Positions 1 to 64,000 of a DNA stretch of 64,000 bases are shown here, piece after piece. The notes beneath the pieces are model-generated. The model was not told the DNA's origin, did not search any database, and saw only the letters and a list, made by a program, of their open reading frames with translations. The DNA is taken from the NCBI RefSeq assembly GCF_005049235.1, contig NZ_SUMD01000004.1:62001-126000 (forward strand), in the 5' to 3' direction. Within the stretch, counting starts at the first letter, position 1. Each line of letters opens with the position of its first letter. Made by a program: the position numbers and the translations under genes. The DNA is from Rhodococcus oryzae. GTDB taxonomy: Bacteria; Actinomycetota; Actinomycetes; Mycobacteriales; Mycobacteriaceae.

Positions 1-1
1 C

Positions 2-634
2 GGCGTGGTCGACCTCGAGACCGTCGAGGCGAGTGTCGACAAGGCGGCCGTGCGCTACGACCGGGACGGCGACCAGCACTACGACGTGATCAGCGCGTTC
101 ATCAAGTCGATCCGCGGCTCGGACGTGGACGCCGCGCTGCACTACCTGGCCCGGATGATCACCGCGGGCGAGGATCCACGCTTCATCGCACGCCGGCTGG
201 TGGTGCACGCGAGCGAGGACATCGGCATGGCCGATCCGACCGCCCTCCAGACCGCGACCGCGGCCGCGCAGGCCGTCCAGCTCATCGGCATGCCGGAGGC
301 CCGGCTCGCATTGGCGCAGGCCACGATCCACCTGGCGACCGCGCCGAAGTCGGGAGCGGTGATCGCCGCGCTCGGCGCGGCCATGGCAGATGTGTCCGCG
401 GGGAAGTCGGGACTGGTGCCGCCGCACCTGCGGGACGGGCACTACGCCGGCGCCGAGAAGCTGGGCAACGCGGTCGGGTACCGCTACCCACACAACGCTC
501 CCGACGGCGTGTTGCCGCAGCAGTACCCGCCGGACGAGTTGGTCGGTGTCGACTACTACGAGCCGACCGGGCACGGCGCCGAGCGTGAGATCGCCGCACG
601 GGTGGGCAAGTTGCGGCGGATCGTGCGGGGTTGA
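2..634 (+). CDS. rarA: Replication-associated recombination protein A, C-terminal part (cut by window edge)
   Basis: The reading frame enters from the left edge with no start in view. The 210 residues visible match the C-terminal half of the RarA/MgsA AAA+ ATPase: the helical lid and tetramerisation region with '[17 protein letters not shown]', 'SEDIGMADP' and 'LPPHLRD'-like '[10 protein letters not shown]' followed by 'YPHNAPDG'. The ATPase core lies outside the window. The family acts at stalled replication forks. The gene sits about 100 bases upstream of alaS on the same strand, as in M. tuberculosis where the homologue Rv2559c lies just upstream of alaS. Confidence 0.93.
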
Positions 635-734
635 CGCGGCCCCGAGCGCTGCGCACCCCGTCATCCTCGGCACGTTAAGCTGGATATTCATCTGAGATGC
701 CCATGACGTATGCCCATGAAGTAAGGACCGGTTA

Positions 735-3404
735 GTGCAGACCCACGAGATCCGCAGGCGATTCCTCGACCACTTCGTCAAGGCGGGTCACACCGAGGTG
801 GCCAGTGCGTCGTTGATCTTCGACGACCCGAACCTGTTGTTCGTCAACGCCGGCATGGTGCAGTTCAAGCCGTTCTTCCTCGGCCAGCAAGCCCCGCCGT
901 ACCAGCGCGCGACGAGCGTGCAGAAGTGTGTGCGCACCGGCGACATCGAGGAGGTCGGTGTCACCACCCGGCACAACACCTTCTTCCAGATGGCGGGCAA
1001 CTTCTCGTTCGGCGACTACTTCAAGGAGGGTGCCATCACCCTCGCCTGGGAGCTGATCACCAAGCCGCTGGACCAGGGCGGATACGGAATCGACCCCGAG
1101 CGCATCTGGGTGACCGCCTACGAGAAGGATCCCGAGGCCGCGGAGATCTGGCGTCGCGTCGCCGGAATCCCCGAGGAGCGCATCCAGTTCCGCGACGGCA
1201 AGGACAACTACTGGGACATGGGCGTGCCCGGCCCTGGCGGACCGTGCTCGGAGATCTATTACGACCGCGGCCCCGAGTTCGGCAAGGAGGGCGGCCCGAT
1301 CGTGGACGAGGACCGCTACCTCGAGATCTGGAACCTCGTGTTCATGCAGGACGTTCGCGGTGAGCTGAGCCCGAAGCTCGGTCACCAGCCGGTGGGCGTG
1401 CTGCCGAAGAAGAACATCGACACCGGTATGGGCGTCGAGCGGGTTGCGCTGGTCCTGCAGGGCGTCGACAACGTCTACGAGACCGACCTCGTGCGACCGG
1501 TCATCGCCAAGGCTGAGGAACTCACCGGGCGCCCCTATGGAGCGGGCAGCCACGAGGACGACGTCCGCTTCCGGGTCATCGCCGACCATGCGCGCACCGC
1601 CGCCATGCTGATCGGCGACGGCGTCAACCCCGGCAACGACGGCCGCGGCTACGTGCTGCGCCGCCTGCTGCGCCGTATCGTCCGCTCCGCCAAGCTGCTC
1701 GGCGCCGAGGAGCCGAGCATGCGCGAGTTCATCACCGTCGTGCGCGACACCATGGCGCCGTCGTACCCGGTACTCGACACCGACTTCGAACGGATCCTCA
1801 ATGTCGCGGTCGGCGAGGAGGCGGCGTTCCGTCGCACCCTGGTCTCTGGCGAGAAGCTGTTCGAGACGGCAGCCGACGAGGTCAAGTCGGCGGGCAACAA
1901 GGTGATCGCGGGCAGCGAGGCCTTCGCCCTGCACGACACCTACGGGTTCCCGATCGACCTGACCCTGGAGATGGCGTCCGAGGCCGGCCTGACCGTCGAC
2001 GAGGACGGCTTCCGGTCGCTCATGGCCGAGCAGCGTCAGCGCGCCAAGGACGACGCGCAGGCCCGCAAGCAGTCGCACGCCGACCTCACCGTCTACAAGG
2101 AGTTCGTCGACCGCGGCGAGACCGAGTTCACCGGCTTCGCCGAGCTGACCTCGGAGGCCACAGTGCTGGCGCTGATCTCCGACGGCGTCCGGATCCCCAC
2201 AGCGACCGTCGGCCAGGACGTCGAGGTCATCCTCGACCGCAGCCCGCTGTACGCGGAGGCAGGCGGCCAGATCGCCGACATCGGCGTGATCACCGGGCCC
2301 GGGCTGCGGGTGCGGGTGCGCGACGTGCAGAAGATCGCGAAGAAGCTGTGGGTGCACAAGGTCACCGTCGAGGAGGGCCAGATCACCGAGGGTGACGCCA
2401 TCCTCGCGCAGGTCGACGCGAACTGGCGGGCTGGCGCGACCCAGGGGCACTCCGGTACCCACATGGTGCACGCCGCGCTGCGACAGGTGCTGGGCCCCAA
2501 CGCCGTTCAGGCCGGATCGCTGAACAAGCCCGGCTACCTGCGGTTCGACTTCTCCTGGCAGGGCCAGCTGTCCGAGGCCCAGCGCAACGACATCGAGGCC
2601 GTCGCCAACGAGGCCGTCACCGCCAACCATCCGGTCAACACGTTCGTCACCGACCTGGCCAAGGCAAAGTCGATGGGCGCGATGGCGCTGTTCGGCGAGA
2701 ACTACGGCGACGAGGTCCGGGTGGTCGAGATCGGCGGACCGTTCTCGATGGAGCTGTGCGGCGGCACCCACGTCGCGCACTCCTCGCAGATCGGGCCGGT
2801 CACGCTGCTCGGTGAGTCCTCCGTCGGCTCCGGCATCCGGCGCGTGGAGGCCTTCGTCGGCCTCGACTCGTACCGTTACCTGGCCAAGGAGCGCGCGCTG
2901 CTCGCCGGTGTCGCGACCGCGCTGAAGGTGCCCTCCGAGGAGGTGCCCGGGCGCGTGGAGCAGCTGGTGGAGCGGCTCAAGGTGGCCGAGAAGGAACTCG
3001 AGCAGACCAAGGCGGCCGCGGTGCTGGCAGGCGCAGGCGCGTTCGTCGAGCGGGCCGAGCGGATCGGCGGGCTGTTGCTGGTCGCCGAGGCGGCGCCGGA
3101 GGGCGTCGCGGGCAATGACCTGCGCACCCTCGCCACCGATGTCCGCGGCCGGTTCGGGACCGAGCCCGCCGTGGTGGTCCTGATCGGTTCCGCCGACGGC
3201 AAGGTGCCGTTCGTGGTGAGCGCCAACAAGGCCGCGCAGGACCTCGGCGTCAAGGCCGGCGACCTGGTGGCCGCGTTCGGTCCGAGCATCGGTGGCCGCG
3301 GCGGCGGCAAGCCGGAGATGGCCCAGGGTTCGGGCAGCGACGCGTCGGGCATCCCCGCCGCGCTCTCGGCAGTGCGCGCCCGCGTCGCCGAGATCGCCGG
3401 GTGA
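735..3404 (+). CDS. alaS: Alanyl-tRNA synthetase
   Basis: Charges tRNA-Ala in the cytoplasm. It has 889 residues, the normal length. The GTG start follows an AAGGA ribosome site at 723-727. The N-terminal class II catalytic core is intact ('[15 protein letters not shown]', '[18 protein letters not shown]'). The editing domain carries the metal-binding HSGTHMVH (residues 572-579) and CGGTH (675-679). A C-terminal DHHA1/C-Ala domain ends in a glycine-rich '[16 protein letters not shown]'. The stop overlaps the GTG of ruvX, so the two are probably translated together. Confidence 0.98.
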
Positions 3405-3910
3405 GCGAGGCCGACCAGCCCGGCGACCAGGGGCGGGGTCGCCGGATCGGGGTCGATGTGGGCAGCGTCCGGATCGGTGTCGCCGCCAGCGATCCGGACG
3501 GGATCCTGGCCACGCCGGTGGAGACAGTGGCGAGGGCCAAGTCCCGCGCCGACAGGTCGGACATCGAGCGACTCGCCGCGATTGTCGCGGAATACGAGGC
3601 CGTCGAGGTTATCGTCGGATTGCCGCGAACCCTGAGAGGGGAGAGCGGAACCGCGGCCGGACTCGCCTCGAAGTTCGCCGCGCAGCTCCGGGATCGGTTG
3701 GCGCCCATCCCGGTTCGCATGACCGATGAACGCTTCACGACGGTGACCGCGTCCAGGGCCCTGCGTGAGAGCGGGGTCAAGGCGAAGGGACAGCGGTCGG
3801 TGATCGACCAGGCCGCGGCCGTGGCGATCTTGCAAGGATGGTTGGACCAGCGCAGCAGGGAACTGCACTCGGAGCAGTCCCTGCCCTCACAGATGGAGGA
3901 CGGCGAGTGA
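3401..3910 (+). CDS. ruvX: Putative pre-16S rRNA nuclease / Holliday junction resolvase RuvX (YqgF)
   Basis: 169 residues with an RNase H-like fold. The opening strand has '[13 protein letters not shown]' with the first acidic residue at D19; '[14 protein letters not shown]' and 'RMTDERFTT' follow. The family processes the 5' end of 16S rRNA, and the older Holliday-resolvase name is still used. It starts at a GTG overlapping the alaS stop by four bases and its own stop overlaps the mltG start. The arrangement alaS-ruvX-mltG-aroE is conserved across Mycobacteriales. Confidence 0.93.
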
Positions 3911-5142
3911 CCGATACCCGGTCGAGAGGGCCCGAGTTGCAGCCGACTCGCGCGGAAGTGCGTCGCGCACGGGAGGCCGCCGCGGGACGCAAGGGCAGGG
4001 GCAAGATGGTGGTCGCGATCGCCGGACTCGGCGCCCTCGCGCTGATCGTGGGTGTCGGCTACGTCGGCGGCAAGAAGCTCCTCGGCGGCGTCGACGTGCC
4101 CGAGGACTACGAGGCAGGGCAGTCGGGGCCCGATGTCGTCGTGCAGGTGCACCCCGGTGACACCGCCGACCAGATCGCCACTGAGATGGTCGAGAAGGAC
4201 GTCGTGGCGAGCGCGTCCGCGTTCTTCAACGCGGCCGTCCAGAACGATTCCATGACGTCGGTGCAGCCCGGTTTCTACAACCTCAAGTCCCAGGTCCCGG
4301 CCGCGCAGGCCGTCTCAGGCCTGGTCGATCCGAACTCCCGCGTCGGTGCGCTGGTGATCTCCGAGGGTCGTCAGCTACACGACACCAGGGACGTGAACAC
4401 CGGCGCCACCAAGCGTGGCATCTACACCCTCATCTCCGAGGCGAGCTGCCTGCCGACCCCCTCGGGTCAGCAGAAGTGTGTGAGCGTCGACGAGCTCAAG
4501 GAGGCGGGCGCCAACCCGAACCTCGCCGCGCTCGGTGTGCCCGACTGGGCCGCCAGCAGGGTCAAGTCGGTTCCGGACCGTACCCGGCAGCTCGAGGGCC
4601 TGATCGCCGCGGGCAAATGGGACTTCGACCCGAGGGAATCGGCGGCGGAGATCCTGACCACCCTCGTCAGCGGGAGCGCGGCCAAGTACGAGGCCACCGG
4701 CATCGACCGCGCGGGGAACGCTGTCGGCCTGAGTCCCTACGACCTGCTCGTCGCGGCGTCGCTGGTGGAACGGGAGTCGCTGCCGGACGACTTCGGCAAG
4801 GTCGCGCGCGTGATCGTCAACCGGCTCGCCGCGCCGCAGCGCCTCGAGCTCGACTCGACGGTCAACTACGCGCTCGACACCACCGAGCTCGCGACCACCG
4901 ATGGCGACCGCGCGAAGGTCACCCCGTGGAACACCTACGCGATGGACGGACTGCCCGCGACCCCGATCTCGTCGCCGAGCATCGGCGCCGTGGAGGCCGT
5001 GGAGAAGGCGCCCGCGGGCGACTGGCTGTACTTCGTCACGATCGACAACAAGGGAACCACGCTGTTCACCAAGAGCTACACCGAACACCTGGAGAACAGC
5101 AAGAAGGCGCTGGCGAGCGGGATCCTCGACAGTGGGCGCTGA
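3907..5142 (+). CDS. mltG: Endolytic murein transglycosylase MltG (YceG-like)
   Basis: Inner-membrane enzyme that cuts nascent glycan strands during peptidoglycan synthesis. The GTG at 3907 overlaps the ruvX stop (GTGA) and gives 411 residues; a longer in-frame extension to 3838 would lie inside ruvX and is unlikely. A basic cytoplasmic stretch precedes one transmembrane helix at about residues 34-55. The YceG domain fills the rest, with the catalytic glutamate E288 in 'SLVERES', and 'LDSTVNYAL' and 'WNTY' motifs nearer the C terminus. Confidence 0.93.
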
Positions 5143-5956
5143 CCTGCCACGCAAGGCGGCGGTCCTTGGCAAGCCGATCGGACACTCGAAGTCGCCGCTC
5201 TTGCACCTGGCGGCGTACCGCGCACTCGGCCTGACCGGCTGGACCTACGACCGGATCGAGTGCACCGGCGAGCAGCTGCCCGGGCTGGTCGACGGGCTGG
5301 GCCCGGAATGGGTCGGGCTCTCGGTCACCATGCCCGGCAAGGTCGCCGCGCTCGAGTACGCGACCGAACGCACCGAGCGCGCGGTACAGGTCGGTTCGGC
5401 CAACACCCTGGTCCGGGTACCGGGCGGCTGGCGGGCGGACTGCACCGACGTGGACGGCGTGACCGGCGCCCTCGCCGAGGTCGGGGTCACCGATCTGGGC
5501 GGCGCGAACGCTGTCGTGATCGGCGCGGGCGGGACCTCGCGGCCGGCGCTGCGGGCGCTGGCGGACCTCGGTGTCGACGCGGTGACCGTCGTCGCCCGCT
5601 CGGCCGACCGGGCGGCGGCCTCGCTGGCCTGCGCGTCGGAGATGGGCCTGCGGGCCCGCCACCTCGGCTTCGATACCGACGCGCTGGCCGCGGCGTGTGC
5701 GGACGCGGCGACGGTGGTCAGTACCGTGCCCGCGGACGCGATCGCGCCGTTCGCGGGCGCGGTCGCGCGGGCGCCGGTGGTGTTCGACGCCATCTACGAT
5801 CCGTGGCCAACCCCGCTTGCCGCCGCGGTTCAGGCCGCGGGCGGGACCGTGGTCGACGGCCTGCGGATGCTGCTCAACCAGGCGTTCGGGCAGGTCGAGC
5901 AGTTCACCGGCCGTCCGGCCCCGCGTGCGGAGATGGCGGCCGTGGTCGCGCGCTGA
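5132..5956 (+). CDS. aroE: Shikimate dehydrogenase
   Basis: Reduces 3-dehydroshikimate to shikimate with NADPH. 274 residues from the GTG at 5132, which overlaps the mltG stop by 11 bases. The substrate motif 'GKPIGHSKSPLLH' lies near the N terminus and 'SVTMPGK' supplies the catalytic lysine (K70). The nucleotide-binding loop GAGGTS starts near residue 131. The C-terminal 'DGLRMLLNQA' is typical. It is the first shikimate-pathway gene of the run that continues with aroC, aroK, aroB and aroQ. Confidence 0.94.
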   Translation: MGADLPRKAAVLGKPIGHSKSPLLHLAAYRALGLTGWTYDRIECTGEQLPGLVDGLGPEWVGLSVTMPGKVAALEYATERTERAVQVGSANTLVRVPGGWRADCTDVDGVTGALAEVGVTDLGGANAVVIGAGGTSRPALRALADLGVDAVTVVARSADRAAASLACASEMGLRARHLGFDTDALAAACADAATVVSTVPADAIAPFAGAVARAPVVFDAIYDPWPTPLAAAVQAAGGTVVDGLRMLLNQAFGQVEQFTGRPAPRAEMAAVVAR

Positions 5957-6053
5957 CGCGACATTTCTCCACAGCTCCGGACCCATCCCCAGCACGACCG
6001 GAATCGGCACTCTTGGGGCTCGTCCCGGTGCGTGCCGATGGCAGCGTCGGGGC

Positions 6054-6635
6054 ATGGGGATCGGATTGCTCGGCCTGGCGGGACTGCTCACCGGCATCGC
6101 GACGCGGCGGTTCCTGCGCCGCTTCACCCGGGCGATGCCGCGCTGGTGGATCACGGTCCTCATCGCCGGCTTCGTCGCGGCCGGACTCGCCTGCCCGCCG
6201 TTGACGGCCGCAGCGGCCTGCGCGCTGCTCTGGTGGTGTGTCTGCCTGTCCGTGGTCGACCTGGGGGAGCGCAGGCTGCCGAACGAGCTCACCTTGCCGG
6301 GCGCCTGCGCGGTGTTCCTGGCCTCGGTGCTGGTGGGCCGGGGGATGGCGGCCCTGGTGGGGGCGGCGATGCTGGCCGGTCTCTACCTCGCCGTGCACCT
6401 CGCATCCCCGGCCGCGATGGGCGGCGGTGACGTGAAGCTGGCCCTCGGGCTCGGCGCCGTGGCGGGTGCGGCGGGCGCCCAGGCGTGGCTGGCGGCGGCG
6501 GTCGGTGCGGTGGCGCTGACGGCCCTGGTCGGCGGGTGTGCCCTTGCCCTCGGGCGGGGCGGCCGCACCCTCGCGCACGGGCCGTCGATGTGCCTGTCGA
6601 CGCTGCTGGCGTTGAGCCTGGCAGGGGGCGGCTAG
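6054..6635 (+). CDS. A24 family prepilin peptidase-like membrane protease
   Basis: 193 residues, almost entirely hydrophobic with about six membrane helices. Both catalytic aspartates of A24 aspartic proteases are present: D69 in '[12 protein letters not shown]' and D126 in 'GGGDVKL'. The N-terminal methyltransferase domain of full-length PilD is absent, which is usual for actinobacterial members. An A24 protein sits next to aroE in M. tuberculosis too (Rv2551c). No pilin gene is in the window, so its substrate is unknown. The ATG at 6054 lacks a clear ribosome site. Confidence 0.85.
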
Positions 6636-6690
6636 CCGGGGACCGGGCCGGTGTGCGTTGACGCCTACGTTTCGTGAAAAGATGGGCGGC

Positions 6691-7877
6691 GTGCTGCGCT
6701 GGATAACTGCCGGAGAATCCCATGGTCCCGCCCTCGTCGCCCTCCTGGATGGGATGGTCGCCGGGGTCGAGGTGACCTCCGAGGACATTGCTTCCCAACT
6801 CGCCCGCCGTCGCCTCGGCTACGGCCGCGGTGCCCGCATGAGCTTCGAGAAGGACGTCGTGACGATGGTCGGCGGCGTCCGGCACGGTCGCACGATGGGC
6901 GGCCCCGTCGCCATCGAGGTCGCGAACAGCGAGTGGCCCAAGTGGGAGACGGTCATGTCCTCCGACCCGGTGGACGAGGCGCTGCTCAAGGACCTCGCGC
7001 GTAACGCGCCGCTGACCCGCCCGCGCCCGGGCCACGCCGACTACTCCGGCATGCTCAAGTACGGATTCGACGACGCCCGTCCCGTCCTGGAGCGGGCCAG
7101 TGCCCGCGAGACCGCGGCCCGCGTCGCGGCCGGAACCGTGGCCCGCGCCTTCCTGCGCCAGGTCTTCGGCGTCGAGGTGATCTCCCATGTGATCTCCATC
7201 GGCACCGCCTCGGGCCCCGCCGACTCCCCGGTCCCCGGTCCCGACGACCTCGCGGACATCGACGCCAGCCCGGTGCGCGCCTTCGGCGCCCAGGCGGAGG
7301 CCGCGATGATCGCGGAGATCGACGCGGCCAAGCGGGACGGCGACACCCTCGGCGGTGTCGTCGAGGTGATCGTGCACGGCCTGCCCGTCGGGCTGGGGTC
7401 GTTCGTCAGCGGTGAGAACCGGCTGGATTCGCGACTCGCCGCCGCACTGATGGGCATTCAGGCCATCAAGGGCGTCGAGGTCGGCGACGGCTTCGAGACC
7501 TCCCGCCGCCGGGGCAGCGCAGCGCACGACGAGATGCGGCCCGGCCCGGACGGCGTGCTGCGGTCGACCAACCGCGCGGGCGGCCTCGAGGGCGGCATGA
7601 CCAACGGCGAGGCGCTGCGGGTCCGGGCGGCGATGAAGCCGATCTCCACCGTGCCGCGGGCGCTCGCGACCGTCGACATGTCCACCGGCGAGGAGGCCGT
7701 CGCCATCCATCAGCGCAGCGATGTGTGTGCGGTCCCCGCCGCGGGCGTCGTCGCGGAGTCGATGGTGGCCCTCGTGGTCGCGCAGGCCGCGCTCGAGAAG
7801 TTCGGCGGCGACTCGGTCGACGAGACGATGCGCAACATCGGCGGATACCTCGCCTCGGTCCGGGAACGCCTGTCGAG

Positions 7878-7881
<4 letters not shown>
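6691..7881 (+). CDS. aroC: Chorismate synthase
   Basis: Final enzyme of the common aromatic pathway, converting EPSP to chorismate with reduced FMN. I place the start at GTG 6691, giving the family N terminus '[12 protein letters not shown]' and 396 residues; an ATG three codons upstream (6682) is equally readable. Signature stretches include '[11 protein letters not shown]', 'RPGHADYSG' and '[12 protein letters not shown]'-like '[14 protein letters not shown]'. Its stop overlaps the aroK start by four bases. Confidence 0.95.
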
Positions 7882-9978
<2,097 letters not shown>

Positions 9979-9979
9979 C

Positions 9980-10022
9980 GCTGCGCGCCCGTGCGCGATC
10001 GGGATATCGATCGCGCACGGGC
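9980..10022. terminator. Bidirectional hairpin terminator between aroQ and the convergent membrane-protein gene
   Basis: A perfect 14-base inverted repeat has arms 9987-10000 and 10009-10022 with an 8-base loop. It lies just past the aroQ stop and 12 bases before the end of the convergent gene, so it can serve both strands. There is no clear T-tract, which is common for terminators in high-GC actinobacteria. Confidence 0.75.
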
Positions 10023-10034
10023 AGCGGAGCTGCG

Positions 10035-10748
10035 TTACTTGCCGTTCTCGGGCTTGATGGCCTCGAAGACCTCGGTGGGGGCGTCGTCGACGTAGTGGCG
10101 ACCGCCGCCCGAGGTCTGGTCGTCGGCCTGCTGCCGGCCGGCCTGGTCGTTCTCGTAGTAGCCCTGATCGGTCTCGTAGTAACCCTGGCCGGTGCCGTGC
10201 TCGGAGGCCCACTCGGAGGCCTCGTAGTTCTCCTCCGCGGCCTCGACCACGTCGTAGTCCTGTTCGCTCGCGTACGCGCCCGTGGCGCCTGCCGCGACGG
10301 GGGCTGCGGTCGCTCCGGACTTGCGGGCCTCGCGCCGTACCAGAAAACGTCCGATCGTCACCGCGAGCATCGCGGGCAGGAAGACGAGCAGGATGGTGAA
10401 GGCGGCTCCTGAGGTGAGCTCGAAGAACAGCGTGTTGTCGCCGAGTGCGATGCCGGTGATGGTGCCGATCAGCCAGGACACCGCGCCCGCCAACACACCC
10501 GCGACGGCGGCGGCCTTGAGCCACATCATGGTCAGGTCCGCGCCCGACTCCTCGTCCACCGCGGTGCGCGCGTCCCTGATGCCGTCGAGACCGCCCCAGA
10601 GCAGTGCGACCAGCACCACGAACGCCAGCGAGATCCACCGTAGTGAGGATCCGTGCAGGGGCCACTGCGTGACCGCGAGTCCGAGCACCACCCTCGTCAC
10701 GACATGCACCGACGCCATACCCAGACCACGAAGAAGCCACGAGTTCAT
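10035..10748 (-). CDS. Four-helix membrane protein (Rv2536 / 'B-4DMT transporter' type)
   Basis: 237 residues from the ATG at 10748. Four hydrophobic helices occupy roughly the first 150 residues, then comes a long acidic cytoplasmic tail with a near-duplicated 'GYYETDQ/GYYENDQ' unit. Size, orientation and position between aroQ and pepQ match M. tuberculosis Rv2536, which public annotation labels a B-4DMT family transporter. Transport activity is not demonstrated by anything in the sequence. It is divergent from pepQ. Confidence 0.75.
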   Translation of the reverse strand: MNSWLLRGLGMASVHVVTRVVLGLAVTQWPLHGSSLRWISLAFVVLVALLWGGLDGIRDARTAVDEESGADLTMMWLKAAAVAGVLAGAVSWLIGTITGIALGDNTLFFELTSGAAFTILLVFLPAMLAVTIGRFLVRREARKSGATAAPVAAGATGAYASEQDYDVVEAAEENYEASEWASEHGTGQGYYETDQGYYENDQAGRQQADDQTSGGGRHYVDDAPTEVFEAIKPENGK

Positions 10749-10809
10749 GCCGACAGCGTAACGACCGCTCAATGGGACCTGTGGCCTAACCCACACCTCG
10801 CGCGGCGAG

Positions 10810-10825
10810 GGCCCTCGCGAGGGCC
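10810..10825. promoter_or_regulatory. Perfect 16-base palindrome in the pepQ upstream region
   Basis: GGCCCTCGCGAGGGCC reads identically on both strands and lies 24 bases before the pepQ ATG, in the roughly 100-base gap shared with the divergent membrane-protein gene. It could be an operator for either gene or a hairpin in the divergent transcript. A TAGGTT hexamer at 10838-10843 could be a -10 box giving a very short leader for pepQ. Confidence 0.35.
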
Positions 10826-10848
10826 GGACGCTGCCGTAGGTTGGGCTC

Positions 10849-11961
10849 ATGTCGACCGTCGATCACGGGTCCCGCCGGGCCGCGCTGCGCACCCTGCTCA
10901 CCGACTGGGGCGTCGAGGCGCTCCTGGTGACCGATCTGCTCAACATCAGGTACCTCACGGGGTTCACCGGGTCGAATGCGGCGCTGCTCGTCGACGCACG
11001 CGACGAACCGGGTGCCGAGTCGCGGACCCTCATCTGCACCGACGGCAGGTACCTGATCCAGGTCGGCGAGCAGGTTCCGGACCTGGAGGCAGTGATCGAC
11101 CGGTCCAGCGCAGGCCACCTGATCGGCCGCTGCGCCGACACCGAAGCCGGCCCGGTACGGCTCGGGTTCGAGAGCCACGTGGTGACCGTCGACGAGCTCG
11201 CCGCCTGGCAGGAGCAGGTTCCGTCCCTCGAGATGATCCGGGCGCCGCGGCTGGTGGAGCGGCTCCGCATGGTCAAGGACGAGCACGAGGTGGGGCTGCT
11301 GCGGAGAGCGTGCGCGGCGGCCGACCTCGCCCTCGCCGTCCTGATCGAGCGCGGGGGACTGCGACCCGGCCGGACCGAGCGGGAAGTCGGGCGGGAACTG
11401 GAGTTCCTGATGCTCGAGCACGGTGCGGACGGCATCTCGTTCGAGACGATCGTGGCGGCGGGCGCGAATTCGGCGATCCCGCACCACCGTCCGACCGACG
11501 CCATGCTGGCCGCAGGGGACTTCGTCAAGCTCGACTTCGGCGCGACGGTCGAGGGGTACCACTCGGACATGACCAGGACGTTCGTGCTCGGTGCGGCGGC
11601 GGACTGGCAGCGCGAGGTGTACCAGCTCGTGGCGACCGCGCAGGCCGCGGGCCGGGCCGCCCTCGCACCGGGCACGGAGGTCGCCGCGGTGGACGCCGCG
11701 GCCAGGTCGGTGATCGAGGACGCGGGCTACGGGGAGCTGTTCCTGCACGGTCTCGGGCACGGCGTCGGGCTGGAGATCCACGAAGCACCGGGAATCGGCA
11801 AGCTCGGCACCGGTACACTGCTAGCCGGTGCTGCGGTGACGGTCGAGCCCGGTGTGTACTTCTCCGGTCGCGGAGGCGTCAGGATCGAGGACACGCTCGT
11901 TGTTCGCGAGCAGGAGCCCGAGCTCCTCACCCTCACCACCAAAGATCTCGTAATCGTCTGA
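10849..11961 (+). CDS. pepQ: M24 family Xaa-Pro peptidase (PepQ-like)
   Basis: Cytoplasmic dinuclear-metal peptidase that removes or cleaves residues next to proline. 370 residues: an N-terminal creatinase-type domain (about 1-140), then the pita-bread catalytic domain. All five metal ligands are visible: D229 and D240 ('DFGATVEGYHSD'), H304 ('GHGVGLE'), E333 ('VEPGVY') and E347 ('VRIEDT'). It lies directly upstream of efp, as Rv2535c does of efp in M. tuberculosis. Dipeptidase versus aminopeptidase P specificity cannot be settled by eye. Confidence 0.88.
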   Translation: MSTVDHGSRRAALRTLLTDWGVEALLVTDLLNIRYLTGFTGSNAALLVDARDEPGAESRTLICTDGRYLIQVGEQVPDLEAVIDRSSAGHLIGRCADTEAGPVRLGFESHVVTVDELAAWQEQVPSLEMIRAPRLVERLRMVKDEHEVGLLRRACAAADLALAVLIERGGLRPGRTEREVGRELEFLMLEHGADGISFETIVAAGANSAIPHHRPTDAMLAAGDFVKLDFGATVEGYHSDMTRTFVLGAAADWQREVYQLVATAQAAGRAALAPGTEVAAVDAAARSVIEDAGYGELFLHGLGHGVGLEIHEAPGIGKLGTGTLLAGAAVTVEPGVYFSGRGGVRIEDTLVVREQEPELLTLTTKDLVIV

Positions 11962-11977
11962 AGGAGACGCGAAGTAA

Positions 11978-12541
11978 GTGGCTGACACCAGTGATTTCAA
12001 GAACGGGCTCGTGCTGAAGATCGAGGGCCAGCTCTGGCAGATCATCGAGTTCCAGCACGTGAAGCCGGGCAAGGGCCCCGCGTTCGTGCGGACCAAGCTC
12101 AAGAACGTGCTCTCCGGCAAGAACGTGGACAAGACCTTCAACGCGGGCGTCAAGGTGGAGACCGCGACGGTCGACCGTCGCGACATGACGTACCTCTACC
12201 ACGACGGTAGCGACTACGTCTTCATGGACGGCGACACCTACGACCAGATCTCGATCAGCGAGGCCACCGTCGGCGACGGCGCGCGCTTCCTGCTGGAGAA
12301 CATGCAGGTCCAGGTCGCGACCCACGAGGATGCGCCGCTGTTCGTCGAGCTGCCCGTCACGGTCGAGCTCGTCGTCAAGCACACCGATCCGGGCCTGCAG
12401 GGCGACCGTTCGACCGGTGGCACCAAGCCCGCGATCCTGGAGACGGACGCCGAGGTGCAGGTCCCGCTGTTCGTCAACACCGGCGACAAGCTCAAGATCG
12501 ACTCTCGGGACGGCAACTACCTGGGCCGCGTGAACTCGTAG
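11978..12541 (+). CDS. efp: Translation elongation factor P
   Basis: Relieves ribosome stalling at polyproline. 187 residues in three beta-barrel domains. The loop that reaches the peptidyl-transferase centre is 'KPGKGPAF' with K32 at its tip. The GTG start has AAGGAG at 11961-11966. No EpmA/EpmB or rhamnosyltransferase gene is nearby, so no modification pathway for K32 can be inferred from this window. The stop is one base from the nusB start. Confidence 0.95.
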
Positions 12542-12542
12542 C

Positions 12543-14842
<2,300 letters not shown>

Positions 14843-14846
<4 letters not shown>

Positions 14847-16168
14847 GCCAGGACATTTCCCGAGGCTTCGCCCGCGGTGACATCCTGATCCGCGGGGCGC
14901 GCATCTACGGCGAGGGCGAGCCGCAGGACGTGCTGATCTCCGACGGCGAGATCCGGGCGATCGGTGCCGGGCTGGGCGCACCCGAGGGCGCCGAGGTCAT
15001 CGAGGCGGCCGGCCAGGTGCTGTTGCCCGGCTTCGTCGACCTGCACACGCACCTGCGCGAACCCGGTCGTGAGGACACCGAGACCATCGAGTCCGGGTCG
15101 TCCGCCGCGGCGCTCGGCGGCTACACCGCGGTGTTCGCGATGGCCAACACCAGCCCGGTCGCCGACTCCGTCGTGATCACCGACCACGTGTGGCGCAGGG
15201 GACAGGAGGTCGGCCTGGTCGACGTCCATCCGGTCGGCGCGGTCACCGTCGGTCTCGAGGGCAAGCAGCTCGCCGAGATGGCGACCATGGCGTCGGGCAT
15301 CGGCAAGGTCAAGATGTTCTCCGACGACGGCCACTGCGTGTACGACCCGCTCATCATGCGCCGGGCGCTCGAGTACTCGAGCGCGCTCGGAGTCCTGATC
15401 GCCCAGCACGCCGAGGAGCCGCGGCTGACCGTCGGCGCCGTCGCGCACGAGGGCCCGACCGCCGCCCGGCTCGGCCTGGCCGGCTGGCCCCGCGCCGCGG
15501 AGGAGTCCATCGTCGCCCGCGACGCGCTGCTGGCCCGCGACGCAGGCGCCCGCGTGCACATCTGCCACGCCTCCACCGCAGGCACCGTCGAGCTGATGAA
15601 GTGGGCACGCGGGCAGGGCATCTCGATCACCGCCGAGGTCACCCCGCATCACCTGCTGCTCGACGACTCGCGGCTGGAGACCTACGACGCGGTGAACCGG
15701 GTGAACCCGCCGCTGCGCGAACCCAGCGACATCGCCGCGCTGCGACAGGGCCTGGCCGACGGCGTCATCGACTGCGTCGCCACCGACCACGCCCCGCACG
15801 CCGAGCAGGACAAGTGCTGCGAGTTCTCGGCCGCCAGGCCCGGCATGCTCGGGTTGGAGACGGCGCTGGCGATCGTCGCGCAGACGATGGTCGCGACCGG
15901 CCTGCTGGACTGGCGCGGCGTGGCCCGGGTGATGAGCGAGCGGCCCGCAGAGATCGTCGGACTGAGCGATCAGGGCCGGCCGATCGCGGTCGGCGAGCCG
16001 GCCAACCTCACGCTGGTGGACCCGGACCGCGAATGGACGGTTCGGGCACCCGAGCTGGCGTCGATCGCGCAGAACAGCCCGTTCGACGCGATGACGTTCG
16101 GCGCCAGGGTCACCACCACCCTGCTGCGCGGCCGGGTCACCGTCCGGGACGGGAAGGTGCGCGCATGA
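14843..16168 (+). CDS. pyrC: Dihydroorotase (class I)
   Basis: Zinc amidohydrolase that closes the ring of carbamoyl aspartate. 441 residues. Metal ligands H68 and H70 lie in '[10 protein letters not shown]'; 'VKMFSDDGH' and 'ATDHAPHA' supply others. The GTG start overlaps the pyrB stop and the pyrC stop overlaps the next start (ATGA), so translation of the operon is coupled. Confidence 0.97.
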
Positions 16169-16656
16169 GCACGGACCGGATCCTGCTGACCGTCGGCTTC
16201 CTCCTGTTCTGGGCGCTGATGGTGGCGCTGATGTACCGGGGCTGGAAGAAGCGGGCCGGCCGTCAGGCGGACGCGATCGGGGAGCTGCCCGCGGTGCCTG
16301 CCGACCTGGGTGCGCAGCTGATCCCGCCGAGCAGCGGCCTGTACGTGGGCAGCACCCTCGCGCCCAGCTGGCAGGACCGGATCGCGGTCGGGGACATCGG
16401 CTTCCGTGCGACCGGCGACATCAGCAGGCACGAGAAGGGTGTGCTGCTCGAACGAGACGGCGCTTCGGCGATCTGGATCCCGCAGGCCTCGATCCGGGCG
16501 ATCCGGACCGAACGCGGGCTCGCAGGCAAGGTCATGAGCAAGGACGGGGTCCTGGTGATCCGGTGGGAGCTGCCCACCGGAACGGAGATCGACACCGGAT
16601 TCCGTGGAGACGACAAGAGTGTGTACCCGGCATGGGTGAACGGAGAGAACGCGTGA
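16165..16656 (+). CDS. Single-pass membrane protein with PH-like domain
   Basis: 163 residues. One N-terminal helix (about residues 6-24) precedes a soluble PH-like beta domain ('[21 protein letters not shown]', read in parts). Position between pyrC and carA matches M. tuberculosis Rv1382. The start overlaps the pyrC stop (ATGA) and the stop overlaps the carA GTG, so it is fixed in the pyr operon. No role in pyrimidine synthesis is known to me. Confidence 0.8.
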
Positions 16657-17833
16657 GCGACAGCTTTGAATCAGCGAGCGGCACAGGACCGGCGGCCCTG
16701 GTCCTCGAGGACGGGCGGATCTTCCGCGGCACCAGCTTCGGTGCGGTAGGCCAGACCCTCGGCGAGGCGGTCTTCAGCACCGGCATGACCGGCTACCAGG
16801 AGACGCTCACCGATCCGAGTTACCACCGCCAGATCGTGGTCTCCACCGCGCCGCAGATCGGCAACACCGGCTGGAACGGCGAGGACGGCGAGGCGCTGAG
16901 CGCGGGCCGTCAGGCCTCCGGCGACTCCAACAAGATCTGGGTGGCCGGCTATGTGGTCCGCGATCCCGCGCGCCGCACCTCGAGCTGGCGCGCCACCGGG
17001 TCGCTACAGGACGAGCTCGTCAGCCAGGGCATCGTCGGCATCGCGGGCATCGACACCAGGGCACTGGTCCGGCACCTGCGCACCCGCGGTTCCATGCGGG
17101 CCGGGGTCTTCTCCGGCGCTGCGCTGACCGACGACGCCGCCATGCTGCAGGCGGTCAAGGACCAGCCGTCGATGCTCGGCGCCGATCTCGCGGGCGAGGT
17201 CAGCACCGACAACGGCTACATCATCGAGCCGGTCGGCGGCGAGGCACGGTTCACGGTCGCGGCCATCGACCTGGGCATCAAGACCAACACCCCGCGGATG
17301 TTCGCTCAGCGCGGCATCCGGGTGCACGTGCTGCCCTCGAACGCGAGCCTCGAGCAGATCCTCGATCTCGGCGCGGACGGCGTGTTCCTGTCCAACGGCC
17401 CGGGTGACCCGGCCACCGCCGACGGCGCGGTGCACCTGACCAAGGAGGTGCTCGGCCAGGGCCTGCCGCTGTTCGGCATCTGCTTCGGCAACCAGATCCT
17501 CGGCCGCGCGCTCGGCCTGAGCACCTACAAGATGAAGTTCGGCCACCGCGGCATCAACATCCCGGTGATCGAGCACGGCACCGGCCGGATCGCCATCACC
17601 GCGCAGAACCACGGGTTCGCGCTCGAGGGCGAGGCGGGCCAGGAGTTCGACACCCCGTTCGGCCGCGCCGTGATCAGTCACACCTGCGCCAACGACGGCG
17701 CCGTCGAGGGCGTCCGCCTGCTCGACGACTCGGCCTTCTCGGTGCAGTACCACCCCGAGGCCGCGGCGGGACCGCACGACGCCGCCTACCTGTTCGACCG
17801 CTTCACCAGCCTGCTCGAGGGAGTCAAGAAGTA

Positions 17834-17834
<1 letters not shown>
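16653..17834 (+). CDS. carA: Carbamoyl-phosphate synthase small (glutaminase) subunit
   Basis: Releases ammonia from glutamine for CarB. 393 residues; GTG at 16653 has GGAGAG upstream at 16642-16647. The class I amidotransferase triad is visible: C277 in 'FGICFGNQ', and H367 and E369 in 'QYHPEA'. The N-terminal half has '[11 protein letters not shown]'. The stop overlaps the carB ATG by one base (TAATG). Confidence 0.97.
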
Positions 17835-21183
<3,349 letters not shown>

Positions 21184-21187
<4 letters not shown>

Positions 21188-22041
21188 GCCAGCTCAGCTG
21201 GGGCAGCCGGCTCCGGTCCGCCATCGCGGACCGGGGCCGGCTGTGCGTGGGCATCGACCCGCACCCGTCGCTGCTGCGGGCGTGGGGGCTCCCAGAGACC
21301 GCTGGGGGCGTCGAGACCTTCGCGGAGATATGCGTGGAGGCCTTCGTGGGCGACGTGGCGCTGGTGAAGCCACAGGTGGCCTTCTTCGAGGCCTACGGGT
21401 CGGCCGGGTACGCGGTGCTCGAGCGGACCATCTCGGTGGTGCGCGCGGCGGGCACGCTGGTCATCGCCGATGCCAAGCGGGGCGACATCGGTTCCACCAT
21501 GGCGGCGTACTCGCAGGCCTGGCTGGGCGAGGACGTGCCGCTGGCGTCGGACGCGGTGACGGTCTCGCCCTATCTCGGGTTCGGCGCGCTCGAGCCCGCC
21601 GTCGAGTTGGCGACCGAGCACGGGCGGGGGCTCTTCGTGCTCGCCCGCACCTCCAATCCGGAGGGTGGGCAGTTGCAGGCCGCTCAGCTCGACGCTGCCG
21701 AACTTTCGGGCGTTTCTGCTGGTAAGGGTGTGTCGGTGGCGCAATCGATCGTCGACGCGGCCGTCGCGCAGAACCGGGACGGCCGGGACACGGTCGGCCT
21801 GGTGGTCGGCGCGACACGCGGACACGGATTGGATTTATCGGAATTTTCCGGGCCGATTCTCGCGCCCGGACTCGGCGCGCAGGGCGCCACCGTGGCCGAT
21901 CTGGCAGAGATTTTCCGGGATTCGCGAGAGTTGTTGTTGCCCAACACTTCTCGTGATGTTTTGCGGCACGGGCCGTCTGTTTCCGCGCTTCGCGAGGCCG
22001 CGGAGCGGGTCAGGGACGACGTCGAGAACGGACTCGCATAA
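21184..22041 (+). CDS. pyrF: Orotidine 5'-phosphate decarboxylase (long, mycobacterial type)
   Basis: Last step to UMP. 285 residues, longer than the approximately 230 of E. coli PyrF, as in the type 2 family of mycobacteria. Catalytic '[12 protein letters not shown]' has K98. GTG at 21184 overlaps the carB stop (GTGA). It ends the pyr operon; the gap after it holds only a weak 7-base-pair inverted repeat (22041-22047 with 22070-22076). Confidence 0.95.
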
Positions 22042-22167
22042 CCCACCGGAATTGCGCGCTGACCTGGGGGGTGGGTTCGCAATCGGCGCTCGGCGTGAGT
22101 ACGGTCGCTATCGCTGCTGGTTAACCGGTGGCAGAAGACTATTTGCACACGACGAGACGGAGGAACC

Positions 22168-22491
22168 GTGGCCCTTCCCCAGTTGACTGATGAGCAGCGC
22201 GCCGCTGCTTTGGAGAAGGCGGCTGCAGCCCGTAAGGCCAGGGCTGAGCTCAAGGAGCGCCTCAAGCGCGGCGGCACCGACCTGAAGCAGGTCCTCAAGG
22301 ATGCCGAAGAGAACGAGATCCTCGGCAAGATGAAGGTGTCGGCACTGCTCGAGGCCCTGCCCAAGGTGGGCAAGGTCAAGGCGCAGGAAATCATGACCGA
22401 GCTGGAGATCGCTCCGACCCGTCGCCTTCGTGGCCTCGGCGATCGGCAGCGCAAGGCTTTGCTCACCAGGTTCGATTTCGACGCTGAGTAG
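22168..22491 (+). CDS. mihF: Mycobacterial-type integration host factor (mIHF)
   Basis: 107 residues, basic. Nucleoid protein of actinobacteria, not homologous to E. coli IHF. A long N-terminal helix rich in Ala, Lys and Glu leads to the DNA-binding H2TH region '[20 protein letters not shown]' and the end '[15 protein letters not shown]'. The GTG start has GGAGGA at 22159-22164. Lies between pyrF and gmk, exactly as Rv1388 does. Confidence 0.94.
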
Positions 22492-22498
22492 GAATCTG

Positions 22499-23134
22499 GT
22501 GGCTGACACAGACAACGTGTCAGACAACAGCAAGACCACCCCGGCTTCGAACAGCGGGGAAAGCACAGCGCAGAGGGGCCGGCTGGTAGTACTGGCCGGC
22601 CCCTCAGCCGTGGGTAAGTCGAGTGTGGTCCGCAAACTGCACGAGCGGCTTCCCGACCTGGTCTTCAGCGTGTCTGCCACGACGAGAGACCCGCGGCCCG
22701 GCGAGGTCGACGGCAAGGACTACACGTTCGTCACCTCCGACGACTTCGAGCGGATGATCGCAGCGGGCGAGATGCTCGAATGGGCGGAGATCCACGGCGG
22801 GCTGCAGCGGTCGGGCACCCCCGCCGCGCCGGTGATCGCGGCCCTCGAGGCCGGACATCCCGTGCTGGTGGAGGTCGACCTGGCCGGTGCCCGTGCCGTC
22901 CGGGCGGCGATGCCGGAGGCGATTCTGGCCTTCCTGGCGCCGCCGAGCTGGGAGGAACTGGTGTCCCGGCTGACCGGTCGCGGCACCGAGTCCGAGGACG
23001 TCGTCGCGCGCCGCCTGGAGACCGCGAAGGTCGAATTGGCGGCCAAGGACGAGTTCGACACGGTCATCGTGAACGAGGATGTCGACCGTGCGTGCGACGA
23101 GTTGGTATCCTTGTTGGTTGGAGCGCCGCGATAG
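22499..23134 (+). CDS. gmk: Guanylate kinase
   Basis: Phosphorylates GMP to GDP. 211 residues from GTG 22499; a second in-frame GTG at 22517 is possible. P-loop GPSAVGKSS is at residues 34-42 after a polar N-terminal extension, then '[16 protein letters not shown]' for GMP binding and 'EWAEIHG'. It follows mihF by seven bases and may share its transcript. Confidence 0.95.
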
Positions 23135-23221
23135 TCGGCGTCCGTTCAGGATTCTGTAAAGAACACAGTATCGATCTCGACTAGCAGCACCTTTGCTCGA
23201 ACCTGCAGTTCTCAGAAGTAG

Positions 23222-23566
<345 letters not shown>

Positions 23567-23576
23567 TACAGAGCCC

Positions 23577-24872
23577 GTGAGCGAGCTCCTATCGGATTCC
23601 GCCGACCGACCCCGCCGCATCGTCGTCGGGGTCGGCGGCGGAATTGCCGCATATAAGGCATGTTCGATCATCCGCAGCTTCACCGAGAGCGGACACCACG
23701 TGCGGGTGATCCCCACGGAGTCGGCACTGGAGTTCGTCGGGCGCGCGACGTTCGAGGCGCTCTCCGGCAACCCGGTGCAGACCGGGGTGTTCGCCGATGT
23801 CCCGCAGGTGCCGCACGTGCGGCTCGGCCAGGAGGCCGACCTGGTGGTGATCGCGCCCGCGACGGCCGATCTGATGGCAAGGGCCGCGCACGGTCGCGCC
23901 GACGATCTGCTCACGGCGACCCTGCTCACGGCGCGGTGCCCGGTGGTGTTCGCGCCCGCGATGCACACCGAGATGTGGGAGCACCCCGCGACGGTCGCGA
24001 ACGTGGCGACCCTGCGCGAACGCGGAATCTGCGTGATCGAGCCCGCCTCCGGTCGGCTCACCGGCAAGGACACCGGCGCGGGCCGGCTGCCCGAGCCGGA
24101 CGAGATCGTCGGACTGGCGACCCTGCTGCTCGAGCGTCCGGACGCGCTGCGCCGCGACCTCGTCGGCCGCAAGATCCTGGTGTCCGCGGGCGGCACCCGT
24201 GAACCCCTCGACCCGGTCCGGTTCCTCGGCAACCGCAGCTCCGGCAAGCAGGGCTACGCCATCGCGCGGCTCGCCGCCCAGCGCGGCGCCGAGGTCACCC
24301 TGATCGCCGGATACACCGCGGATCTGGCCGATCCGGCCGCGCTCGAGGTGATCCGGATCCGCACGGCTGGTGAGCTGAAGGAGGCCGTGGACAAGGCGGC
24401 GGTCGCCGCGGAGGCGGTGGTGATGGCCGCGGCCGTCGCGGACTTCCGGCCGTCCACCATCGCCGACAGCAAGATCAAGAAGGGCGCCGACGAGCCCGAC
24501 ACGATCCCGCTGACCCGCAACGAGGACATCCTGGCCGGTCTCGTCCAGTCGCGACGCGACGGCGACCTGCCGAACACCTCCGTGATCGTCGGATTCGCGG
24601 CGGAGACCGGGGACGCGCACGGCGACGTGCTCACGCACGCGCGCTCGAAGCTCGCCCGCAAGGGCTGCGACCTGCTGGTGGTCAACGCGGTCGGGGAGGG
24701 CAAGGCGTTCGAGGTCGACCACAACGACGGCTGGCTGCTCGGCGCCGACGGCTCCGAGGTCGCGCTGGAGTACGGCTCCAAGGCATTGATGGCCAGTCGG
24801 GTGCTCGACGCCCTGGTGTCGCTTCTGGAGAGTGGCGGGGGCGCGCACGCACAGAACGGTTCGGCCTCGTAG
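23577..24872 (+). CDS. coaBC: Bifunctional phosphopantothenoylcysteine decarboxylase / synthase
   Basis: Two steps of coenzyme A synthesis in one chain of 431 residues. The N-terminal FMN decarboxylase half (CoaC, about 1-190) has 'GVGGGIAAYK', 'IAPATADLMA' and 'PAMHTEMW'. The C-terminal synthetase half (CoaB) has 'VSAGGTREPLDPVRFLGN' and the conserved 'KIKKGADEP'. The GTG start is ten bases past rpoZ. Confidence 0.96.
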   Translation: MSELLSDSADRPRRIVVGVGGGIAAYKACSIIRSFTESGHHVRVIPTESALEFVGRATFEALSGNPVQTGVFADVPQVPHVRLGQEADLVVIAPATADLMARAAHGRADDLLTATLLTARCPVVFAPAMHTEMWEHPATVANVATLRERGICVIEPASGRLTGKDTGAGRLPEPDEIVGLATLLLERPDALRRDLVGRKILVSAGGTREPLDPVRFLGNRSSGKQGYAIARLAAQRGAEVTLIAGYTADLADPAALEVIRIRTAGELKEAVDKAAVAAEAVVMAAAVADFRPSTIADSKIKKGADEPDTIPLTRNEDILAGLVQSRRDGDLPNTSVIVGFAAETGDAHGDVLTHARSKLARKGCDLLVVNAVGEGKAFEVDHNDGWLLGADGSEVALEYGSKALMASRVLDALVSLLESGGGAHAQNGSAS

Positions 24873-24886
24873 TCTGAAAGTCAGAC
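24872..24886 (+). terminator. Short hairpin after coaBC
   Basis: GTCTGA (24872-24877) and TCAGAC (24881-24886) pair around a three-base loop right at the coaBC stop, followed by CCTTTG. The stem is only six base pairs, so it is a weak candidate. Confidence 0.4.
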
Positions 24887-24955
24887 CCTTTGTCGCCGAC
24901 CCCGGCGCGGAGGGAATACATTTCCGCTGATTTCATTTTTCTGCTGATTTCAATG

Positions 24956-24985
24956 GTTCATATCCGTCGTACCCCGCACTAGGGT
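24956..24985 (+). promoter_or_regulatory. Candidate metK promoter
   Basis: TAGGGT at 24980-24985 fits the actinobacterial -10 pattern TAnnnT and lies 18 bases after TTCATA (24956-24961). The gap upstream is unusually AT-rich for this genome and holds two copies of GCTGATTTCA (24926-24935 and 24943-24952). No SAM riboswitch structure is apparent. Confidence 0.35.
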
Positions 24986-25024
24986 CTGTGGGGCAATACC
25001 AACGCTGTGGCGAGAGGGAGATCT

Positions 25025-26239
25025 GTGAGCAAGTCCGGCAGTCGGCTATTCACCAGTGAGTCTGTGACCGAGGGACACCCGGACAAGATCTGTGATGCGA
25101 TCAGCGACTCCATTCTCGACGCACTGCTCGAACAGGACCCGCGCAGCCGGGTGGCCGTCGAGACGCTGGTGACCACCGGTCAGGTGCACGTGGCGGGCGA
25201 GGTCACCACCACCGCATACGCCGACATCCCCAAGATCGTCCGCGACAAGGTCCTCGAGATCGGTTACGACTCCTCGGCCAAGGGCTTCGACGGCAACTCC
25301 TGCGGCGTGAACATCGCGATCGGCGCGCAGTCCCCGGAGATCGCGCAGGGCGTCGACCACTCGCACGAGGCCAGGGTCGACGGCATCACCGACGACGAGA
25401 TCGACCGGCAGGGCGCGGGCGACCAGGGCCTGATGTTCGGCTACGCCTGCACCGACACCCCCGAGCTGATGCCGCTGCCGATTGCGCTCGCGCACCGGCT
25501 CTCGCGCCGGCTGACCGAGGTCCGCAAGACCGGCGTGCTGCCGTACCTGCGTCCGGACGGCAAGACCCAGGTCACCATCGAGTACGACGGTGACAAGGCC
25601 GTGCGGCTCGACACCGTCGTCATCTCCACCCAGCACGCCGCCGACATCGACCTCGACAACCTGCTCACGCCGGACATCCGCGAGAAGGTGCTCGGCTCGG
25701 TGCTCGCCGAGCTGGGCGTGCCCACCCTCGACACCGCCGACGTCCGGCTGCTGGTCAACCCGACCGGAAAGTTCGTGCTCGGTGGGCCGATGGGCGACGC
25801 AGGCCTGACCGGTCGCAAGATCATCGTCGACACCTACGGCGGCATGGCCCGCCATGGTGGTGGCGCCTTCTCCGGCAAGGACCCGTCGAAGGTCGACAGG
25901 TCCGCCGCGTACGCGATGCGGTGGGTGGCCAAGAACGCCATCGCCGCAGGCCTGGCGGAGCGCATCGAGGTCCAGGTCGCATACGCGATCGGCAAGGCGG
26001 CCCCCGTCGGCCTGTTCGTGGAGACCTTCGGCGCCGAGCGGACCGATCCGGCGCTGATCCAGAAGGCGATCACCGAGGTCTTCGACCTGCGCCCCGGCGC
26101 GATCATCCGCGATCTCGACCTGCTGCGCCCGATCTACGCGCCGACCGCGGCGTACGGGCACTTCGGCCGCACCGACATCGACCTCCCCTGGGAGCGCACG
26201 GACCGGGCCGAGAAGCTGCGCGCGGCCGCCGGGCTCTAG
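25025..26239 (+). CDS. metK: S-adenosylmethionine synthase
   Basis: Makes SAM from methionine and ATP. 404 residues from the GTG at 25025, which follows GAGGGAG at 25014-25020. Motifs '[12 protein letters not shown]', '[12 protein letters not shown]' and '[16 protein letters not shown]' are intact. It is followed by a short repeat tract and a hairpin before priA. Confidence 0.97.
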
Positions 26240-26244
26240 ATGGC

Positions 26245-26311
26245 GACAGCGGCGAGCCGCTCAACGCAGACAGCGGCGAGCCGCTCATCACACGCGGTCA
26301 CGAGCCGCTCA
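26245..26311 (+). repeat. Tandem direct repeat between metK and priA
   Basis: GACAGCGGCGAGCCGCTCA occurs twice, at 26245-26263 and 26269-26287 (24-base period), with a third partial copy (CGAGCCGCTCA) at 26301-26311 that forms one arm of the hairpin that follows. Duplication of a terminator arm is the simplest origin. Confidence 0.7.
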
Positions 26312-26332
26312 CCGAAATCGGTGGGCGGCTCG
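26301..26332 (+). terminator. Hairpin terminator after metK
   Basis: Arms 26301-26313 and 26320-26332 form a 13-base-pair stem (one G-U pair) with loop GAAATC. No T-tract. It lies between metK and the chosen priA start. Confidence 0.6.
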
Positions 26333-26358
26333 TGCCGTCGGTACGGGGTGGTCGTTTC

Positions 26359-28380
26359 GTGGCGGTGAGCGCGGAACGGGAACCGGCTGCGGAGCTGCCC
26401 GTCGCCAGGGTGATCCCGATGCTGCCGCTCGCGCACCTGGACCGCGAGTTCGACTACCGGGTACCGCGCGAGCTCGACGAGCAGGCCCAGCCGGGGGTGC
26501 GGGTGCGCATCCGCTTCGCGGGCAGGCTGGTGGACGGGTTTCTCGTCGAGCGCGTCGCGACCAGCGAGCACCCCGGCAAGCTTGGCTGGCTGGACCGCGT
26601 CGTCGGCGCCGAGCGGGTGCTGACACCGGAGATCGCCGCGCTGGTGGACGCCGTCGCCCAGCGGTATGCGGGCACCAGGGCGGACGTGCTGCGGCTGGCG
26701 ATACCGCCCCGGCACGCGCGCGTCGAGGCTGAGCCCGCGGGCGAGCCTGGTCCATTGCCCTCGGCACCCGGCTGCGCGGCCTGGTCGAGCTACGTGCACG
26801 GCGAGGCCTTCGTGTCCGCGGTGCGGGCGGGCCGCGGTCCGCGGGCGGTCTGGCAGGCACTACCGGGAGACGACTGGCCCGCCCGGCTGGCCGAGCTGGC
26901 GGCCGTGGTCGTGGCGCGCGGTCAGACCGCGGTGCTGGTGGTGCCCGACCAGAAGGACCTGGACCGGGTCGCGGCCGCGTCCGTTGACCTGGTCGGCGAC
27001 GATCTGGTGGTCCCGCTGGCGGCGGGGCTCGGTCCCGCGATGCGGTACCGCCGCTGGCTCGCGGCGCTTCGGGGCACCGCACGGATCGTCGTCGGAACCC
27101 GGAGCTCGGTGTTCGCGCCGGTGCCGGACCTCGGCCTGATCGCAGTGTGGGACGACGGCGACGACAGCCATTCCGAGCCGCGCTCGCCGTACCCGCACGC
27201 CCGCGAGGTGGCCCTGCTGCGGGCGCACGCGAGCGGCTGCGCCCTGGTGGTCGGCGGTCATGCCAGGACTGCCGAGGCGCAGGCGCTGGTGAACTCGGGC
27301 TGGGCGCACGATCTGGTGGCCGACCGCGCCGAGGTGCGGGCCAGGGCACCGCAGGTCACCGCCCTCGCCGACAGTGATCATGCGCTGGCGCGTGACCCGG
27401 GGGCCAGGGCGGCCAGACTGCCCGCGATCGCCTTCGCCGCGGCCAGGGAGGCACTCAAGGCGGGGGCGGGCGTCCTCGTGCAGGTGCCGCGCCGCGGATA
27501 CGTTCCGTCCCTGGCCTGTGGCAAGTGCCGGGCGCCCGCCCGGTGCCGACGGTGCAACGGTCCGATGTCGCTGGCGTCGGCGGTGGGACCGGACGGTGCG
27601 GGCACCCCGACGTGCCGGTGGTGCGGCGTCGCCGACGCCACCCATCGGTGCAACGCGTGCGGCTCGCGATCGCTGCGGGCCGTGGTCGTCGGGGCGGGCC
27701 GGACCGCGGAGGAACTCGGCCGGGCGTTCCCCGGCGTCGCGGTGACGCATTCCGGCGGGACCGAGGTGACGGCGGCGGTCAAGCCGGGCCCGCGGCTGGT
27801 GGTGGCGACCGTCGGGGCAGAGCCGGTGATGCCGGGCGGCTACGGGGCGGCGCTGCTGCTGGACGGCTGGGCACTGCTCGGGCGGGCTGACCTGCGGGCG
27901 GAGGAGGAGACGCTGCGACGCTGGATGACCGCGGGCTCGCTGGTGCGTCCCGCCGGCGAGGGCGGTCGGGTCGTGGTGGTCGCCGACTCGGGCCTGCCCA
28001 CGGTCCAGTCGCTGGTGCGCTGGGATCCGGTTGGCGCGGCCCAGGCTCAGCTCGACGAGCGGGCGGAGGTCCGGTTCCCGCCGACCGTGCACATCGCCGC
28101 GGTGGACGGCTCACGCGAGGCGATCGAGGCGTTGCTGGCGAACGCGACGCTGCCCGACGTGGTCGAGCGGCTCGGTCCGGTGCCGCTGCCGCCGGGCGAA
28201 CGGTTGCCGTTCTCTGGTGACGGTCCGGAGCCTGCCGAGGTCGAGCGGATGCTGCTGCGGGTGCCGCGGGGGAGCGGCGGCGCCCTGGCGAGGGCGTTGT
28301 CCGAGGCGCAGGCCGTGCGCGGCGCCCGGCGCGAAGCGGGATCGGTCCGGGTGCAGATCGATCCCGTCCGGATCGGCTGA
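26359..28380 (+). CDS. priA: Primosomal protein N' (PriA), actinobacterial form lacking helicase motifs
   Basis: 673 residues from GTG 26359 (GGGGTGG at 26346-26352); GTG 26365 is an alternative. The N-terminal 3'-DNA-binding domain ('LDREFDYRVP', 'GVRVRIRFAG') and the four-pair zinc cluster ('CGKCRAPARCRRC', 'CRWCGVADATHRCNACG') are present. The helicase core is degenerate: where a GxGKT Walker A should stand the chain reads 'WQALPGDDWP', and no DEAH box is evident. Mycobacterial PriA proteins are also annotated as lacking these motifs. It may act as a structural restart factor. Confidence 0.9.
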   Translation: MAVSAEREPAAELPVARVIPMLPLAHLDREFDYRVPRELDEQAQPGVRVRIRFAGRLVDGFLVERVATSEHPGKLGWLDRVVGAERVLTPEIAALVDAVAQRYAGTRADVLRLAIPPRHARVEAEPAGEPGPLPSAPGCAAWSSYVHGEAFVSAVRAGRGPRAVWQALPGDDWPARLAELAAVVVARGQTAVLVVPDQKDLDRVAAASVDLVGDDLVVPLAAGLGPAMRYRRWLAALRGTARIVVGTRSSVFAPVPDLGLIAVWDDGDDSHSEPRSPYPHAREVALLRAHASGCALVVGGHARTAEAQALVNSGWAHDLVADRAEVRARAPQVTALADSDHALARDPGARAARLPAIAFAAAREALKAGAGVLVQVPRRGYVPSLACGKCRAPARCRRCNGPMSLASAVGPDGAGTPTCRWCGVADATHRCNACGSRSLRAVVVGAGRTAEELGRAFPGVAVTHSGGTEVTAAVKPGPRLVVATVGAEPVMPGGYGAALLLDGWALLGRADLRAEEETLRRWMTAGSLVRPAGEGGRVVVVADSGLPTVQSLVRWDPVGAAQAQLDERAEVRFPPTVHIAAVDGSREAIEALLANATLPDVVERLGPVPLPPGERLPFSGDGPEPAEVERMLLRVPRGSGGALARALSEAQAVRGARREAGSVRVQIDPVRIG

Positions 28381-28498
28381 GAAACGAGCACGGTGTCGCA
28401 GCTCCCGATGCACCCCGTCGAAGGACATTGCTCGATAGGTTGAGAACCCGTGCCGGATCAACCATGGAACGAGTTCTTCGAGGAAGCGAGCGGTACAA

Positions 28499-28897
28499 AT
28501 GTCCAGTTTCCCGGGCCTTGCCCACATCGCCATCACGGTATCCGACCTATCCGCCAGCACCGCGTGGTACAGCGCATTGTTCGGGGCGGCGCCTGCGCTC
28601 GACGAGGACGAGGAGTCGGGAACCTTCCACCACACGGTTTTCGCACTCGACGACGGAACGCTCTTCGGACTGCATATCCACACGGGTGGTGGTGCCCGCA
28701 CCACATTCGATGAACGGCAGGTCGGTCTCGACCATATTGCGTTCCGCTGTTCCCCCGACGAGCTGCCCCGATGGCGGGATCGGCTCGACGCACTGGGGAT
28801 CGAGCATGGCGGGATCAAGTCGGCACACTACGGATCCGGTCTGTCCTTCCGCGATCCGGACAACATTGCTCTCGAGTTCTTCGCGCCGCAGGCGTAG
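28499..28897 (+). CDS. VOC (glyoxalase/dioxygenase fold) family protein
   Basis: 132 residues forming the paired beta-alpha-beta-beta-beta modules of the vicinal-oxygen-chelate fold. Possible metal ligands are the histidines in 'HIAITVSDL' and 'GLDHIAFRC' and the glutamate in 'NIALEFF'. The substrate is unknown. It stands alone about 120 bases after priA, with a weak purine-rich site before the ATG. Confidence 0.8.
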   Translation: MSSFPGLAHIAITVSDLSASTAWYSALFGAAPALDEDEESGTFHHTVFALDDGTLFGLHIHTGGGARTTFDERQVGLDHIAFRCSPDELPRWRDRLDALGIEHGGIKSAHYGSGLSFRDPDNIALEFFAPQA

Positions 28898-29018
28898 ACA
28901 TTCGCGACTCGCTCCGCCACCACCGGCGGCCACGGACCGGCGGTTGTGCCAGGAACGGGCAGGGCGTTCACTGGAAGTGGATTCGTGGTTCAACCGTCTG
29001 AGTCCGAGGAGGCTCGGC

Positions 29019-29249
29019 ATGAAGCGGGCAACGCCATCGACAACGCGCAGGACCTACGACGTCTTGCCCCATGAGGGCGACGCGGCGCACTGCTGGGAGG
29101 TGCACCAGTACGGTTCGCGCGAGCACAACTACTACGGCACCGAGCGGGAGGCGATCGCCGCCGCCCGTGAACTGGCGCACGCGCATCACCCGGCGAAGGT
29201 GGTACTGCACGGGCGAGATGGATTCGCGTACCGCGAATTCAACTGTTAG
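29019..29249 (+). CDS. DUF2188-like small protein
   Basis: 76 residues from an ATG with a strong GAGGAGG at 29006-29012. 'TEREAIAAARELA' and the ending 'VVLHGRDGFAYREF' match the DUF2188 pattern of small proteins of unknown function. It lies upstream of the methyltransferase gene and could share its transcript. Confidence 0.65.
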   Translation: MKRATPSTTRRTYDVLPHEGDAAHCWEVHQYGSREHNYYGTEREAIAAARELAHAHHPAKVVLHGRDGFAYREFNC

Positions 29250-29291
29250 CGCGGGCGTTTCACCCTCTCGAGTTCGGTCGCGAGGAGTGCC

Positions 29292-30086
29292 ATGGGAGCT
29301 CGGCCGGAGCAGTGGGCGAGCGGCGAGGACTATCAGCGCTACATGGGCCGGTGGAGCCGCCTGGCCGCCGTCGAGTTCCTTCGCGGTCTGCCGCCGCTGC
29401 CCGGGGCCGTGTGGTGTGACGTCGGGTGCGGGACGGGTTCGCTGACGCAGACGATCCTGGCCACGGAGCGGCCAACGCGGGTCCTCGGGGTCGACCCCTC
29501 GGCTCAATTCCTGGCCGCCGCCGCGCTTCGTTCGGATGGGCGTGCGGAGTTCCGGCTCGGCTCCGCTGCCGCGATCCCTGCCGCCGACGGCGAGTTCGAT
29601 CGGGTCGTCTCCGCGCTGGTGCTCAACTTCGTACCCGATCCGCGGGCGGCCCTTGCCGAGATGATCCGGGTCACCCGGCCTGCCGGGTTGGTCGCCTCCT
29701 ACGTGTGGGACTACGCGGACGGTATGGACATGATCCGGCTGTTCTGGGACGCCGCCATCGAGTTGGACCCGGCCGCCGCCGCGGTCGACGAAGGAGCCCG
29801 GTTTCCCCTGTGCCGCCCCGAGCCACTGCGCGAGCTGTTCGGTTCGGCGGGATTGACCCGGGTCCGGGCGGGGCAGGTCGAGGTGGACACCGTGTTCGCT
29901 GGCTTCGAGGACTTCTGGCGTCCCTTCCTCGGCGGTCAGGGGCCCGCCCCCGGGTACTGCACGAGCCTGCCCGAGGACCATCGGGCTGCGCTGCGGGAGA
30001 GGCTTCGCGCCACGACCCCGCGGAACGCCTCCGGGGCCGTCCCCCTGCGAGCGCGGGCGTGGACGGTCCAGGGTTGCATGCCGTGA
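29292..30086 (+). CDS. Class I SAM-dependent methyltransferase
   Basis: 264 residues. SAM-binding motif I is 'CDVGCGTGSL' (about residues 42-51), followed by 'VLGVDPS' (motif II), 'RVVSALVLNFVPDP' (motif IV region) and 'RVTRPAGLVAS' (motif V region). It is a UbiE/Methyltransf_11-type small-molecule methyltransferase by pattern; the substrate is not recognisable. GAGGAG precedes the ATG. Confidence 0.85.
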   Translation: MGARPEQWASGEDYQRYMGRWSRLAAVEFLRGLPPLPGAVWCDVGCGTGSLTQTILATERPTRVLGVDPSAQFLAAAALRSDGRAEFRLGSAAAIPAADGEFDRVVSALVLNFVPDPRAALAEMIRVTRPAGLVASYVWDYADGMDMIRLFWDAAIELDPAAAAVDEGARFPLCRPEPLRELFGSAGLTRVRAGQVEVDTVFAGFEDFWRPFLGGQGPAPGYCTSLPEDHRAALRERLRATTPRNASGAVPLRARAWTVQGCMP

Positions 30087-30123
30087 GCCACGGCCGATCC
30101 GAGTGTGACGGTCGGCACCTTGC

Positions 30124-30147
30124 TATCGACAGTATGTCGATATATCG
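30124..30147. promoter_or_regulatory. Inverted-repeat operator upstream of the PadR gene
   Basis: TATCGACA (30124-30131), GTA, TGTCGATA (30135-30142) is a perfect 8-base inverted repeat, extended on its right by the palindrome CGATATATCG (30138-30147). PadR regulators bind dyads of this size, often in their own promoters. It lies about 40 bases before the PadR start, so autoregulation is likely. Confidence 0.55.
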
Positions 30148-30187
30148 TCGAACACGTAATTGATACGAACAGTCGTAGGAGGCTGAC

Positions 30188-30862
30188 ATGGAACACATTC
30201 AACGAGAGCATGAGCATGGGCGCGGCAGGCGCAGGCCCGGACGCGAGGGGCGCGATCGTCGTCGCGACGGGTTCGGCCCAGGATTCGGTCCGGGCATGGC
30301 CTTCGGACCCGGCCACGGTCCCGGCGGCCAGCGGCTCGGCCGTGGGCGTGGGCGCGGTGGACGCGGGCGGCGCGGCGACGTGCGCGCTGCGGTGCTGCTG
30401 CTCCTCGCCGAGGGGCCGATGCACGGCTACGAACTGATCCAGCGGATCGTCGAGCGGAGCAACGGCGTCTGGCGGCCCAGCCCCGGCTCGATCTACCCGG
30501 CGCTCGCACAGCTTGAGGACGAGGGCCTGGTGTTGATCGAAAAGGTGGCCGGCCGCAAGACCGCGCGCCTGACCGAATCGGGCGTCGCGTATGTGGAGGA
30601 GAACAAAGCAGACCTGGGGAACCCGTGGGACGAGGTCAGCGCCGGGGTCGGCCAGGAGGCGCAGGACCTGCGCGGACTGATCGGACAGCTGATGGGTGCG
30701 GCAGGCCAGGTCGCCGCGGTCGGGACCCCGGAACAGATCCGCAAGGCGGGCGAGGTGCTCACCGAGTCCCGCCGGGCGCTGTATCGGATTCTCGCCGACG
30801 ATCCGAACCCGACGTCCAACCCACCGGGTTCGGACGAGACCGAGTCCGAGTCCGACGAGTGA
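30188..30862 (+). CDS. PadR family transcriptional regulator
   Basis: 224 residues; the ATG has AGGAGG at 30177-30182. A Gly/Arg/His-rich N-terminal 60 residues precedes the winged helix: 'VRAAVLLLLAEGPMHGYEL', 'SPGSIYPALAQLEDEGLV', 'RKTARLTESGVAYVEE'. A C-terminal dimerisation helix follows. Members respond to phenolics, drugs or other ligands; the ligand is not predictable. A perfect inverted repeat stands upstream. The next gene, 76 bases downstream, encodes a secreted lipase that it may or may not control. Confidence 0.9.
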   Translation: MEHIQREHEHGRGRRRPGREGRDRRRDGFGPGFGPGMAFGPGHGPGGQRLGRGRGRGGRGRRGDVRAAVLLLLAEGPMHGYELIQRIVERSNGVWRPSPGSIYPALAQLEDEGLVLIEKVAGRKTARLTESGVAYVEENKADLGNPWDEVSAGVGQEAQDLRGLIGQLMGAAGQVAAVGTPEQIRKAGEVLTESRRALYRILADDPNPTSNPPGSDETESESDE

Positions 30863-30938
30863 TCGGTGACCGAACCCCAACCGGACCGTACTGAAATCGT
30901 GACCGCCTGGTGGTCCCGGGACCTCGGCCACCGCGCGC

Positions 30939-31994
30939 ATGATGTGGATCGTGAACCGGATCGATACGAGGGCGTCTGGGGTGGGAGTGGGTCGCAGGGT
31001 CGTCGCGATCGTCTCGCTGACGTGCGCCGCCGCCGTCCTCCCGCTCTCGTCCGCTGACGCCCAATCCAGCACGACCCAGGGCGCCGGGTCGATCTCCGAG
31101 GTCCCCGAGAATCCCGGGCCGGTGCAGGCGACCCATGTCGATGCGGCAGCCTTCGCCCGAGAACATCCCGGCACGACCCCGCCCGGATCGAACGACTTCT
31201 CCTGCAAGCCCTCCGCCGCGCATCCCCGTCCGGTGATCCTCGCGCATGGCACCGACGCCAACGCCTACTCCGACTGGTCCGCGATCTCGCCCGCGCTCAA
31301 GGCGGCGGGTTACTGCGTCTTCGCCCTCAATTACGGGGGCAGGCCCGGCGGGGACTCGTTCGGGACCGAGGACATGCGGATCAGCGGGCAACAGACCGCC
31401 GACTTCGTGCAGCGGGTGCGCGCGGCGACCGGCGCCGAGAAGGTCGACCTGGTCGGCTTCTCCCAGGGCGCGACGGTGACGAGATACTTCGTCAACCGGC
31501 TCGGCGGGGCCGCGGTGGTCGAGCGGTGGGTCGGGGTGGCGTCGCCGTCGTACGGCGGGATCTTCTACGGGCTGGCGCCGGTCGTCGACGGAGTCCCCGG
31601 CGGGGCCGAGGCCATCGAGGCCGTGCTCGGACAGGCCGTCGGCCAACAGATCCAGGGCTCACCATTCCTGGACGCGCTCAACGAGCCCGCCGACACCGTC
31701 CCCGGCGTGAGTTACACCACCATCGGAACCCAGTACGACGAGATGATCCAGCCCGCGTCGAATGTCGCCCTGCGCGGCCAGGGCGCGACGAACGTCAGCG
31801 TCCAGGCGCTGTGCCCGGAAGACCGGACCGGACACATGAACATGGTCTACGACCCGTTCACCATCGGCCTCGTGCTCCGTGCGCTCGATCCCGGTGCCCA
31901 GGAACCGGTCTGCGCACCGGTCGCGCTGGGGACCGGGATCCCCGAGATGATGTACGAGAGCAACTTCGGGGGCGGCAGCAGCGACGGCAGCTGA
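30939..31994 (+). CDS. Secreted alpha/beta-hydrolase lipase (class 2 / EstA-like)
   Basis: 351 residues. A signal peptide runs to about residue 43 ('VVAIVSLTCAAAVLPLSSADAQ'-type hydrophobic stretch ending in Ala-x-Ala-like processing). The fold has an oxyanion 'VILAHGTDAN', nucleophile elbow GFSQG, and a late histidine in 'DRTGHMNMV'. Two conserved cysteine pairs suggest disulfides. Homologues in Nocardia and mycobacteria are exported triacylglycerol lipases. The start could also be 30942 or a nearby GTG. Confidence 0.85.
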   Translation: MMWIVNRIDTRASGVGVGRRVVAIVSLTCAAAVLPLSSADAQSSTTQGAGSISEVPENPGPVQATHVDAAAFAREHPGTTPPGSNDFSCKPSAAHPRPVILAHGTDANAYSDWSAISPALKAAGYCVFALNYGGRPGGDSFGTEDMRISGQQTADFVQRVRAATGAEKVDLVGFSQGATVTRYFVNRLGGAAVVERWVGVASPSYGGIFYGLAPVVDGVPGGAEAIEAVLGQAVGQQIQGSPFLDALNEPADTVPGVSYTTIGTQYDEMIQPASNVALRGQGATNVSVQALCPEDRTGHMNMVYDPFTIGLVLRALDPGAQEPVCAPVALGTGIPEMMYESNFGGGSSDGS

Positions 31995-32018
31995 CCCGGT
32001 CACTCGGGACGCGGCGCC

Positions 32019-33209
32019 TCAGCCGGCTGGCAGCACCTCGCCCATCACACGCAGCGTGTTGCCGCCCATGATCGCCCGGATCTCGTCGTCGCTGCGGCCG
32101 CGGTCGCGCAGCTCCTGGGTGATCACCGCGATCTCGCTGGTGTCCCAGGCGACCGTGGTCGCTCCGTCGTAGTCACTGCCCAGCGCCGCCGTCGCGAGGC
32201 CGCCGACCTCGATCACGTGCTCGATCGCGTCGACCACCGCGGCCGGAGTCAGCTCGCACACGGCCGCGTCCCAGTAGCCGATACCGACCACGCCTCCGGT
32301 GGCCGCCACCCCGCGGATCTCGTCATCGGTGAGGTTGCGGTTGACGTCGCAGGTGGCCTGCACGCCGCCGTGGCTCGCGACGACGGGCCGCGTCGCACGC
32401 TCGAGCATCTCCTTGATGGCCGGGTGGCTGGCGTGGGCGATGTCGACGATGATGCCCCGCCGCTCCATCTCCGCGAACACCGTCCGTCCGAGATCGGTCA
32501 GGCCGCCCTTGGCCTCACCGTGCATCGAGCCGGACGCCTCGTTGTCGAAGAAGTGGGTGAACCCCGCCATCCGCATGCCTGCGTCGTAGAGCGCGCCGAG
32601 GTTCTCGGCCTTGCCCTCGAGGTTCTGCAGACCCTCGACCGAGAACAGGGCGCCGGTCACGTTCTGTCCCGCCGCGCGGTCCGTGAGCAGCGTCGCGAGA
32701 TCCTCTCGCGTCTTCACGAACCGGAGCTGACCGTCCGAGTCCGCTGCCGCGTTCTCGAGCTTCTCCGCGTGATAGAGCGACCGCTGGAGAAGCGAGCCCC
32801 AGGTCCGCGGCGGCTGCAGCTGGGCGATCGTGAGGAGCTCGATGTTGTCGGTCTCGTCCGAGTTGGCGTCGTAGTTCTGGCCCTTCGGCGACTTCGAGAC
32901 GGACGAGAACACCTGCAACGCCACGTTGCCGTCCTGGAGGCGAGGTAGGTCCATGTGGCCGCGCCCGGAACGCTTGAGGAGGTTGCGATCCCACATCAGG
33001 GTGTCCGAGTGCATGTCCGCGATCTGCAGACTGTCGTGGAGGCTCTGCGTCTGCGCGGTCACCTCCGGCAGATCGGCCGGCACGACCTTGTTCATGCTTC
33101 GCTCGATGGCGCCTGGCGCGATGGTGAAGAAACCGACGAGTGCCACGACGATCAGGACCAGGGAACCGAGCAGGACGCGACGGGGCCACTTGCGCTTCGG
33201 GGACGACAT
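32019..33209 (-). CDS. Membrane-anchored dipeptidase (M19, renal dipeptidase family)
   Basis: 396 residues. An N-terminal helix (about residues 11-30) anchors it, with the catalytic domain outside. The zinc-binding 'ADMHSDT' (HxD), 'FSVEG', 'IAHAS' and 'ASHGGV' match family M19, which cleaves dipeptides including D-residue forms. Convergent with the lipase gene with only 24 bases between their ends. Confidence 0.87.
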   Translation of the reverse strand: MSSPKRKWPRRVLLGSLVLIVVALVGFFTIAPGAIERSMNKVVPADLPEVTAQTQSLHDSLQIADMHSDTLMWDRNLLKRSGRGHMDLPRLQDGNVALQVFSSVSKSPKGQNYDANSDETDNIELLTIAQLQPPRTWGSLLQRSLYHAEKLENAAADSDGQLRFVKTREDLATLLTDRAAGQNVTGALFSVEGLQNLEGKAENLGALYDAGMRMAGFTHFFDNEASGSMHGEAKGGLTDLGRTVFAEMERRGIIVDIAHASHPAIKEMLERATRPVVASHGGVQATCDVNRNLTDDEIRGVAATGGVVGIGYWDAAVCELTPAAVVDAIEHVIEVGGLATAALGSDYDGATTVAWDTSEIAVITQELRDRGRSDDEIRAIMGGNTLRVMGEVLPAG

Positions 33210-33266
33210 GCCGCGAATCCTAAGGTGCGCGAACCAGTTTTGATCGAGTGTTGTGGGAACCCGAAC

Positions 33267-33302
33267 GGATGCCGCCGCCCCGACCGAGGGGCGGCGGCAT
33301 CC
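33267..33302 (-). terminator. Strong hairpin after the HhH-like small gene
   Basis: Arms 33267-33281 and 33288-33302 pair perfectly over 15 bases with a six-base loop. It lies just past the stop of the leftward gene ending at 33309 and before the dipeptidase start at 33209, so it separates the two. Confidence 0.75.
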
Positions 33303-33308
33303 TCGGTG

Positions 33309-33515
33309 CTATTCGGCCAGCTTGGCGACCGCCTGCGCCCACAGGAAGAACTTGTTGGTGCCGAGGTCGGCAACAGTGGTGATGTTGAAAGCCGCCTTGA
33401 GATGCTCGGCGTCGGATTCGCTGACCCCCTGAAGGGCGGCGACCGGAGCCTTGGCCAAATCCTCGATGGACTTGGATTCCCATTCCTTGTCGAACTTGTT
33501 CGCGATTCCCGCCAC
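33309..33515 (-). CDS. Small helix-hairpin-helix-like protein of unknown function
   Basis: 68 residues from GTG 33515, chosen because GGAGG (33520-33524) precedes it at good spacing; an ATG at 33527 would itself contain that site. 'LQGVSESDAEHLKAAFNITT' and 'VADLGTNKFFLWAQAVAKL' look like a helix-hairpin-helix pair as in DUF4332-type domains. No partner is evident. It is divergent from def. Confidence 0.6.
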   Translation of the reverse strand: MAGIANKFDKEWESKSIEDLAKAPVAALQGVSESDAEHLKAAFNITTVADLGTNKFFLWAQAVAKLAE

Positions 33516-33738
33516 TGTGACCTCCATCTGAGTTGGAACTTCACGGTCGGCGCACCGAAGTTCGGCACTCGGATTGCGCCAGGGCCCAGTCAATACCCCT
33601 TCCGACGCGGTGTACATCACCGCGGCCGGAGTGTTTCTCGTGGTGGTGGAGCGCGCGGGTGTCATGGAGGACCCGAAGGCTTCCCTAGACTGTTCGTGAC
33701 GTCGAACCCGACATGACGAGAACCGTGGGAGCAGATTC

Positions 33739-34278
33739 GTGAGTATTCAGCCCGTTCGCCTGTTCGGCGATCCCGTTCTGCGAACCCGCGCTGACGAGGT
33801 GGTCGACTTCGATCGGGAACTGCACAAGCTCGTCGCGGACCTCGAGGACACCATGTACGACGAGGGCGGGGCCGGTATCGCCGCACCGCAGATCGGCGTG
33901 AGCCTGCGGGTGTTCGCCTACAACTGCGGGGGCGCCGCGGGACACCTGATCAACCCGACCATTCGCGTGATCGGCGACGAGATCCAGACCGGGGTCGAGG
34001 GATGCCTGTCGATTCCGGGCGTGCGCGCCGAGTGCACCAGGGCGATGAACGCCGTCGCCACGGGGTTCTCGAAGTACGGCGAGCCGATCACGATCGACGG
34101 CACCGGGATCCTGGCCAGGTGTTTCCAGCACGAAACCGATCATCTCGACGGGGTCCTGTTCCTGGACCGGCTGGAGCCGGAGGCCAGGAAGGACGCCATG
34201 CGCACGATCCGTCAGTCGCAGTGGTTCGGTACCCCGGAGCCGGCGCAGGCCGGTCCGTTCGGCAGGACGGTGCACTGA
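33739..34278 (+). CDS. def: Peptide deformylase
   Basis: Removes the formyl group from nascent proteins. 179 residues with all three motifs: '[10 protein letters not shown]', 'EGCLSIPG' and metal-binding 'HETDHLDG'. GTG start. It is placed directly before fmt, so formylation and deformylation genes sit together; the gap between them is one base. Confidence 0.95.
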
Positions 34279-34279
34279 C

Positions 34280-35203
34280 ATGCGGATCGTCTTCGCCGGT
34301 ACCCCCGAGCCCGCCGTGCCGTCACTGGCGCGGCTGCTGAAGTCCTCCCGGCACGAGGTGGTCGCGGTCGTGACCAGGCCGGACGCGGTCGCCGGTCGGG
34401 GCAGGAAGGTCACCAGGTCGCCGATCGGGCAGCTCGCCGACGAGCACGGCATCGAGGTGCTCACCCCGGCGCGAGCGTCCGACCCGGAGTTCCTGGATCG
34501 GCTGCGCGCCCTCGAGCCGGACTGCTGCCCGGTGGTCGCCTACGGTGCGCTGCTGCCGCGACCTGTACTCGACGTGCCGCGGTACGGCTGGGTGAACCTG
34601 CACTTCTCCCTGCTGCCCGCGTGGCGTGGCGCTGCGCCCGTGCAGGCGGCGATCGCCGCGGGCGACGACATGACCGGCGCGAGCGCCTTCCTGTTGGAAG
34701 AGGGACTCGACACCGGACCGGTGTTCGGGGTGATGACCGAGCGCATCCGCGACACCGACACCGCGGGCGAGCTGCTCGGCCGGCTCGCGGAGGGCGGCGC
34801 GGTGCTGCTCGAGTCCGTGCTCGACGGTATCGAGGACGGCGCGACGACGCCGGTGCCCCAGCCGACAGAGGGCGTGTCGCATGCGCCGAAGGTGACCGTC
34901 GAATCGGCCCGGATCCGTTGGGATCAGCCGGCGCAGGCGGTCGATCGGCTGGTCCGGTCGGTCACCCCCGCGCCCGGTGCGTGGACGCAGGTGGGGGAGC
35001 TGCGGCTCAAGGTCGGCCCGGTGCAGGTCACCGACGAGACCCTGGAACCGGGACAATTCCTGGTCCGTAAGGACGGCTGCTATGTCGGAACCGCGACGAC
35101 CGCGGTCCGGCTGAGTCAGGTTCAGCCACAAGGTAAGAAGGCCATGGCGGCCGCCGATTGGGCGCGGGGAGCGCGCCTCGAACCCGAGGTGCGTGCACTG
35201 TGA
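34280..35203 (+). CDS. fmt: Methionyl-tRNA formyltransferase
   Basis: Formylates initiator Met-tRNA. 307 residues. '[15 protein letters not shown]' opens the Rossmann domain; '[17 protein letters not shown]' contains the catalytic and folate-binding residues; the C-terminal beta-barrel has '[11 protein letters not shown]'. Its stop overlaps the rsmB GTG by four bases. Confidence 0.96.
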
Positions 35204-36666
35204 CCGAATCCCGTAGGCCCGCACGAGGAAAGCGTGATCAGTCGCGCGGCGGCGACAAGCAGGGCGCGAAGGGCGGCCCGAACACCCGGCCGCGCCAGGC
35301 AGGCAGGCCCGACACGTCCGCGAGCGGGGTCGATCGGCCCCGGGTCGCGGCCCGCGACGTGCTGCGCGCGGTGCGCGAGCGCGACGCCTACGCAAACCTG
35401 GTGCTGCCCGGTCTGCTTCGCGACCGGAAGATGGACGGCCGGGACGCGGCCCTGGCGACCGAGCTCGCCTACGGGGCCTGCCGCGCGCAGGGCCTGTTGG
35501 ACGCCGTCATCGCCAGCGGCGCGGGACGGCCGATCGACGAGATCGACGGTCCGCTGCTCGACGTGCTGCGCCTCGGCACCTACCAGCTGCTGCGCACCCG
35601 GGTCGCCCCGCACGCGGCGGTGGCCACCTCGGTGGATCTGGTCCGCAGCGAATTCGGCGGCGGCAAGGCCGGTTTCGTGAACGCGGTGCTTCGTCGGGTG
35701 GCCGAGAAGAGCGAGGAGCAGTGGGTGTCCGAGCTGGCGCCCGATGCGGGCTCGGACCCCGTGGGACACCTGGCTTTCGAGTACGCGCATCCGGTCTGGA
35801 TCGCGCAGGCGTTCGCCGATGCGCTCGGCCCGGACGCGGGCGAGATCGAGCGGGTGCTGGCGGCGGACGACGCCCGGCCGTCGGTGCACCTGGTGGCGCG
35901 ACCGGGGGAGATCTCGGCGGAGGAGCTCGCCCTGGTGACCGGTGGCGAGATCGGCCCCTACTCGCCTTACGCGGTGCACCTCGACGGCGGCGACCCCGGT
36001 CAGCTCGACGCGGTCCGCGAGGGCCTCGCGGGTGTGCAGGACGAGGGCAGTCAGCTCGTGGCCAGGGCGCTGGCGCTGGCGCCGCTGCTCGGTGCCGATG
36101 GTGGACGCTGGCTCGACCTGTGCGCTGGACCGGGCGGCAAGGCGGCGCTTCTCGGCGCCCTCGCCGACATCGAGGGCGCGCGTCTGGACGCCGTCGAGCC
36201 GGCGGAGCACCGGGCGGACCTGGTCCGCAAGACGACCAAGGGCCTGCCGGTGGACGTACACGTCGCGGACGGTCGGGAACCCGGCCTGGCTCCCGGATTC
36301 GACCGGGTGCTGGTGGACGCGCCGTGCACCGGCCTCGGCGCGCTGCGGCGTCGCCCCGAGGCGCGCTGGCGTCGCCAGCCCACCGATGTTGCTGCGCTGG
36401 TCAAGCTGCAGCGCGAGCTCCTGGCGTCGGCGATCTCGCTGGTCCGGCCGGGCGGGGTCGTCCTGTACTCGACGTGTTCCCCGCACCTGTCGGAGACCGT
36501 CGGCGTGGTCGCCGACGCGGTCCGTAGGCACGGCGTCGTCGCGCTGGACACCAGGGAACTGGTGCCGGGGGTGCCCGAGCTGGGTGACGGTCCTGGCGTG
36601 CAGCTGTGGCCGCACCGGCACGGTACCGACGCGATGTTCATGGCGGCGCTGCGTAAGCCGGAGTAG
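35200..36666 (+). CDS. rsmB: 16S rRNA (cytosine-967-C5)-methyltransferase
   Basis: 488 residues. A polar, basic N-terminal 45 residues precedes the NusB-like RNA-binding domain ('[17 protein letters not shown]'), then the SAM domain with '[15 protein letters not shown]', '[18 protein letters not shown]' and the catalytic-cysteine motif '[11 protein letters not shown]'. GTG overlaps the fmt stop. In M. tuberculosis rpe follows directly; here a 21-kb accessory block intervenes. Confidence 0.95.
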
Positions 36667-36675
36667 CCGGGTAGG

Positions 36676-37044
36676 TCAGCAGCAGTTCGGGTCGAGCACG
36701 AGGCGCAGCGCCTCGAGCGAGTCGGCGCGGGCGCGGTAGTAGACGTTCATGCCGCGCCTCGTCGACTCGACCATGCCCGCCTTCTTCAGCTGGGCGAGGT
36801 GGTGGCTGGCGGTGGACTCGGTCAGCTCGATGGCCGCGGCGAGGTCGCAGGTGCAGGCCTCGCCGTCGGGGTTGGTGAGCAGGATCGACATCAGCTTGAT
36901 CCGGGTCGGGTCGGCTAGCGCCTTGAGACGCAGCGCCACGTGCAGCGCGGCCTCGTCCGACATCGGGCCCGCGGCCACCGGGGCGCAGCAGATCGGTGCG
37001 GACACATCCAGCAATGGCAGGGCCTTGGGCATGTCCTCCATCAT
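36676..37044 (-). CDS. ArsR family metalloregulator
   Basis: 122 residues, winged helix. 'LKALADPTRIKLMSILL' and 'LTESTASHHLAQLKKAGMV' give the DNA-binding region. Metal-binding cysteines appear in 'ICCAP' near the N terminus, in the ArsR-type CxC ('ACTCDLAAA') and at the C-terminal 'NCC'. Similar in layout to M. tuberculosis Rv2642, which lies beside cadI. Divergent from CadI with a palindromic operator between them. An internal ATG at 37032 is a possible start. Confidence 0.88.
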   Translation of the reverse strand: MMEDMPKALPLLDVSAPICCAPVAAGPMSDEAALHVALRLKALADPTRIKLMSILLTNPDGEACTCDLAAAIELTESTASHHLAQLKKAGMVESTRRGMNVYYRARADSLEALRLVLDPNCC

Positions 37045-37053
37045 GCCAGCCTG

Positions 37054-37081
37054 TTGACATATGTCAAAAAGGTGCCATAGT
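37054..37081 (+). promoter_or_regulatory. ArsR operator overlapping the cadI promoter
   Basis: TTGACATATGTCAA (37054-37067) is a perfect 14-base palindrome. Its left half supplies a consensus -35 box TTGACA (37054-37059), followed 16 bases later by CATAGT (37076-37081) as a -10 box for cadI. ArsR bound here would block polymerase until metal releases it. The ATG of the arsR-like gene is only about 10 bases to the left, so it is probably autoregulated. Confidence 0.65.
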
Positions 37082-37122
37082 TGTCGGTACCCAATTCGAT
37101 ATATATCTCACTGGAGGTTCTC

Positions 37123-37611
37123 ATGTCCCGCGTACAGCTCGCCCTCAACGTCGACGACCTGACCGAATCGGTCGCGTTCTACTCGAAGCTGTTCAACACC
37201 GAACCGGCCAAGCTGCGCGAGGGCTACGCGAACTTCGCCATCGCCGAGCCGCCGCTGAAGCTGGTGCTGCTGCAGAACCCAGGCAAGGGCGGCAGCATCA
37301 ATCACCTTGGTGTGGAGGTGGAATCGAGCGAGGTCGTGCACGAGGAGATCGCCCGGCTCACCGGCGAGGGCCTGTTCACCGACGAGGAGATCGGCACCAC
37401 CTGTTGCTTCGCGACCCAGGACAAGGTGTGGGTCACCGGCCCCGCGGGCGAGAAGTGGGAGGTGTACACGGTGCTCGCCGACAGCGAGACCTTCGGCACC
37501 GGACCGGCCGCGCTCGAGATCACCGAGGCCTCCGCGCCCGCGGGCGGAGTGTGCTGCGCCTCGACGTCGGCGGACGAAGCCGCGCCCGCGGCCAAGAGCG
37601 CCTGCTGCTGA
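37123..37611 (+). CDS. cadI: CadI/ArsI-type heavy-metal resistance VOC protein
   Basis: 162 residues; ATG has GGAGG at 37113-37117. The VOC fold opens with 'RVQLALNVDDLTESVAFYSK' (20 residues). 'NHLGVEVES' and 'EKWEVYTVLAD' carry ligand histidine and glutamate, and 'IGTTCCFA' has the vicinal cysteines characteristic of ArsI carbon-arsenic lyases. The C-terminal tail holds two more CC pairs. M. tuberculosis CadI (Rv2641) is cadmium-induced. Expression should follow the ArsR protein next door. Arsenic versus cadmium specificity is open. Confidence 0.88.
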   Translation: MSRVQLALNVDDLTESVAFYSKLFNTEPAKLREGYANFAIAEPPLKLVLLQNPGKGGSINHLGVEVESSEVVHEEIARLTGEGLFTDEEIGTTCCFATQDKVWVTGPAGEKWEVYTVLADSETFGTGPAALEITEASAPAGGVCCASTSADEAAPAAKSACC

Positions 37612-37685
37612 CGTTCTCGTCGCTCGCAACCCGCATGATGGTTATCGAGGCGTGAATACCTCGGTCGTCGCCAAGGGAGGCCGCG

Positions 37686-38690
37686 ATGAAGGCGATCATC
37701 CACACCCGGTTCGGCGGACCTGAAGTACTCGGGCTGGAGCAGGTCAGGATACCGACGCCCAAGGACAACGAAGTCCTGGTGAAAGTCCACGCGACGACGG
37801 TCACAACAGCCGAATGCAAGATGCGCAGGGGCGAGCCGCTCTGGGGTCGGGTCATCCTCGGGCTGCGAAGGCCGAGAAAGAAGATGCGGACCCTGGGCCT
37901 GGAGCTTGCCGGAGAGATCGAGACGGTCGGAAAGGACGTGCACCGGTTCAAGCCGGGTGACCAAGTGTTCGGGTTCACCGGCTTCGATATCGGCGCCTAC
38001 GCCGAGTACAAGTGCCTGCCGGACACCGCCTCGCTCGCACTCAAACCGGTCACCACGACCTATGAAGAGGCCGCCGCCGCAGTCGACGGTGCCACAACCG
38101 CACTGTTCTTCCTCCGGGACAAAGCGAAGGTGCGAGCCGGGCAGAAGGTCCTCGTCAACGGCGCCTCTGGCAGCGTCGGCACCTACGCGGTGCAACTGGG
38201 CAAGTCCCTTGGCGCTGAGGTCACCGGTGTGTGCGGTCCGAAGAACGTGGAATTGGTGAAGTCGCTTGGCGCCGACAAGGTGATCGACTACACCAAGGAG
38301 GATTTCACCGAAAACACTGCGGCATACGACGTCGTATTCGACGCGATAGGTAGGAACTCGTTCGCGCGGTGCAAGGGCTCGCTCACCGAGAATGGGTGCT
38401 ACCTGCCCACATCGGGGCTGAAAAACCACCTGCTGTCGCTCTGGACCTCGCTCTGGGGCGGCAGGAAGGTCATCACCGGAATGTCGATCCGCAAGAACGA
38501 CGCGCTGGAGTACGTCAAGAAGCTCATCGAGGCGGATCAGTTGCGGATCGTCATCGACCGAAGTTATCCCCTCGAGCAGATCGGCGAGGCGCACCGGTAT
38601 GTCGACACCGGGCACAAGAGGGGCAACGTCGTGATCACCGTGGCGCACACGGCGGCCGGTTCCGCCCGGCGACCTCGCCGCGATCTCTGA
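37686..38690 (+). CDS. MDR-family NAD(P)-dependent oxidoreductase (quinone reductase-like)
   Basis: 334 residues of the medium-chain dehydrogenase superfamily. GroES-like N-terminal half ('GPEVLGLEQVRIPTP' region), then a Rossmann domain with 'LVNGASGSVGTYAVQLGK'. No zinc-ligand pattern is seen, so a zeta-crystallin-like reductase is likelier than an alcohol dehydrogenase. GGGAGG precedes the ATG. Codon use is slightly more A/T-rich than the core genes. Confidence 0.82.
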   Translation: MKAIIHTRFGGPEVLGLEQVRIPTPKDNEVLVKVHATTVTTAECKMRRGEPLWGRVILGLRRPRKKMRTLGLELAGEIETVGKDVHRFKPGDQVFGFTGFDIGAYAEYKCLPDTASLALKPVTTTYEEAAAAVDGATTALFFLRDKAKVRAGQKVLVNGASGSVGTYAVQLGKSLGAEVTGVCGPKNVELVKSLGADKVIDYTKEDFTENTAAYDVVFDAIGRNSFARCKGSLTENGCYLPTSGLKNHLLSLWTSLWGGRKVITGMSIRKNDALEYVKKLIEADQLRIVIDRSYPLEQIGEAHRYVDTGHKRGNVVITVAHTAAGSARRPRRDL

Positions 38691-38713
38691 CGGGCACGCA
38701 CGATTCGGCCGGG

Positions 38714-39385
38714 TCAGGACACCGTGGCCGGCGCTCCGTCCGCGTGGATGGAGCGCCGGCTCAGCAGCGCCGCGGCGAGGAAGCACAGCGCGCCGAGGAA
38801 GGTGCCCAGGTTCGCCCAGAACAGGCTGAGGAGGTCGCCGGTCGTGGGAAGCACGTACGCGCCGACCGCCGACAGCCCGAAGAAGATCGAGCCCACCATG
38901 TTGAGCCAGGTGCCGTGCCACGTGCGGGCGCGCCTGTCCCACAGGGTGTGGCGGTCCCGTGTTGCCGCGACGGCGAGTCCGCTGGAAACCAGGAAGCAGA
39001 CCGAGCCGTAAGCGTCGGGGCGCCAGCCGTCCGACAGGTGTGCGTCGGCGTCCATGACCGTGAGCAGGGCCTCCGTCGTGCTCACGTTGAAGCAGAGCGT
39101 GCCTGCGAACTGGATGGCGGCGGCCCACCAGTCAGCCCGGTCCGCGGGGTTCGTGCCGCGCCGAGGCGGCTGCCTGCCGCTGAGGGCGAGCTGGACCAGG
39201 GCGGCGAGGGTGAAGAAGATGGCGCCGACGAAGAACGTGAGGTTGGTGGCCACCGCGCCGACCGCCTCGGCGTACTGCGGCACCGCCCCGACGGCGAAGA
39301 AGATCGATCCGATGGCGAATCCCCACGCCTCGCGACGGAGGCGGATGATGCTGTCGCGCGTCACGGTACGAGCGTAACTTCCCAT
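38714..39385 (-). CDS. YrhK-like multi-pass membrane protein
   Basis: 223 residues with about five to six hydrophobic helices arranged as two similar halves: 'FAIGSIFFAVGA' early and 'NMVGSIFFGLSAVGAYVLP' late, followed by 'FWANLGTFLGALCFLAAALL'. This doubled pattern matches YrhK-domain proteins of unknown function. Convergent with the oxidoreductase gene. Confidence 0.65.
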   Translation of the reverse strand: MGSYARTVTRDSIIRLRREAWGFAIGSIFFAVGAVPQYAEAVGAVATNLTFFVGAIFFTLAALVQLALSGRQPPRRGTNPADRADWWAAAIQFAGTLCFNVSTTEALLTVMDADAHLSDGWRPDAYGSVCFLVSSGLAVAATRDRHTLWDRRARTWHGTWLNMVGSIFFGLSAVGAYVLPTTGDLLSLFWANLGTFLGALCFLAAALLSRRSIHADGAPATVS

Positions 39386-39778
39386 ACGTCCAAGCCCGGG
39401 GATTCCGGCGGGCGCATTCTGAACTCATGCACACCTGGGAAGACGTCGTCGATGTCATCGTTGACAACGACGTAGAGCTGAGATGTCGCGTCGCTGCGGC
39501 AGGCCAGAGTGGCGTTCACCCCGTGTGGGCACTAGCCAAGCGGCACGATGGCTATCCGGATGCTGTTGTTGGTAAGGCCGCGGAATCACCCACGGCACTT
39601 GAATCGCCCACCGAAACCGCAACGTAGTTGCTGCTGAAGCGCCTCACCGGATGCCGAGCGTCGCGGCCAACACCGCGGAGCGAGGCTGAGGCCAGGTTGT
39701 GTTGCCACTCGAGTCTGACGCGAGGCGTGTGGGTAGCGATCGCCAATCATCCGCGTGCACGCCACCTAAGGGGCCCGC
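39386..39778. other. 393-base stretch without a convincing gene
   Basis: Base composition is lower in GC than the flanks. One open frame of 66 codons from the ATG at 39427 (beginning MHTWEDVVDVIVDND) has no ribosome site and no recognised match. A direct repeat of GAATC-x-CCCAC occurs near 39580-39615. No hairpin terminator or tRNA is seen. Confidence 0.5.
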
Positions 39779-40459
39779 TCAAACGTGTGGCTCGGATTCG
39801 GGGTTGGGAAGCGCTGCGCTGCGCCCGCCCCGGCTCGCCTGGTACGCCACCCGCCGTGGGGCGGCAAGCCATTCCGGCCACATCCGCAGTTCGGCCGGGA
39901 GGTTGATTACCGGGTCGAACGCGGGCTGCTTGCCCTCGGCGACCGCGGTCGGGGAATCCAGCGAGATCCGGCCCGCCGCCTTCGCCTGGCCGCGGGCGGT
40001 CGCCAGGGACAGGGTGAAGTGCAGCGGGTCGCCGTCGACTAGCGCCGCGGTCGAGCCCGTCCGTGGCTGCCCGGTGTCGGGCACGGCGAACACCCAGGTG
40101 GGCGGCCCGTCTTCGGTGCAATAGGCGGTGACGCTGCTATACCGTGCGCTGGCCCAGCCGCGGGCCGGCCAGAGCACCACCCGCGTGGACAGTTGAGCCG
40201 ACGCCAGCAGCAAGTCCCATGGGCCGCTGGTCCGGTGCAATCGGATCGCCAGCCCCAATACGTCCGGCAGGCCATCGGGGATGCCGACCCCTCGGGAGAG
40301 TCGGGCGGTCACTGGTATCCGGCCTTGAAACGGCCACCAGTGCCCTCCCAGCTCGGCGTGCCCCTGCGCGAGCACTCCATCCGGGTGGAAGACTCGCGCT
40401 CGTCGTACCGCCGAGGCGAGTGCGAACGGGGCACCTAGCAATGTATCGAGTTCTCTCAT
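39779..40459 (-). CDS. Catalase-superfamily (haem-catalase fold) related protein
   Basis: 226 residues from the ATG at 40459. The N-terminal half tracks the haem-catalase core: 'RVFHPDGVLAQGHAEL' resembles the catalase distal-histidine region (VxHAxGxxAxG), 'RIPVTARLSRGVG' resembles PVxVRFSxxxG, and 'PDVLGLAIRL' plus 'GPWDLLLA' resemble the following DxRGxAxKF and GNWDLV. It is far shorter than true catalases, and I see no clear proximal haem-ligand tyrosine motif. Such proteins are sometimes labelled phosphodiesterase without evidence. Divergent from the manganese catalase. Confidence 0.6.
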   Translation of the reverse strand: MRELDTLLGAPFALASAVRRARVFHPDGVLAQGHAELGGHWWPFQGRIPVTARLSRGVGIPDGLPDVLGLAIRLHRTSGPWDLLLASAQLSTRVVLWPARGWASARYSSVTAYCTEDGPPTWVFAVPDTGQPRTGSTAALVDGDPLHFTLSLATARGQAKAAGRISLDSPTAVAEGKQPAFDPVINLPAELRMWPEWLAAPRRVAYQASRGGRSAALPNPESEPHV

Positions 40460-40469
40460 GCCGGGTCGT

Positions 40470-40495
40470 GTACCCAATCGGCGCGGGATTCAAGC
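40470..40495 (-). promoter_or_regulatory. Candidate stress-sigma promoter for the catalase-like gene
   Basis: On the minus strand, GCTT (40492-40495), 16 bases, GGGTAC (40470-40475). The -10 box is about ten bases from the ATG at 40459, which would make the mRNA almost leaderless. The -35 match is weak, so confidence is limited. Confidence 0.35.
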
Positions 40496-40639
40496 GGGCA
40501 TGGACCAGAGGATGTGATCCGCTGCCTCAGGCAGGCTCGCTCCAGATTGCGGCCGCCACGGATATCAGCGCGGCGCTCGTTGCGGTCACCTTTGGGCCAG
40601 ATTCGGTGAGTGGGTCATCAGACAATCCGATGTTCGGGT

Positions 40640-40664
40640 GGTTACTTCGGCGGGGGCTGGGTAA
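40640..40664 (+). promoter_or_regulatory. Candidate stress-sigma promoter for the manganese catalase
   Basis: GGTT (40640-40643), 15 bases, GGGTAA (40659-40664); GTTA with a 14-base spacer overlaps it. About 50 bases before the ATG at 40715, leaving room for the GGGAG ribosome site. Confidence 0.45.
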
Positions 40665-40714
40665 TCCCACGGAGACATTGCTCGATCGGCACACCGACAA
40701 CGGGAGAAGTCCCC

Positions 40715-41503
40715 ATGTTCTTGCACAACAAGCGGATGATGTACGACGTCCGAGTCGATCAACCCAACCCGGCGTTCGCGAAAATGCTCCTCGAGCAATT
40801 CGGCGGCCCGAACGGGGAACTCGCTGCCGCGATGCGGTACTTCACGCAGGGATGGAACGAACCGGACGACCAGCGACGCAGCATGCTGCTCGACATCGCG
40901 ACCGAGGAACTCTCGCACCTCGAGATGGTGGCGCAGTCCTTGGTCATGCTCCTGAAAGGTTCACCGTCGGAGCTTGTCGACCAGGTCGAGGGCAACTATC
41001 TCGGGGACCTGTTGGATGGAAAGATGCCTGACTACGTCAATCTCTCCCTCGGTAGCGGGCTGAACCTTCTGGGCGGTGGTGGACCTCGACTGACCGACTC
41101 GATGGGCGCACCTTGGACGGCCGCATATGTCGACACCCTCGGACAACCTGCGGCCGACTTGCGGTCCAACGTTGCCGCCGAGGCGCGGGCGAAGGTCACC
41201 TACGAGCGATTGATCAAATGCTCCGACGATGCCGGGGTCAAGGACACCCTCAACTTCCTGATGACACGAGAAATTGCGCACCAGAAGATCTTCGAAGCTG
41301 CGCTCGATTCGATCGAAGGCAACTTTCCGCCCGGGAGTCTGGACGGAGACGAGAAACTCGGACACGCCTACATTGCCGGCGACACCGGCAATGGTGAGGG
41401 TCCGAGCACAGAGGGATTCGAACTCGCCCAACAGAACAGTTCCTGGGGCTTCGAATTCGACTCCGAGCCCGTCAAGCACGCCTCGAATCAGGACATTCTC
41501 TAG
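40715..41503 (+). CDS. Manganese catalase
   Basis: Di-manganese enzyme splitting hydrogen peroxide. 262 residues from ATG 40715, with GGGAG at 40702-40706; a longer in-frame extension lacks a ribosome site. All five metal ligands of the family are visible: E35 ('PNGELAAAMRYF'), E65 and H68 ('TEELSHLEM'), E156 ('AEARAKVTYERL') and H189 ('REIAHQKIFE'). The C-terminal tail with 'SSWGFEFD' is typical. A candidate stress-sigma promoter lies upstream and a catalase-fold gene is divergent. Confidence 0.92.
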   Translation: MFLHNKRMMYDVRVDQPNPAFAKMLLEQFGGPNGELAAAMRYFTQGWNEPDDQRRSMLLDIATEELSHLEMVAQSLVMLLKGSPSELVDQVEGNYLGDLLDGKMPDYVNLSLGSGLNLLGGGGPRLTDSMGAPWTAAYVDTLGQPAADLRSNVAAEARAKVTYERLIKCSDDAGVKDTLNFLMTREIAHQKIFEAALDSIEGNFPPGSLDGDEKLGHAYIAGDTGNGEGPSTEGFELAQQNSSWGFEFDSEPVKHASNQDIL

Positions 41504-41683
41504 CTGGGCTGTGTCGGCAACGACGCCGGCGATCGATGATCCTCGAGGGTCAGCAACGAGTGCCTTCTCAGCTAGAGCTGTTCGAGTTGCATGTCGGCAG
41601 CACTCTTGCCGTTCTGGACCCAGGTTGTGTGAAGGAGAGGCTACGTTCGCATCTGCACATGTTGGAGCCGTGAAGGGGTCTCG

Positions 41684-42352
41684 ATGGGCGACGGATCGAT
41701 GAGAGCGTTTCGTTTGCCTGGCGTGTATCCGCCGCAACGAGACACGTGGCTGCTGGCAGAGGTGCTCTCTCAAGAAGTCCTGACCCCGACGACGCGGGTA
41801 CTCGATATCTGCGCCGGCACCGGTGCCGTGGGCCTGACCGCATGCCGGGCGGGCGCCGTCCAGGTAACCGCGGTCGACGTGTCACGACGCGCGCTCATCA
41901 ATGCCTGGATCAACGCCCGGATACACCGATGGCCCCTGCGGTTGCGCCGCGGCGATTTGATCGAGCCCGTCAGGAATGAACTGTTCGACGTGATCGTGGC
42001 GAATCCGCCGTATGTGCCGGCGGGCAGCGATCGGCTACCGACCGGCGGGGCCGCACGAGGCTGGGATGCCGGCCGAGACGGGCGGGCGGTATTGGACCGC
42101 CTTTGCGTCCAGGGACCCGAGGTACTTGCCGACGGCGGCCGCCTGTTCATCGTCCAGTCCGCCCTGAGCGGGGTGGAGAAGACCATCGCAATGCTCGAGG
42201 AGCAGGGGTTGCGTGCTGAGGTGGTCCGCCGCACCGAACTTCCATTCGGCCCTGTTCTCTCGGGCCGTCGGGCGATGCTGGTGGCGCGGGGCGTCATCCG
42301 CCCAGATCAATGCATCGAGGAACTCGCTGTCATCAAGGCGTCGAGAATGTAG
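41684..42352 (+). CDS. HemK2/MTQ2-like SAM-dependent methyltransferase
   Basis: 222 residues. 'VLDICAGTGAVGL' is SAM motif I and 'VIVANPPYVP' is the NPPY motif of amino- or glutamine-N-methyltransferases such as HemK/PrmC and eukaryotic MTQ2. It lacks the N-terminal helical domain of PrmC. Similar proteins are found in actinobacteria beside haem-oxygenase-like di-iron and CDGSH genes, as here. The target is unknown; release-factor methylation should not be assumed because a canonical prmC is expected elsewhere in the genome. Confidence 0.8.
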   Translation: MGDGSMRAFRLPGVYPPQRDTWLLAEVLSQEVLTPTTRVLDICAGTGAVGLTACRAGAVQVTAVDVSRRALINAWINARIHRWPLRLRRGDLIEPVRNELFDVIVANPPYVPAGSDRLPTGGAARGWDAGRDGRAVLDRLCVQGPEVLADGGRLFIVQSALSGVEKTIAMLEEQGLRAEVVRRTELPFGPVLSGRRAMLVARGVIRPDQCIEELAVIKASRM

Positions 42353-42389
42353 CCAATCTTGAGGCTGTGACTGATGATCATTCGACGAG

Positions 42390-43478
42390 TTAGCTCGGGT
42401 CACGCAGTGAGCTGACTCCGGCGGCCCAGCAGCTCATCATGTGGTCGGCGACCAGGGCATCTAATGCCAGGCACGCCGCGGCGCCGAACAGCACGCCCTC
42501 CGCCCTCTCCGGATGCTGGCGAATCAGACCACCAGCGAGATCGCGGACCGCGATCTGCTCGTGCACCGAATCGGCTTCCACATGCTCGTCGAAGAACAAT
42601 GTCGCCGCTCGCCCGAACCCGAGCCTCCGGAGCCCAATGCTGTAGAGCTTGCTCGGCACCGAGGACGTCGTCTCGACCGCACACAGGTGTCCCACCAGCT
42701 CACCGAGACATCTGCGATGCAGCCCGAAGAGCGACAATGCGTTCAAGGACGCGAGCGTGACCGCCGGAACCACCATCAGATACTGCGCGTAGCTGTCGTC
42801 CATCCCCACAGCACGCAATGTTTGCGCGAACAGCGCAGAGTGCATGCGTTCCGGGCGGCCGCCGCCGTACTCGTCGTCCTGTATCTCGACCAGCGCCGCC
42901 TTGGGCGCCCCCGACAGGCGGGGAATGCCGAAGGTGTGGACGTCAGCCTCACGGAGCTGATAAAGCGATCGATGGGCGAGTAGTTCCCGGAACTGTTCGA
43001 GAGTGGCTTTGTGTGCCATGTATCGAGAGAGCCCCGGGCCGGTGTCGGCAGCTGCCATCTTCCACAGCGTGGCCTCGATCTTGTTGCGATCGAAGGTCGG
43101 CGGCTTCACCATGTCACGCAGTCCGCGCTCGAAGGGGTGCTCGAGTGCAGTCCGGGCCGCGAGGAGGTCGAGGTCCCACTCCCAGCTGTCGTTCACCCCC
43201 GACAGTCCCTGCAGGTGAAGCTCGTAGAGCAACGTCAGAGTCAGTTGGATGTCCTCGCTGCACAGCACCGCGGCTGGCTCGGTGTGGACCGCCGCACGTT
43301 GAGCTGACTCCCGGAAATCTGCCACAGCCGAATGGCCCGAGAGCACCTCGAGCATCTGCGCGCTCAACGGTCCCCGGGACGGCGGCAACGGCATAGACCG
43401 GGACTGAGGTAACTCTGCGGCAGATGTACGTGAGCTGCTCGCATGCACAGAACTAGGCATGGGGTGTAGAGAGGACAC
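42390..43478 (-). CDS. Iron-containing redox enzyme family protein (haem-oxygenase-like di-iron)
   Basis: 362 residues from GTG 43478, which has GGAG five bases upstream; an ATG at 43394 is the other plausible start. An N-terminal region of about 190 residues precedes the seven-helix domain: 'VEIQDDEYGGG', then H213 in 'ERMHSALFA', 'LFGLHRRCLGELVGHL', and 'DEHVEADSVHEQIAV' with late acidic and histidine ligands. The family includes di-iron oxidases such as UndA and SznF; this subfamily has no known substrate. Start abuts the divergent CDGSH start. Confidence 0.82.
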   Translation of the reverse strand: MSSLHPMPSSVHASSSRTSAAELPQSRSMPLPPSRGPLSAQMLEVLSGHSAVADFRESAQRAAVHTEPAAVLCSEDIQLTLTLLYELHLQGLSGVNDSWEWDLDLLAARTALEHPFERGLRDMVKPPTFDRNKIEATLWKMAAADTGPGLSRYMAHKATLEQFRELLAHRSLYQLREADVHTFGIPRLSGAPKAALVEIQDDEYGGGRPERMHSALFAQTLRAVGMDDSYAQYLMVVPAVTLASLNALSLFGLHRRCLGELVGHLCAVETTSSVPSKLYSIGLRRLGFGRAATLFFDEHVEADSVHEQIAVRDLAGGLIRQHPERAEGVLFGAAACLALDALVADHMMSCWAAGVSSLRDPS

Positions 43479-43721
43479 ATGGACTCCGTTCCTGAACCCG
43501 ACGCGGCCCCGCTAGGCGAGCCCGCTGTCACCATCACTGTCTGCCCCGGTGGCCCTTTGCTTGTTCGTGGACCAGTGCAACTCCTCGATGCCGACGGTAA
43601 TCCTGTTCCCCGTCATCGCAAGGCCATCGCGTTGTGTCGATGCGGTCGCAGCGGTCTGGCACCGTTCTGCGACGGATCGCATAAGCACCGGATACCGGTG
43701 CGATCCCGCACAAAAGACTAG
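43479..43721 (+). CDS. CDGSH iron-sulfur domain protein
   Basis: 80 residues. The three-cysteine, one-histidine [2Fe-2S] motif is exact: 'CRCGRSGLAPFCDGSH'. No membrane anchor. The domain transfers electrons or clusters in other systems; beside the di-iron protein it is a natural candidate electron donor, but that is inference. GAGAGGA precedes the ATG, which is the base next to the divergent start. Confidence 0.88.
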   Translation: MDSVPEPDAAPLGEPAVTITVCPGGPLLVRGPVQLLDADGNPVPRHRKAIALCRCGRSGLAPFCDGSHKHRIPVRSRTKD

Positions 43722-43838
43722 GTCGGTGGGGCGGAATGGCGGCTGAGCCTGAGCCGAGGCCGATGTGGAAGTCCGGCTCGGCCAGGTAAGTGACTTGTCG
43801 ATTCTGCCTTGGTGCGTGGATCCGTGGTGCTGAGTGGG

Positions 43839-44001
43839 TCAGGCATCCTGGCCCGCATCGAGTTGCTGGAAGTCCCCGAACGTGATTCGCGTGGGAATCG
43901 GTCCGTCCCTGACCGGCCGTGGGTTGCAGGACGAAGCCGACGTGATCGCCGAAAGGGAGGCGGTCGAGGATGCGGCCGATGAACCACGAGGGTGCGTGAG
44001 A
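43839..44001 (-). pseudogene. Frameshifted C-terminal remnant of a flavin reductase-like gene
   Basis: On the minus strand one frame reads 'HAPSWFIGRILDRLPFGDHV' followed by 'GFVLQPTAGQ' (about 44001-43912). After a shift of frame the sequence continues 'RITFGDFQQLDAGQDA' to a stop at 43839-43841. Together these look like the C-terminal end of an actinobacterial flavin reductase (GDHVGFLLEP ... DLDPGHDA type). The N-terminal two thirds is not present upstream and no start is seen. The rest of the 43722-44201 gap shows nothing recognisable. Confidence 0.5.
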
Positions 44002-44201
44002 CAACGTTCGTTCGCGTTGAACCGCGGCTATGTACACCATTCATCGGCGGTGGTAGAACGAAAGTGGTTGAGTCCACAGCCTCGGAGCACCCTCTTACAC
44101 GAGAGCCCGCCACGCACCAGCTTCGGTATGTGAGCACCGACTTCTGCCACCCTCGGGTCGCTCGTGCAGGGAGGTTCGTCGACTCCCCGGAGGTCAACAT
44201 C

Positions 44202-44660
44202 ATGCCCAGGTCACCCACCCAGTCCGGTCGCCCGGGACCCCGCCATCCAGCAGATCGGAAAGCGCACCCCCAGGACCACAGCATCGATGCGAGCGTCATG
44301 AGGATCGCGGGCCCATTGGACGCAGCATCGCTGCCTGAGTTCGTCGCCCAGCTCGACGCCGGAATCCGTGGGTCGAGACCCAGCCTTGTGGTGGACCTGT
44401 CCAAGGTGACGTTCCTGTCTGTTTCCGGGATCGAGGCGCTTGCAGCGGCGCGCTGGCGGGCCGGCTGCGACGGCGTGGACCTGCTCCTGGTCGGAGGTCC
44501 TCACTGTGTTGAGCGCGCTTTGGACGTCACCGGTGCTCGGCAACGGTTCCTCATGTTCACTTCCCTCCAGCTAGCGGTTGAGGAATCCCGCAGCATGCCG
44601 TCGCCGCTCGGGTCGGTGTCAGCTTCGGATCGAAGTTTGCCGACCACCGCCGAGGGGTAG
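44202..44660 (+). CDS. STAS-domain anti-sigma factor antagonist
   Basis: 152 residues; ATG 44202 follows GGAGG at 44189-44193, which rules out the longer frame upstream. The STAS fold runs from 'MRIAGPLDAASLPEF' through 'LVVDLSKVTFLSVSGIEAL' (19 residues), where a serine is the expected phosphorylation site, to 'RQRFLMFTSLQLAVEES'. By family it binds an RsbW-type kinase and frees a sigma factor. An RsbW gene lies 2.2 kb downstream on the other strand. Confidence 0.85.
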   Translation: MPRSPTQSGRPGPRHPADRKAHPQDHSIDASVMRIAGPLDAASLPEFVAQLDAGIRGSRPSLVVDLSKVTFLSVSGIEALAAARWRAGCDGVDLLLVGGPHCVERALDVTGARQRFLMFTSLQLAVEESRSMPSPLGSVSASDRSLPTTAEG

Positions 44661-44766
44661 TCGCCGTTTTCTCGTCTCGAACCTGATCGCGCGGCCATCC
44701 CGATCATGAACGGCCGTCACTCCACGGTCGGCGAAGTTTCGCCCGGCCCCGCGGGCACCTTGGTGG

Positions 44767-45576
44767 TCACATTTTGGTGTACCGGGCCATGGCGAAGTTA
44801 TACAGGCCGTAGGTGATGAGCCCGAGACCCGCAACGACGACGAGCACGGGCCCGAAGGGTTGGCTCAGAAGCGATTTCAGCGCGCCGTCGAGTCCGGTCG
44901 CTCGGTTCGGATCCGACACGATCGCGGCCACGACGACTAGCACCCCCACCTCGGCGAGAACGAGTCCCTTCGCGACGTAACCGGCGATACCCAGTGTTCT
45001 CACGACATTGCTGGGCGCGCCGTGGAGGTCCTCGAGGAAGTTCTGGCTCGCGCCCTTGTAGACGTGATATCCGCCGACCGCCACGATCACCAGCCCGGCC
45101 GCCACGAGGGCGACGGTGCCTGCCGTGGATTGCATCATGTGCGCACTGATTCCCGCGTCCTGCTGCCCGGTGGACTTTCCGCGCCCGCGCGCGAATCCCA
45201 AGGTGGAGTAGGCGAATGCGAGGTAGACGACCGCCAGGGCGAAGGCCTTGCCGCGGTCAAAGACCTCGGACATGGGGCCTTGGTCTTTCGGATCGGTCGA
45301 ACGTCCGAATATCGTTTCGGCAAGACGCCAGAGCGCCATCGCCGCGAACGCGACGGTGGCTACCCACAGCGCGAGCACACCGCCCGGCTTGCTCGCCAAC
45401 TCGGCCAGCGCACCGGACTGGTCGGCCGCGCCGCCCCCGCCGAGGGCGAGCCTGATGGCGATGTAGCCGATGATGAGGTGGACGAGGCCGCTGGTGACGT
45501 ATCCCGCGCGGGCGAACCGCTCGAAGACACTATTCTGCGCTACCCGTTCCGCGGAGTCAGTGACGCTATCGCTCAC
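44767..45576 (-). CDS. DUF1206 membrane protein
   Basis: 269 residues. Six membrane helices form three two-helix units, each opening with a short 'ARAGYVTSGLVHLIIG' / 'GKAFALAVVYLAFAYS' / 'GIAGYVAKGLVLAEVG' pattern, the mark of DUF1206. GTG start with GGAGG about nine bases upstream. Members often sit in stress-induced actinobacterial loci. It overlaps a possible upstream disordered ORF by 11 bases. Confidence 0.85.
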   Translation of the reverse strand: MSDSVTDSAERVAQNSVFERFARAGYVTSGLVHLIIGYIAIRLALGGGGAADQSGALAELASKPGGVLALWVATVAFAAMALWRLAETIFGRSTDPKDQGPMSEVFDRGKAFALAVVYLAFAYSTLGFARGRGKSTGQQDAGISAHMMQSTAGTVALVAAGLVIVAVGGYHVYKGASQNFLEDLHGAPSNVVRTLGIAGYVAKGLVLAEVGVLVVVAAIVSDPNRATGLDGALKSLLSQPFGPVLVVVAGLGLITYGLYNFAMARYTKM

Positions 45577-45904
45577 GGCGGCGATCCTCCCGGTGTCGAC
45601 CGGACGTCGGATCCGGATCGGTCCTCGGCCCGTGACACGCCGGATTGACGGGCCGGACCGACACCCGTTCGGTGTCCTCGGTCGAGTCTGGATGTTGGCG
45701 TTCTTCGTCGTCGGACGTCGCCCCGGAGCTCCTGGGCGTGGCGGACGAGCCTGTGGGATCGGTCGTGGTCCTCGATCGCGCCAGATCGTCGCCCGGCGCC
45801 TTCCGACGCGCCTGGCGAGGGCATGCCACGCGAGCCTGGTTCGCCTCGCTCGGACTGTCGTTCACTGAACTCTCGCCCCCGCCCGCTCGTGCTCGTCGGC
45901 CCAC
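45566..45904 (-). CDS. Possible disordered polar protein upstream of DUF1206
   Basis: An open frame of 112 codons rich in Arg, Ser, Thr, Asp and Pro ('DEERQHPDSTEDTERVSV'), with no hydrophobic core and no family match. Its end overlaps the DUF1206 start by 11 bases, which is what a real operon partner would do, but the ribosome site of DUF1206 also lies in this stretch and the frame may be chance. It fills most of the 353-base gap between DUF1206 and the CsbD gene. Confidence 0.3.
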   Translation of the reverse strand: MGRRARAGGGESSVNDSPSEANQARVACPRQARRKAPGDDLARSRTTTDPTGSSATPRSSGATSDDEERQHPDSTEDTERVSVRPVNPACHGPRTDPDPTSGRHREDRRRER

Positions 45905-45929
45905 GAGCGGGCGTCAACATTGGGTCAGG

Positions 45930-46103
45930 TCAGTCCTTGAAGGCGTCCTTGACCTTCTCGCCGGCCTGCTTAAGGTTGCCTTTGGCTTGGTCCTTGCGGC
46001 CCTCGGCCTCAGTGTCCTTGTCGCCGGTGGCCTCTCCGACCTTCTCTTTGGCCTTTCCTGCCACTTCTTCGGCCTTGTTCTTCGCCTTGTCGACGGCGCC
46101 CAT
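45930..46103 (-). CDS. CsbD family stress protein (copy 1)
   Basis: 57 residues from ATG 46103 with AAGGAG upstream. Lys/Glu/Ala-rich amphipathic helix with the CsbD core 'KEKVGEATGDKDTEAEGRK' and 'DQAKGNLKQAGEKVKDAF'. CsbD is a general-stress gene in Bacillus and its relatives are SigB/SigF targets; molecular function unknown. A candidate stress-sigma promoter with GGGTAT stands upstream. A second copy lies at 49202-49396. Confidence 0.88.
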   Translation of the reverse strand: MGAVDKAKNKAEEVAGKAKEKVGEATGDKDTEAEGRKDQAKGNLKQAGEKVKDAFKD

Positions 46104-46179
46104 TGTGTCTCCTTTGCAATCGTTGATCTTGCCGCGGGTTCGCGGACAGTGAGCCGCGTGGAACGCGGCCAGGGTCTGG

Positions 46180-46204
46180 ATACCCAATCCCGCCGATGTC
46201 TAAC
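46180..46204 (-). promoter_or_regulatory. Candidate stress-sigma promoter for CsbD copy 1
   Basis: On the minus strand, GTTA (46201-46204), 15 bases, GGGTAT (46180-46185). The start codon is 77 bases downstream. The spacer forms part of the hairpin that ends the gene upstream. Confidence 0.5.
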
Positions 46205-46220
46205 GGTTCTCGGCGGGATT
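46186..46220 (-). terminator. Hairpin after YtxH copy 1, overlapping the next promoter
   Basis: AATCCCGCCGA (46186-46196) and TCGGCGGGATT (46210-46220) form a perfect 11-base-pair stem with a 13-base loop, six bases past the stop of the leftward gene ending at 46226. The -35 element for CsbD copy 1 lies in the loop and the -10 just beyond the stem. Confidence 0.6.
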
Positions 46221-46225
46221 CGTTG

Positions 46226-46558
46226 TCATTGCTCGTCGGCGGCATCGTGGTGATGCAAGTGGCTCGAAGCCGTCCCGGCGGCGTGTTTCGCAGAGTCCGC
46301 CAGGTTCTGCGCCGCGTGCCGCGTTGCGTCAGCGGCCTGCGACTCGGCGGCCCGGTCGAGAATCTCGTGTGCCTTGCCGGGCAGGTCAATCTTCTGCAGC
46401 CGTTCTCTGGCCTCGGGGACGTGCTCCTTGACAGCCTGGGTGACGGTGTGGCCGGCCTCGACTGCAACGAGTCCCGCCCGCCTGCTTCCGTCGACGATCG
46501 CACCGATGGCGGCTCCCGTGGCGGCGCCGATGATCATTCCTATCCACAGATTGCGCAT
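46226..46558 (-). CDS. YtxH-like small protein (copy 1)
   Basis: 110 residues from ATG 46558. A glycine-rich N-terminal helix ('GMIIGAATGAAIGAIVDG') is followed by a long polar amphipathic region and a His-rich tail, the YtxH/general-stress layout. There is no ribosome site, but a GTTT-N16-GGGCAT promoter-like sequence ends ten bases before the ATG, so a leaderless message is likely and supports this start. Confidence 0.65.
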   Translation of the reverse strand: MRNLWIGMIIGAATGAAIGAIVDGSRRAGLVAVEAGHTVTQAVKEHVPEARERLQKIDLPGKAHEILDRAAESQAADATRHAAQNLADSAKHAAGTASSHLHHHDAADEQ

Positions 46559-46567
46559 GACGTAGGT

Positions 46568-46593
46568 ATGCCCGTTCAGGTGCGAGCGCAAAC
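46568..46593 (-). promoter_or_regulatory. Candidate stress-sigma promoter for YtxH copy 1
   Basis: On the minus strand, GTTT (46590-46593), 16 bases, GGGCAT (46568-46573). Spacing and both boxes match the site before YtxH copy 2 exactly. Transcription would begin within a few bases of the ATG at 46558. Confidence 0.5.
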
Positions 46594-46812
46594 GCCGGCG
46601 ACGGTGACCGCCCGTTGCTCCATCCGCGGCGCGGCTGGGTTTGCCCCTCCGGATTCGGTGGTCGGTTGGGGCGCAGGACGCCTACGCCCGGTCGGCTGAA
46701 ACATCTCGTTGCGGACCTCGGCGACCTCGGTCACGTCCATCCCGAGTTCGGACGAGATTTCACCCGCCAACGGTGCCATGCCCAGCCGCTGAGGAAGCGT
46801 CGCGACCGTCAT
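46576..46812 (-). CDS. Truncated SigF/SigB-type sigma-factor fragment (region 3 only)
   Basis: 78 residues. After the first four residues 'LPQRLGMAPLAGEISSELGM' aligns with sigma region 3 of SigF/SigB ('ELSQRLGRAPTASELAAALD' type) and 'DVTEVAEVRNEM' continues it. Regions 1.2, 2 and 4 are absent; the tail is Pro/Arg/Ala-rich. The ATG overlaps the RsbW stop by four bases, exactly where sigF begins after rsbW (usfX) in M. tuberculosis. It is probably an internal-deletion derivative of sigF; whether it still binds RsbW is unknown. Confidence 0.6.
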   Translation of the reverse strand: MTVATLPQRLGMAPLAGEISSELGMDVTEVAEVRNEMFQPTGRRRPAPQPTTESGGANPAAPRMEQRAVTVAGVCART

Positions 46813-47243
46813 CTTTTATCTCGAGACGGTGGTTCTTCATCCGCCGCGGCGCCCCTCTTATCGAACTCGACCGTTGTGAGGAACTCGTTTGCTTGCGCGC
46901 CGAGCGGTGCGTGCGTGACGGAAATCGAATCGGTCAGGACCCGCAGTACGTGCCAACCGAAGCCGTCCTCACGAGGGCGTCGCCCCGTGCGCGTGATCGT
47001 GGACACTCGCATGTGCAGCACCCCACCGCTCAATTCGTAGCGGCAGATCAGTTTCGCGTCGACCACTGCATCCTTGATAAGTTCCGAGCACACCTCGTCC
47101 ACCGCCAGCTTGACGTCGGAAACCTCATCGAGGTTGAACTCGCCCGACACGGCGATGGTTTCGGGCACCGCGCGCAGCACCGGCAGCTGCGCGAAGTCGG
47201 CGGACACGCGCAGTTCGACCGGCGCGCCCAGCGTTGCGCTCAC
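46809..47243 (-). CDS. RsbW/UsfX-type anti-sigma factor
   Basis: 144 residues of the GHKL serine-kinase fold. 'LDEVSDVKLAVDEVCSELI' and 'DGFGWHVLRVLTDSISV' match M. tuberculosis RsbW (UsfX) closely ('ADLRLAVDEVCTRLI', 'FSWHVLTALADDV'). The N-box asparagine of classical SpoIIAB is replaced, as in UsfX. GTG start overlaps the stop of an 8-codon upstream frame (47240-47266). A stress-sigma-like promoter lies about 95 bases upstream, which would close a feedback loop. Confidence 0.83.
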   Translation of the reverse strand: MSATLGAPVELRVSADFAQLPVLRAVPETIAVSGEFNLDEVSDVKLAVDEVCSELIKDAVVDAKLICRYELSGGVLHMRVSTITRTGRRPREDGFGWHVLRVLTDSISVTHAPLGAQANEFLTTVEFDKRGAAADEEPPSRDKR

Positions 47244-47339
47244 CTCCGGCAGTCGTTCGTTGTCATGAGCACTCCGTTGCGTCGTCGCTTTGATCTCGTC
47301 GTCACTCCGAAATCCCGGCCCCGCCCGATGAGCCGAAGG

Positions 47340-47364
47340 CTACCCACAGCGGTGACATTCCAAC
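47340..47364 (-). promoter_or_regulatory. Candidate stress-sigma promoter for RsbW
   Basis: On the minus strand, GTTG (47361-47364), 15 bases, GGGTAG (47340-47345). The M. tuberculosis usfX-sigF operon is transcribed from a SigF promoter of this kind. Apart from this site and the DUF4383 promoter the 365-base gap 47244-47608 holds no recognisable gene. Confidence 0.45.
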
Positions 47365-47524
47365 CCTCCGACGTCTCACTCTCGGGCCTTGCTCCGAGTG
47401 CCGTAGCTGCACAACTGGTGGGTGAGTGCCCCTCCGCGAAGAGCATGTATCCGATCAGTGCGGGCCCCAGGCCCTGGTCGAACAGGGTCTGCAGAAGTAC
47501 CTGCGTATGGGGTCCGCAATCGCG

Positions 47525-47549
47525 GTTCGGAGGCCGGTGGCTTGGGTAT
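47525..47549 (+). promoter_or_regulatory. Candidate stress-sigma promoter for DUF4383
   Basis: GTTC (47525-47528), 15 bases, GGGTAT (47544-47549), about 60 bases before the ATG at 47609. The GAGGAGG ribosome site lies between. Confidence 0.5.
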
Positions 47550-47608
47550 CCGCGAGGGCGGCCGAAAGGTCTCCGTCGTCCCGGAGGGGCAAACGAGGAG
47601 GTTCGGTG

Positions 47609-48079
47609 ATGTCACGGTCTCGGCTCGCGAGTGCCCTTCCTGTCCAGAAGGCTGCTCTCGTGTTCGCGTTGGTGTTCGTGACTGTCGGGTTGCTCGGTTT
47701 TGTGCCGGGCGTGACGACCGACTACGCCATGCTCGCCCTGGCCCATGATTCGCACGCTGAACTGTTCGGCGTGTTCGAGGTCTCGGTCCTGAACAACGTC
47801 GTGCATCTGGTGTTCGGCGTGGTCGGTGTCGCTTCGTGCCGATGGGTCGGCGCATCCGCGCTCTTCCTGGTGCTCGGGGGAATCATCAATCTGTTGTTCT
47901 GGGTCTACGGCCTGATTGTCGACGAAGAGTCAGGGGCGGACTTCTTGCCCACCAACCCGGCCGACTACTGGCTCCATTTCGGGCTGGGTCTGGCGATGAT
48001 CGCCGTCTTCTTCGCGACGCCGCGCCTCGGCACCACGGCCGCAACCGATCCGCATCTTCCGCATTCTCCGGTCGAGTGA
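47609..48079 (+). CDS. DUF4383 membrane protein
   Basis: 156 residues; ATG 47609 with GAGGAGG at 47595-47601. Four membrane helices with 'FGVFEVSVLNNVVHLVFGV', 'LVLGGIINLLFWVYGLIVD' and a loop 'NPADYWLHFGLGLAMIAVFF' (20 residues) are the DUF4383 pattern. Function unknown; often among stress-induced genes in actinobacteria. Confidence 0.85.
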   Translation: MSRSRLASALPVQKAALVFALVFVTVGLLGFVPGVTTDYAMLALAHDSHAELFGVFEVSVLNNVVHLVFGVVGVASCRWVGASALFLVLGGIINLLFWVYGLIVDEESGADFLPTNPADYWLHFGLGLAMIAVFFATPRLGTTAATDPHLPHSPVE

Positions 48080-48165
48080 CCGGGGCCCGTTATTTGCGCC
48101 AAACCCAGCGCGAGCATCGCCGACGTCACCGCAGCTGGGTACACACAACTGCGGATCGCGCGGTC

Positions 48166-48187
48166 GGCGTGGAGAGACCTCCACGCC
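48166..48187. terminator. Hairpin between convergent DUF4383 and YtxH copy 2
   Basis: GGCGTGGA (48166-48173) and TCCACGCC (48180-48187) form an 8-base-pair stem with a six-base loop, 20 bases from the end of the leftward gene. It can serve either strand. Confidence 0.5.
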
Positions 48188-48207
48188 ATGCCACGCCGTC
48201 TGGCTCC

Positions 48208-48561
48208 TCAGGGGGTGCGCTTGCCGCCCATCGGTGGTGAAACGGGCGGTTCCGCCGCCGGAGTTGGGGTCGCAGCTTCTTCCAGCGGCGCTCCGGCGGC
48301 GGAGGCGGTGATCGCGCTCGTGTCAGCGCCGTCAGCGCCGTGGTGGGTAGCCTTCTTCGCCAGGGCACCGACCTTCTGCTGCAGCTTCGGGGCCTTATCC
48401 TTCACGGTCTCCGTTGCGCCGCTCACCTTCTCCTTCACGGCGGGGTTGTGCCAAAGTTCGACGGACTGATCCCTCATCTTCTCGTAGGTTTGCCTGCCAG
48501 CCCGGGTTCCCAGAACGAAGCCCACGGCCGCCCCCGCTGCGAAGAACAACGTTTTCACCAT
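48208..48561 (-). CDS. YtxH-like small protein (copy 2)
   Basis: 117 residues from an ATG with GGGAG seven bases upstream. A short hydrophobic N-terminus ('TLFFAAGAAVGFVLGTRAG') with a Gly-x3-Gly pattern, then an amphipathic helix ('VKEKVSGATETVKDKAPKL') and an Ala/Pro-rich tail. General-stress YtxH family, role unknown. Confidence 0.75.
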   Translation of the reverse strand: MVKTLFFAAGAAVGFVLGTRAGRQTYEKMRDQSVELWHNPAVKEKVSGATETVKDKAPKLQQKVGALAKKATHHGADGADTSAITASAAGAPLEEAATPTPAAEPPVSPPMGGKRTP

Positions 48562-49201
48562 GACATCTCCCGATTGTTGTGTGAGACGGGCGGTCAGCCG
48601 GATCGTCGTCAGAACGCCCTGCTACGGCTATGCCCGCAGGCAGCCGAGTGCAAACCGCCGAAACGGGCGGTTGAGAAAGCAGCAGTTCAGAGTGCCGAGG
48701 GGACGTGTTCAGGGGAGATGCATCACCTTCCCTGCAAGGGCGAAGAGGAGCGGGCAAGCCTCACGGTGGGGATGCCCAGCGGAAGGAGGATGACCGTCAC
48801 CGGGAGGCTTGTCTGGCACGTGGTGACGTCCGCACAAATTGCGGGAGTATCAGCGACCTCAGCAGGTCACAATCAGCCGACCGCAAACCACCGATGTGTT
48901 TCACGAGGAATCAGCGAAGAGCAGGCTGCGGATTTCGCCCATCCACACGGGCCCGGGCCTCGGAAGACCGGGCCGTTGGCGTGTTGAAACCGCACCGTCA
49001 ATGTGAGGGGTTTGGTCCAGGCGTCAGGGGGAACCCGAAGGTTGAGGCCCTCCGGTGGGGGGCAATCGACCTGCGGCCCCTCGGGATGAACCACCCGATG
49101 GGGGCAGTCACGACATCGCACACTGGCGCCGCACAGATGCGAACAACCCTCGGCCCCCGCGCCCGCGCGGGCCGATCACCCAACAGAGAAGAAGTACCGC
49201 C
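48562..49201. other. 640-base stretch with a promoter but no convincing gene
   Basis: Its left end holds the YtxH copy 2 promoter candidate. A 65-residue frame at 48790-48987 starts at an ATG directly after GGAAGGAGG but has no family match and the spacing is too short. A 13-base word GAAACGGGCGGTT is shared with the end of the YtxH gene (48239-48251). I see no terminator or RNA gene. Confidence 0.45.
48630..48655 (-). promoter_or_regulatory. Candidate stress-sigma promoter for YtxH copy 2
   Basis: On the minus strand, GTTT (48652-48655), 16 bases, GGGCAT (48630-48635), about 70 bases before the ATG at 48561. Confidence 0.5.
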
Positions 49202-49396
49202 ATGAGCATCGGGAAGAAGCTTCGGCACAAGGCTGAAACCGCAGAGGGTGCAGCCAAGAAGACGGTCGGTAAGGCTCTCGGAAACGAACGCATGGAAGCA
49301 GAGGGGCGCGCAGACCAGGCCAAGGGCAACACCAAGCAAACCGGAGACAAGCTCAAGCAAGCGGGACAGAAGATCAAGCACGCCTTCAAACACTGA
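49202..49396 (+). CDS. CsbD family stress protein (copy 2)
   Basis: 64 residues. Core 'KTVGKALGNERMEAEGRAD' and 'QAKGNTKQTGDKLKQAG' repeat the CsbD copy 1 pattern. Lys/Ala-rich helix. Weak GAGAAG site before the ATG. It is followed after 60 bases by a small membrane protein, likely on the same transcript. Confidence 0.87.
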   Translation: MSIGKKLRHKAETAEGAAKKTVGKALGNERMEAEGRADQAKGNTKQTGDKLKQAGQKIKHAFKH

Positions 49397-49456
49397 CCCG
49401 CGCTCACACCGTTCGATACCCCATCCCCGGTCCCTCTCCCGAATCAGGTCGTCATC

Positions 49457-49612
49457 ATGTTCATTCTCGGAATCATCCTCGCCATCGTCGGCGCGGTTGC
49501 CAGCATTCCCGTCCTGTTGTACATCGGGGTCGCCCTTATCGTCATCGGCGTGGTGCTCGAGATCATGGGCATGACCGGCCACGCTGTGGCGGGCCGACGC
49601 CACTACTACTGA
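49457..49612 (+). CDS. Small two-helix membrane protein (DUF6131-like)
   Basis: 51 residues, almost all hydrophobic: 'MFILGIILAIVGAVASIPVL' then 'LYIGVALIVIGVVLEIMG', ending 'GRRHYY'. Small actinobacterial proteins of this type are filed as DUF6131. It is too short for many gene finders, but the ATG, composition and tail are convincing. Confidence 0.65.
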   Translation: MFILGIILAIVGAVASIPVLLYIGVALIVIGVVLEIMGMTGHAVAGRRHYY

Positions 49613-49699
49613 CCCAGTAGTCCGAGTTGTAGTTCACCGGACCCGACCGCGCCGCGACGTTCGAGGTGGGGGTAAAGGACCGGAATCTGGAGCAGACGC

Positions 49700-50920
49700 A
49701 TGGCGATCTCCGACATCAAGGAATACGCGCACCTCACCGCTGACGACGTCGAGGCGCTGCGCGCCGAACTGGACAGTATCCGGCAAGACGTCACTGAGTC
49801 GCTCGGCGAGAAGGACGCCAGATATATCCGCCGCACCATCGCCTTCCAACGGCTGCTCGATACGGCGGCCCGGTTGGTGATCCACGGTAGTAGGTCGCCG
49901 GCGGGGTGGATTCTCGGGGCGACGGCGCTCGGTGTGGCCAAGAGTGTGGAGAACATGGAGATCGGCCACAATGTCTGTCACGGGCAGTGGGACTGGATGA
50001 ACGACCCGGAAATCCACTCCAGCACCTGGGAATGGGACATGGTCGGGCTGTCGTCGCACTGGCGTTACTCCCACAACTACCGCCACCATGTGTTCAGCAA
50101 CGTTGTCGGGATGGACGATGACCTCGGCTACGGCGTCATCAGGATCACCCGCGACCAGCCATGGAAGCTGGACAATCTGTTGCAACCGGTGCGAAACCTG
50201 TTCTTGGCGGTGACATTCGAATGGGGCATCGCCCTGCACGACCTGTATTCCGAACAGGCCCGCGCCGACACAGACGCCGAGAAATCGGCGCATCGCAGAG
50301 CATTGATTGGGAAGATCGCCCGACAGACGGGAAAGGACTACCTGCTCATCCCCGCCCTCCGCGGACGCCGCTGGCGACGAACCCTCACGGCTAACCTGAC
50401 CGCTAACCTGCTGCGGAATGTGTGGGCGTACGTGGTGATCTTCTGCGGGCACTTTCCCGACGGAGCCGAGAAATTCACCCTCACTGAACTCGAGGACGAG
50501 AGCCGGGCGGAATGGTATCTGCGTCAGATGCTCGGCGCGGCGAACTTCCACGCCGGCCCGGTGTTGGCGTTCCTGAGCGGCAACCTCTGCTACCAGATCG
50601 AACATCACCTGTTTCCCGACCTCCCCAGCAACCGCTACGCGGGGATCTCCACCAAGGTGCGCGCCTTGTGCGAAAAGTACGACCTGCCGTACACCACCGG
50701 GTCGCTGGCACGGCAATACCTTCTGACGCTGCGGACCATCCATAAACTCGCCCTGCCCGACCGATTCCTGCGTGCGACCTCCGATGATGCGCCGGAAACG
50801 GCCTCCGAACTGAAATTCCGCCCATCGTTCCCGGTGCCCGCTGACGTCAACACCGAGCGACGGGTGGGACTGCGCACCGCCCTACGCAACGCGCCCGCCG
50901 GGACGAGGCGCCATCGGTAG
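49700..50920 (+). CDS. Membrane fatty acid (acyl-CoA or acyl-lipid) desaturase
   Basis: 406 residues. The three histidine boxes of the membrane di-iron desaturases are present: 'HNVCHGQWDW', 'HNYRHHVFSN' and 'QIEHHLFPDLP'. The QxxHH third box matches front-end or DesA3-like groups. Two hydrophobic stretches flank the boxes. Positional specificity cannot be told. It lies within the stress-gene run, in line with membrane adjustment under stress. Confidence 0.88.
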   Translation: MAISDIKEYAHLTADDVEALRAELDSIRQDVTESLGEKDARYIRRTIAFQRLLDTAARLVIHGSRSPAGWILGATALGVAKSVENMEIGHNVCHGQWDWMNDPEIHSSTWEWDMVGLSSHWRYSHNYRHHVFSNVVGMDDDLGYGVIRITRDQPWKLDNLLQPVRNLFLAVTFEWGIALHDLYSEQARADTDAEKSAHRRALIGKIARQTGKDYLLIPALRGRRWRRTLTANLTANLLRNVWAYVVIFCGHFPDGAEKFTLTELEDESRAEWYLRQMLGAANFHAGPVLAFLSGNLCYQIEHHLFPDLPSNRYAGISTKVRALCEKYDLPYTTGSLARQYLLTLRTIHKLALPDRFLRATSDDAPETASELKFRPSFPVPADVNTERRVGLRTALRNAPAGTRRHR

Positions 50921-51168
50921 ACAGGATCCGGGCATAGAACGTAATGGCGCGGTGGGCGGTGCCGCGGAACTCAGTGATGCCGATTGCCGCGCCTGCACCG
51001 CGGGCAACGGCCCAATGCCCGGAACGACCGCGGTGACCCCGTGCCCCTGATCCTGAGCGGTAGGCACCGGGCAACGTAGAGGGACTGCCAGTAGCCAGGT
51101 GGTCGATCAGCCACCGGTGACGCCGCGTTGGGGCGCCTCGTGTATGCCGGGTTCCTGCGCCGAATTGG

Positions 51169-51194
51169 GTTTCCGAGGATCGCCCTGCGGGTAA
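51169..51194 (+). promoter_or_regulatory. Candidate stress-sigma promoter at the head of the gas-vesicle region
   Basis: GTTT (51169-51172), 16 bases, GGGTAA (51189-51194). The ATG of the next gene is at 51204, so the transcript would start at or within a few bases of it and be leaderless. This is one of the three sites with a full GTTT -35 box. Confidence 0.55.
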
Positions 51195-51203
51195 CTGCTG
51201 TTT

Positions 51204-52112
51204 ATGGGTGCACGAGTTGGAACAAGCGGCCGGACACCGGTCACGTCGCACCGAGACGGCACGGTCGGCAACGCCAAGACCGCCGATGGTGACAGCCTGA
51301 ATGCGACCGCAAGAACCACGCCGACAGCCCGGCCATCCAAGACGGCGAAAAGGCCTGCGGCGTCCACCACAACAGGCACCGGGCGTCTGCCACGCAGGCG
51401 ACCGACGGCCACGCGGGCGACCACAGCCACCTCACGACGCAGCCCACGGCGGGCTGAACCCACATCGCAACGTAAGCGAACACACGACGCCGGCGACTCG
51501 ACGTCGGGCACGCCCCGGCGTCAGCGTCCCGACCGCACCACGCCCTCCGGGCGTGCGCCGGAGCGGACCACCACCGCGAAGCCGGCGGCCCGCAAGCGTC
51601 CTGGAGGCGAGGGGTCCCGCGCGTCCGCGCAGCGGCAGTCCACGTCACCGAGTCGCACACGACGACCGGACCCGTCAGCGAAGGAGACCGAACGCGGGGG
51701 GCCTGCCGACACCACACGGAGTTGGGTGCCGCGGCCGGTCGAGTCCGCCGTCGAGTGGCTGAATACCCAAATTCACCGGCTTCTGGAGAGCATGCGAGAT
51801 CGCAGCGCCGGGGTGACGAAAAAGTTCCAGCAGAAGATCCGGGAGTGGGTGGAAACCCTCGTCGAGGAGGTCGCACACGGCGGGGCGGGCATGAAAGCCG
51901 GACTCGAAGCCCTCAGGGCCGCCCTGACGGGTAAGAATCCTGTGTGGGCCGCGATCAAAGGTCTGGTGTCCGGGTTGAGCGGCAAGGCCAAGATCGCCCT
52001 GATTCTGCTCCTGGTCCTCGGAGTCCTTCTCGGGCCGGTGCTCCTCGTGGTCCTGCTGCTGGCCCTTCTTGCCATGGTGATCGTGGCGGCGGTGCGATCC
52101 GCGGCAGGCTGA
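51204..52112 (+). CDS. Unrecognised basic disordered protein with C-terminal membrane hairpin
   Basis: 302 residues. Residues 1 to about 165 are low-complexity, rich in Thr, Ser, Arg and Pro and strongly basic ('RKRPGGEGSRAS'). A helical segment follows ('SAVEWLNTQIHRLLESMRDR', 'KKFQQKIREWVETLVEEV'), then a very hydrophobic C-terminal hairpin ('KIALILLLVLGVLLGPVLL'). I know no family for it. It heads the gas-vesicle run behind a stress-type promoter and has no ribosome site, as expected for a leaderless gene. A role in gas-vesicle tethering or DNA/membrane contact is speculation. Confidence 0.7.
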   Translation: MGARVGTSGRTPVTSHRDGTVGNAKTADGDSLNATARTTPTARPSKTAKRPAASTTTGTGRLPRRRPTATRATTATSRRSPRRAEPTSQRKRTHDAGDSTSGTPRRQRPDRTTPSGRAPERTTTAKPAARKRPGGEGSRASAQRQSTSPSRTRRPDPSAKETERGGPADTTRSWVPRPVESAVEWLNTQIHRLLESMRDRSAGVTKKFQQKIREWVETLVEEVAHGGAGMKAGLEALRAALTGKNPVWAAIKGLVSGLSGKAKIALILLLVLGVLLGPVLLVVLLLALLAMVIVAAVRSAAG

Positions 52113-52133
52113 CCTGACCTGACCTGACCTGAT
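52109..52133 (+). repeat. CTGAC pentanucleotide repeat across a stop codon
   Basis: Four perfect CTGAC units (52109-52128) plus CTGAT; the stop codon TGA of the preceding gene is in the first unit. Slippage would alter only the 3' untranslated tract. Confidence 0.6.
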
Positions 52134-52359
52134 CGATCGGTGCGCGGGGCCGATTCGTGAGAAGGCGGCTCGCAGACTCCTCGGCATTGCGCAACCTGTG
52201 ATCACGAGCGAGGTCCTTGCTCGACGATGTTGGCCGAAAATGTGTTGTGGCGGTGGTTGAGCGTTGCCGGGTTGGGGTAGTCCGACACTGCACACGCCGA
52301 CCGCGCACGGTCTTGCGACACATCACCGAAGGCCGCGACGCGCTGCCGAAGTCAGCGTG

Positions 52360-52384
52360 GGGTGCGTGGCGACTACTCGGGTAA
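52360..52384 (+). promoter_or_regulatory. Candidate stress-sigma promoter for the gas-vesicle operon proper
   Basis: GGGT (52360-52363), 15 bases, GGGTAA (52379-52384). The ATG at 52398 is 13 bases past the -10 box, so the message would have a leader of only a few bases. Confidence 0.4.
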
Positions 52385-52397
52385 AAGGGGTTCGACG

Positions 52398-53084
52398 ATG
52401 AAGACCAAAGGTCAGGTGGCTGTGGCTGTCGGCGCGGGATATCTACTGGGCCGGACACGCAGAATGAAGATGGCGATGATGCTCGCGGCCGCGGGCGCAA
52501 CCGGACGCTTCCCCGGAGGACCGCGAGATTTGCTGGAACGCGGCACGAAAATGCTGGCGCACTCCCCGGAGCTCGCGAAGATCGGCGACACGGTCCGAGG
52601 AGAATTGGTGAACGCAGCGAAGGCAGCGGCGGTCACTGCTGCCAGCCAGCGCATCGACTCGCTGAGCAACCGGCTCCAATCGGGTGGCCAGGTGGTCACG
52701 GGAACCGTCAGTGACGTCACGGACACTGTCGATGATGTCACCAAAGTGGGGAGATTCGGGCGCAAGAAGCGCGCTCGTTCGCGGGCCGACGAGGAGGCCA
52801 CTGCCGACGAACAGCCGGAGAACGACTACGCGGACGAAGAAGACGAGGCCGACGACTACGAGGAGCCTGACGACGACGAGGTCGACGAGGAACCGACCCC
52901 ACCCAAACGCCCTGCGGCGCGCCGCAGGAGGACAAGCGGCAGCACCCGGCCCACCAGCAAGTCGGGGACCACGAAGTCCGACGAAGACCGCGATGACGAT
53001 GACGAAGCGGCTCCTGCCCGCAAACACAGGACTCGGGCCAAGGCCACGACGGACTCTGCGCCCGTCCGACGGGCACGGAGGTGA
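52398..53084 (+). CDS. Gas-vesicle operon protein with acidic/basic disordered tail (GvpY-like position)
   Basis: 228 residues. An N-terminal hydrophobic/glycine stretch ('VAVAVGAGYLLGRTRRMKMA') leads into a helical middle and then a striking tail: an acidic block of Asp/Glu (about residues 130-170), a basic block ('KRPAARRRRTSGSTRP'), another acidic run and a final basic end. Streptomyces gvp clusters carry two non-canonical genes called gvpY and gvpZ before gvpJ; this gene and the next occupy a similar place, but homology is not proven. Overlaps the next gene region by coupled starts. Confidence 0.65.
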   Translation: MKTKGQVAVAVGAGYLLGRTRRMKMAMMLAAAGATGRFPGGPRDLLERGTKMLAHSPELAKIGDTVRGELVNAAKAAAVTAASQRIDSLSNRLQSGGQVVTGTVSDVTDTVDDVTKVGRFGRKKRARSRADEEATADEQPENDYADEEDEADDYEEPDDDEVDEEPTPPKRPAARRRRTSGSTRPTSKSGTTKSDEDRDDDDEAAPARKHRTRAKATTDSAPVRRARR

Positions 53085-53089
53085 TGGCG

Positions 53090-54127
53090 ATGACGAACGC
53101 CACAAACAAGCTACGAGAGGCCGGACCAGGCGACGGGAACGGCTCGTCGAGCGTGCTGCAGGACGCGGTGCAGAGGTTGTTCGGCACTGTCGCGGACAAA
53201 GCGCTGTCCTCGGTCTCGGACAAGGTGCTGAACACCTCCGGTCGGCTCACTGAGTACGCCGAGGGCGGCGGCGGAGGTTTGCTCGCCGCGGTCACCGGTT
53301 CCGAGAAACTGGCCGAGGGCCAATCGCCGCTCAAAGCCGCACTCAATGGGGGCTGGGAGGGCACCAAGAACAAGGTCAAGGACAAGGTCAAGGACAAGGT
53401 CTCCGACGTCAAGGACGCGGTCACCGGCGGCCGCAATGGCGATGACGACGGTGGCAAGGGGAAGGGCAAGGGCAAGAAACTCAAGATCACCAACATCGTC
53501 GAATCGATCGACGTCGGTGTCCCCGTGCAACTCGCGTACGACCAATGGACGCAGTTCGCCGACTTCCCGTCATTCATGAAGAAGCTCGAACTGGTCGAGC
53601 AGGTCTCCGACGAAAAGCTGCAATGGAAGGCGCAGGTCTTCTGGTCGCACCGCACCTGGGAATCGATGATCATCGAGCAGGTCCCCGCCGAACGGATCGT
53701 CTGGCGTTCGAAGGGCGCCAAGGGATACGTCGACGGCGCCGTGACGTTCCACGAGCTGACTCCCGATCTCACCCGCATCCTCGTCGTGCTCGAGTATCAC
53801 CCGCAGGGCTTCTTCGAAAAGACGGGAAACATTTGGCGAGCCCAGGGTCGGCGAATGCGATTGGAGCTGAAGAACTTCCAACGTCATGTCATGACAAGTA
53901 CGGTTCTACATCCCGACGACGTCGAGGGCTGGCCCGGGGAAATCCGGGACGGTGAGGTGGTCGAGCCAGAGCAGGACGAGTACGAAATGGACACGGACGA
54001 GGACGCAGTCGAAGAGGACGAGGGCGCCGCTGAGGAGGACGAGGCGCCGCCGCCGAAACGCCGAGGCCGCCCGCGCAAGACCGCGGCCGCGCAGTCCGCC
54101 GGCTCAAAGCAAGGAGCCTCCCGATGA
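53090..54127 (+). CDS. SRPBCC-domain protein of the gas-vesicle operon, with AT-hook-like tail
   Basis: 345 residues from ATG 53090 (GGAGG 53077-53081); ATG 53084 is possible. A helical N-terminal part with Lys/Asp repeats ('[10 protein letters not shown]') leads to a START/SRPBCC domain at about residues 125-270 ('[20 protein letters not shown]', '[14 protein letters not shown]', '[17 protein letters not shown]'). An Asp/Glu tail ends in '[11 protein letters not shown]', an AT-hook-like motif. It overlaps gvpA by four bases. SRPBCC domains bind hydrophobic ligands, which would suit the hydrophobic vesicle shell, but that is inference. Confidence 0.75.
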
Positions 54128-54498
54128 CCACCGGTGGGCCCAGCTCGAGCAGCCTCGCCGACGTCATCGACACCATCCTCGACAAAGGCATGGTCATCGA
54201 CGCGTACGTGCGGGTCTCGCTGGTCGGCATCGAGCTGCTGACGATCGACGCCCGCGTCGTCGTCGCCAGCGTCGACACGTATCTGCGATTCGCGGAGGCG
54301 GTGAACCGGCTCGAGATCGGCAGCGAGCCCAATGGCCTGACGGATCTGGTGGGGTCCGTGACCGAAGGCGGTGCCAGGTCGAAAACCAGGGGCGCGCTCG
54401 AGGCCGCCGGCGACAAACTCGGCGATCTCCTCGGCGGCGGAGACGAGGAATCCGAAGGCGAGCGAGTGCCGCGTAAATCCAGCCGAGAGGACACGTGA
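54124..54498 (+). CDS. gvpA: Gas vesicle major structural protein GvpA, with C-terminal extension
   Basis: 124 residues. Residues 7-65 match canonical GvpA closely: '[20 protein letters not shown]' then '[20 protein letters not shown]' and '[17 protein letters not shown]', the amphipathic helix-beta-beta-helix of the vesicle rib. A charged tail of about 55 residues follows, longer than in cyanobacterial GvpA (about 70 in all). ATG overlaps the preceding stop. Of the three GvpA-family genes here this one is nearest the structural protein. Confidence 0.88.
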
Positions 54499-55286
54499 TG
54501 TCCGCGTCCAACAAGGCCACCGATGCGTCTGCGGAGCCGCACCCCACCGGCATCTACGTCTACGGCATCGTGCCCGCGGACGTGGCGACCGAAGACGGCG
54601 CCGTCGGGGTCGACGACTCGCCGGTGATCACCATCAGACACGGCGACATCGCGGCGCTGGTCAGTGATATATCGGTGGACCGGCCGCTCGGTGAACCCGC
54701 GGACCTCCAGGCCCACGCACGCCTGCTGGACGGAACCGCACGGGTGGCACCGGTGCTTCCCCTGCGCTTCGGTGCGGTCCTGACCGACACCGACGCGGTG
54801 AAGGACGAATTACTCACCGCGCACGCCGACGAGTTCGCCGCCGCCATGGAGCAACTCGAGGGTAAAGCGCAGTTCGTCGTGAAGGGCCGATACGTCGAAC
54901 AGGCCCTTCTGTGGGAAGTGATCGGTGAGAACGAGCAGGCCAGCGCACTGAGGGAGACGATCCGCGACCAGCCGGAGGCCGCCACCCGCGACGCGCGGAT
55001 GGCCCTCGGCGAAATCGTGGCCAACGCCATCGTCGCGAAACGCGAGGACGACACCCGCACGGTGGTTGATGCACTCGACTCGCTGGCCGACTCGGTCAAA
55101 GTCCGCGAACCCACCCATGAAGAGGATGCCGCACACGTTGCGGTCCTCGTCGAGGTCGCCCGGCAGGACGAGCTCGAGCACGCGGTGGGAGCGTTGGCGG
55201 AGCAGTGGGACGGCAGGGTTGAGATGCGTCTACTCGGACCGCTTGCCGCCTATGACTTCGTGATGACCCAGCCCCCGGAGGGCTGA
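54498..55286 (+). CDS. gvpF: Gas vesicle protein GvpF/GvpL (first copy)
   Basis: 262 residues from ATG 54498 (GAGAGGA at 54485-54491; GTG 54495 is too close to it). 'GIYVYGIVPADV' opens the GvpF/L fold, 'RVAPVLPLRFGAVLTD' and 'GKAQFVVKGRYVEQALLWEV' (20 residues) are family signatures, and 'LLGPLAAYDFV' ends it. GvpF/L proteins are accessory factors for shell assembly. Overlaps gvpA's stop. Confidence 0.9.
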   Translation: MSASNKATDASAEPHPTGIYVYGIVPADVATEDGAVGVDDSPVITIRHGDIAALVSDISVDRPLGEPADLQAHARLLDGTARVAPVLPLRFGAVLTDTDAVKDELLTAHADEFAAAMEQLEGKAQFVVKGRYVEQALLWEVIGENEQASALRETIRDQPEAATRDARMALGEIVANAIVAKREDDTRTVVDALDSLADSVKVREPTHEEDAAHVAVLVEVARQDELEHAVGALAEQWDGRVEMRLLGPLAAYDFVMTQPPEG

Positions 55287-55290
55287 GGCG

Positions 55291-55542
55291 ATGGGACTGC
55301 TGTCGTTCATTGTCACGCTGCCACTGGCGCCGGTGCGTGGAGTGGTCTCGCTCGCCGAGTTGATCCAGCGACAGGTCGAGGAGGAACTGCACGACCCCGC
55401 CACCGCCCGCCGCGAGCTCGAGGAGTTGGAAGATGCCCGCGCGGCGGGAGAAATCTCCACCGAGGCGGAAGAGCAAGCGCAGCAGGCCATCCTGGACCGG
55501 ATGACCGCGGCAGACCCGGCCACCACCGCGGAGAAGGAGTGA
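55291..55542 (+). CDS. gvpG: Gas vesicle protein GvpG
   Basis: 83 residues. 'LPLAPVRGVVSLAELIQRQV' is the GvpG N-terminal motif, followed by an acidic coiled helix ('ARRELEELEDARAAGEIS'). Accessory protein needed for vesicle assembly in other organisms. Four bases separate it from gvpF. Confidence 0.9.
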   Translation: MGLLSFIVTLPLAPVRGVVSLAELIQRQVEEELHDPATARRELEELEDARAAGEISTEAEEQAQQAILDRMTAADPATTAEKE

Positions 55543-55549
55543 GGAGGTC

Positions 55550-55840
55550 ATGGAGCAGAAGGAGCCACCGGACATGTCGGCTCACGAAATCGGCGCCCTC
55601 GCGCTGAGGGACATCACCGAGCTCACGGGAAAGAAACCGCTCGGTGCGACGTCGGTGATGCCGACCGACGACGGGTGGACCGTCGAAGTCGAAGTTGTCG
55701 AGGATCGGCGCGTCCCTTCCTCGACGGACATGCTCGCCCTGTACGAGGTGGTGTTGGATCTGGACGGAGAGTTGCTGTCCTACCGCAGAACCCGCCGCTA
55801 CAGCCGCGGTGCTGGTGACAGCGCGGGGGGGCAGCGATGA
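55550..55840 (+). CDS. gvpO: Gas vesicle protein GvpO
   Basis: 96 residues. 'DGWTVEVEVVEDRRVPSSTD' and 'MLALYEVVLDLDGELLSYRR' match GvpO precisely. GvpO is typical of actinobacterial and haloarchaeal clusters. AAGGAG (55534-55539) and AGGAGG (55542-55547) both precede the ATG. Its stop overlaps the next gene (ATGA). Confidence 0.9.
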   Translation: MEQKEPPDMSAHEIGALALRDITELTGKKPLGATSVMPTDDGWTVEVEVVEDRRVPSSTDMLALYEVVLDLDGELLSYRRTRRYSRGAGDSAGGQR

Positions 55841-56250
55841 CCCTCTCCCCGCGCGACAACTACGACCGCCTCCCGCAGAGCCCCGGTGCGGGGCTGGCCG
55901 GCGGACACCAGTCGACGAACCTCGGGGACATCCTCGAGCGGGTGCTGGACAAGGGTCTCGTCATTGCCGGCGACATCCAGGTCAATCTCCTCGACATCGA
56001 GCTGCTGACGATCAAGGTGCGGTTGGTCATCGCCTCGCTGGAGACGGCGAGGGAGGTGGGGATCAACTGGTGGGAGAACGATCCCTGGTTGACCGGCAAG
56101 AGCAGCGACCTCGAGCTTGAGAACCGAAAGCTCAAGGAGAAGATCGCTGCCCTCGAGTCCGACCGGTCGGTGCGTCTCGAGGTGGAGTCAGGTACGCCGA
56201 TCGAGGTGGAGGGTAACCGGCGAGGCGAAGACGATGACGATGAGCGATAG
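55837..56250 (+). CDS. gvpJ: Gas vesicle protein GvpJ (GvpA/J family)
   Basis: 137 residues. 'LGDILERVLDKGLVIAGDIQ' and 'VNLLDIELLTIKVRLVIASL' are GvpA-family, but 'IAGD' in place of 'VDA' and the following 'REVGINWWENDPWL' identify the GvpJ branch. A heptad-like helix and an acidic tail end it. GvpJ-type proteins are thought to help nucleate or shape vesicle tips. Confidence 0.87.
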   Translation: MTLSPRDNYDRLPQSPGAGLAGGHQSTNLGDILERVLDKGLVIAGDIQVNLLDIELLTIKVRLVIASLETAREVGINWWENDPWLTGKSSDLELENRKLKEKIAALESDRSVRLEVESGTPIEVEGNRRGEDDDDER

Positions 56251-57028
56251 TGACGGCGTGTGGCTGTATGGCATCGCGTCCGAGGGCGTCGACGATGCAC
56301 AACTGGCCGGGGTGACCGGTGTGGCCGGCGAATCGGTCCGGTCGGTGACATCGGCCGGCTTGGTCGCGGTGGTGGGCTCGGTGAGTCTGAGTGAGTTCGG
56401 GGAGGGCCCGCTGCAGCGCAACCTCGAGGACCTCGACTGGCTTGCGGCGACCGCGCGAGCCCACGACGGTGTGGTGGCTGCCGTCCTGCGCTGTGGGCCC
56501 ACGATTCCGCTGCGCCTAGCCACTCTGTACCTCGACGATGATCGGATTCGCGCCCTTCTCGACGAACGGCAGCAAGATTTCGCTGCCGCACTCAGGCAGG
56601 TCACCGGGCGAAGCGAATGGGGAGTCAAGGCCTACGGTGACGCGAAATTGCTCGCGCAGCCACCCGCCGAGGAGCCCGGCTCGCAGGGCGGACGCGGGAA
56701 AGGGACTGCGTACCTGCTGCGCAGGCGAGCGGAGTTGACGGCGCAACAGGACATCGAGCGCAGGGCGGCCGCCCATGCGCAGGAGATCCATTCCGCCCTC
56801 GGTCATCATGCCGTCGACTGCCGGCGCCAGCAGGTGACCGATCCGGTGATCACCGGTAAACGCGCCTGGATGATCTTCAACGGTACCTACCTGGTGGACG
56901 ACAAGCTCGCCGACGAATTCGCTTCGGTCGTCGCGGCACTCGATACCGAGCATCAGGGTGTGGCACTGGAACTGACCGGACCGTGGCCTCCGTACTCCTT
57001 CTCGGGGATCGATCAGGCGAACCCATGA
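56234..57028 (+). CDS. gvpL: Gas vesicle protein GvpL/GvpF (second copy)
   Basis: 264 residues from ATG 56234 (alternative 56240), overlapping gvpJ's end by 17 bases. 'GVWLYGIASEGVDD' opens the fold; 'EWGVKAYGDAK', 'GKGTAYLLRRRAELTAQQD' and 'ELTGPWPPYSF' are typical of GvpL. A paralogue of the gvpF product in the same operon. Confidence 0.88.
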   Translation: MTMSDSDGVWLYGIASEGVDDAQLAGVTGVAGESVRSVTSAGLVAVVGSVSLSEFGEGPLQRNLEDLDWLAATARAHDGVVAAVLRCGPTIPLRLATLYLDDDRIRALLDERQQDFAAALRQVTGRSEWGVKAYGDAKLLAQPPAEEPGSQGGRGKGTAYLLRRRAELTAQQDIERRAAAHAQEIHSALGHHAVDCRRQQVTDPVITGKRAWMIFNGTYLVDDKLADEFASVVAALDTEHQGVALELTGPWPPYSFSGIDQANP

Positions 57029-57243
57029 GCGACACGGCCCCCCCGGTCCCAGCGGACGACACTCGCCGTATCGCTCTGGTCGATCTGCTCGACCGGGTGC
57101 TGGGCGGCGGAGTCGTCATCACCGGCGAGGTCACGCTGTCGCTGGCGGACGTGGACATGGTGCGGATCTCGCTGCGCACCCTCATCGCGTCGGTCAGCGC
57201 ACTGGAGCTTGCCCCGGATGCGCCGGACACCACCGATGACTGA
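57025..57243 (+). CDS. gvpS: Small GvpA-family protein (GvpS/GvpM type)
   Basis: 72 residues. 'IALVDLLDRVLGGGVVITGE' and 'VTLSLADVDMVRISLRTLIA' keep the GvpA-family rhythm with 'LADVDMV' in place of 'LVGIELL', as in the short third member called GvpS in Streptomyces and GvpM elsewhere. ATG overlaps the gvpL stop; its stop overlaps gvpK. Confidence 0.8.
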   Translation: MSDTAPPVPADDTRRIALVDLLDRVLGGGVVITGEVTLSLADVDMVRISLRTLIASVSALELAPDAPDTTDD

Positions 57244-57577
57244 TCCAGGAAGCCAGCCCGAATCGGTCGAGCTGAATGCCCTGACCGGAGAGGGACACCG
57301 TGTTCTGCCGCAACGCATCGACGCGGACCCCGAATCGGTCGAGCGCGGCCTGGTCACCCTGGTTCTCACGCTCGTCGAATTGTTGCGTCAGCTGATGGAG
57401 CGGCAGGCACTGCGCAGGGTCGAGCACGGAGATCTCAGCGACGAGCAGATCGAGCGGATCGGGACGACACTGATGCTCCTCGAGGAACGCATGGCCGAAC
57501 TGCGGGAACATTTCGGGTTGGCCCCCGAGGATCTCAACATCGACCTCGGGCCGCTGGGTCCGCTGTTGCCTCCGTGA
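57236..57577 (+). CDS. gvpK: Gas vesicle protein GvpK
   Basis: 113 residues from ATG 57236. 'DPESVERGLVTLVLTLVELL', 'RQLMERQALRRVEHGDLSDE' and 'LNIDLGPLGPLL' match GvpK. Usually the last gvp gene in actinobacterial clusters, as here. Overlaps the preceding gene by eight bases. Confidence 0.9.
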   Translation: MTDPGSQPESVELNALTGEGHRVLPQRIDADPESVERGLVTLVLTLVELLRQLMERQALRRVEHGDLSDEQIERIGTTLMLLEERMAELREHFGLAPEDLNIDLGPLGPLLPP

Positions 57578-57888
57578 CGCCACTGACCGGCATAGGCATC
57601 AGCCGCCGCCATGCGGGCCTTGGCTTCCGCTTTTATCGCCATGCGCACCACGTCTACGGCTTCACCCGGGTCGCGCAGGGCACGGCGCTGCCACACGGCG
57701 CCGTTGCCGAGCTCGAGCTGGCGGCGCAGCAGGGTATGAACTCGGTGTCACTCGCCGAGTTCGTCCAGGTCGACCTGGAACGGGTGGATCGGCAACAGCT
57801 GATCGAACTCGTGGCCGAGGCCTGGCGGATCCGGTCATCGGCGAGGTTGCGCAAGCGCCAGGGTGAGGAGGGTTCGCGCACCAACTAG
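57574..57888 (+). CDS. Hypothetical protein with an MmcQ/YjbR-like C-terminal tail
   Basis: 104 residues from a GTG overlapping the gvpK stop (GTGA). The first 55 residues are unlike anything I know. The end, '[20 protein letters not shown]' then '[13 protein letters not shown]', resembles the C terminus of MmcQ/YjbR proteins (VxLxxVDxxELxELVxEAWRLxAPKRL). It may be a remnant of such a gene captured behind gvpK, or a small genuine protein. Its stop codon lies inside the rpe promoter candidate. Confidence 0.45.
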
Positions 57889-57899
57889 GCTGGCGACTT
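57886..57899 (+). promoter_or_regulatory. Candidate leaderless promoter of rpe
   Basis: TAGGCT at 57886-57891 is identical to the -10 candidate of the pyr operon. Transcription would begin at about 57898-57900, on or beside the GTG of rpe, which has no ribosome site. The hexamer also contains the stop codon of the upstream frame. Confidence 0.45.
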
Positions 57900-58583
57900 G
57901 TGGCTCACCCGATGATCGCTCCGTCCATTCTTTCCGCAGACTTCGCCCGGCTCGCCGAGGAGGCCGCCGCCGTGGCCGGTTCCGACTGGCTGCACGTCGA
58001 TGTCATGGATGCGCACTTCGTGCCGAACCTGACGCTCGGGCTCCCGGTCGTGCAGAGCCTGCTCAAGGCGACCGACATCCCGCTCGACTGCCACCTGATG
58101 ATCGACAACCCCGGCCGCTGGGCGCCGCCGTACGCGGAGGCGGGCGCACACAACGTCACCTTCCACGCCGAGGCCACCGACGATCCGATCGCCGTCGCGC
58201 GCGACATCAGGGCGGCGGGCGCGAAGGCGGGCCTCAGCGTCAAGCCCGGCACCCCGATCGAGCCCTACCTGGAGATCCTCAAGGAGTTCGACACCCTGCT
58301 CGTGATGAGCGTCGAGCCCGGCTTCGGTGGGCAGTCCTTCATGGCCGAGGTGCTGAGCAAGGCGCGCGCCGTGCGCAAGTTGGTCGATTCGGGTGAGCTG
58401 ACCCTGCTGGTCGAGATCGACGGCGGGATCAACACCGACACCGTCGAGGCGGCCGCGGAGGCGGGCGTCGACTGCTTCGTCGCAGGCTCGGCCGTCTACG
58501 GGGCCTCGGACCCGGCTGAGGCCGTTCGCGCGCTGCGCGCGCAGGCCGCGTCGGCCTCGCCGCACCTGACCCTGGCCCACTAA
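57900..58583 (+). CDS. rpe: Ribulose-phosphate 3-epimerase
   Basis: Pentose-phosphate pathway enzyme. 227 residues. '[15 protein letters not shown]', '[17 protein letters not shown]', 'CHLMIDNP', '[11 protein letters not shown]' and '[10 protein letters not shown]' are all intact. GTG start without ribosome site; likely leaderless. It heads the riboflavin operon, giving ribulose 5-phosphate chemistry beside its use by RibBA. Confidence 0.95.
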
Positions 58584-58584
58584 C

Positions 58585-59676
58585 GTGCCCGGTCCCCGTC
58601 GCGCCCCCGGGGCGGAGCCGACCGCGTCCGAGGCGGCGGCATTGCGGCTCGCCGTCGATGCCGCCGAGCGGGTGCGCGGGACCACCAGCCCCAATCCGCC
58701 GGTCGGCGCGGTGATCCTCGACGAGACCGGAGCGGTCGTCGGCGTCGGGGCGACCAGCCCGGTCGGCGGACCGCACGCCGAGGTGATGGCGCTGCGCGTC
58801 GCGGGCAGCCGGGCAAGGGGCGGCACCGCGGTGGTCACCCTCGAGCCGTGCAACCATCAGGGCCGGACCGGCCCGTGCGCGCTCGCCCTGATCGAGGCGG
58901 GGGTGTCCCGGGTGCTGTTCGCGGTGGACGATCCCCATCCGCAGGCCGCGGGCGGTGCGCAGACCCTGCGATCGGCGGGGATCGACGTGCTGCCCGGTTT
59001 CGGTGCCCAGGACGTCGAACTCGGGCCGCTGCGCGCGTGGCTGCACCGCCAACGCACCGGCCGATCCCATGTCACCTGGAAGTTCGCCGCGAGCCTCGAC
59101 GGACGCAGCGCGGCGGCCGACGGCACCAGCCAGTGGATCACCGGCCCCGAGGCAAGGGCGCGGGTACACGGGGAGCGCGCCAAGCTGGACGCCATCGTGG
59201 TCGGCACAGGCACCGTCCTCGCCGACGACCCGTGGCTGACCGCCCGCAATCCGGACGGCAGCCTCGCCGGTCACCAGCCGGTGCGAGTGGTGGTGGGGGA
59301 GCGCGAGATCCCGGCCTCGGCCCGGGTGCTCGACGACGCGGCGCCGACCCTGGTGCTGCGGACCCGCAACCCCCGCGAGGTGGTCGCGGCGCTGGCCGAT
59401 CTGCCCGATGTCCTGCTCGAGGGCGGACCCCGTCTGGCCGGGGCGTTCCTCGAGGCGGGATTGGTGGACCGGATCCTGGCGTTCCTCTCACCGGTACTCC
59501 TCGGCGCGGGGGCGGCCGCCGTAGAGGATGCTGGGGTCACGAACATCGCGCAGGCACTCCGGTTCCACCGGGAGTCCGTCGAGACGCTCGGGCCGGATCT
59601 GCTGCTGAGCCTGACGCCCGGCGACGGCGGTGTGCGAGCCGAGGACGAGAATGAACAGAACAGCACCAACAACTGA
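58585..59676 (+). CDS. ribD: Bifunctional riboflavin deaminase / reductase RibD
   Basis: 363 residues. The N-terminal zinc deaminase domain has 'GPHAEVMAL' and 'EPCNHQGRTGPCALAL'; the C-terminal reductase domain has 'VTWKFAASLDGRSAAADG' and 'LLEGGPRLAGAFLEAGLVD'. Performs two steps after GTP ring opening. GTG one base past the rpe stop. Confidence 0.95.
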   Translation: MPGPRRAPGAEPTASEAAALRLAVDAAERVRGTTSPNPPVGAVILDETGAVVGVGATSPVGGPHAEVMALRVAGSRARGGTAVVTLEPCNHQGRTGPCALALIEAGVSRVLFAVDDPHPQAAGGAQTLRSAGIDVLPGFGAQDVELGPLRAWLHRQRTGRSHVTWKFAASLDGRSAAADGTSQWITGPEARARVHGERAKLDAIVVGTGTVLADDPWLTARNPDGSLAGHQPVRVVVGEREIPASARVLDDAAPTLVLRTRNPREVVAALADLPDVLLEGGPRLAGAFLEAGLVDRILAFLSPVLLGAGAAAVEDAGVTNIAQALRFHRESVETLGPDLLLSLTPGDGGVRAEDENEQNSTNN

Positions 59677-59689
59677 GGAGCGGACTGAA

Positions 59690-60301
59690 GTGTTCACCGG
59701 GATCGTCGAAGAACTGGGTGAGATCGTCGGCAAGGAGGACCTGGCCGATGCCGCCCGCTTCATCGTGCGTGGCGCGCTGGTGACCTCCGATGCCGGGCAC
59801 GGCGACTCGATCGCGGTCAACGGCGTCTGCCTGACCGTGGTGGAGGTGCTCGGCGGCGACTCATTCACCGCCGACGTGATGGCGGAGACGCTGAACCGCT
59901 CCAGCCTCGGCGCGTTGGATGTGGGCAGCCGGGTGAACCTGGAGCGGGCCGCGGCGCTGAACAGCCGCCTCGGCGGCCACCTGGTGCAGGGACACGTCGA
60001 CGCCACCGGGTCCGTCATCAGCCGGTCTCCGTCGGAGAACTGGGAGGTCGTCCGGATCTCGCTGCCCGACACGATCGCCCGCTACGTGGTGGAGAAGGGC
60101 TCGATCACCGTCGACGGCGTCTCGCTGACGGTGTCCGCCCTGGGACGGGGCGAGGACGGTGGCGAGTTCTTCGAGATCTCGCTGATCCCCACCACCCTCG
60201 AGATGACCACCCTCGGCGGTGCCGCCCCCGGCACGCCGGTGAACCTGGAGGTGGACGTGATCGCGAAGTACGTCGAGCGTCTGCAGACCGCCGGCCGGTA
60301 G
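59690..60301 (+). CDS. ribE: Riboflavin synthase, alpha subunit
   Basis: Dismutates two lumazine molecules to riboflavin. 203 residues from GTG 59690, giving the invariant 'MFTGIVEELG'. Two lumazine-binding halves: 'GVCLTVVEV' with 'HLVQGHVDATG', and 'GVSLTVSAL'. GGAG at 59677-59680. Some actinobacterial annotations call it ribC. Confidence 0.95.
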   Translation: MFTGIVEELGEIVGKEDLADAARFIVRGALVTSDAGHGDSIAVNGVCLTVVEVLGGDSFTADVMAETLNRSSLGALDVGSRVNLERAAALNSRLGGHLVQGHVDATGSVISRSPSENWEVVRISLPDTIARYVVEKGSITVDGVSLTVSALGRGEDGGEFFEISLIPTTLEMTTLGGAAPGTPVNLEVDVIAKYVERLQTAGR

Positions 60302-60394
60302 CCGAATTTCGGGCCCGAGGAGTCGGGGTCGTACTGTTGAGGTGCACTTACGGGTGCACGGAGAGCTATTCATGACTTTGATGGAGCGCACCAC

Positions 60395-62588
<2,194 letters not shown>

Positions 62589-62687
62589 ATGGGCCGTGCG
62601 GGGGAACTGGGCAAGCCGTCCTGAATCTCCGCGTTTCGTGACACGATTGACCGCGCCATGATCGCTCCACCACAGAGGAGACGAACA

Positions 62688-62888
62688 ATGTCGGTCGCGA
62701 AAGTTCTTGAGATTTCAGCTAGTTCCACCGTGAGTTCGGACGATGCGGTCAAGCAGGGCATCGCGAAGGCCGCGGAGACTGTGCACGGCATCACGGCCGC
62801 ATGGGTGCAGGACACCCAGGTGGTCGTCGAGAACAGCAAGGTCACCGAGTGGCGCGTCAACCTGAAGATCACGTTCGTGCTCGAGTAG
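62688..62888 (+). CDS. Dodecin (flavin-binding protein)
   Basis: 66 residues from ATG 62688 (GAGGAG at 62675-62680). 'VLEISASSTVSSDDAVKQGI' and 'WRVNLKITFVLE' are the dodecin pattern, and tryptophan 'TAAWVQDTQ' sits where flavin stacks in the family. Buffers or stores flavin as a 12-mer; its place next to the riboflavin operon fits. Confidence 0.87.
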   Translation: MSVAKVLEISASSTVSSDDAVKQGIAKAAETVHGITAAWVQDTQVVVENSKVTEWRVNLKITFVLE

Positions 62889-62909
62889 GCGCCCCGGCTC
62901 GACCACCGC

Positions 62910-62940
62910 GGCCCGACGTGCCAAGAGCGCGTCGGGCCGT
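62910..62940 (+). terminator. Hairpin terminator after dodecin
   Basis: CGGCCCGACG (62910-62919) and CGTCGGGCCG (62931-62940) form a 10-base-pair stem with an 11-base loop, followed by TTCTCGT. Confidence 0.7.
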
Positions 62941-63103
62941 TCTCGTATCCGAAAAGGTGTGTCCCATCCCACGTCCGGATCGGCCCGAGTTCACGCGGCC
63001 GTGACCTTTTGGTACGTCCAGCCCACTAATGTGGATCGGGTCGAGTACTTCGAATTCGAGACCGCTCGAATCGGGTGCCCGACTCAATTGCATTGGAGGT
63101 CCA

Positions 63104-63364
63104 GTGGAAATCCTCCTCGTCCTCGCATGCGGCCCGATCATCATGGCCGCCATCTACGTCGCGATCAGCGCGGTCTATTTCGTCGAGCTCCGCCGGCTCG
63201 ACCGCGCAAGCGCCGGAATGACCGCCTCACCCCAGCCGTCCGGGTGTCAGCCGTCCCAGCGGCTGGCCGACCTCCGTCGGGCCGACGGTCGCCGCGCCCC
63301 CGCGGGGCGTGGCAACCACCCGCACGCGCCGAGTCAGCGCAAGCTGGTCTCCACCTCCGCGTAA
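63104..63364 (+). CDS. Small single-pass membrane protein
   Basis: 86 residues from GTG 63104 with GGAGG at 63095-63099. One helix at the start ('LLVLACGPIIMAAIYVAISA'), then a polar basic tail. No family recognised. Confidence 0.5.
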   Translation: MEILLVLACGPIIMAAIYVAISAVYFVELRRLDRASAGMTASPQPSGCQPSQRLADLRRADGRRAPAGRGNHPHAPSQRKLVSTSA

Positions 63365-63412
63365 GTCGCTGCGCCCCGGGCACTTCGACGGGCCTGTAGT
63401 AGAGGCCCGCCT

Positions 63413-64000
63413 CTATCCGACGACGTCGCCGGTCACCGCGCCCTCCCGGCGCGGGTCCGCGCCGCCGATCCAGCCCTCGTCGTGACGCCCCAGCACGCTC
63501 AGCCCACTCGATTGCGGTTCCGTCGAAACCTGGTGGCCCATCTCGGTCAACGCCCGCACCAGTGGGTCCGTGGCGCCGTTGTCGGCCGCTTCGATATTGG
63601 GGTGCTCGCCGCCGACGTTCGTCCTCGGTGTGTTCGCCGCGCCGAAATCGACCATGGACACGGCCTGTTGCGGATCGAGTTCCCAGTCGAGCATGCCGAC
63701 CAGCGTCTTGACCACGAACTGGATGATCACCGATCCACCGGGGGACCCCACGGCCAGCAGAACCTCGCCGCGGTGCCCGTTGCCCCGCTCGAACACCAGG
63801 GTCGGGGCCATCGAACTGCGCGGCCGCTTTCCCGGCTCCACCCGGTTGGCGAGCGGCGAACCGTCCGGCGCGGTCGGCTGCGCGGAGAAGTCGGTCAACT
63901 GGTTGTTGAGCAGGAAGCCGTCGACCATGTGGAAGGAGCCGAACGCCGACTCGATGGTGGTGGTCATGGCCGCGACGTTGCCGTACCGGTCGGCCACCGT
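63413..64000 (-). CDS. ggt: Gamma-glutamyltransferase, C-terminal part (cut by window edge)
   Basis: The frame enters from the right edge; 195 residues of the small subunit are visible. 'VAAMTTTIESAFGSFHMVDG', 'LLNNQLTDFS', 'GKRPRSSMAPT' and 'GSPGGSVIIQ' are family signatures of the N-terminal-nucleophile enzyme that processes glutathione and other gamma-glutamyl compounds. The catalytic threonine and large subunit lie outside the window. Confidence 0.92.
   Translation of the reverse strand, partial: TVADRYGNVAAMTTTIESAFGSFHMVDGFLLNNQLTDFSAQPTAPDGSPLANRVEPGKRPRSSMAPTLVFERGNGHRGEVLLAVGSPGGSVIIQFVVKTLVGMLDWELDPQQAVSMVDFGAANTPRTNVGGEHPNIEAADNGATDPLVRALTEMGHQVSTEPQSSGLSVLGRHDEGWIGGADPRREGAVTGDVVG

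Follow-up and report, generated by a model that had tools for sequence, protein, structure and literature searches.

A cluster of predicted SigF-type promoters covers stress genes and a gas-vesicle operon in Rhodococcus oryzae

Results

A block of SigF-type sites

The stretch of DNA analysed here (64 kb, hereafter the window) contains a block that is very probably a SigF-regulon gene cluster belonging to a Rhodococcus-like actinobacterium. The original prediction of one SigF-type regulon spanning much of this block, gas vesicles included, is supported by enriched, well placed and conserved promoter sites, together with one SigF gene in the genome. The features are collected in Table 1.

Sites were scored with a SigF matrix derived from published M. 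smegmatis sites. Of the 65 rows that bear the mark 'a' in Table 1 of the source it takes in 64, MSMEG_0266 being the one absent; rows without that mark were deliberately kept out. For counting, the block was defined as positions 40301-52400 (12.1 kb), and 380 kb in 19 hand-picked stretches of the same genome served as control. The ten highest matrix scores of the window all lie within the block, which harbors nine sites of at least 15 bits, versus none in the 51.9 kb of the window that lie outside it and six in the control; adding the MSMEG_0266 row yields 9, 0 and 7, respectively, which is no material change. At 13 bits or more the corresponding counts are 10, 0 and 28. Comparison with shuffled sequence, proposed along with the original prediction, gives clear enrichment, since 60 dinucleotide shuffles of the block contain on average 0.38 sites of at least 15 bits (maximum 2), and 1.5 of at least 13 bits (maximum 6). 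None of 60 column-permuted matrices reaches nine sites at 15 bits on the block (maximum 4) and one of 60 reaches ten at 13 bits, while swapping A and T in the matrix leaves two and five sites, respectively. The exact motif GKTT-N15/16-GGGYA occurs nine times in the block, with 0.33 expected. The observed promoter cluster is hence confirmed as real and far above chance; individual sites within it could be chance matches. Genome-wide, the exact motif shows a modest excess over a reversed-pattern control (147 vs 109, with further counts of 21 vs 14 and 23 vs 13), and therefore a single site outside such clusters is weak evidence.

Concerning placement, eight of the top ten sites precede a same-strand gene by at most 150 bp, a placement for which 10% of positions would qualify. 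Of the 17 genes considered in and beside the block, eight have a top-ten site within this distance, and none is found there for the other nine, i.e. the methylase gene 41684, genes 42390 and 43479, STAS gene 43992, DUF1206 gene 44767, both CsbD genes, and the DUF6131 and desaturase genes. Two high-scoring positions were rejected as promoters: 44655(+) is located inside the 3' end of the STAS gene with an opposite-strand gene ahead, and 49029(+) stands 168 bp ahead of CsbD copy 2, a site not conserved in four relatives, whose best scores are only 4.8-10.9 bits. The STAS gene shows no convincing site of its own in the matrix scan.

Table 1. Candidate promoters and genes of the block and the adjoining gas-vesicle operon.
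Feature	Positions	Strand	Details
Candidate SigF promoter, GCTT-N16-GGGTAC	40470..40495	-	13.8 bits; 95 bp ahead of start used for ORF 39779-40375
SigF-type promoter, Mn catalase gene, GGTT-N15-GGGTAA	40640..40664	+	15.6 bits
Manganese catalase	40715..41503	+	PF05067, 229 bits
STAS-domain, anti-sigma-antagonist-like gene	43992..44660	+	PF01740; TIGR00377 41 bits, under cut-off 53.45
CsbD-like copy 1	45930..46103	-	PF05532, 64.5 bits
Weak candidate promoter, CsbD copy 1, GTTA-N15-GGGTAT	46180..46204	-	11.9 bits; 77 bp ahead of ATG
SigF-type promoter, YtxH/gly-zipper copy 1, GTTT-N16-GGGCAT	46568..46593	-	15.5 bits; 10 bp ahead of ATG
RsbW-like HATPase protein	46809..47243	-	PF13581 24.4 bits, under cut-off 27.4
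SigF-type promoter, RsbW-like gene, GGTT-N16-GGGTAG	47340..47365	-	15.5 bits
SigF-type promoter, DUF4383 gene 47609-48079, GGTT-N16-GGGTAT	47524..47549	+	15.5 bits
SigF-type promoter, YtxH copy 2 (48208-48561), GTTT-N16-GGGCAT	48630..48655	-	15.5 bits
SigF-type promoter, gene 51204, GTTT-N16-GGGTAA	51169..51194	+	19.2 bits; 10 bp ahead of ATG 51204
Gene next to gvp operon, family unknown	51204..52112	+	no Pfam match
Gas-vesicle operon promoter, GGTT-N16-GGGTAG	52255..52280	+	15.5 bits; -10 at 52275; 118 bp ahead of ATG 52398
Gas-vesicle operon	52398..57888	+	Pfam
Operon genes, first part		+	first gene 52398; SRPBCC-type 53081; Gas_vesicle family 54124; GvpL/F 54495
Operon genes, middle		+	GvpG 55291; GvpO 55550; Gas_vesicle family 55837; GvpL/F 56234
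Operon genes, end		+	Gas_vesicle family 57025; GvpK 57236; unknown 57574

A candidate had been proposed upstream of each of nine genes, and one is found for all of them, that of CsbD copy 1 being weak and that of the gas-vesicle operon having been misplaced (see below). The three full GTTT boxes, at 46590-46593(-), 48652-48655(-) and 51169-51172(+), are exactly as claimed, and the GTTT-N16-GGGCAT form is indeed common to both YtxH genes. The gene labels held in part: Pfam bears out the Mn catalase and CsbD copy 1, the 'catalase-like' ORF 39779-40477 has no Pfam or NCBIfam match at the thresholds used, and neither YtxH copy reaches the Pfam cut-off, copy 1 displaying only a weak YMGG gly-zipper match and copy 2 scoring 25.8 bits vs 37.5.

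Conservation of the sites before relatives

For each gene one best locus per genome was taken from the other genomes with a match. A site of at least 15 bits is present upstream in 22 of the 29 Mn catalase relatives scored (the best 29 of 47; 0.3 expected from shuffles), in 14 of 29 for DUF4383 (the best 29 of 57; 0.1 expected) and in 11 of 29 for RsbW (the best 29 of 102; 0.6 expected). For YtxH copy 2 (29 of 30 other matching genomes scored) it is reached in four relatives, including the three closest, with 0.2 expected and 25 of 29 below. The negative-control gene rpe shows such a site in none of the 29 relatives scored, the best of 38. Opposite-strand sites of at least 15 bits also occur, in 6 of the 29 Mn catalase relatives and 3 of the 29 DUF4383 relatives. 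The predicted promoter is often kept before relatives of the Mn catalase, DUF4383, RsbW and first gvp genes, and before three of the five relatives of gene 51204.

A single SigF gene

One gene of the genome exceeds the cut-off of the SigB/F/G family. It is assigned to SigF by NCBIfam NF005514 (384 bits, cut-off 372) and lies at C26:435354-436025, about 320 kb from the block on the same contig. The gene directly ahead of it is RsbW-like, although under the RsbW model cut-offs (31.9 vs 145 bits), so the genome holds both a SigF and the RsbW-type partner gene expected of a SigF regulon. Four perfect 19.2-bit sites are found within 3 kb around this pair, and CsbD-, DUF6131- and STAS-like genes adjoin sigF. 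Two of these neighbours resemble genes of the block: the CsbD-type gene (L049:11442-11615) is closely similar by eye to CsbD copy 1, and the RsbW-like protein is 37% identical to that of the block.

The gas-vesicle operon and gene 51204

GvpA-type Gas_vesicle, GvpL/F, GvpG, GvpK and GvpO genes in one run, each over its Pfam cut-off, identify an actinobacterial gas-vesicle operon, whose first and last genes (52398 and 57574) have no Pfam match. Its promoter had been placed at 52380, and this did not stand: the GGGTA at 52379-52384, paired with GGGT for its -35 box, reaches 11.8 bits and is absent in six aligned relatives (one has CGGTA), whereas the better site at 52255-52280 is conserved in Rhodococcus. 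In seven aligned Rhodococcus-type sequences, of which L092 is nearly identical to L069 over the aligned stretch and hence not independent, the -10 box is invariant, the -35 box is GRTT (within GRTTGAG) and the spacer is variable; the Rhodococcus -35 is thus GGTT or GATT, not GTTT.

Upstream sites of at least 11.5 bits precede the first gvp gene in 14 of 18 named loci (1.4 expected), and of at least 14.5 bits in 11 of 18 (0.24 expected), the 18 including four Amycolatopsis and five Sphaerisporangium loci and therefore not being 18 independent cases. Four of 22 loci had no anchor and were left unscored, namely L070 and L071, both with the site in the alignment, and L077 and L079, both truncated. 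Equivalent sites occur ahead of the gvp operons of Amycolatopsis, Actinophytocola and Sphaerisporangium. The genera with gvp sites belong to the Nocardiaceae, Pseudonocardiaceae, Streptosporangiaceae and Nocardiopsaceae, besides Streptomyces. The three Nocardia loci and one Gordonia locus scored show no good site (best 7.5 and 4.6 bits). In a separate set of 13 scored rows (one further row was dropped at a contig edge), a single genome (G027) contributes eight, and one gene is represented by two fragments, L100 and L105; among the five rows that stem from other genomes, four reach 13 bits. The idea that the gvp leader forms a structured RNA found no support (fold z-score +0.57, unfavourable covariation term of +1.84).

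Relatives of gene 51204 adjoin gvp genes in Rhodococcus and Gordonia, and are 38-65% identical across five named loci; in three of the five the site is retained at the same distance of 10-11 bp (19.3, 14.0 and 11.3 bits).

Discussion

Alternative readings

The block is less GC-rich than the window (0.63-0.66 vs 0.68), and the control stretch of lowest GC (0.648) has the most sites of at least 13 bits, five in 20 kb. One may hence ask whether lower GC and AT-richer intergenic sequence account for the motif excess, without participation of any sigma factor. This is hardly credible, and for the block as a whole it is refuted: shuffles that keep the block's own dinucleotides average 0.38 sites at 15 bits, permuted matrices give at most 4, and shuffled upstream regions yield 0.1-0.6 where the relatives of Mn catalase, DUF4383 and RsbW have 11-22 of 29, with rpe at 0 of 29. 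The promoters might instead be read by another member of SigF's specificity class, as the nine SigB homologues of S. coelicolor share promoters (PMC8346170). In the present genome, however, the three other family matches score 22-136 bits vs the cut-off of 234, leaving a single gene above it, and we consider such a reader very improbable.

A narrower reading accepts the SigF regulon for the stress genes and places the main gvp promoter elsewhere, GGTT-N16-GGGTAG being incidental or minor. The Rhodococcus -35, which departs from GTTT, and the scored Nocardia and Gordonia operons, with their lack of a good site, speak in its favour, as does the reported response of S. coelicolor gvp genes to argR and glnK mutations. 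It is nevertheless unlikely, given that in the seven aligned sequences the -10 and the GRTTGAG element stay fixed while the spacer between them varies, and that the sites of at least 14.5 bits extend to four genera or groups outside Rhodococcus, several of the loci being congeners and not all independent.

Proposed mechanism

In the SigF regulon that we favour, SigF would be held inactive by an RsbW-like anti-sigma factor, until stress frees it via partner switching. Once freed, SigF would initiate at some eight promoters of the block with the form GNTT-N15/16-GGGYA, leading to Mn catalase, YtxH-like proteins, the DUF4383 and RsbW-like proteins, and the products of gene 51204 and of the gas-vesicle operon. 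The RsbW-like and STAS genes of the block would probably feed back on the switch, as has been proposed for the SigF-dependent RsbW3 of M. smegmatis. Recognition of the sites by SigF, induction by stress and the feedback are what we infer from sequence.

Relation to known systems

In M. smegmatis, sigF dependence has been described for the Mn catalase, for KatA and for RsbW3 (MSMEG_1787) (PMC4694148, PMC7693655). The same papers give the promoter form as GTTT-N14-19-GGGTA and sigF as cotranscribed with its rsbW, both akin to the situation here, and the targets there likewise include a Mn catalase and an additional RsbW gene. In contrast, here a promoter is predicted on the gas-vesicle operon and on 51204, and no gas-vesicle gene is named in Table 1 of the M. 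smegmatis source, many of its entries being unnamed. RsbW3 has been proposed as a booster of SigF (PMC7693655), and its module with RsfA is resembled by the block, where an RsbW homologue behind its own SigF-type promoter has a STAS antagonist gene nearby. Unlike in that module, a distance of 2.1 kb that includes further genes separates STAS from RsbW, and the booster role is here putative.

The link between gas vesicles and a stress sigma factor is less new than had been supposed, since the S. coelicolor gvp operon (SCO6499-6508) has been reported as SigB-dependent, with salt stress as the trigger (Lee et al. 2005, cited by PMC6629963 and PMC5733086). Control of SigB-family type would be common to both, with a promoter of that type preceding the first gvp gene here as well; salt-stress switching is reported there, while here a promoter is predicted. 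The two differ in actinobacterial family, in the number of sigma factors (one SigF vs nine SigB homologues), and in the location of the present operon inside a cluster of SigF-type promoters. Titles and abstract openings of open-licence literature yielded no report that places gas vesicles of Rhodococcus or mycobacteria under SigF control, which does not imply absence from print. The predicted promoters extend the Streptomyces link to the Rhodococcus group and related families.

Biological meaning

Conservation of a stress-sigma promoter ahead of the gvp operon across several genera suggests that gas vesicles take part in the general stress response. In a broader reading, for which we see the balance as even, SigB/SigF control of gvp operons would be an old and widely kept actinobacterial trait, and the 'gas vesicles' of soil species would be stress-response bodies, not floats, travelling here with a stress cluster equipped with an RsbW/STAS booster of SigF of its own. 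A defined promoter, a sigma factor and a co-regulated gene set are now available for testing the stress role of gas vesicles.

Candidate SigF-type promoters in the accessory block

The original prediction held that nine genes of the accessory block form one SigF/SigB-type regulon that includes gas vesicles. To avoid circularity in judging the claimed sites, the scoring matrix was built from 64 promoters of M. smegmatis genes marked lower in sigF mutants in two studies (as given in Table 1 of PMC4694148). Scoring both strands of the window placed every one of the best ten positions within 40475-52275, with nine sites of at least 15 bits in the 12.1-kb block vs none in the remaining 51.9 kb; six occur across 380 kb of control sequence from this genome (19 stretches). 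The expected enrichment over shuffled sequence was confirmed, as 60 dinucleotide shuffles of the block gave a mean of 0.38 such sites (maximum 2). None of 60 column-permuted matrices yielded nine sites in the block at 15 bits (maximum 4), and at 13 bits one of the 60 equalled the observed 10. The exact motif GKTT-N15/16-GGGYA occurs nine times in the block (0.33 expected), and 147 times in the genome vs 109 for the reversed control. Eight of the ten top sites lie at most 150 bp upstream of a gene on the same strand, a zone covering 10% of positions, these distances being approximate because start codons were assigned in this analysis. The three GTTT boxes, and the GTTT-N16-GGGCAT form common to both YtxH genes, are exactly as predicted.

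For relatives of four block proteins, the single best locus per genome was taken from 29 genomes and its 350 upstream bases were scored; the opposite strand served as one control and 20 letter-shuffled versions of every region as another. Sites of at least 15 bits precede 22/29 relatives of the Mn catalase (opposite strand 6, shuffles 0.3), 14/29 of DUF4383 (3 and 0.1), 11/29 of RsbW (1 and 0.6) and 4/29 of YtxH2 (0 and 0.2), these relatives being not necessarily orthologues because many are only 30-55% identical. YtxH2 relatives are mostly remote; the three nearest do carry sites. The identical procedure gave 0/29 for rpe, an unrelated housekeeping gene, and the CsbD2 site showed no conservation in the relatives compared.

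The candidate gas-vesicle promoter

Concerning gas vesicles, a SigF-type site is upheld at another position: the one proposed at 52380 was rejected, as it scores weakly and is not present in relatives, whereas a better one, GGTT-N16-GGGTAG, is conserved. An alignment of seven Rhodococcus-type sequences, including one nearly identical pair, shows the -10 box and a -35 GRTTGAG of this site retained on either side of a variable spacer. GvpF, whose nearest named relative is from Rhodococcus wratislaviensis (86% identity), led to 22 named gvp loci, the first gene being anchorable in 18, which include four Amycolatopsis and five Sphaerisporangium loci and hence are not all independent cases. Upstream of that gene, sites score 11.5 bits or more in 14/18 (1.4 expected, opposite strand 2) and 14.5 bits or more in 11/18 (0.24 expected, opposite strand 0). 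Sites are present in Rhodococcus and Prauserella (11.8-12.7 bits), Amycolatopsis, Actinophytocola, a Nocardiopsaceae bin and Sphaerisporangium; none was found in the Gordonia locus or three Nocardia loci among the 18.

Within the leader some 20 bases, CGGTCYTGCGACACATC, are conserved and recur as imperfect repeats in several aligned Rhodococcus loci. Structure tests gave no support for an RNA structure in the leader, and the stretch is possibly a regulator site. A relative's genome, G027 (loci L092, L099-L105), carries the first gvp gene in about seven copies; five of these share one contig, and GRTT-N16-GGGTAG lies upstream in 5/7.

A gene without known family adjoins gvp, as its relatives do in Rhodococcus and Gordonia. 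The window's copy and 3/5 named relatives have a site 10-11 bp ahead of the start; in the window the candidate promoter is 10 bp before the start codon.

Coordinates of the features discussed (window positions unless stated)
Feature	Location	Remark
Window	contig C26, bases 62001-126000	
rsmB	35359-36666	flanks the accessory block
rpe	57912-58583	flanks the accessory block
Gene without known family	51204-52112	adjoins gvp
SigF-type gvp site	52255-52280	GGTT-N16-GGGTAG
Part of the gvp leader with the conserved stretch	52308-52350	
sigF locus	L049:8900-12700 = G000:C26:433900-437700 (same genome and contig as the window)	its CsbD-, DUF6131-, STAS- and RsbW-like genes are similar to genes of the block

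The sigF locus and the setting of the block

Only one gene in the 5.37 Mb genome passes the SigB/F/G family cut-off of 234 bits (294 bits; next best 136), and it matches the NCBIfam SigF model (384 bits against a cut-off of 372). It is immediately preceded by an RsbW-like gene, and the pair is flanked by four perfect GTTT-N16-GGGTA sites; the locus also has a fifth site, GTTT-N15-GGGCAT. Neighbouring translations resemble, as judged by eye, CsbD copy 1, DUF6131 and STAS proteins. Because of this resemblance and the SigF sites around the pair, the block looks, from its sequence, like a second, accessory SigF cluster, partly made of paralogues of the sigF locus.

The genes flanking the block are presumably rsmB and rpe, names given from their translations. 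Their junction is often near-empty, since rsmB lies at most 1 kb upstream of rpe in 15/30 rpe loci (the window's own counted); it was not seen within the 1.5 kb examined in the window's five same-genus relatives. In the window about 21 kb (36700-57900) separates the two, with lower GC in the 40-58 kb portion, and the interval is a possible insertion hotspot.

Proposed regulation

In M. smegmatis, SigF is bound by RsbW until stress releases it, and then drives its own operon. In this genome SigF would probably be kept inactive by RsbW and released upon stress, the freed factor then probably transcribing its own operon and the block promoters. The block RsbW gene, which is 2.1 kb from a STAS gene and has a SigF-type site upstream, may provide feedback on this switch. 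M. smegmatis RsbW3/RsfA shows a comparable arrangement; RsbW3 is sigF-dependent and has been proposed as a SigF booster that sequesters RsbW1 (PMC7693655). The M. smegmatis Mn catalase MSMEG_6213 and KatA are also sigF-dependent (data within PMC4694148).

Placing gas vesicles under a stress sigma factor is not new, because the S. coelicolor gvp operon was already reported as SigB-dependent (Lee et al. 2005, as cited in PMC6629963 and PMC5733086). In literature mostly outside subscription journals, no report of such control was found among actinobacteria other than Streptomyces. What is added here is its likely occurrence in Rhodococcus-type bacteria and other families, as suggested by the promoter motifs, together with the exact candidate gvp promoter and its link to an apparent accessory SigF cluster.
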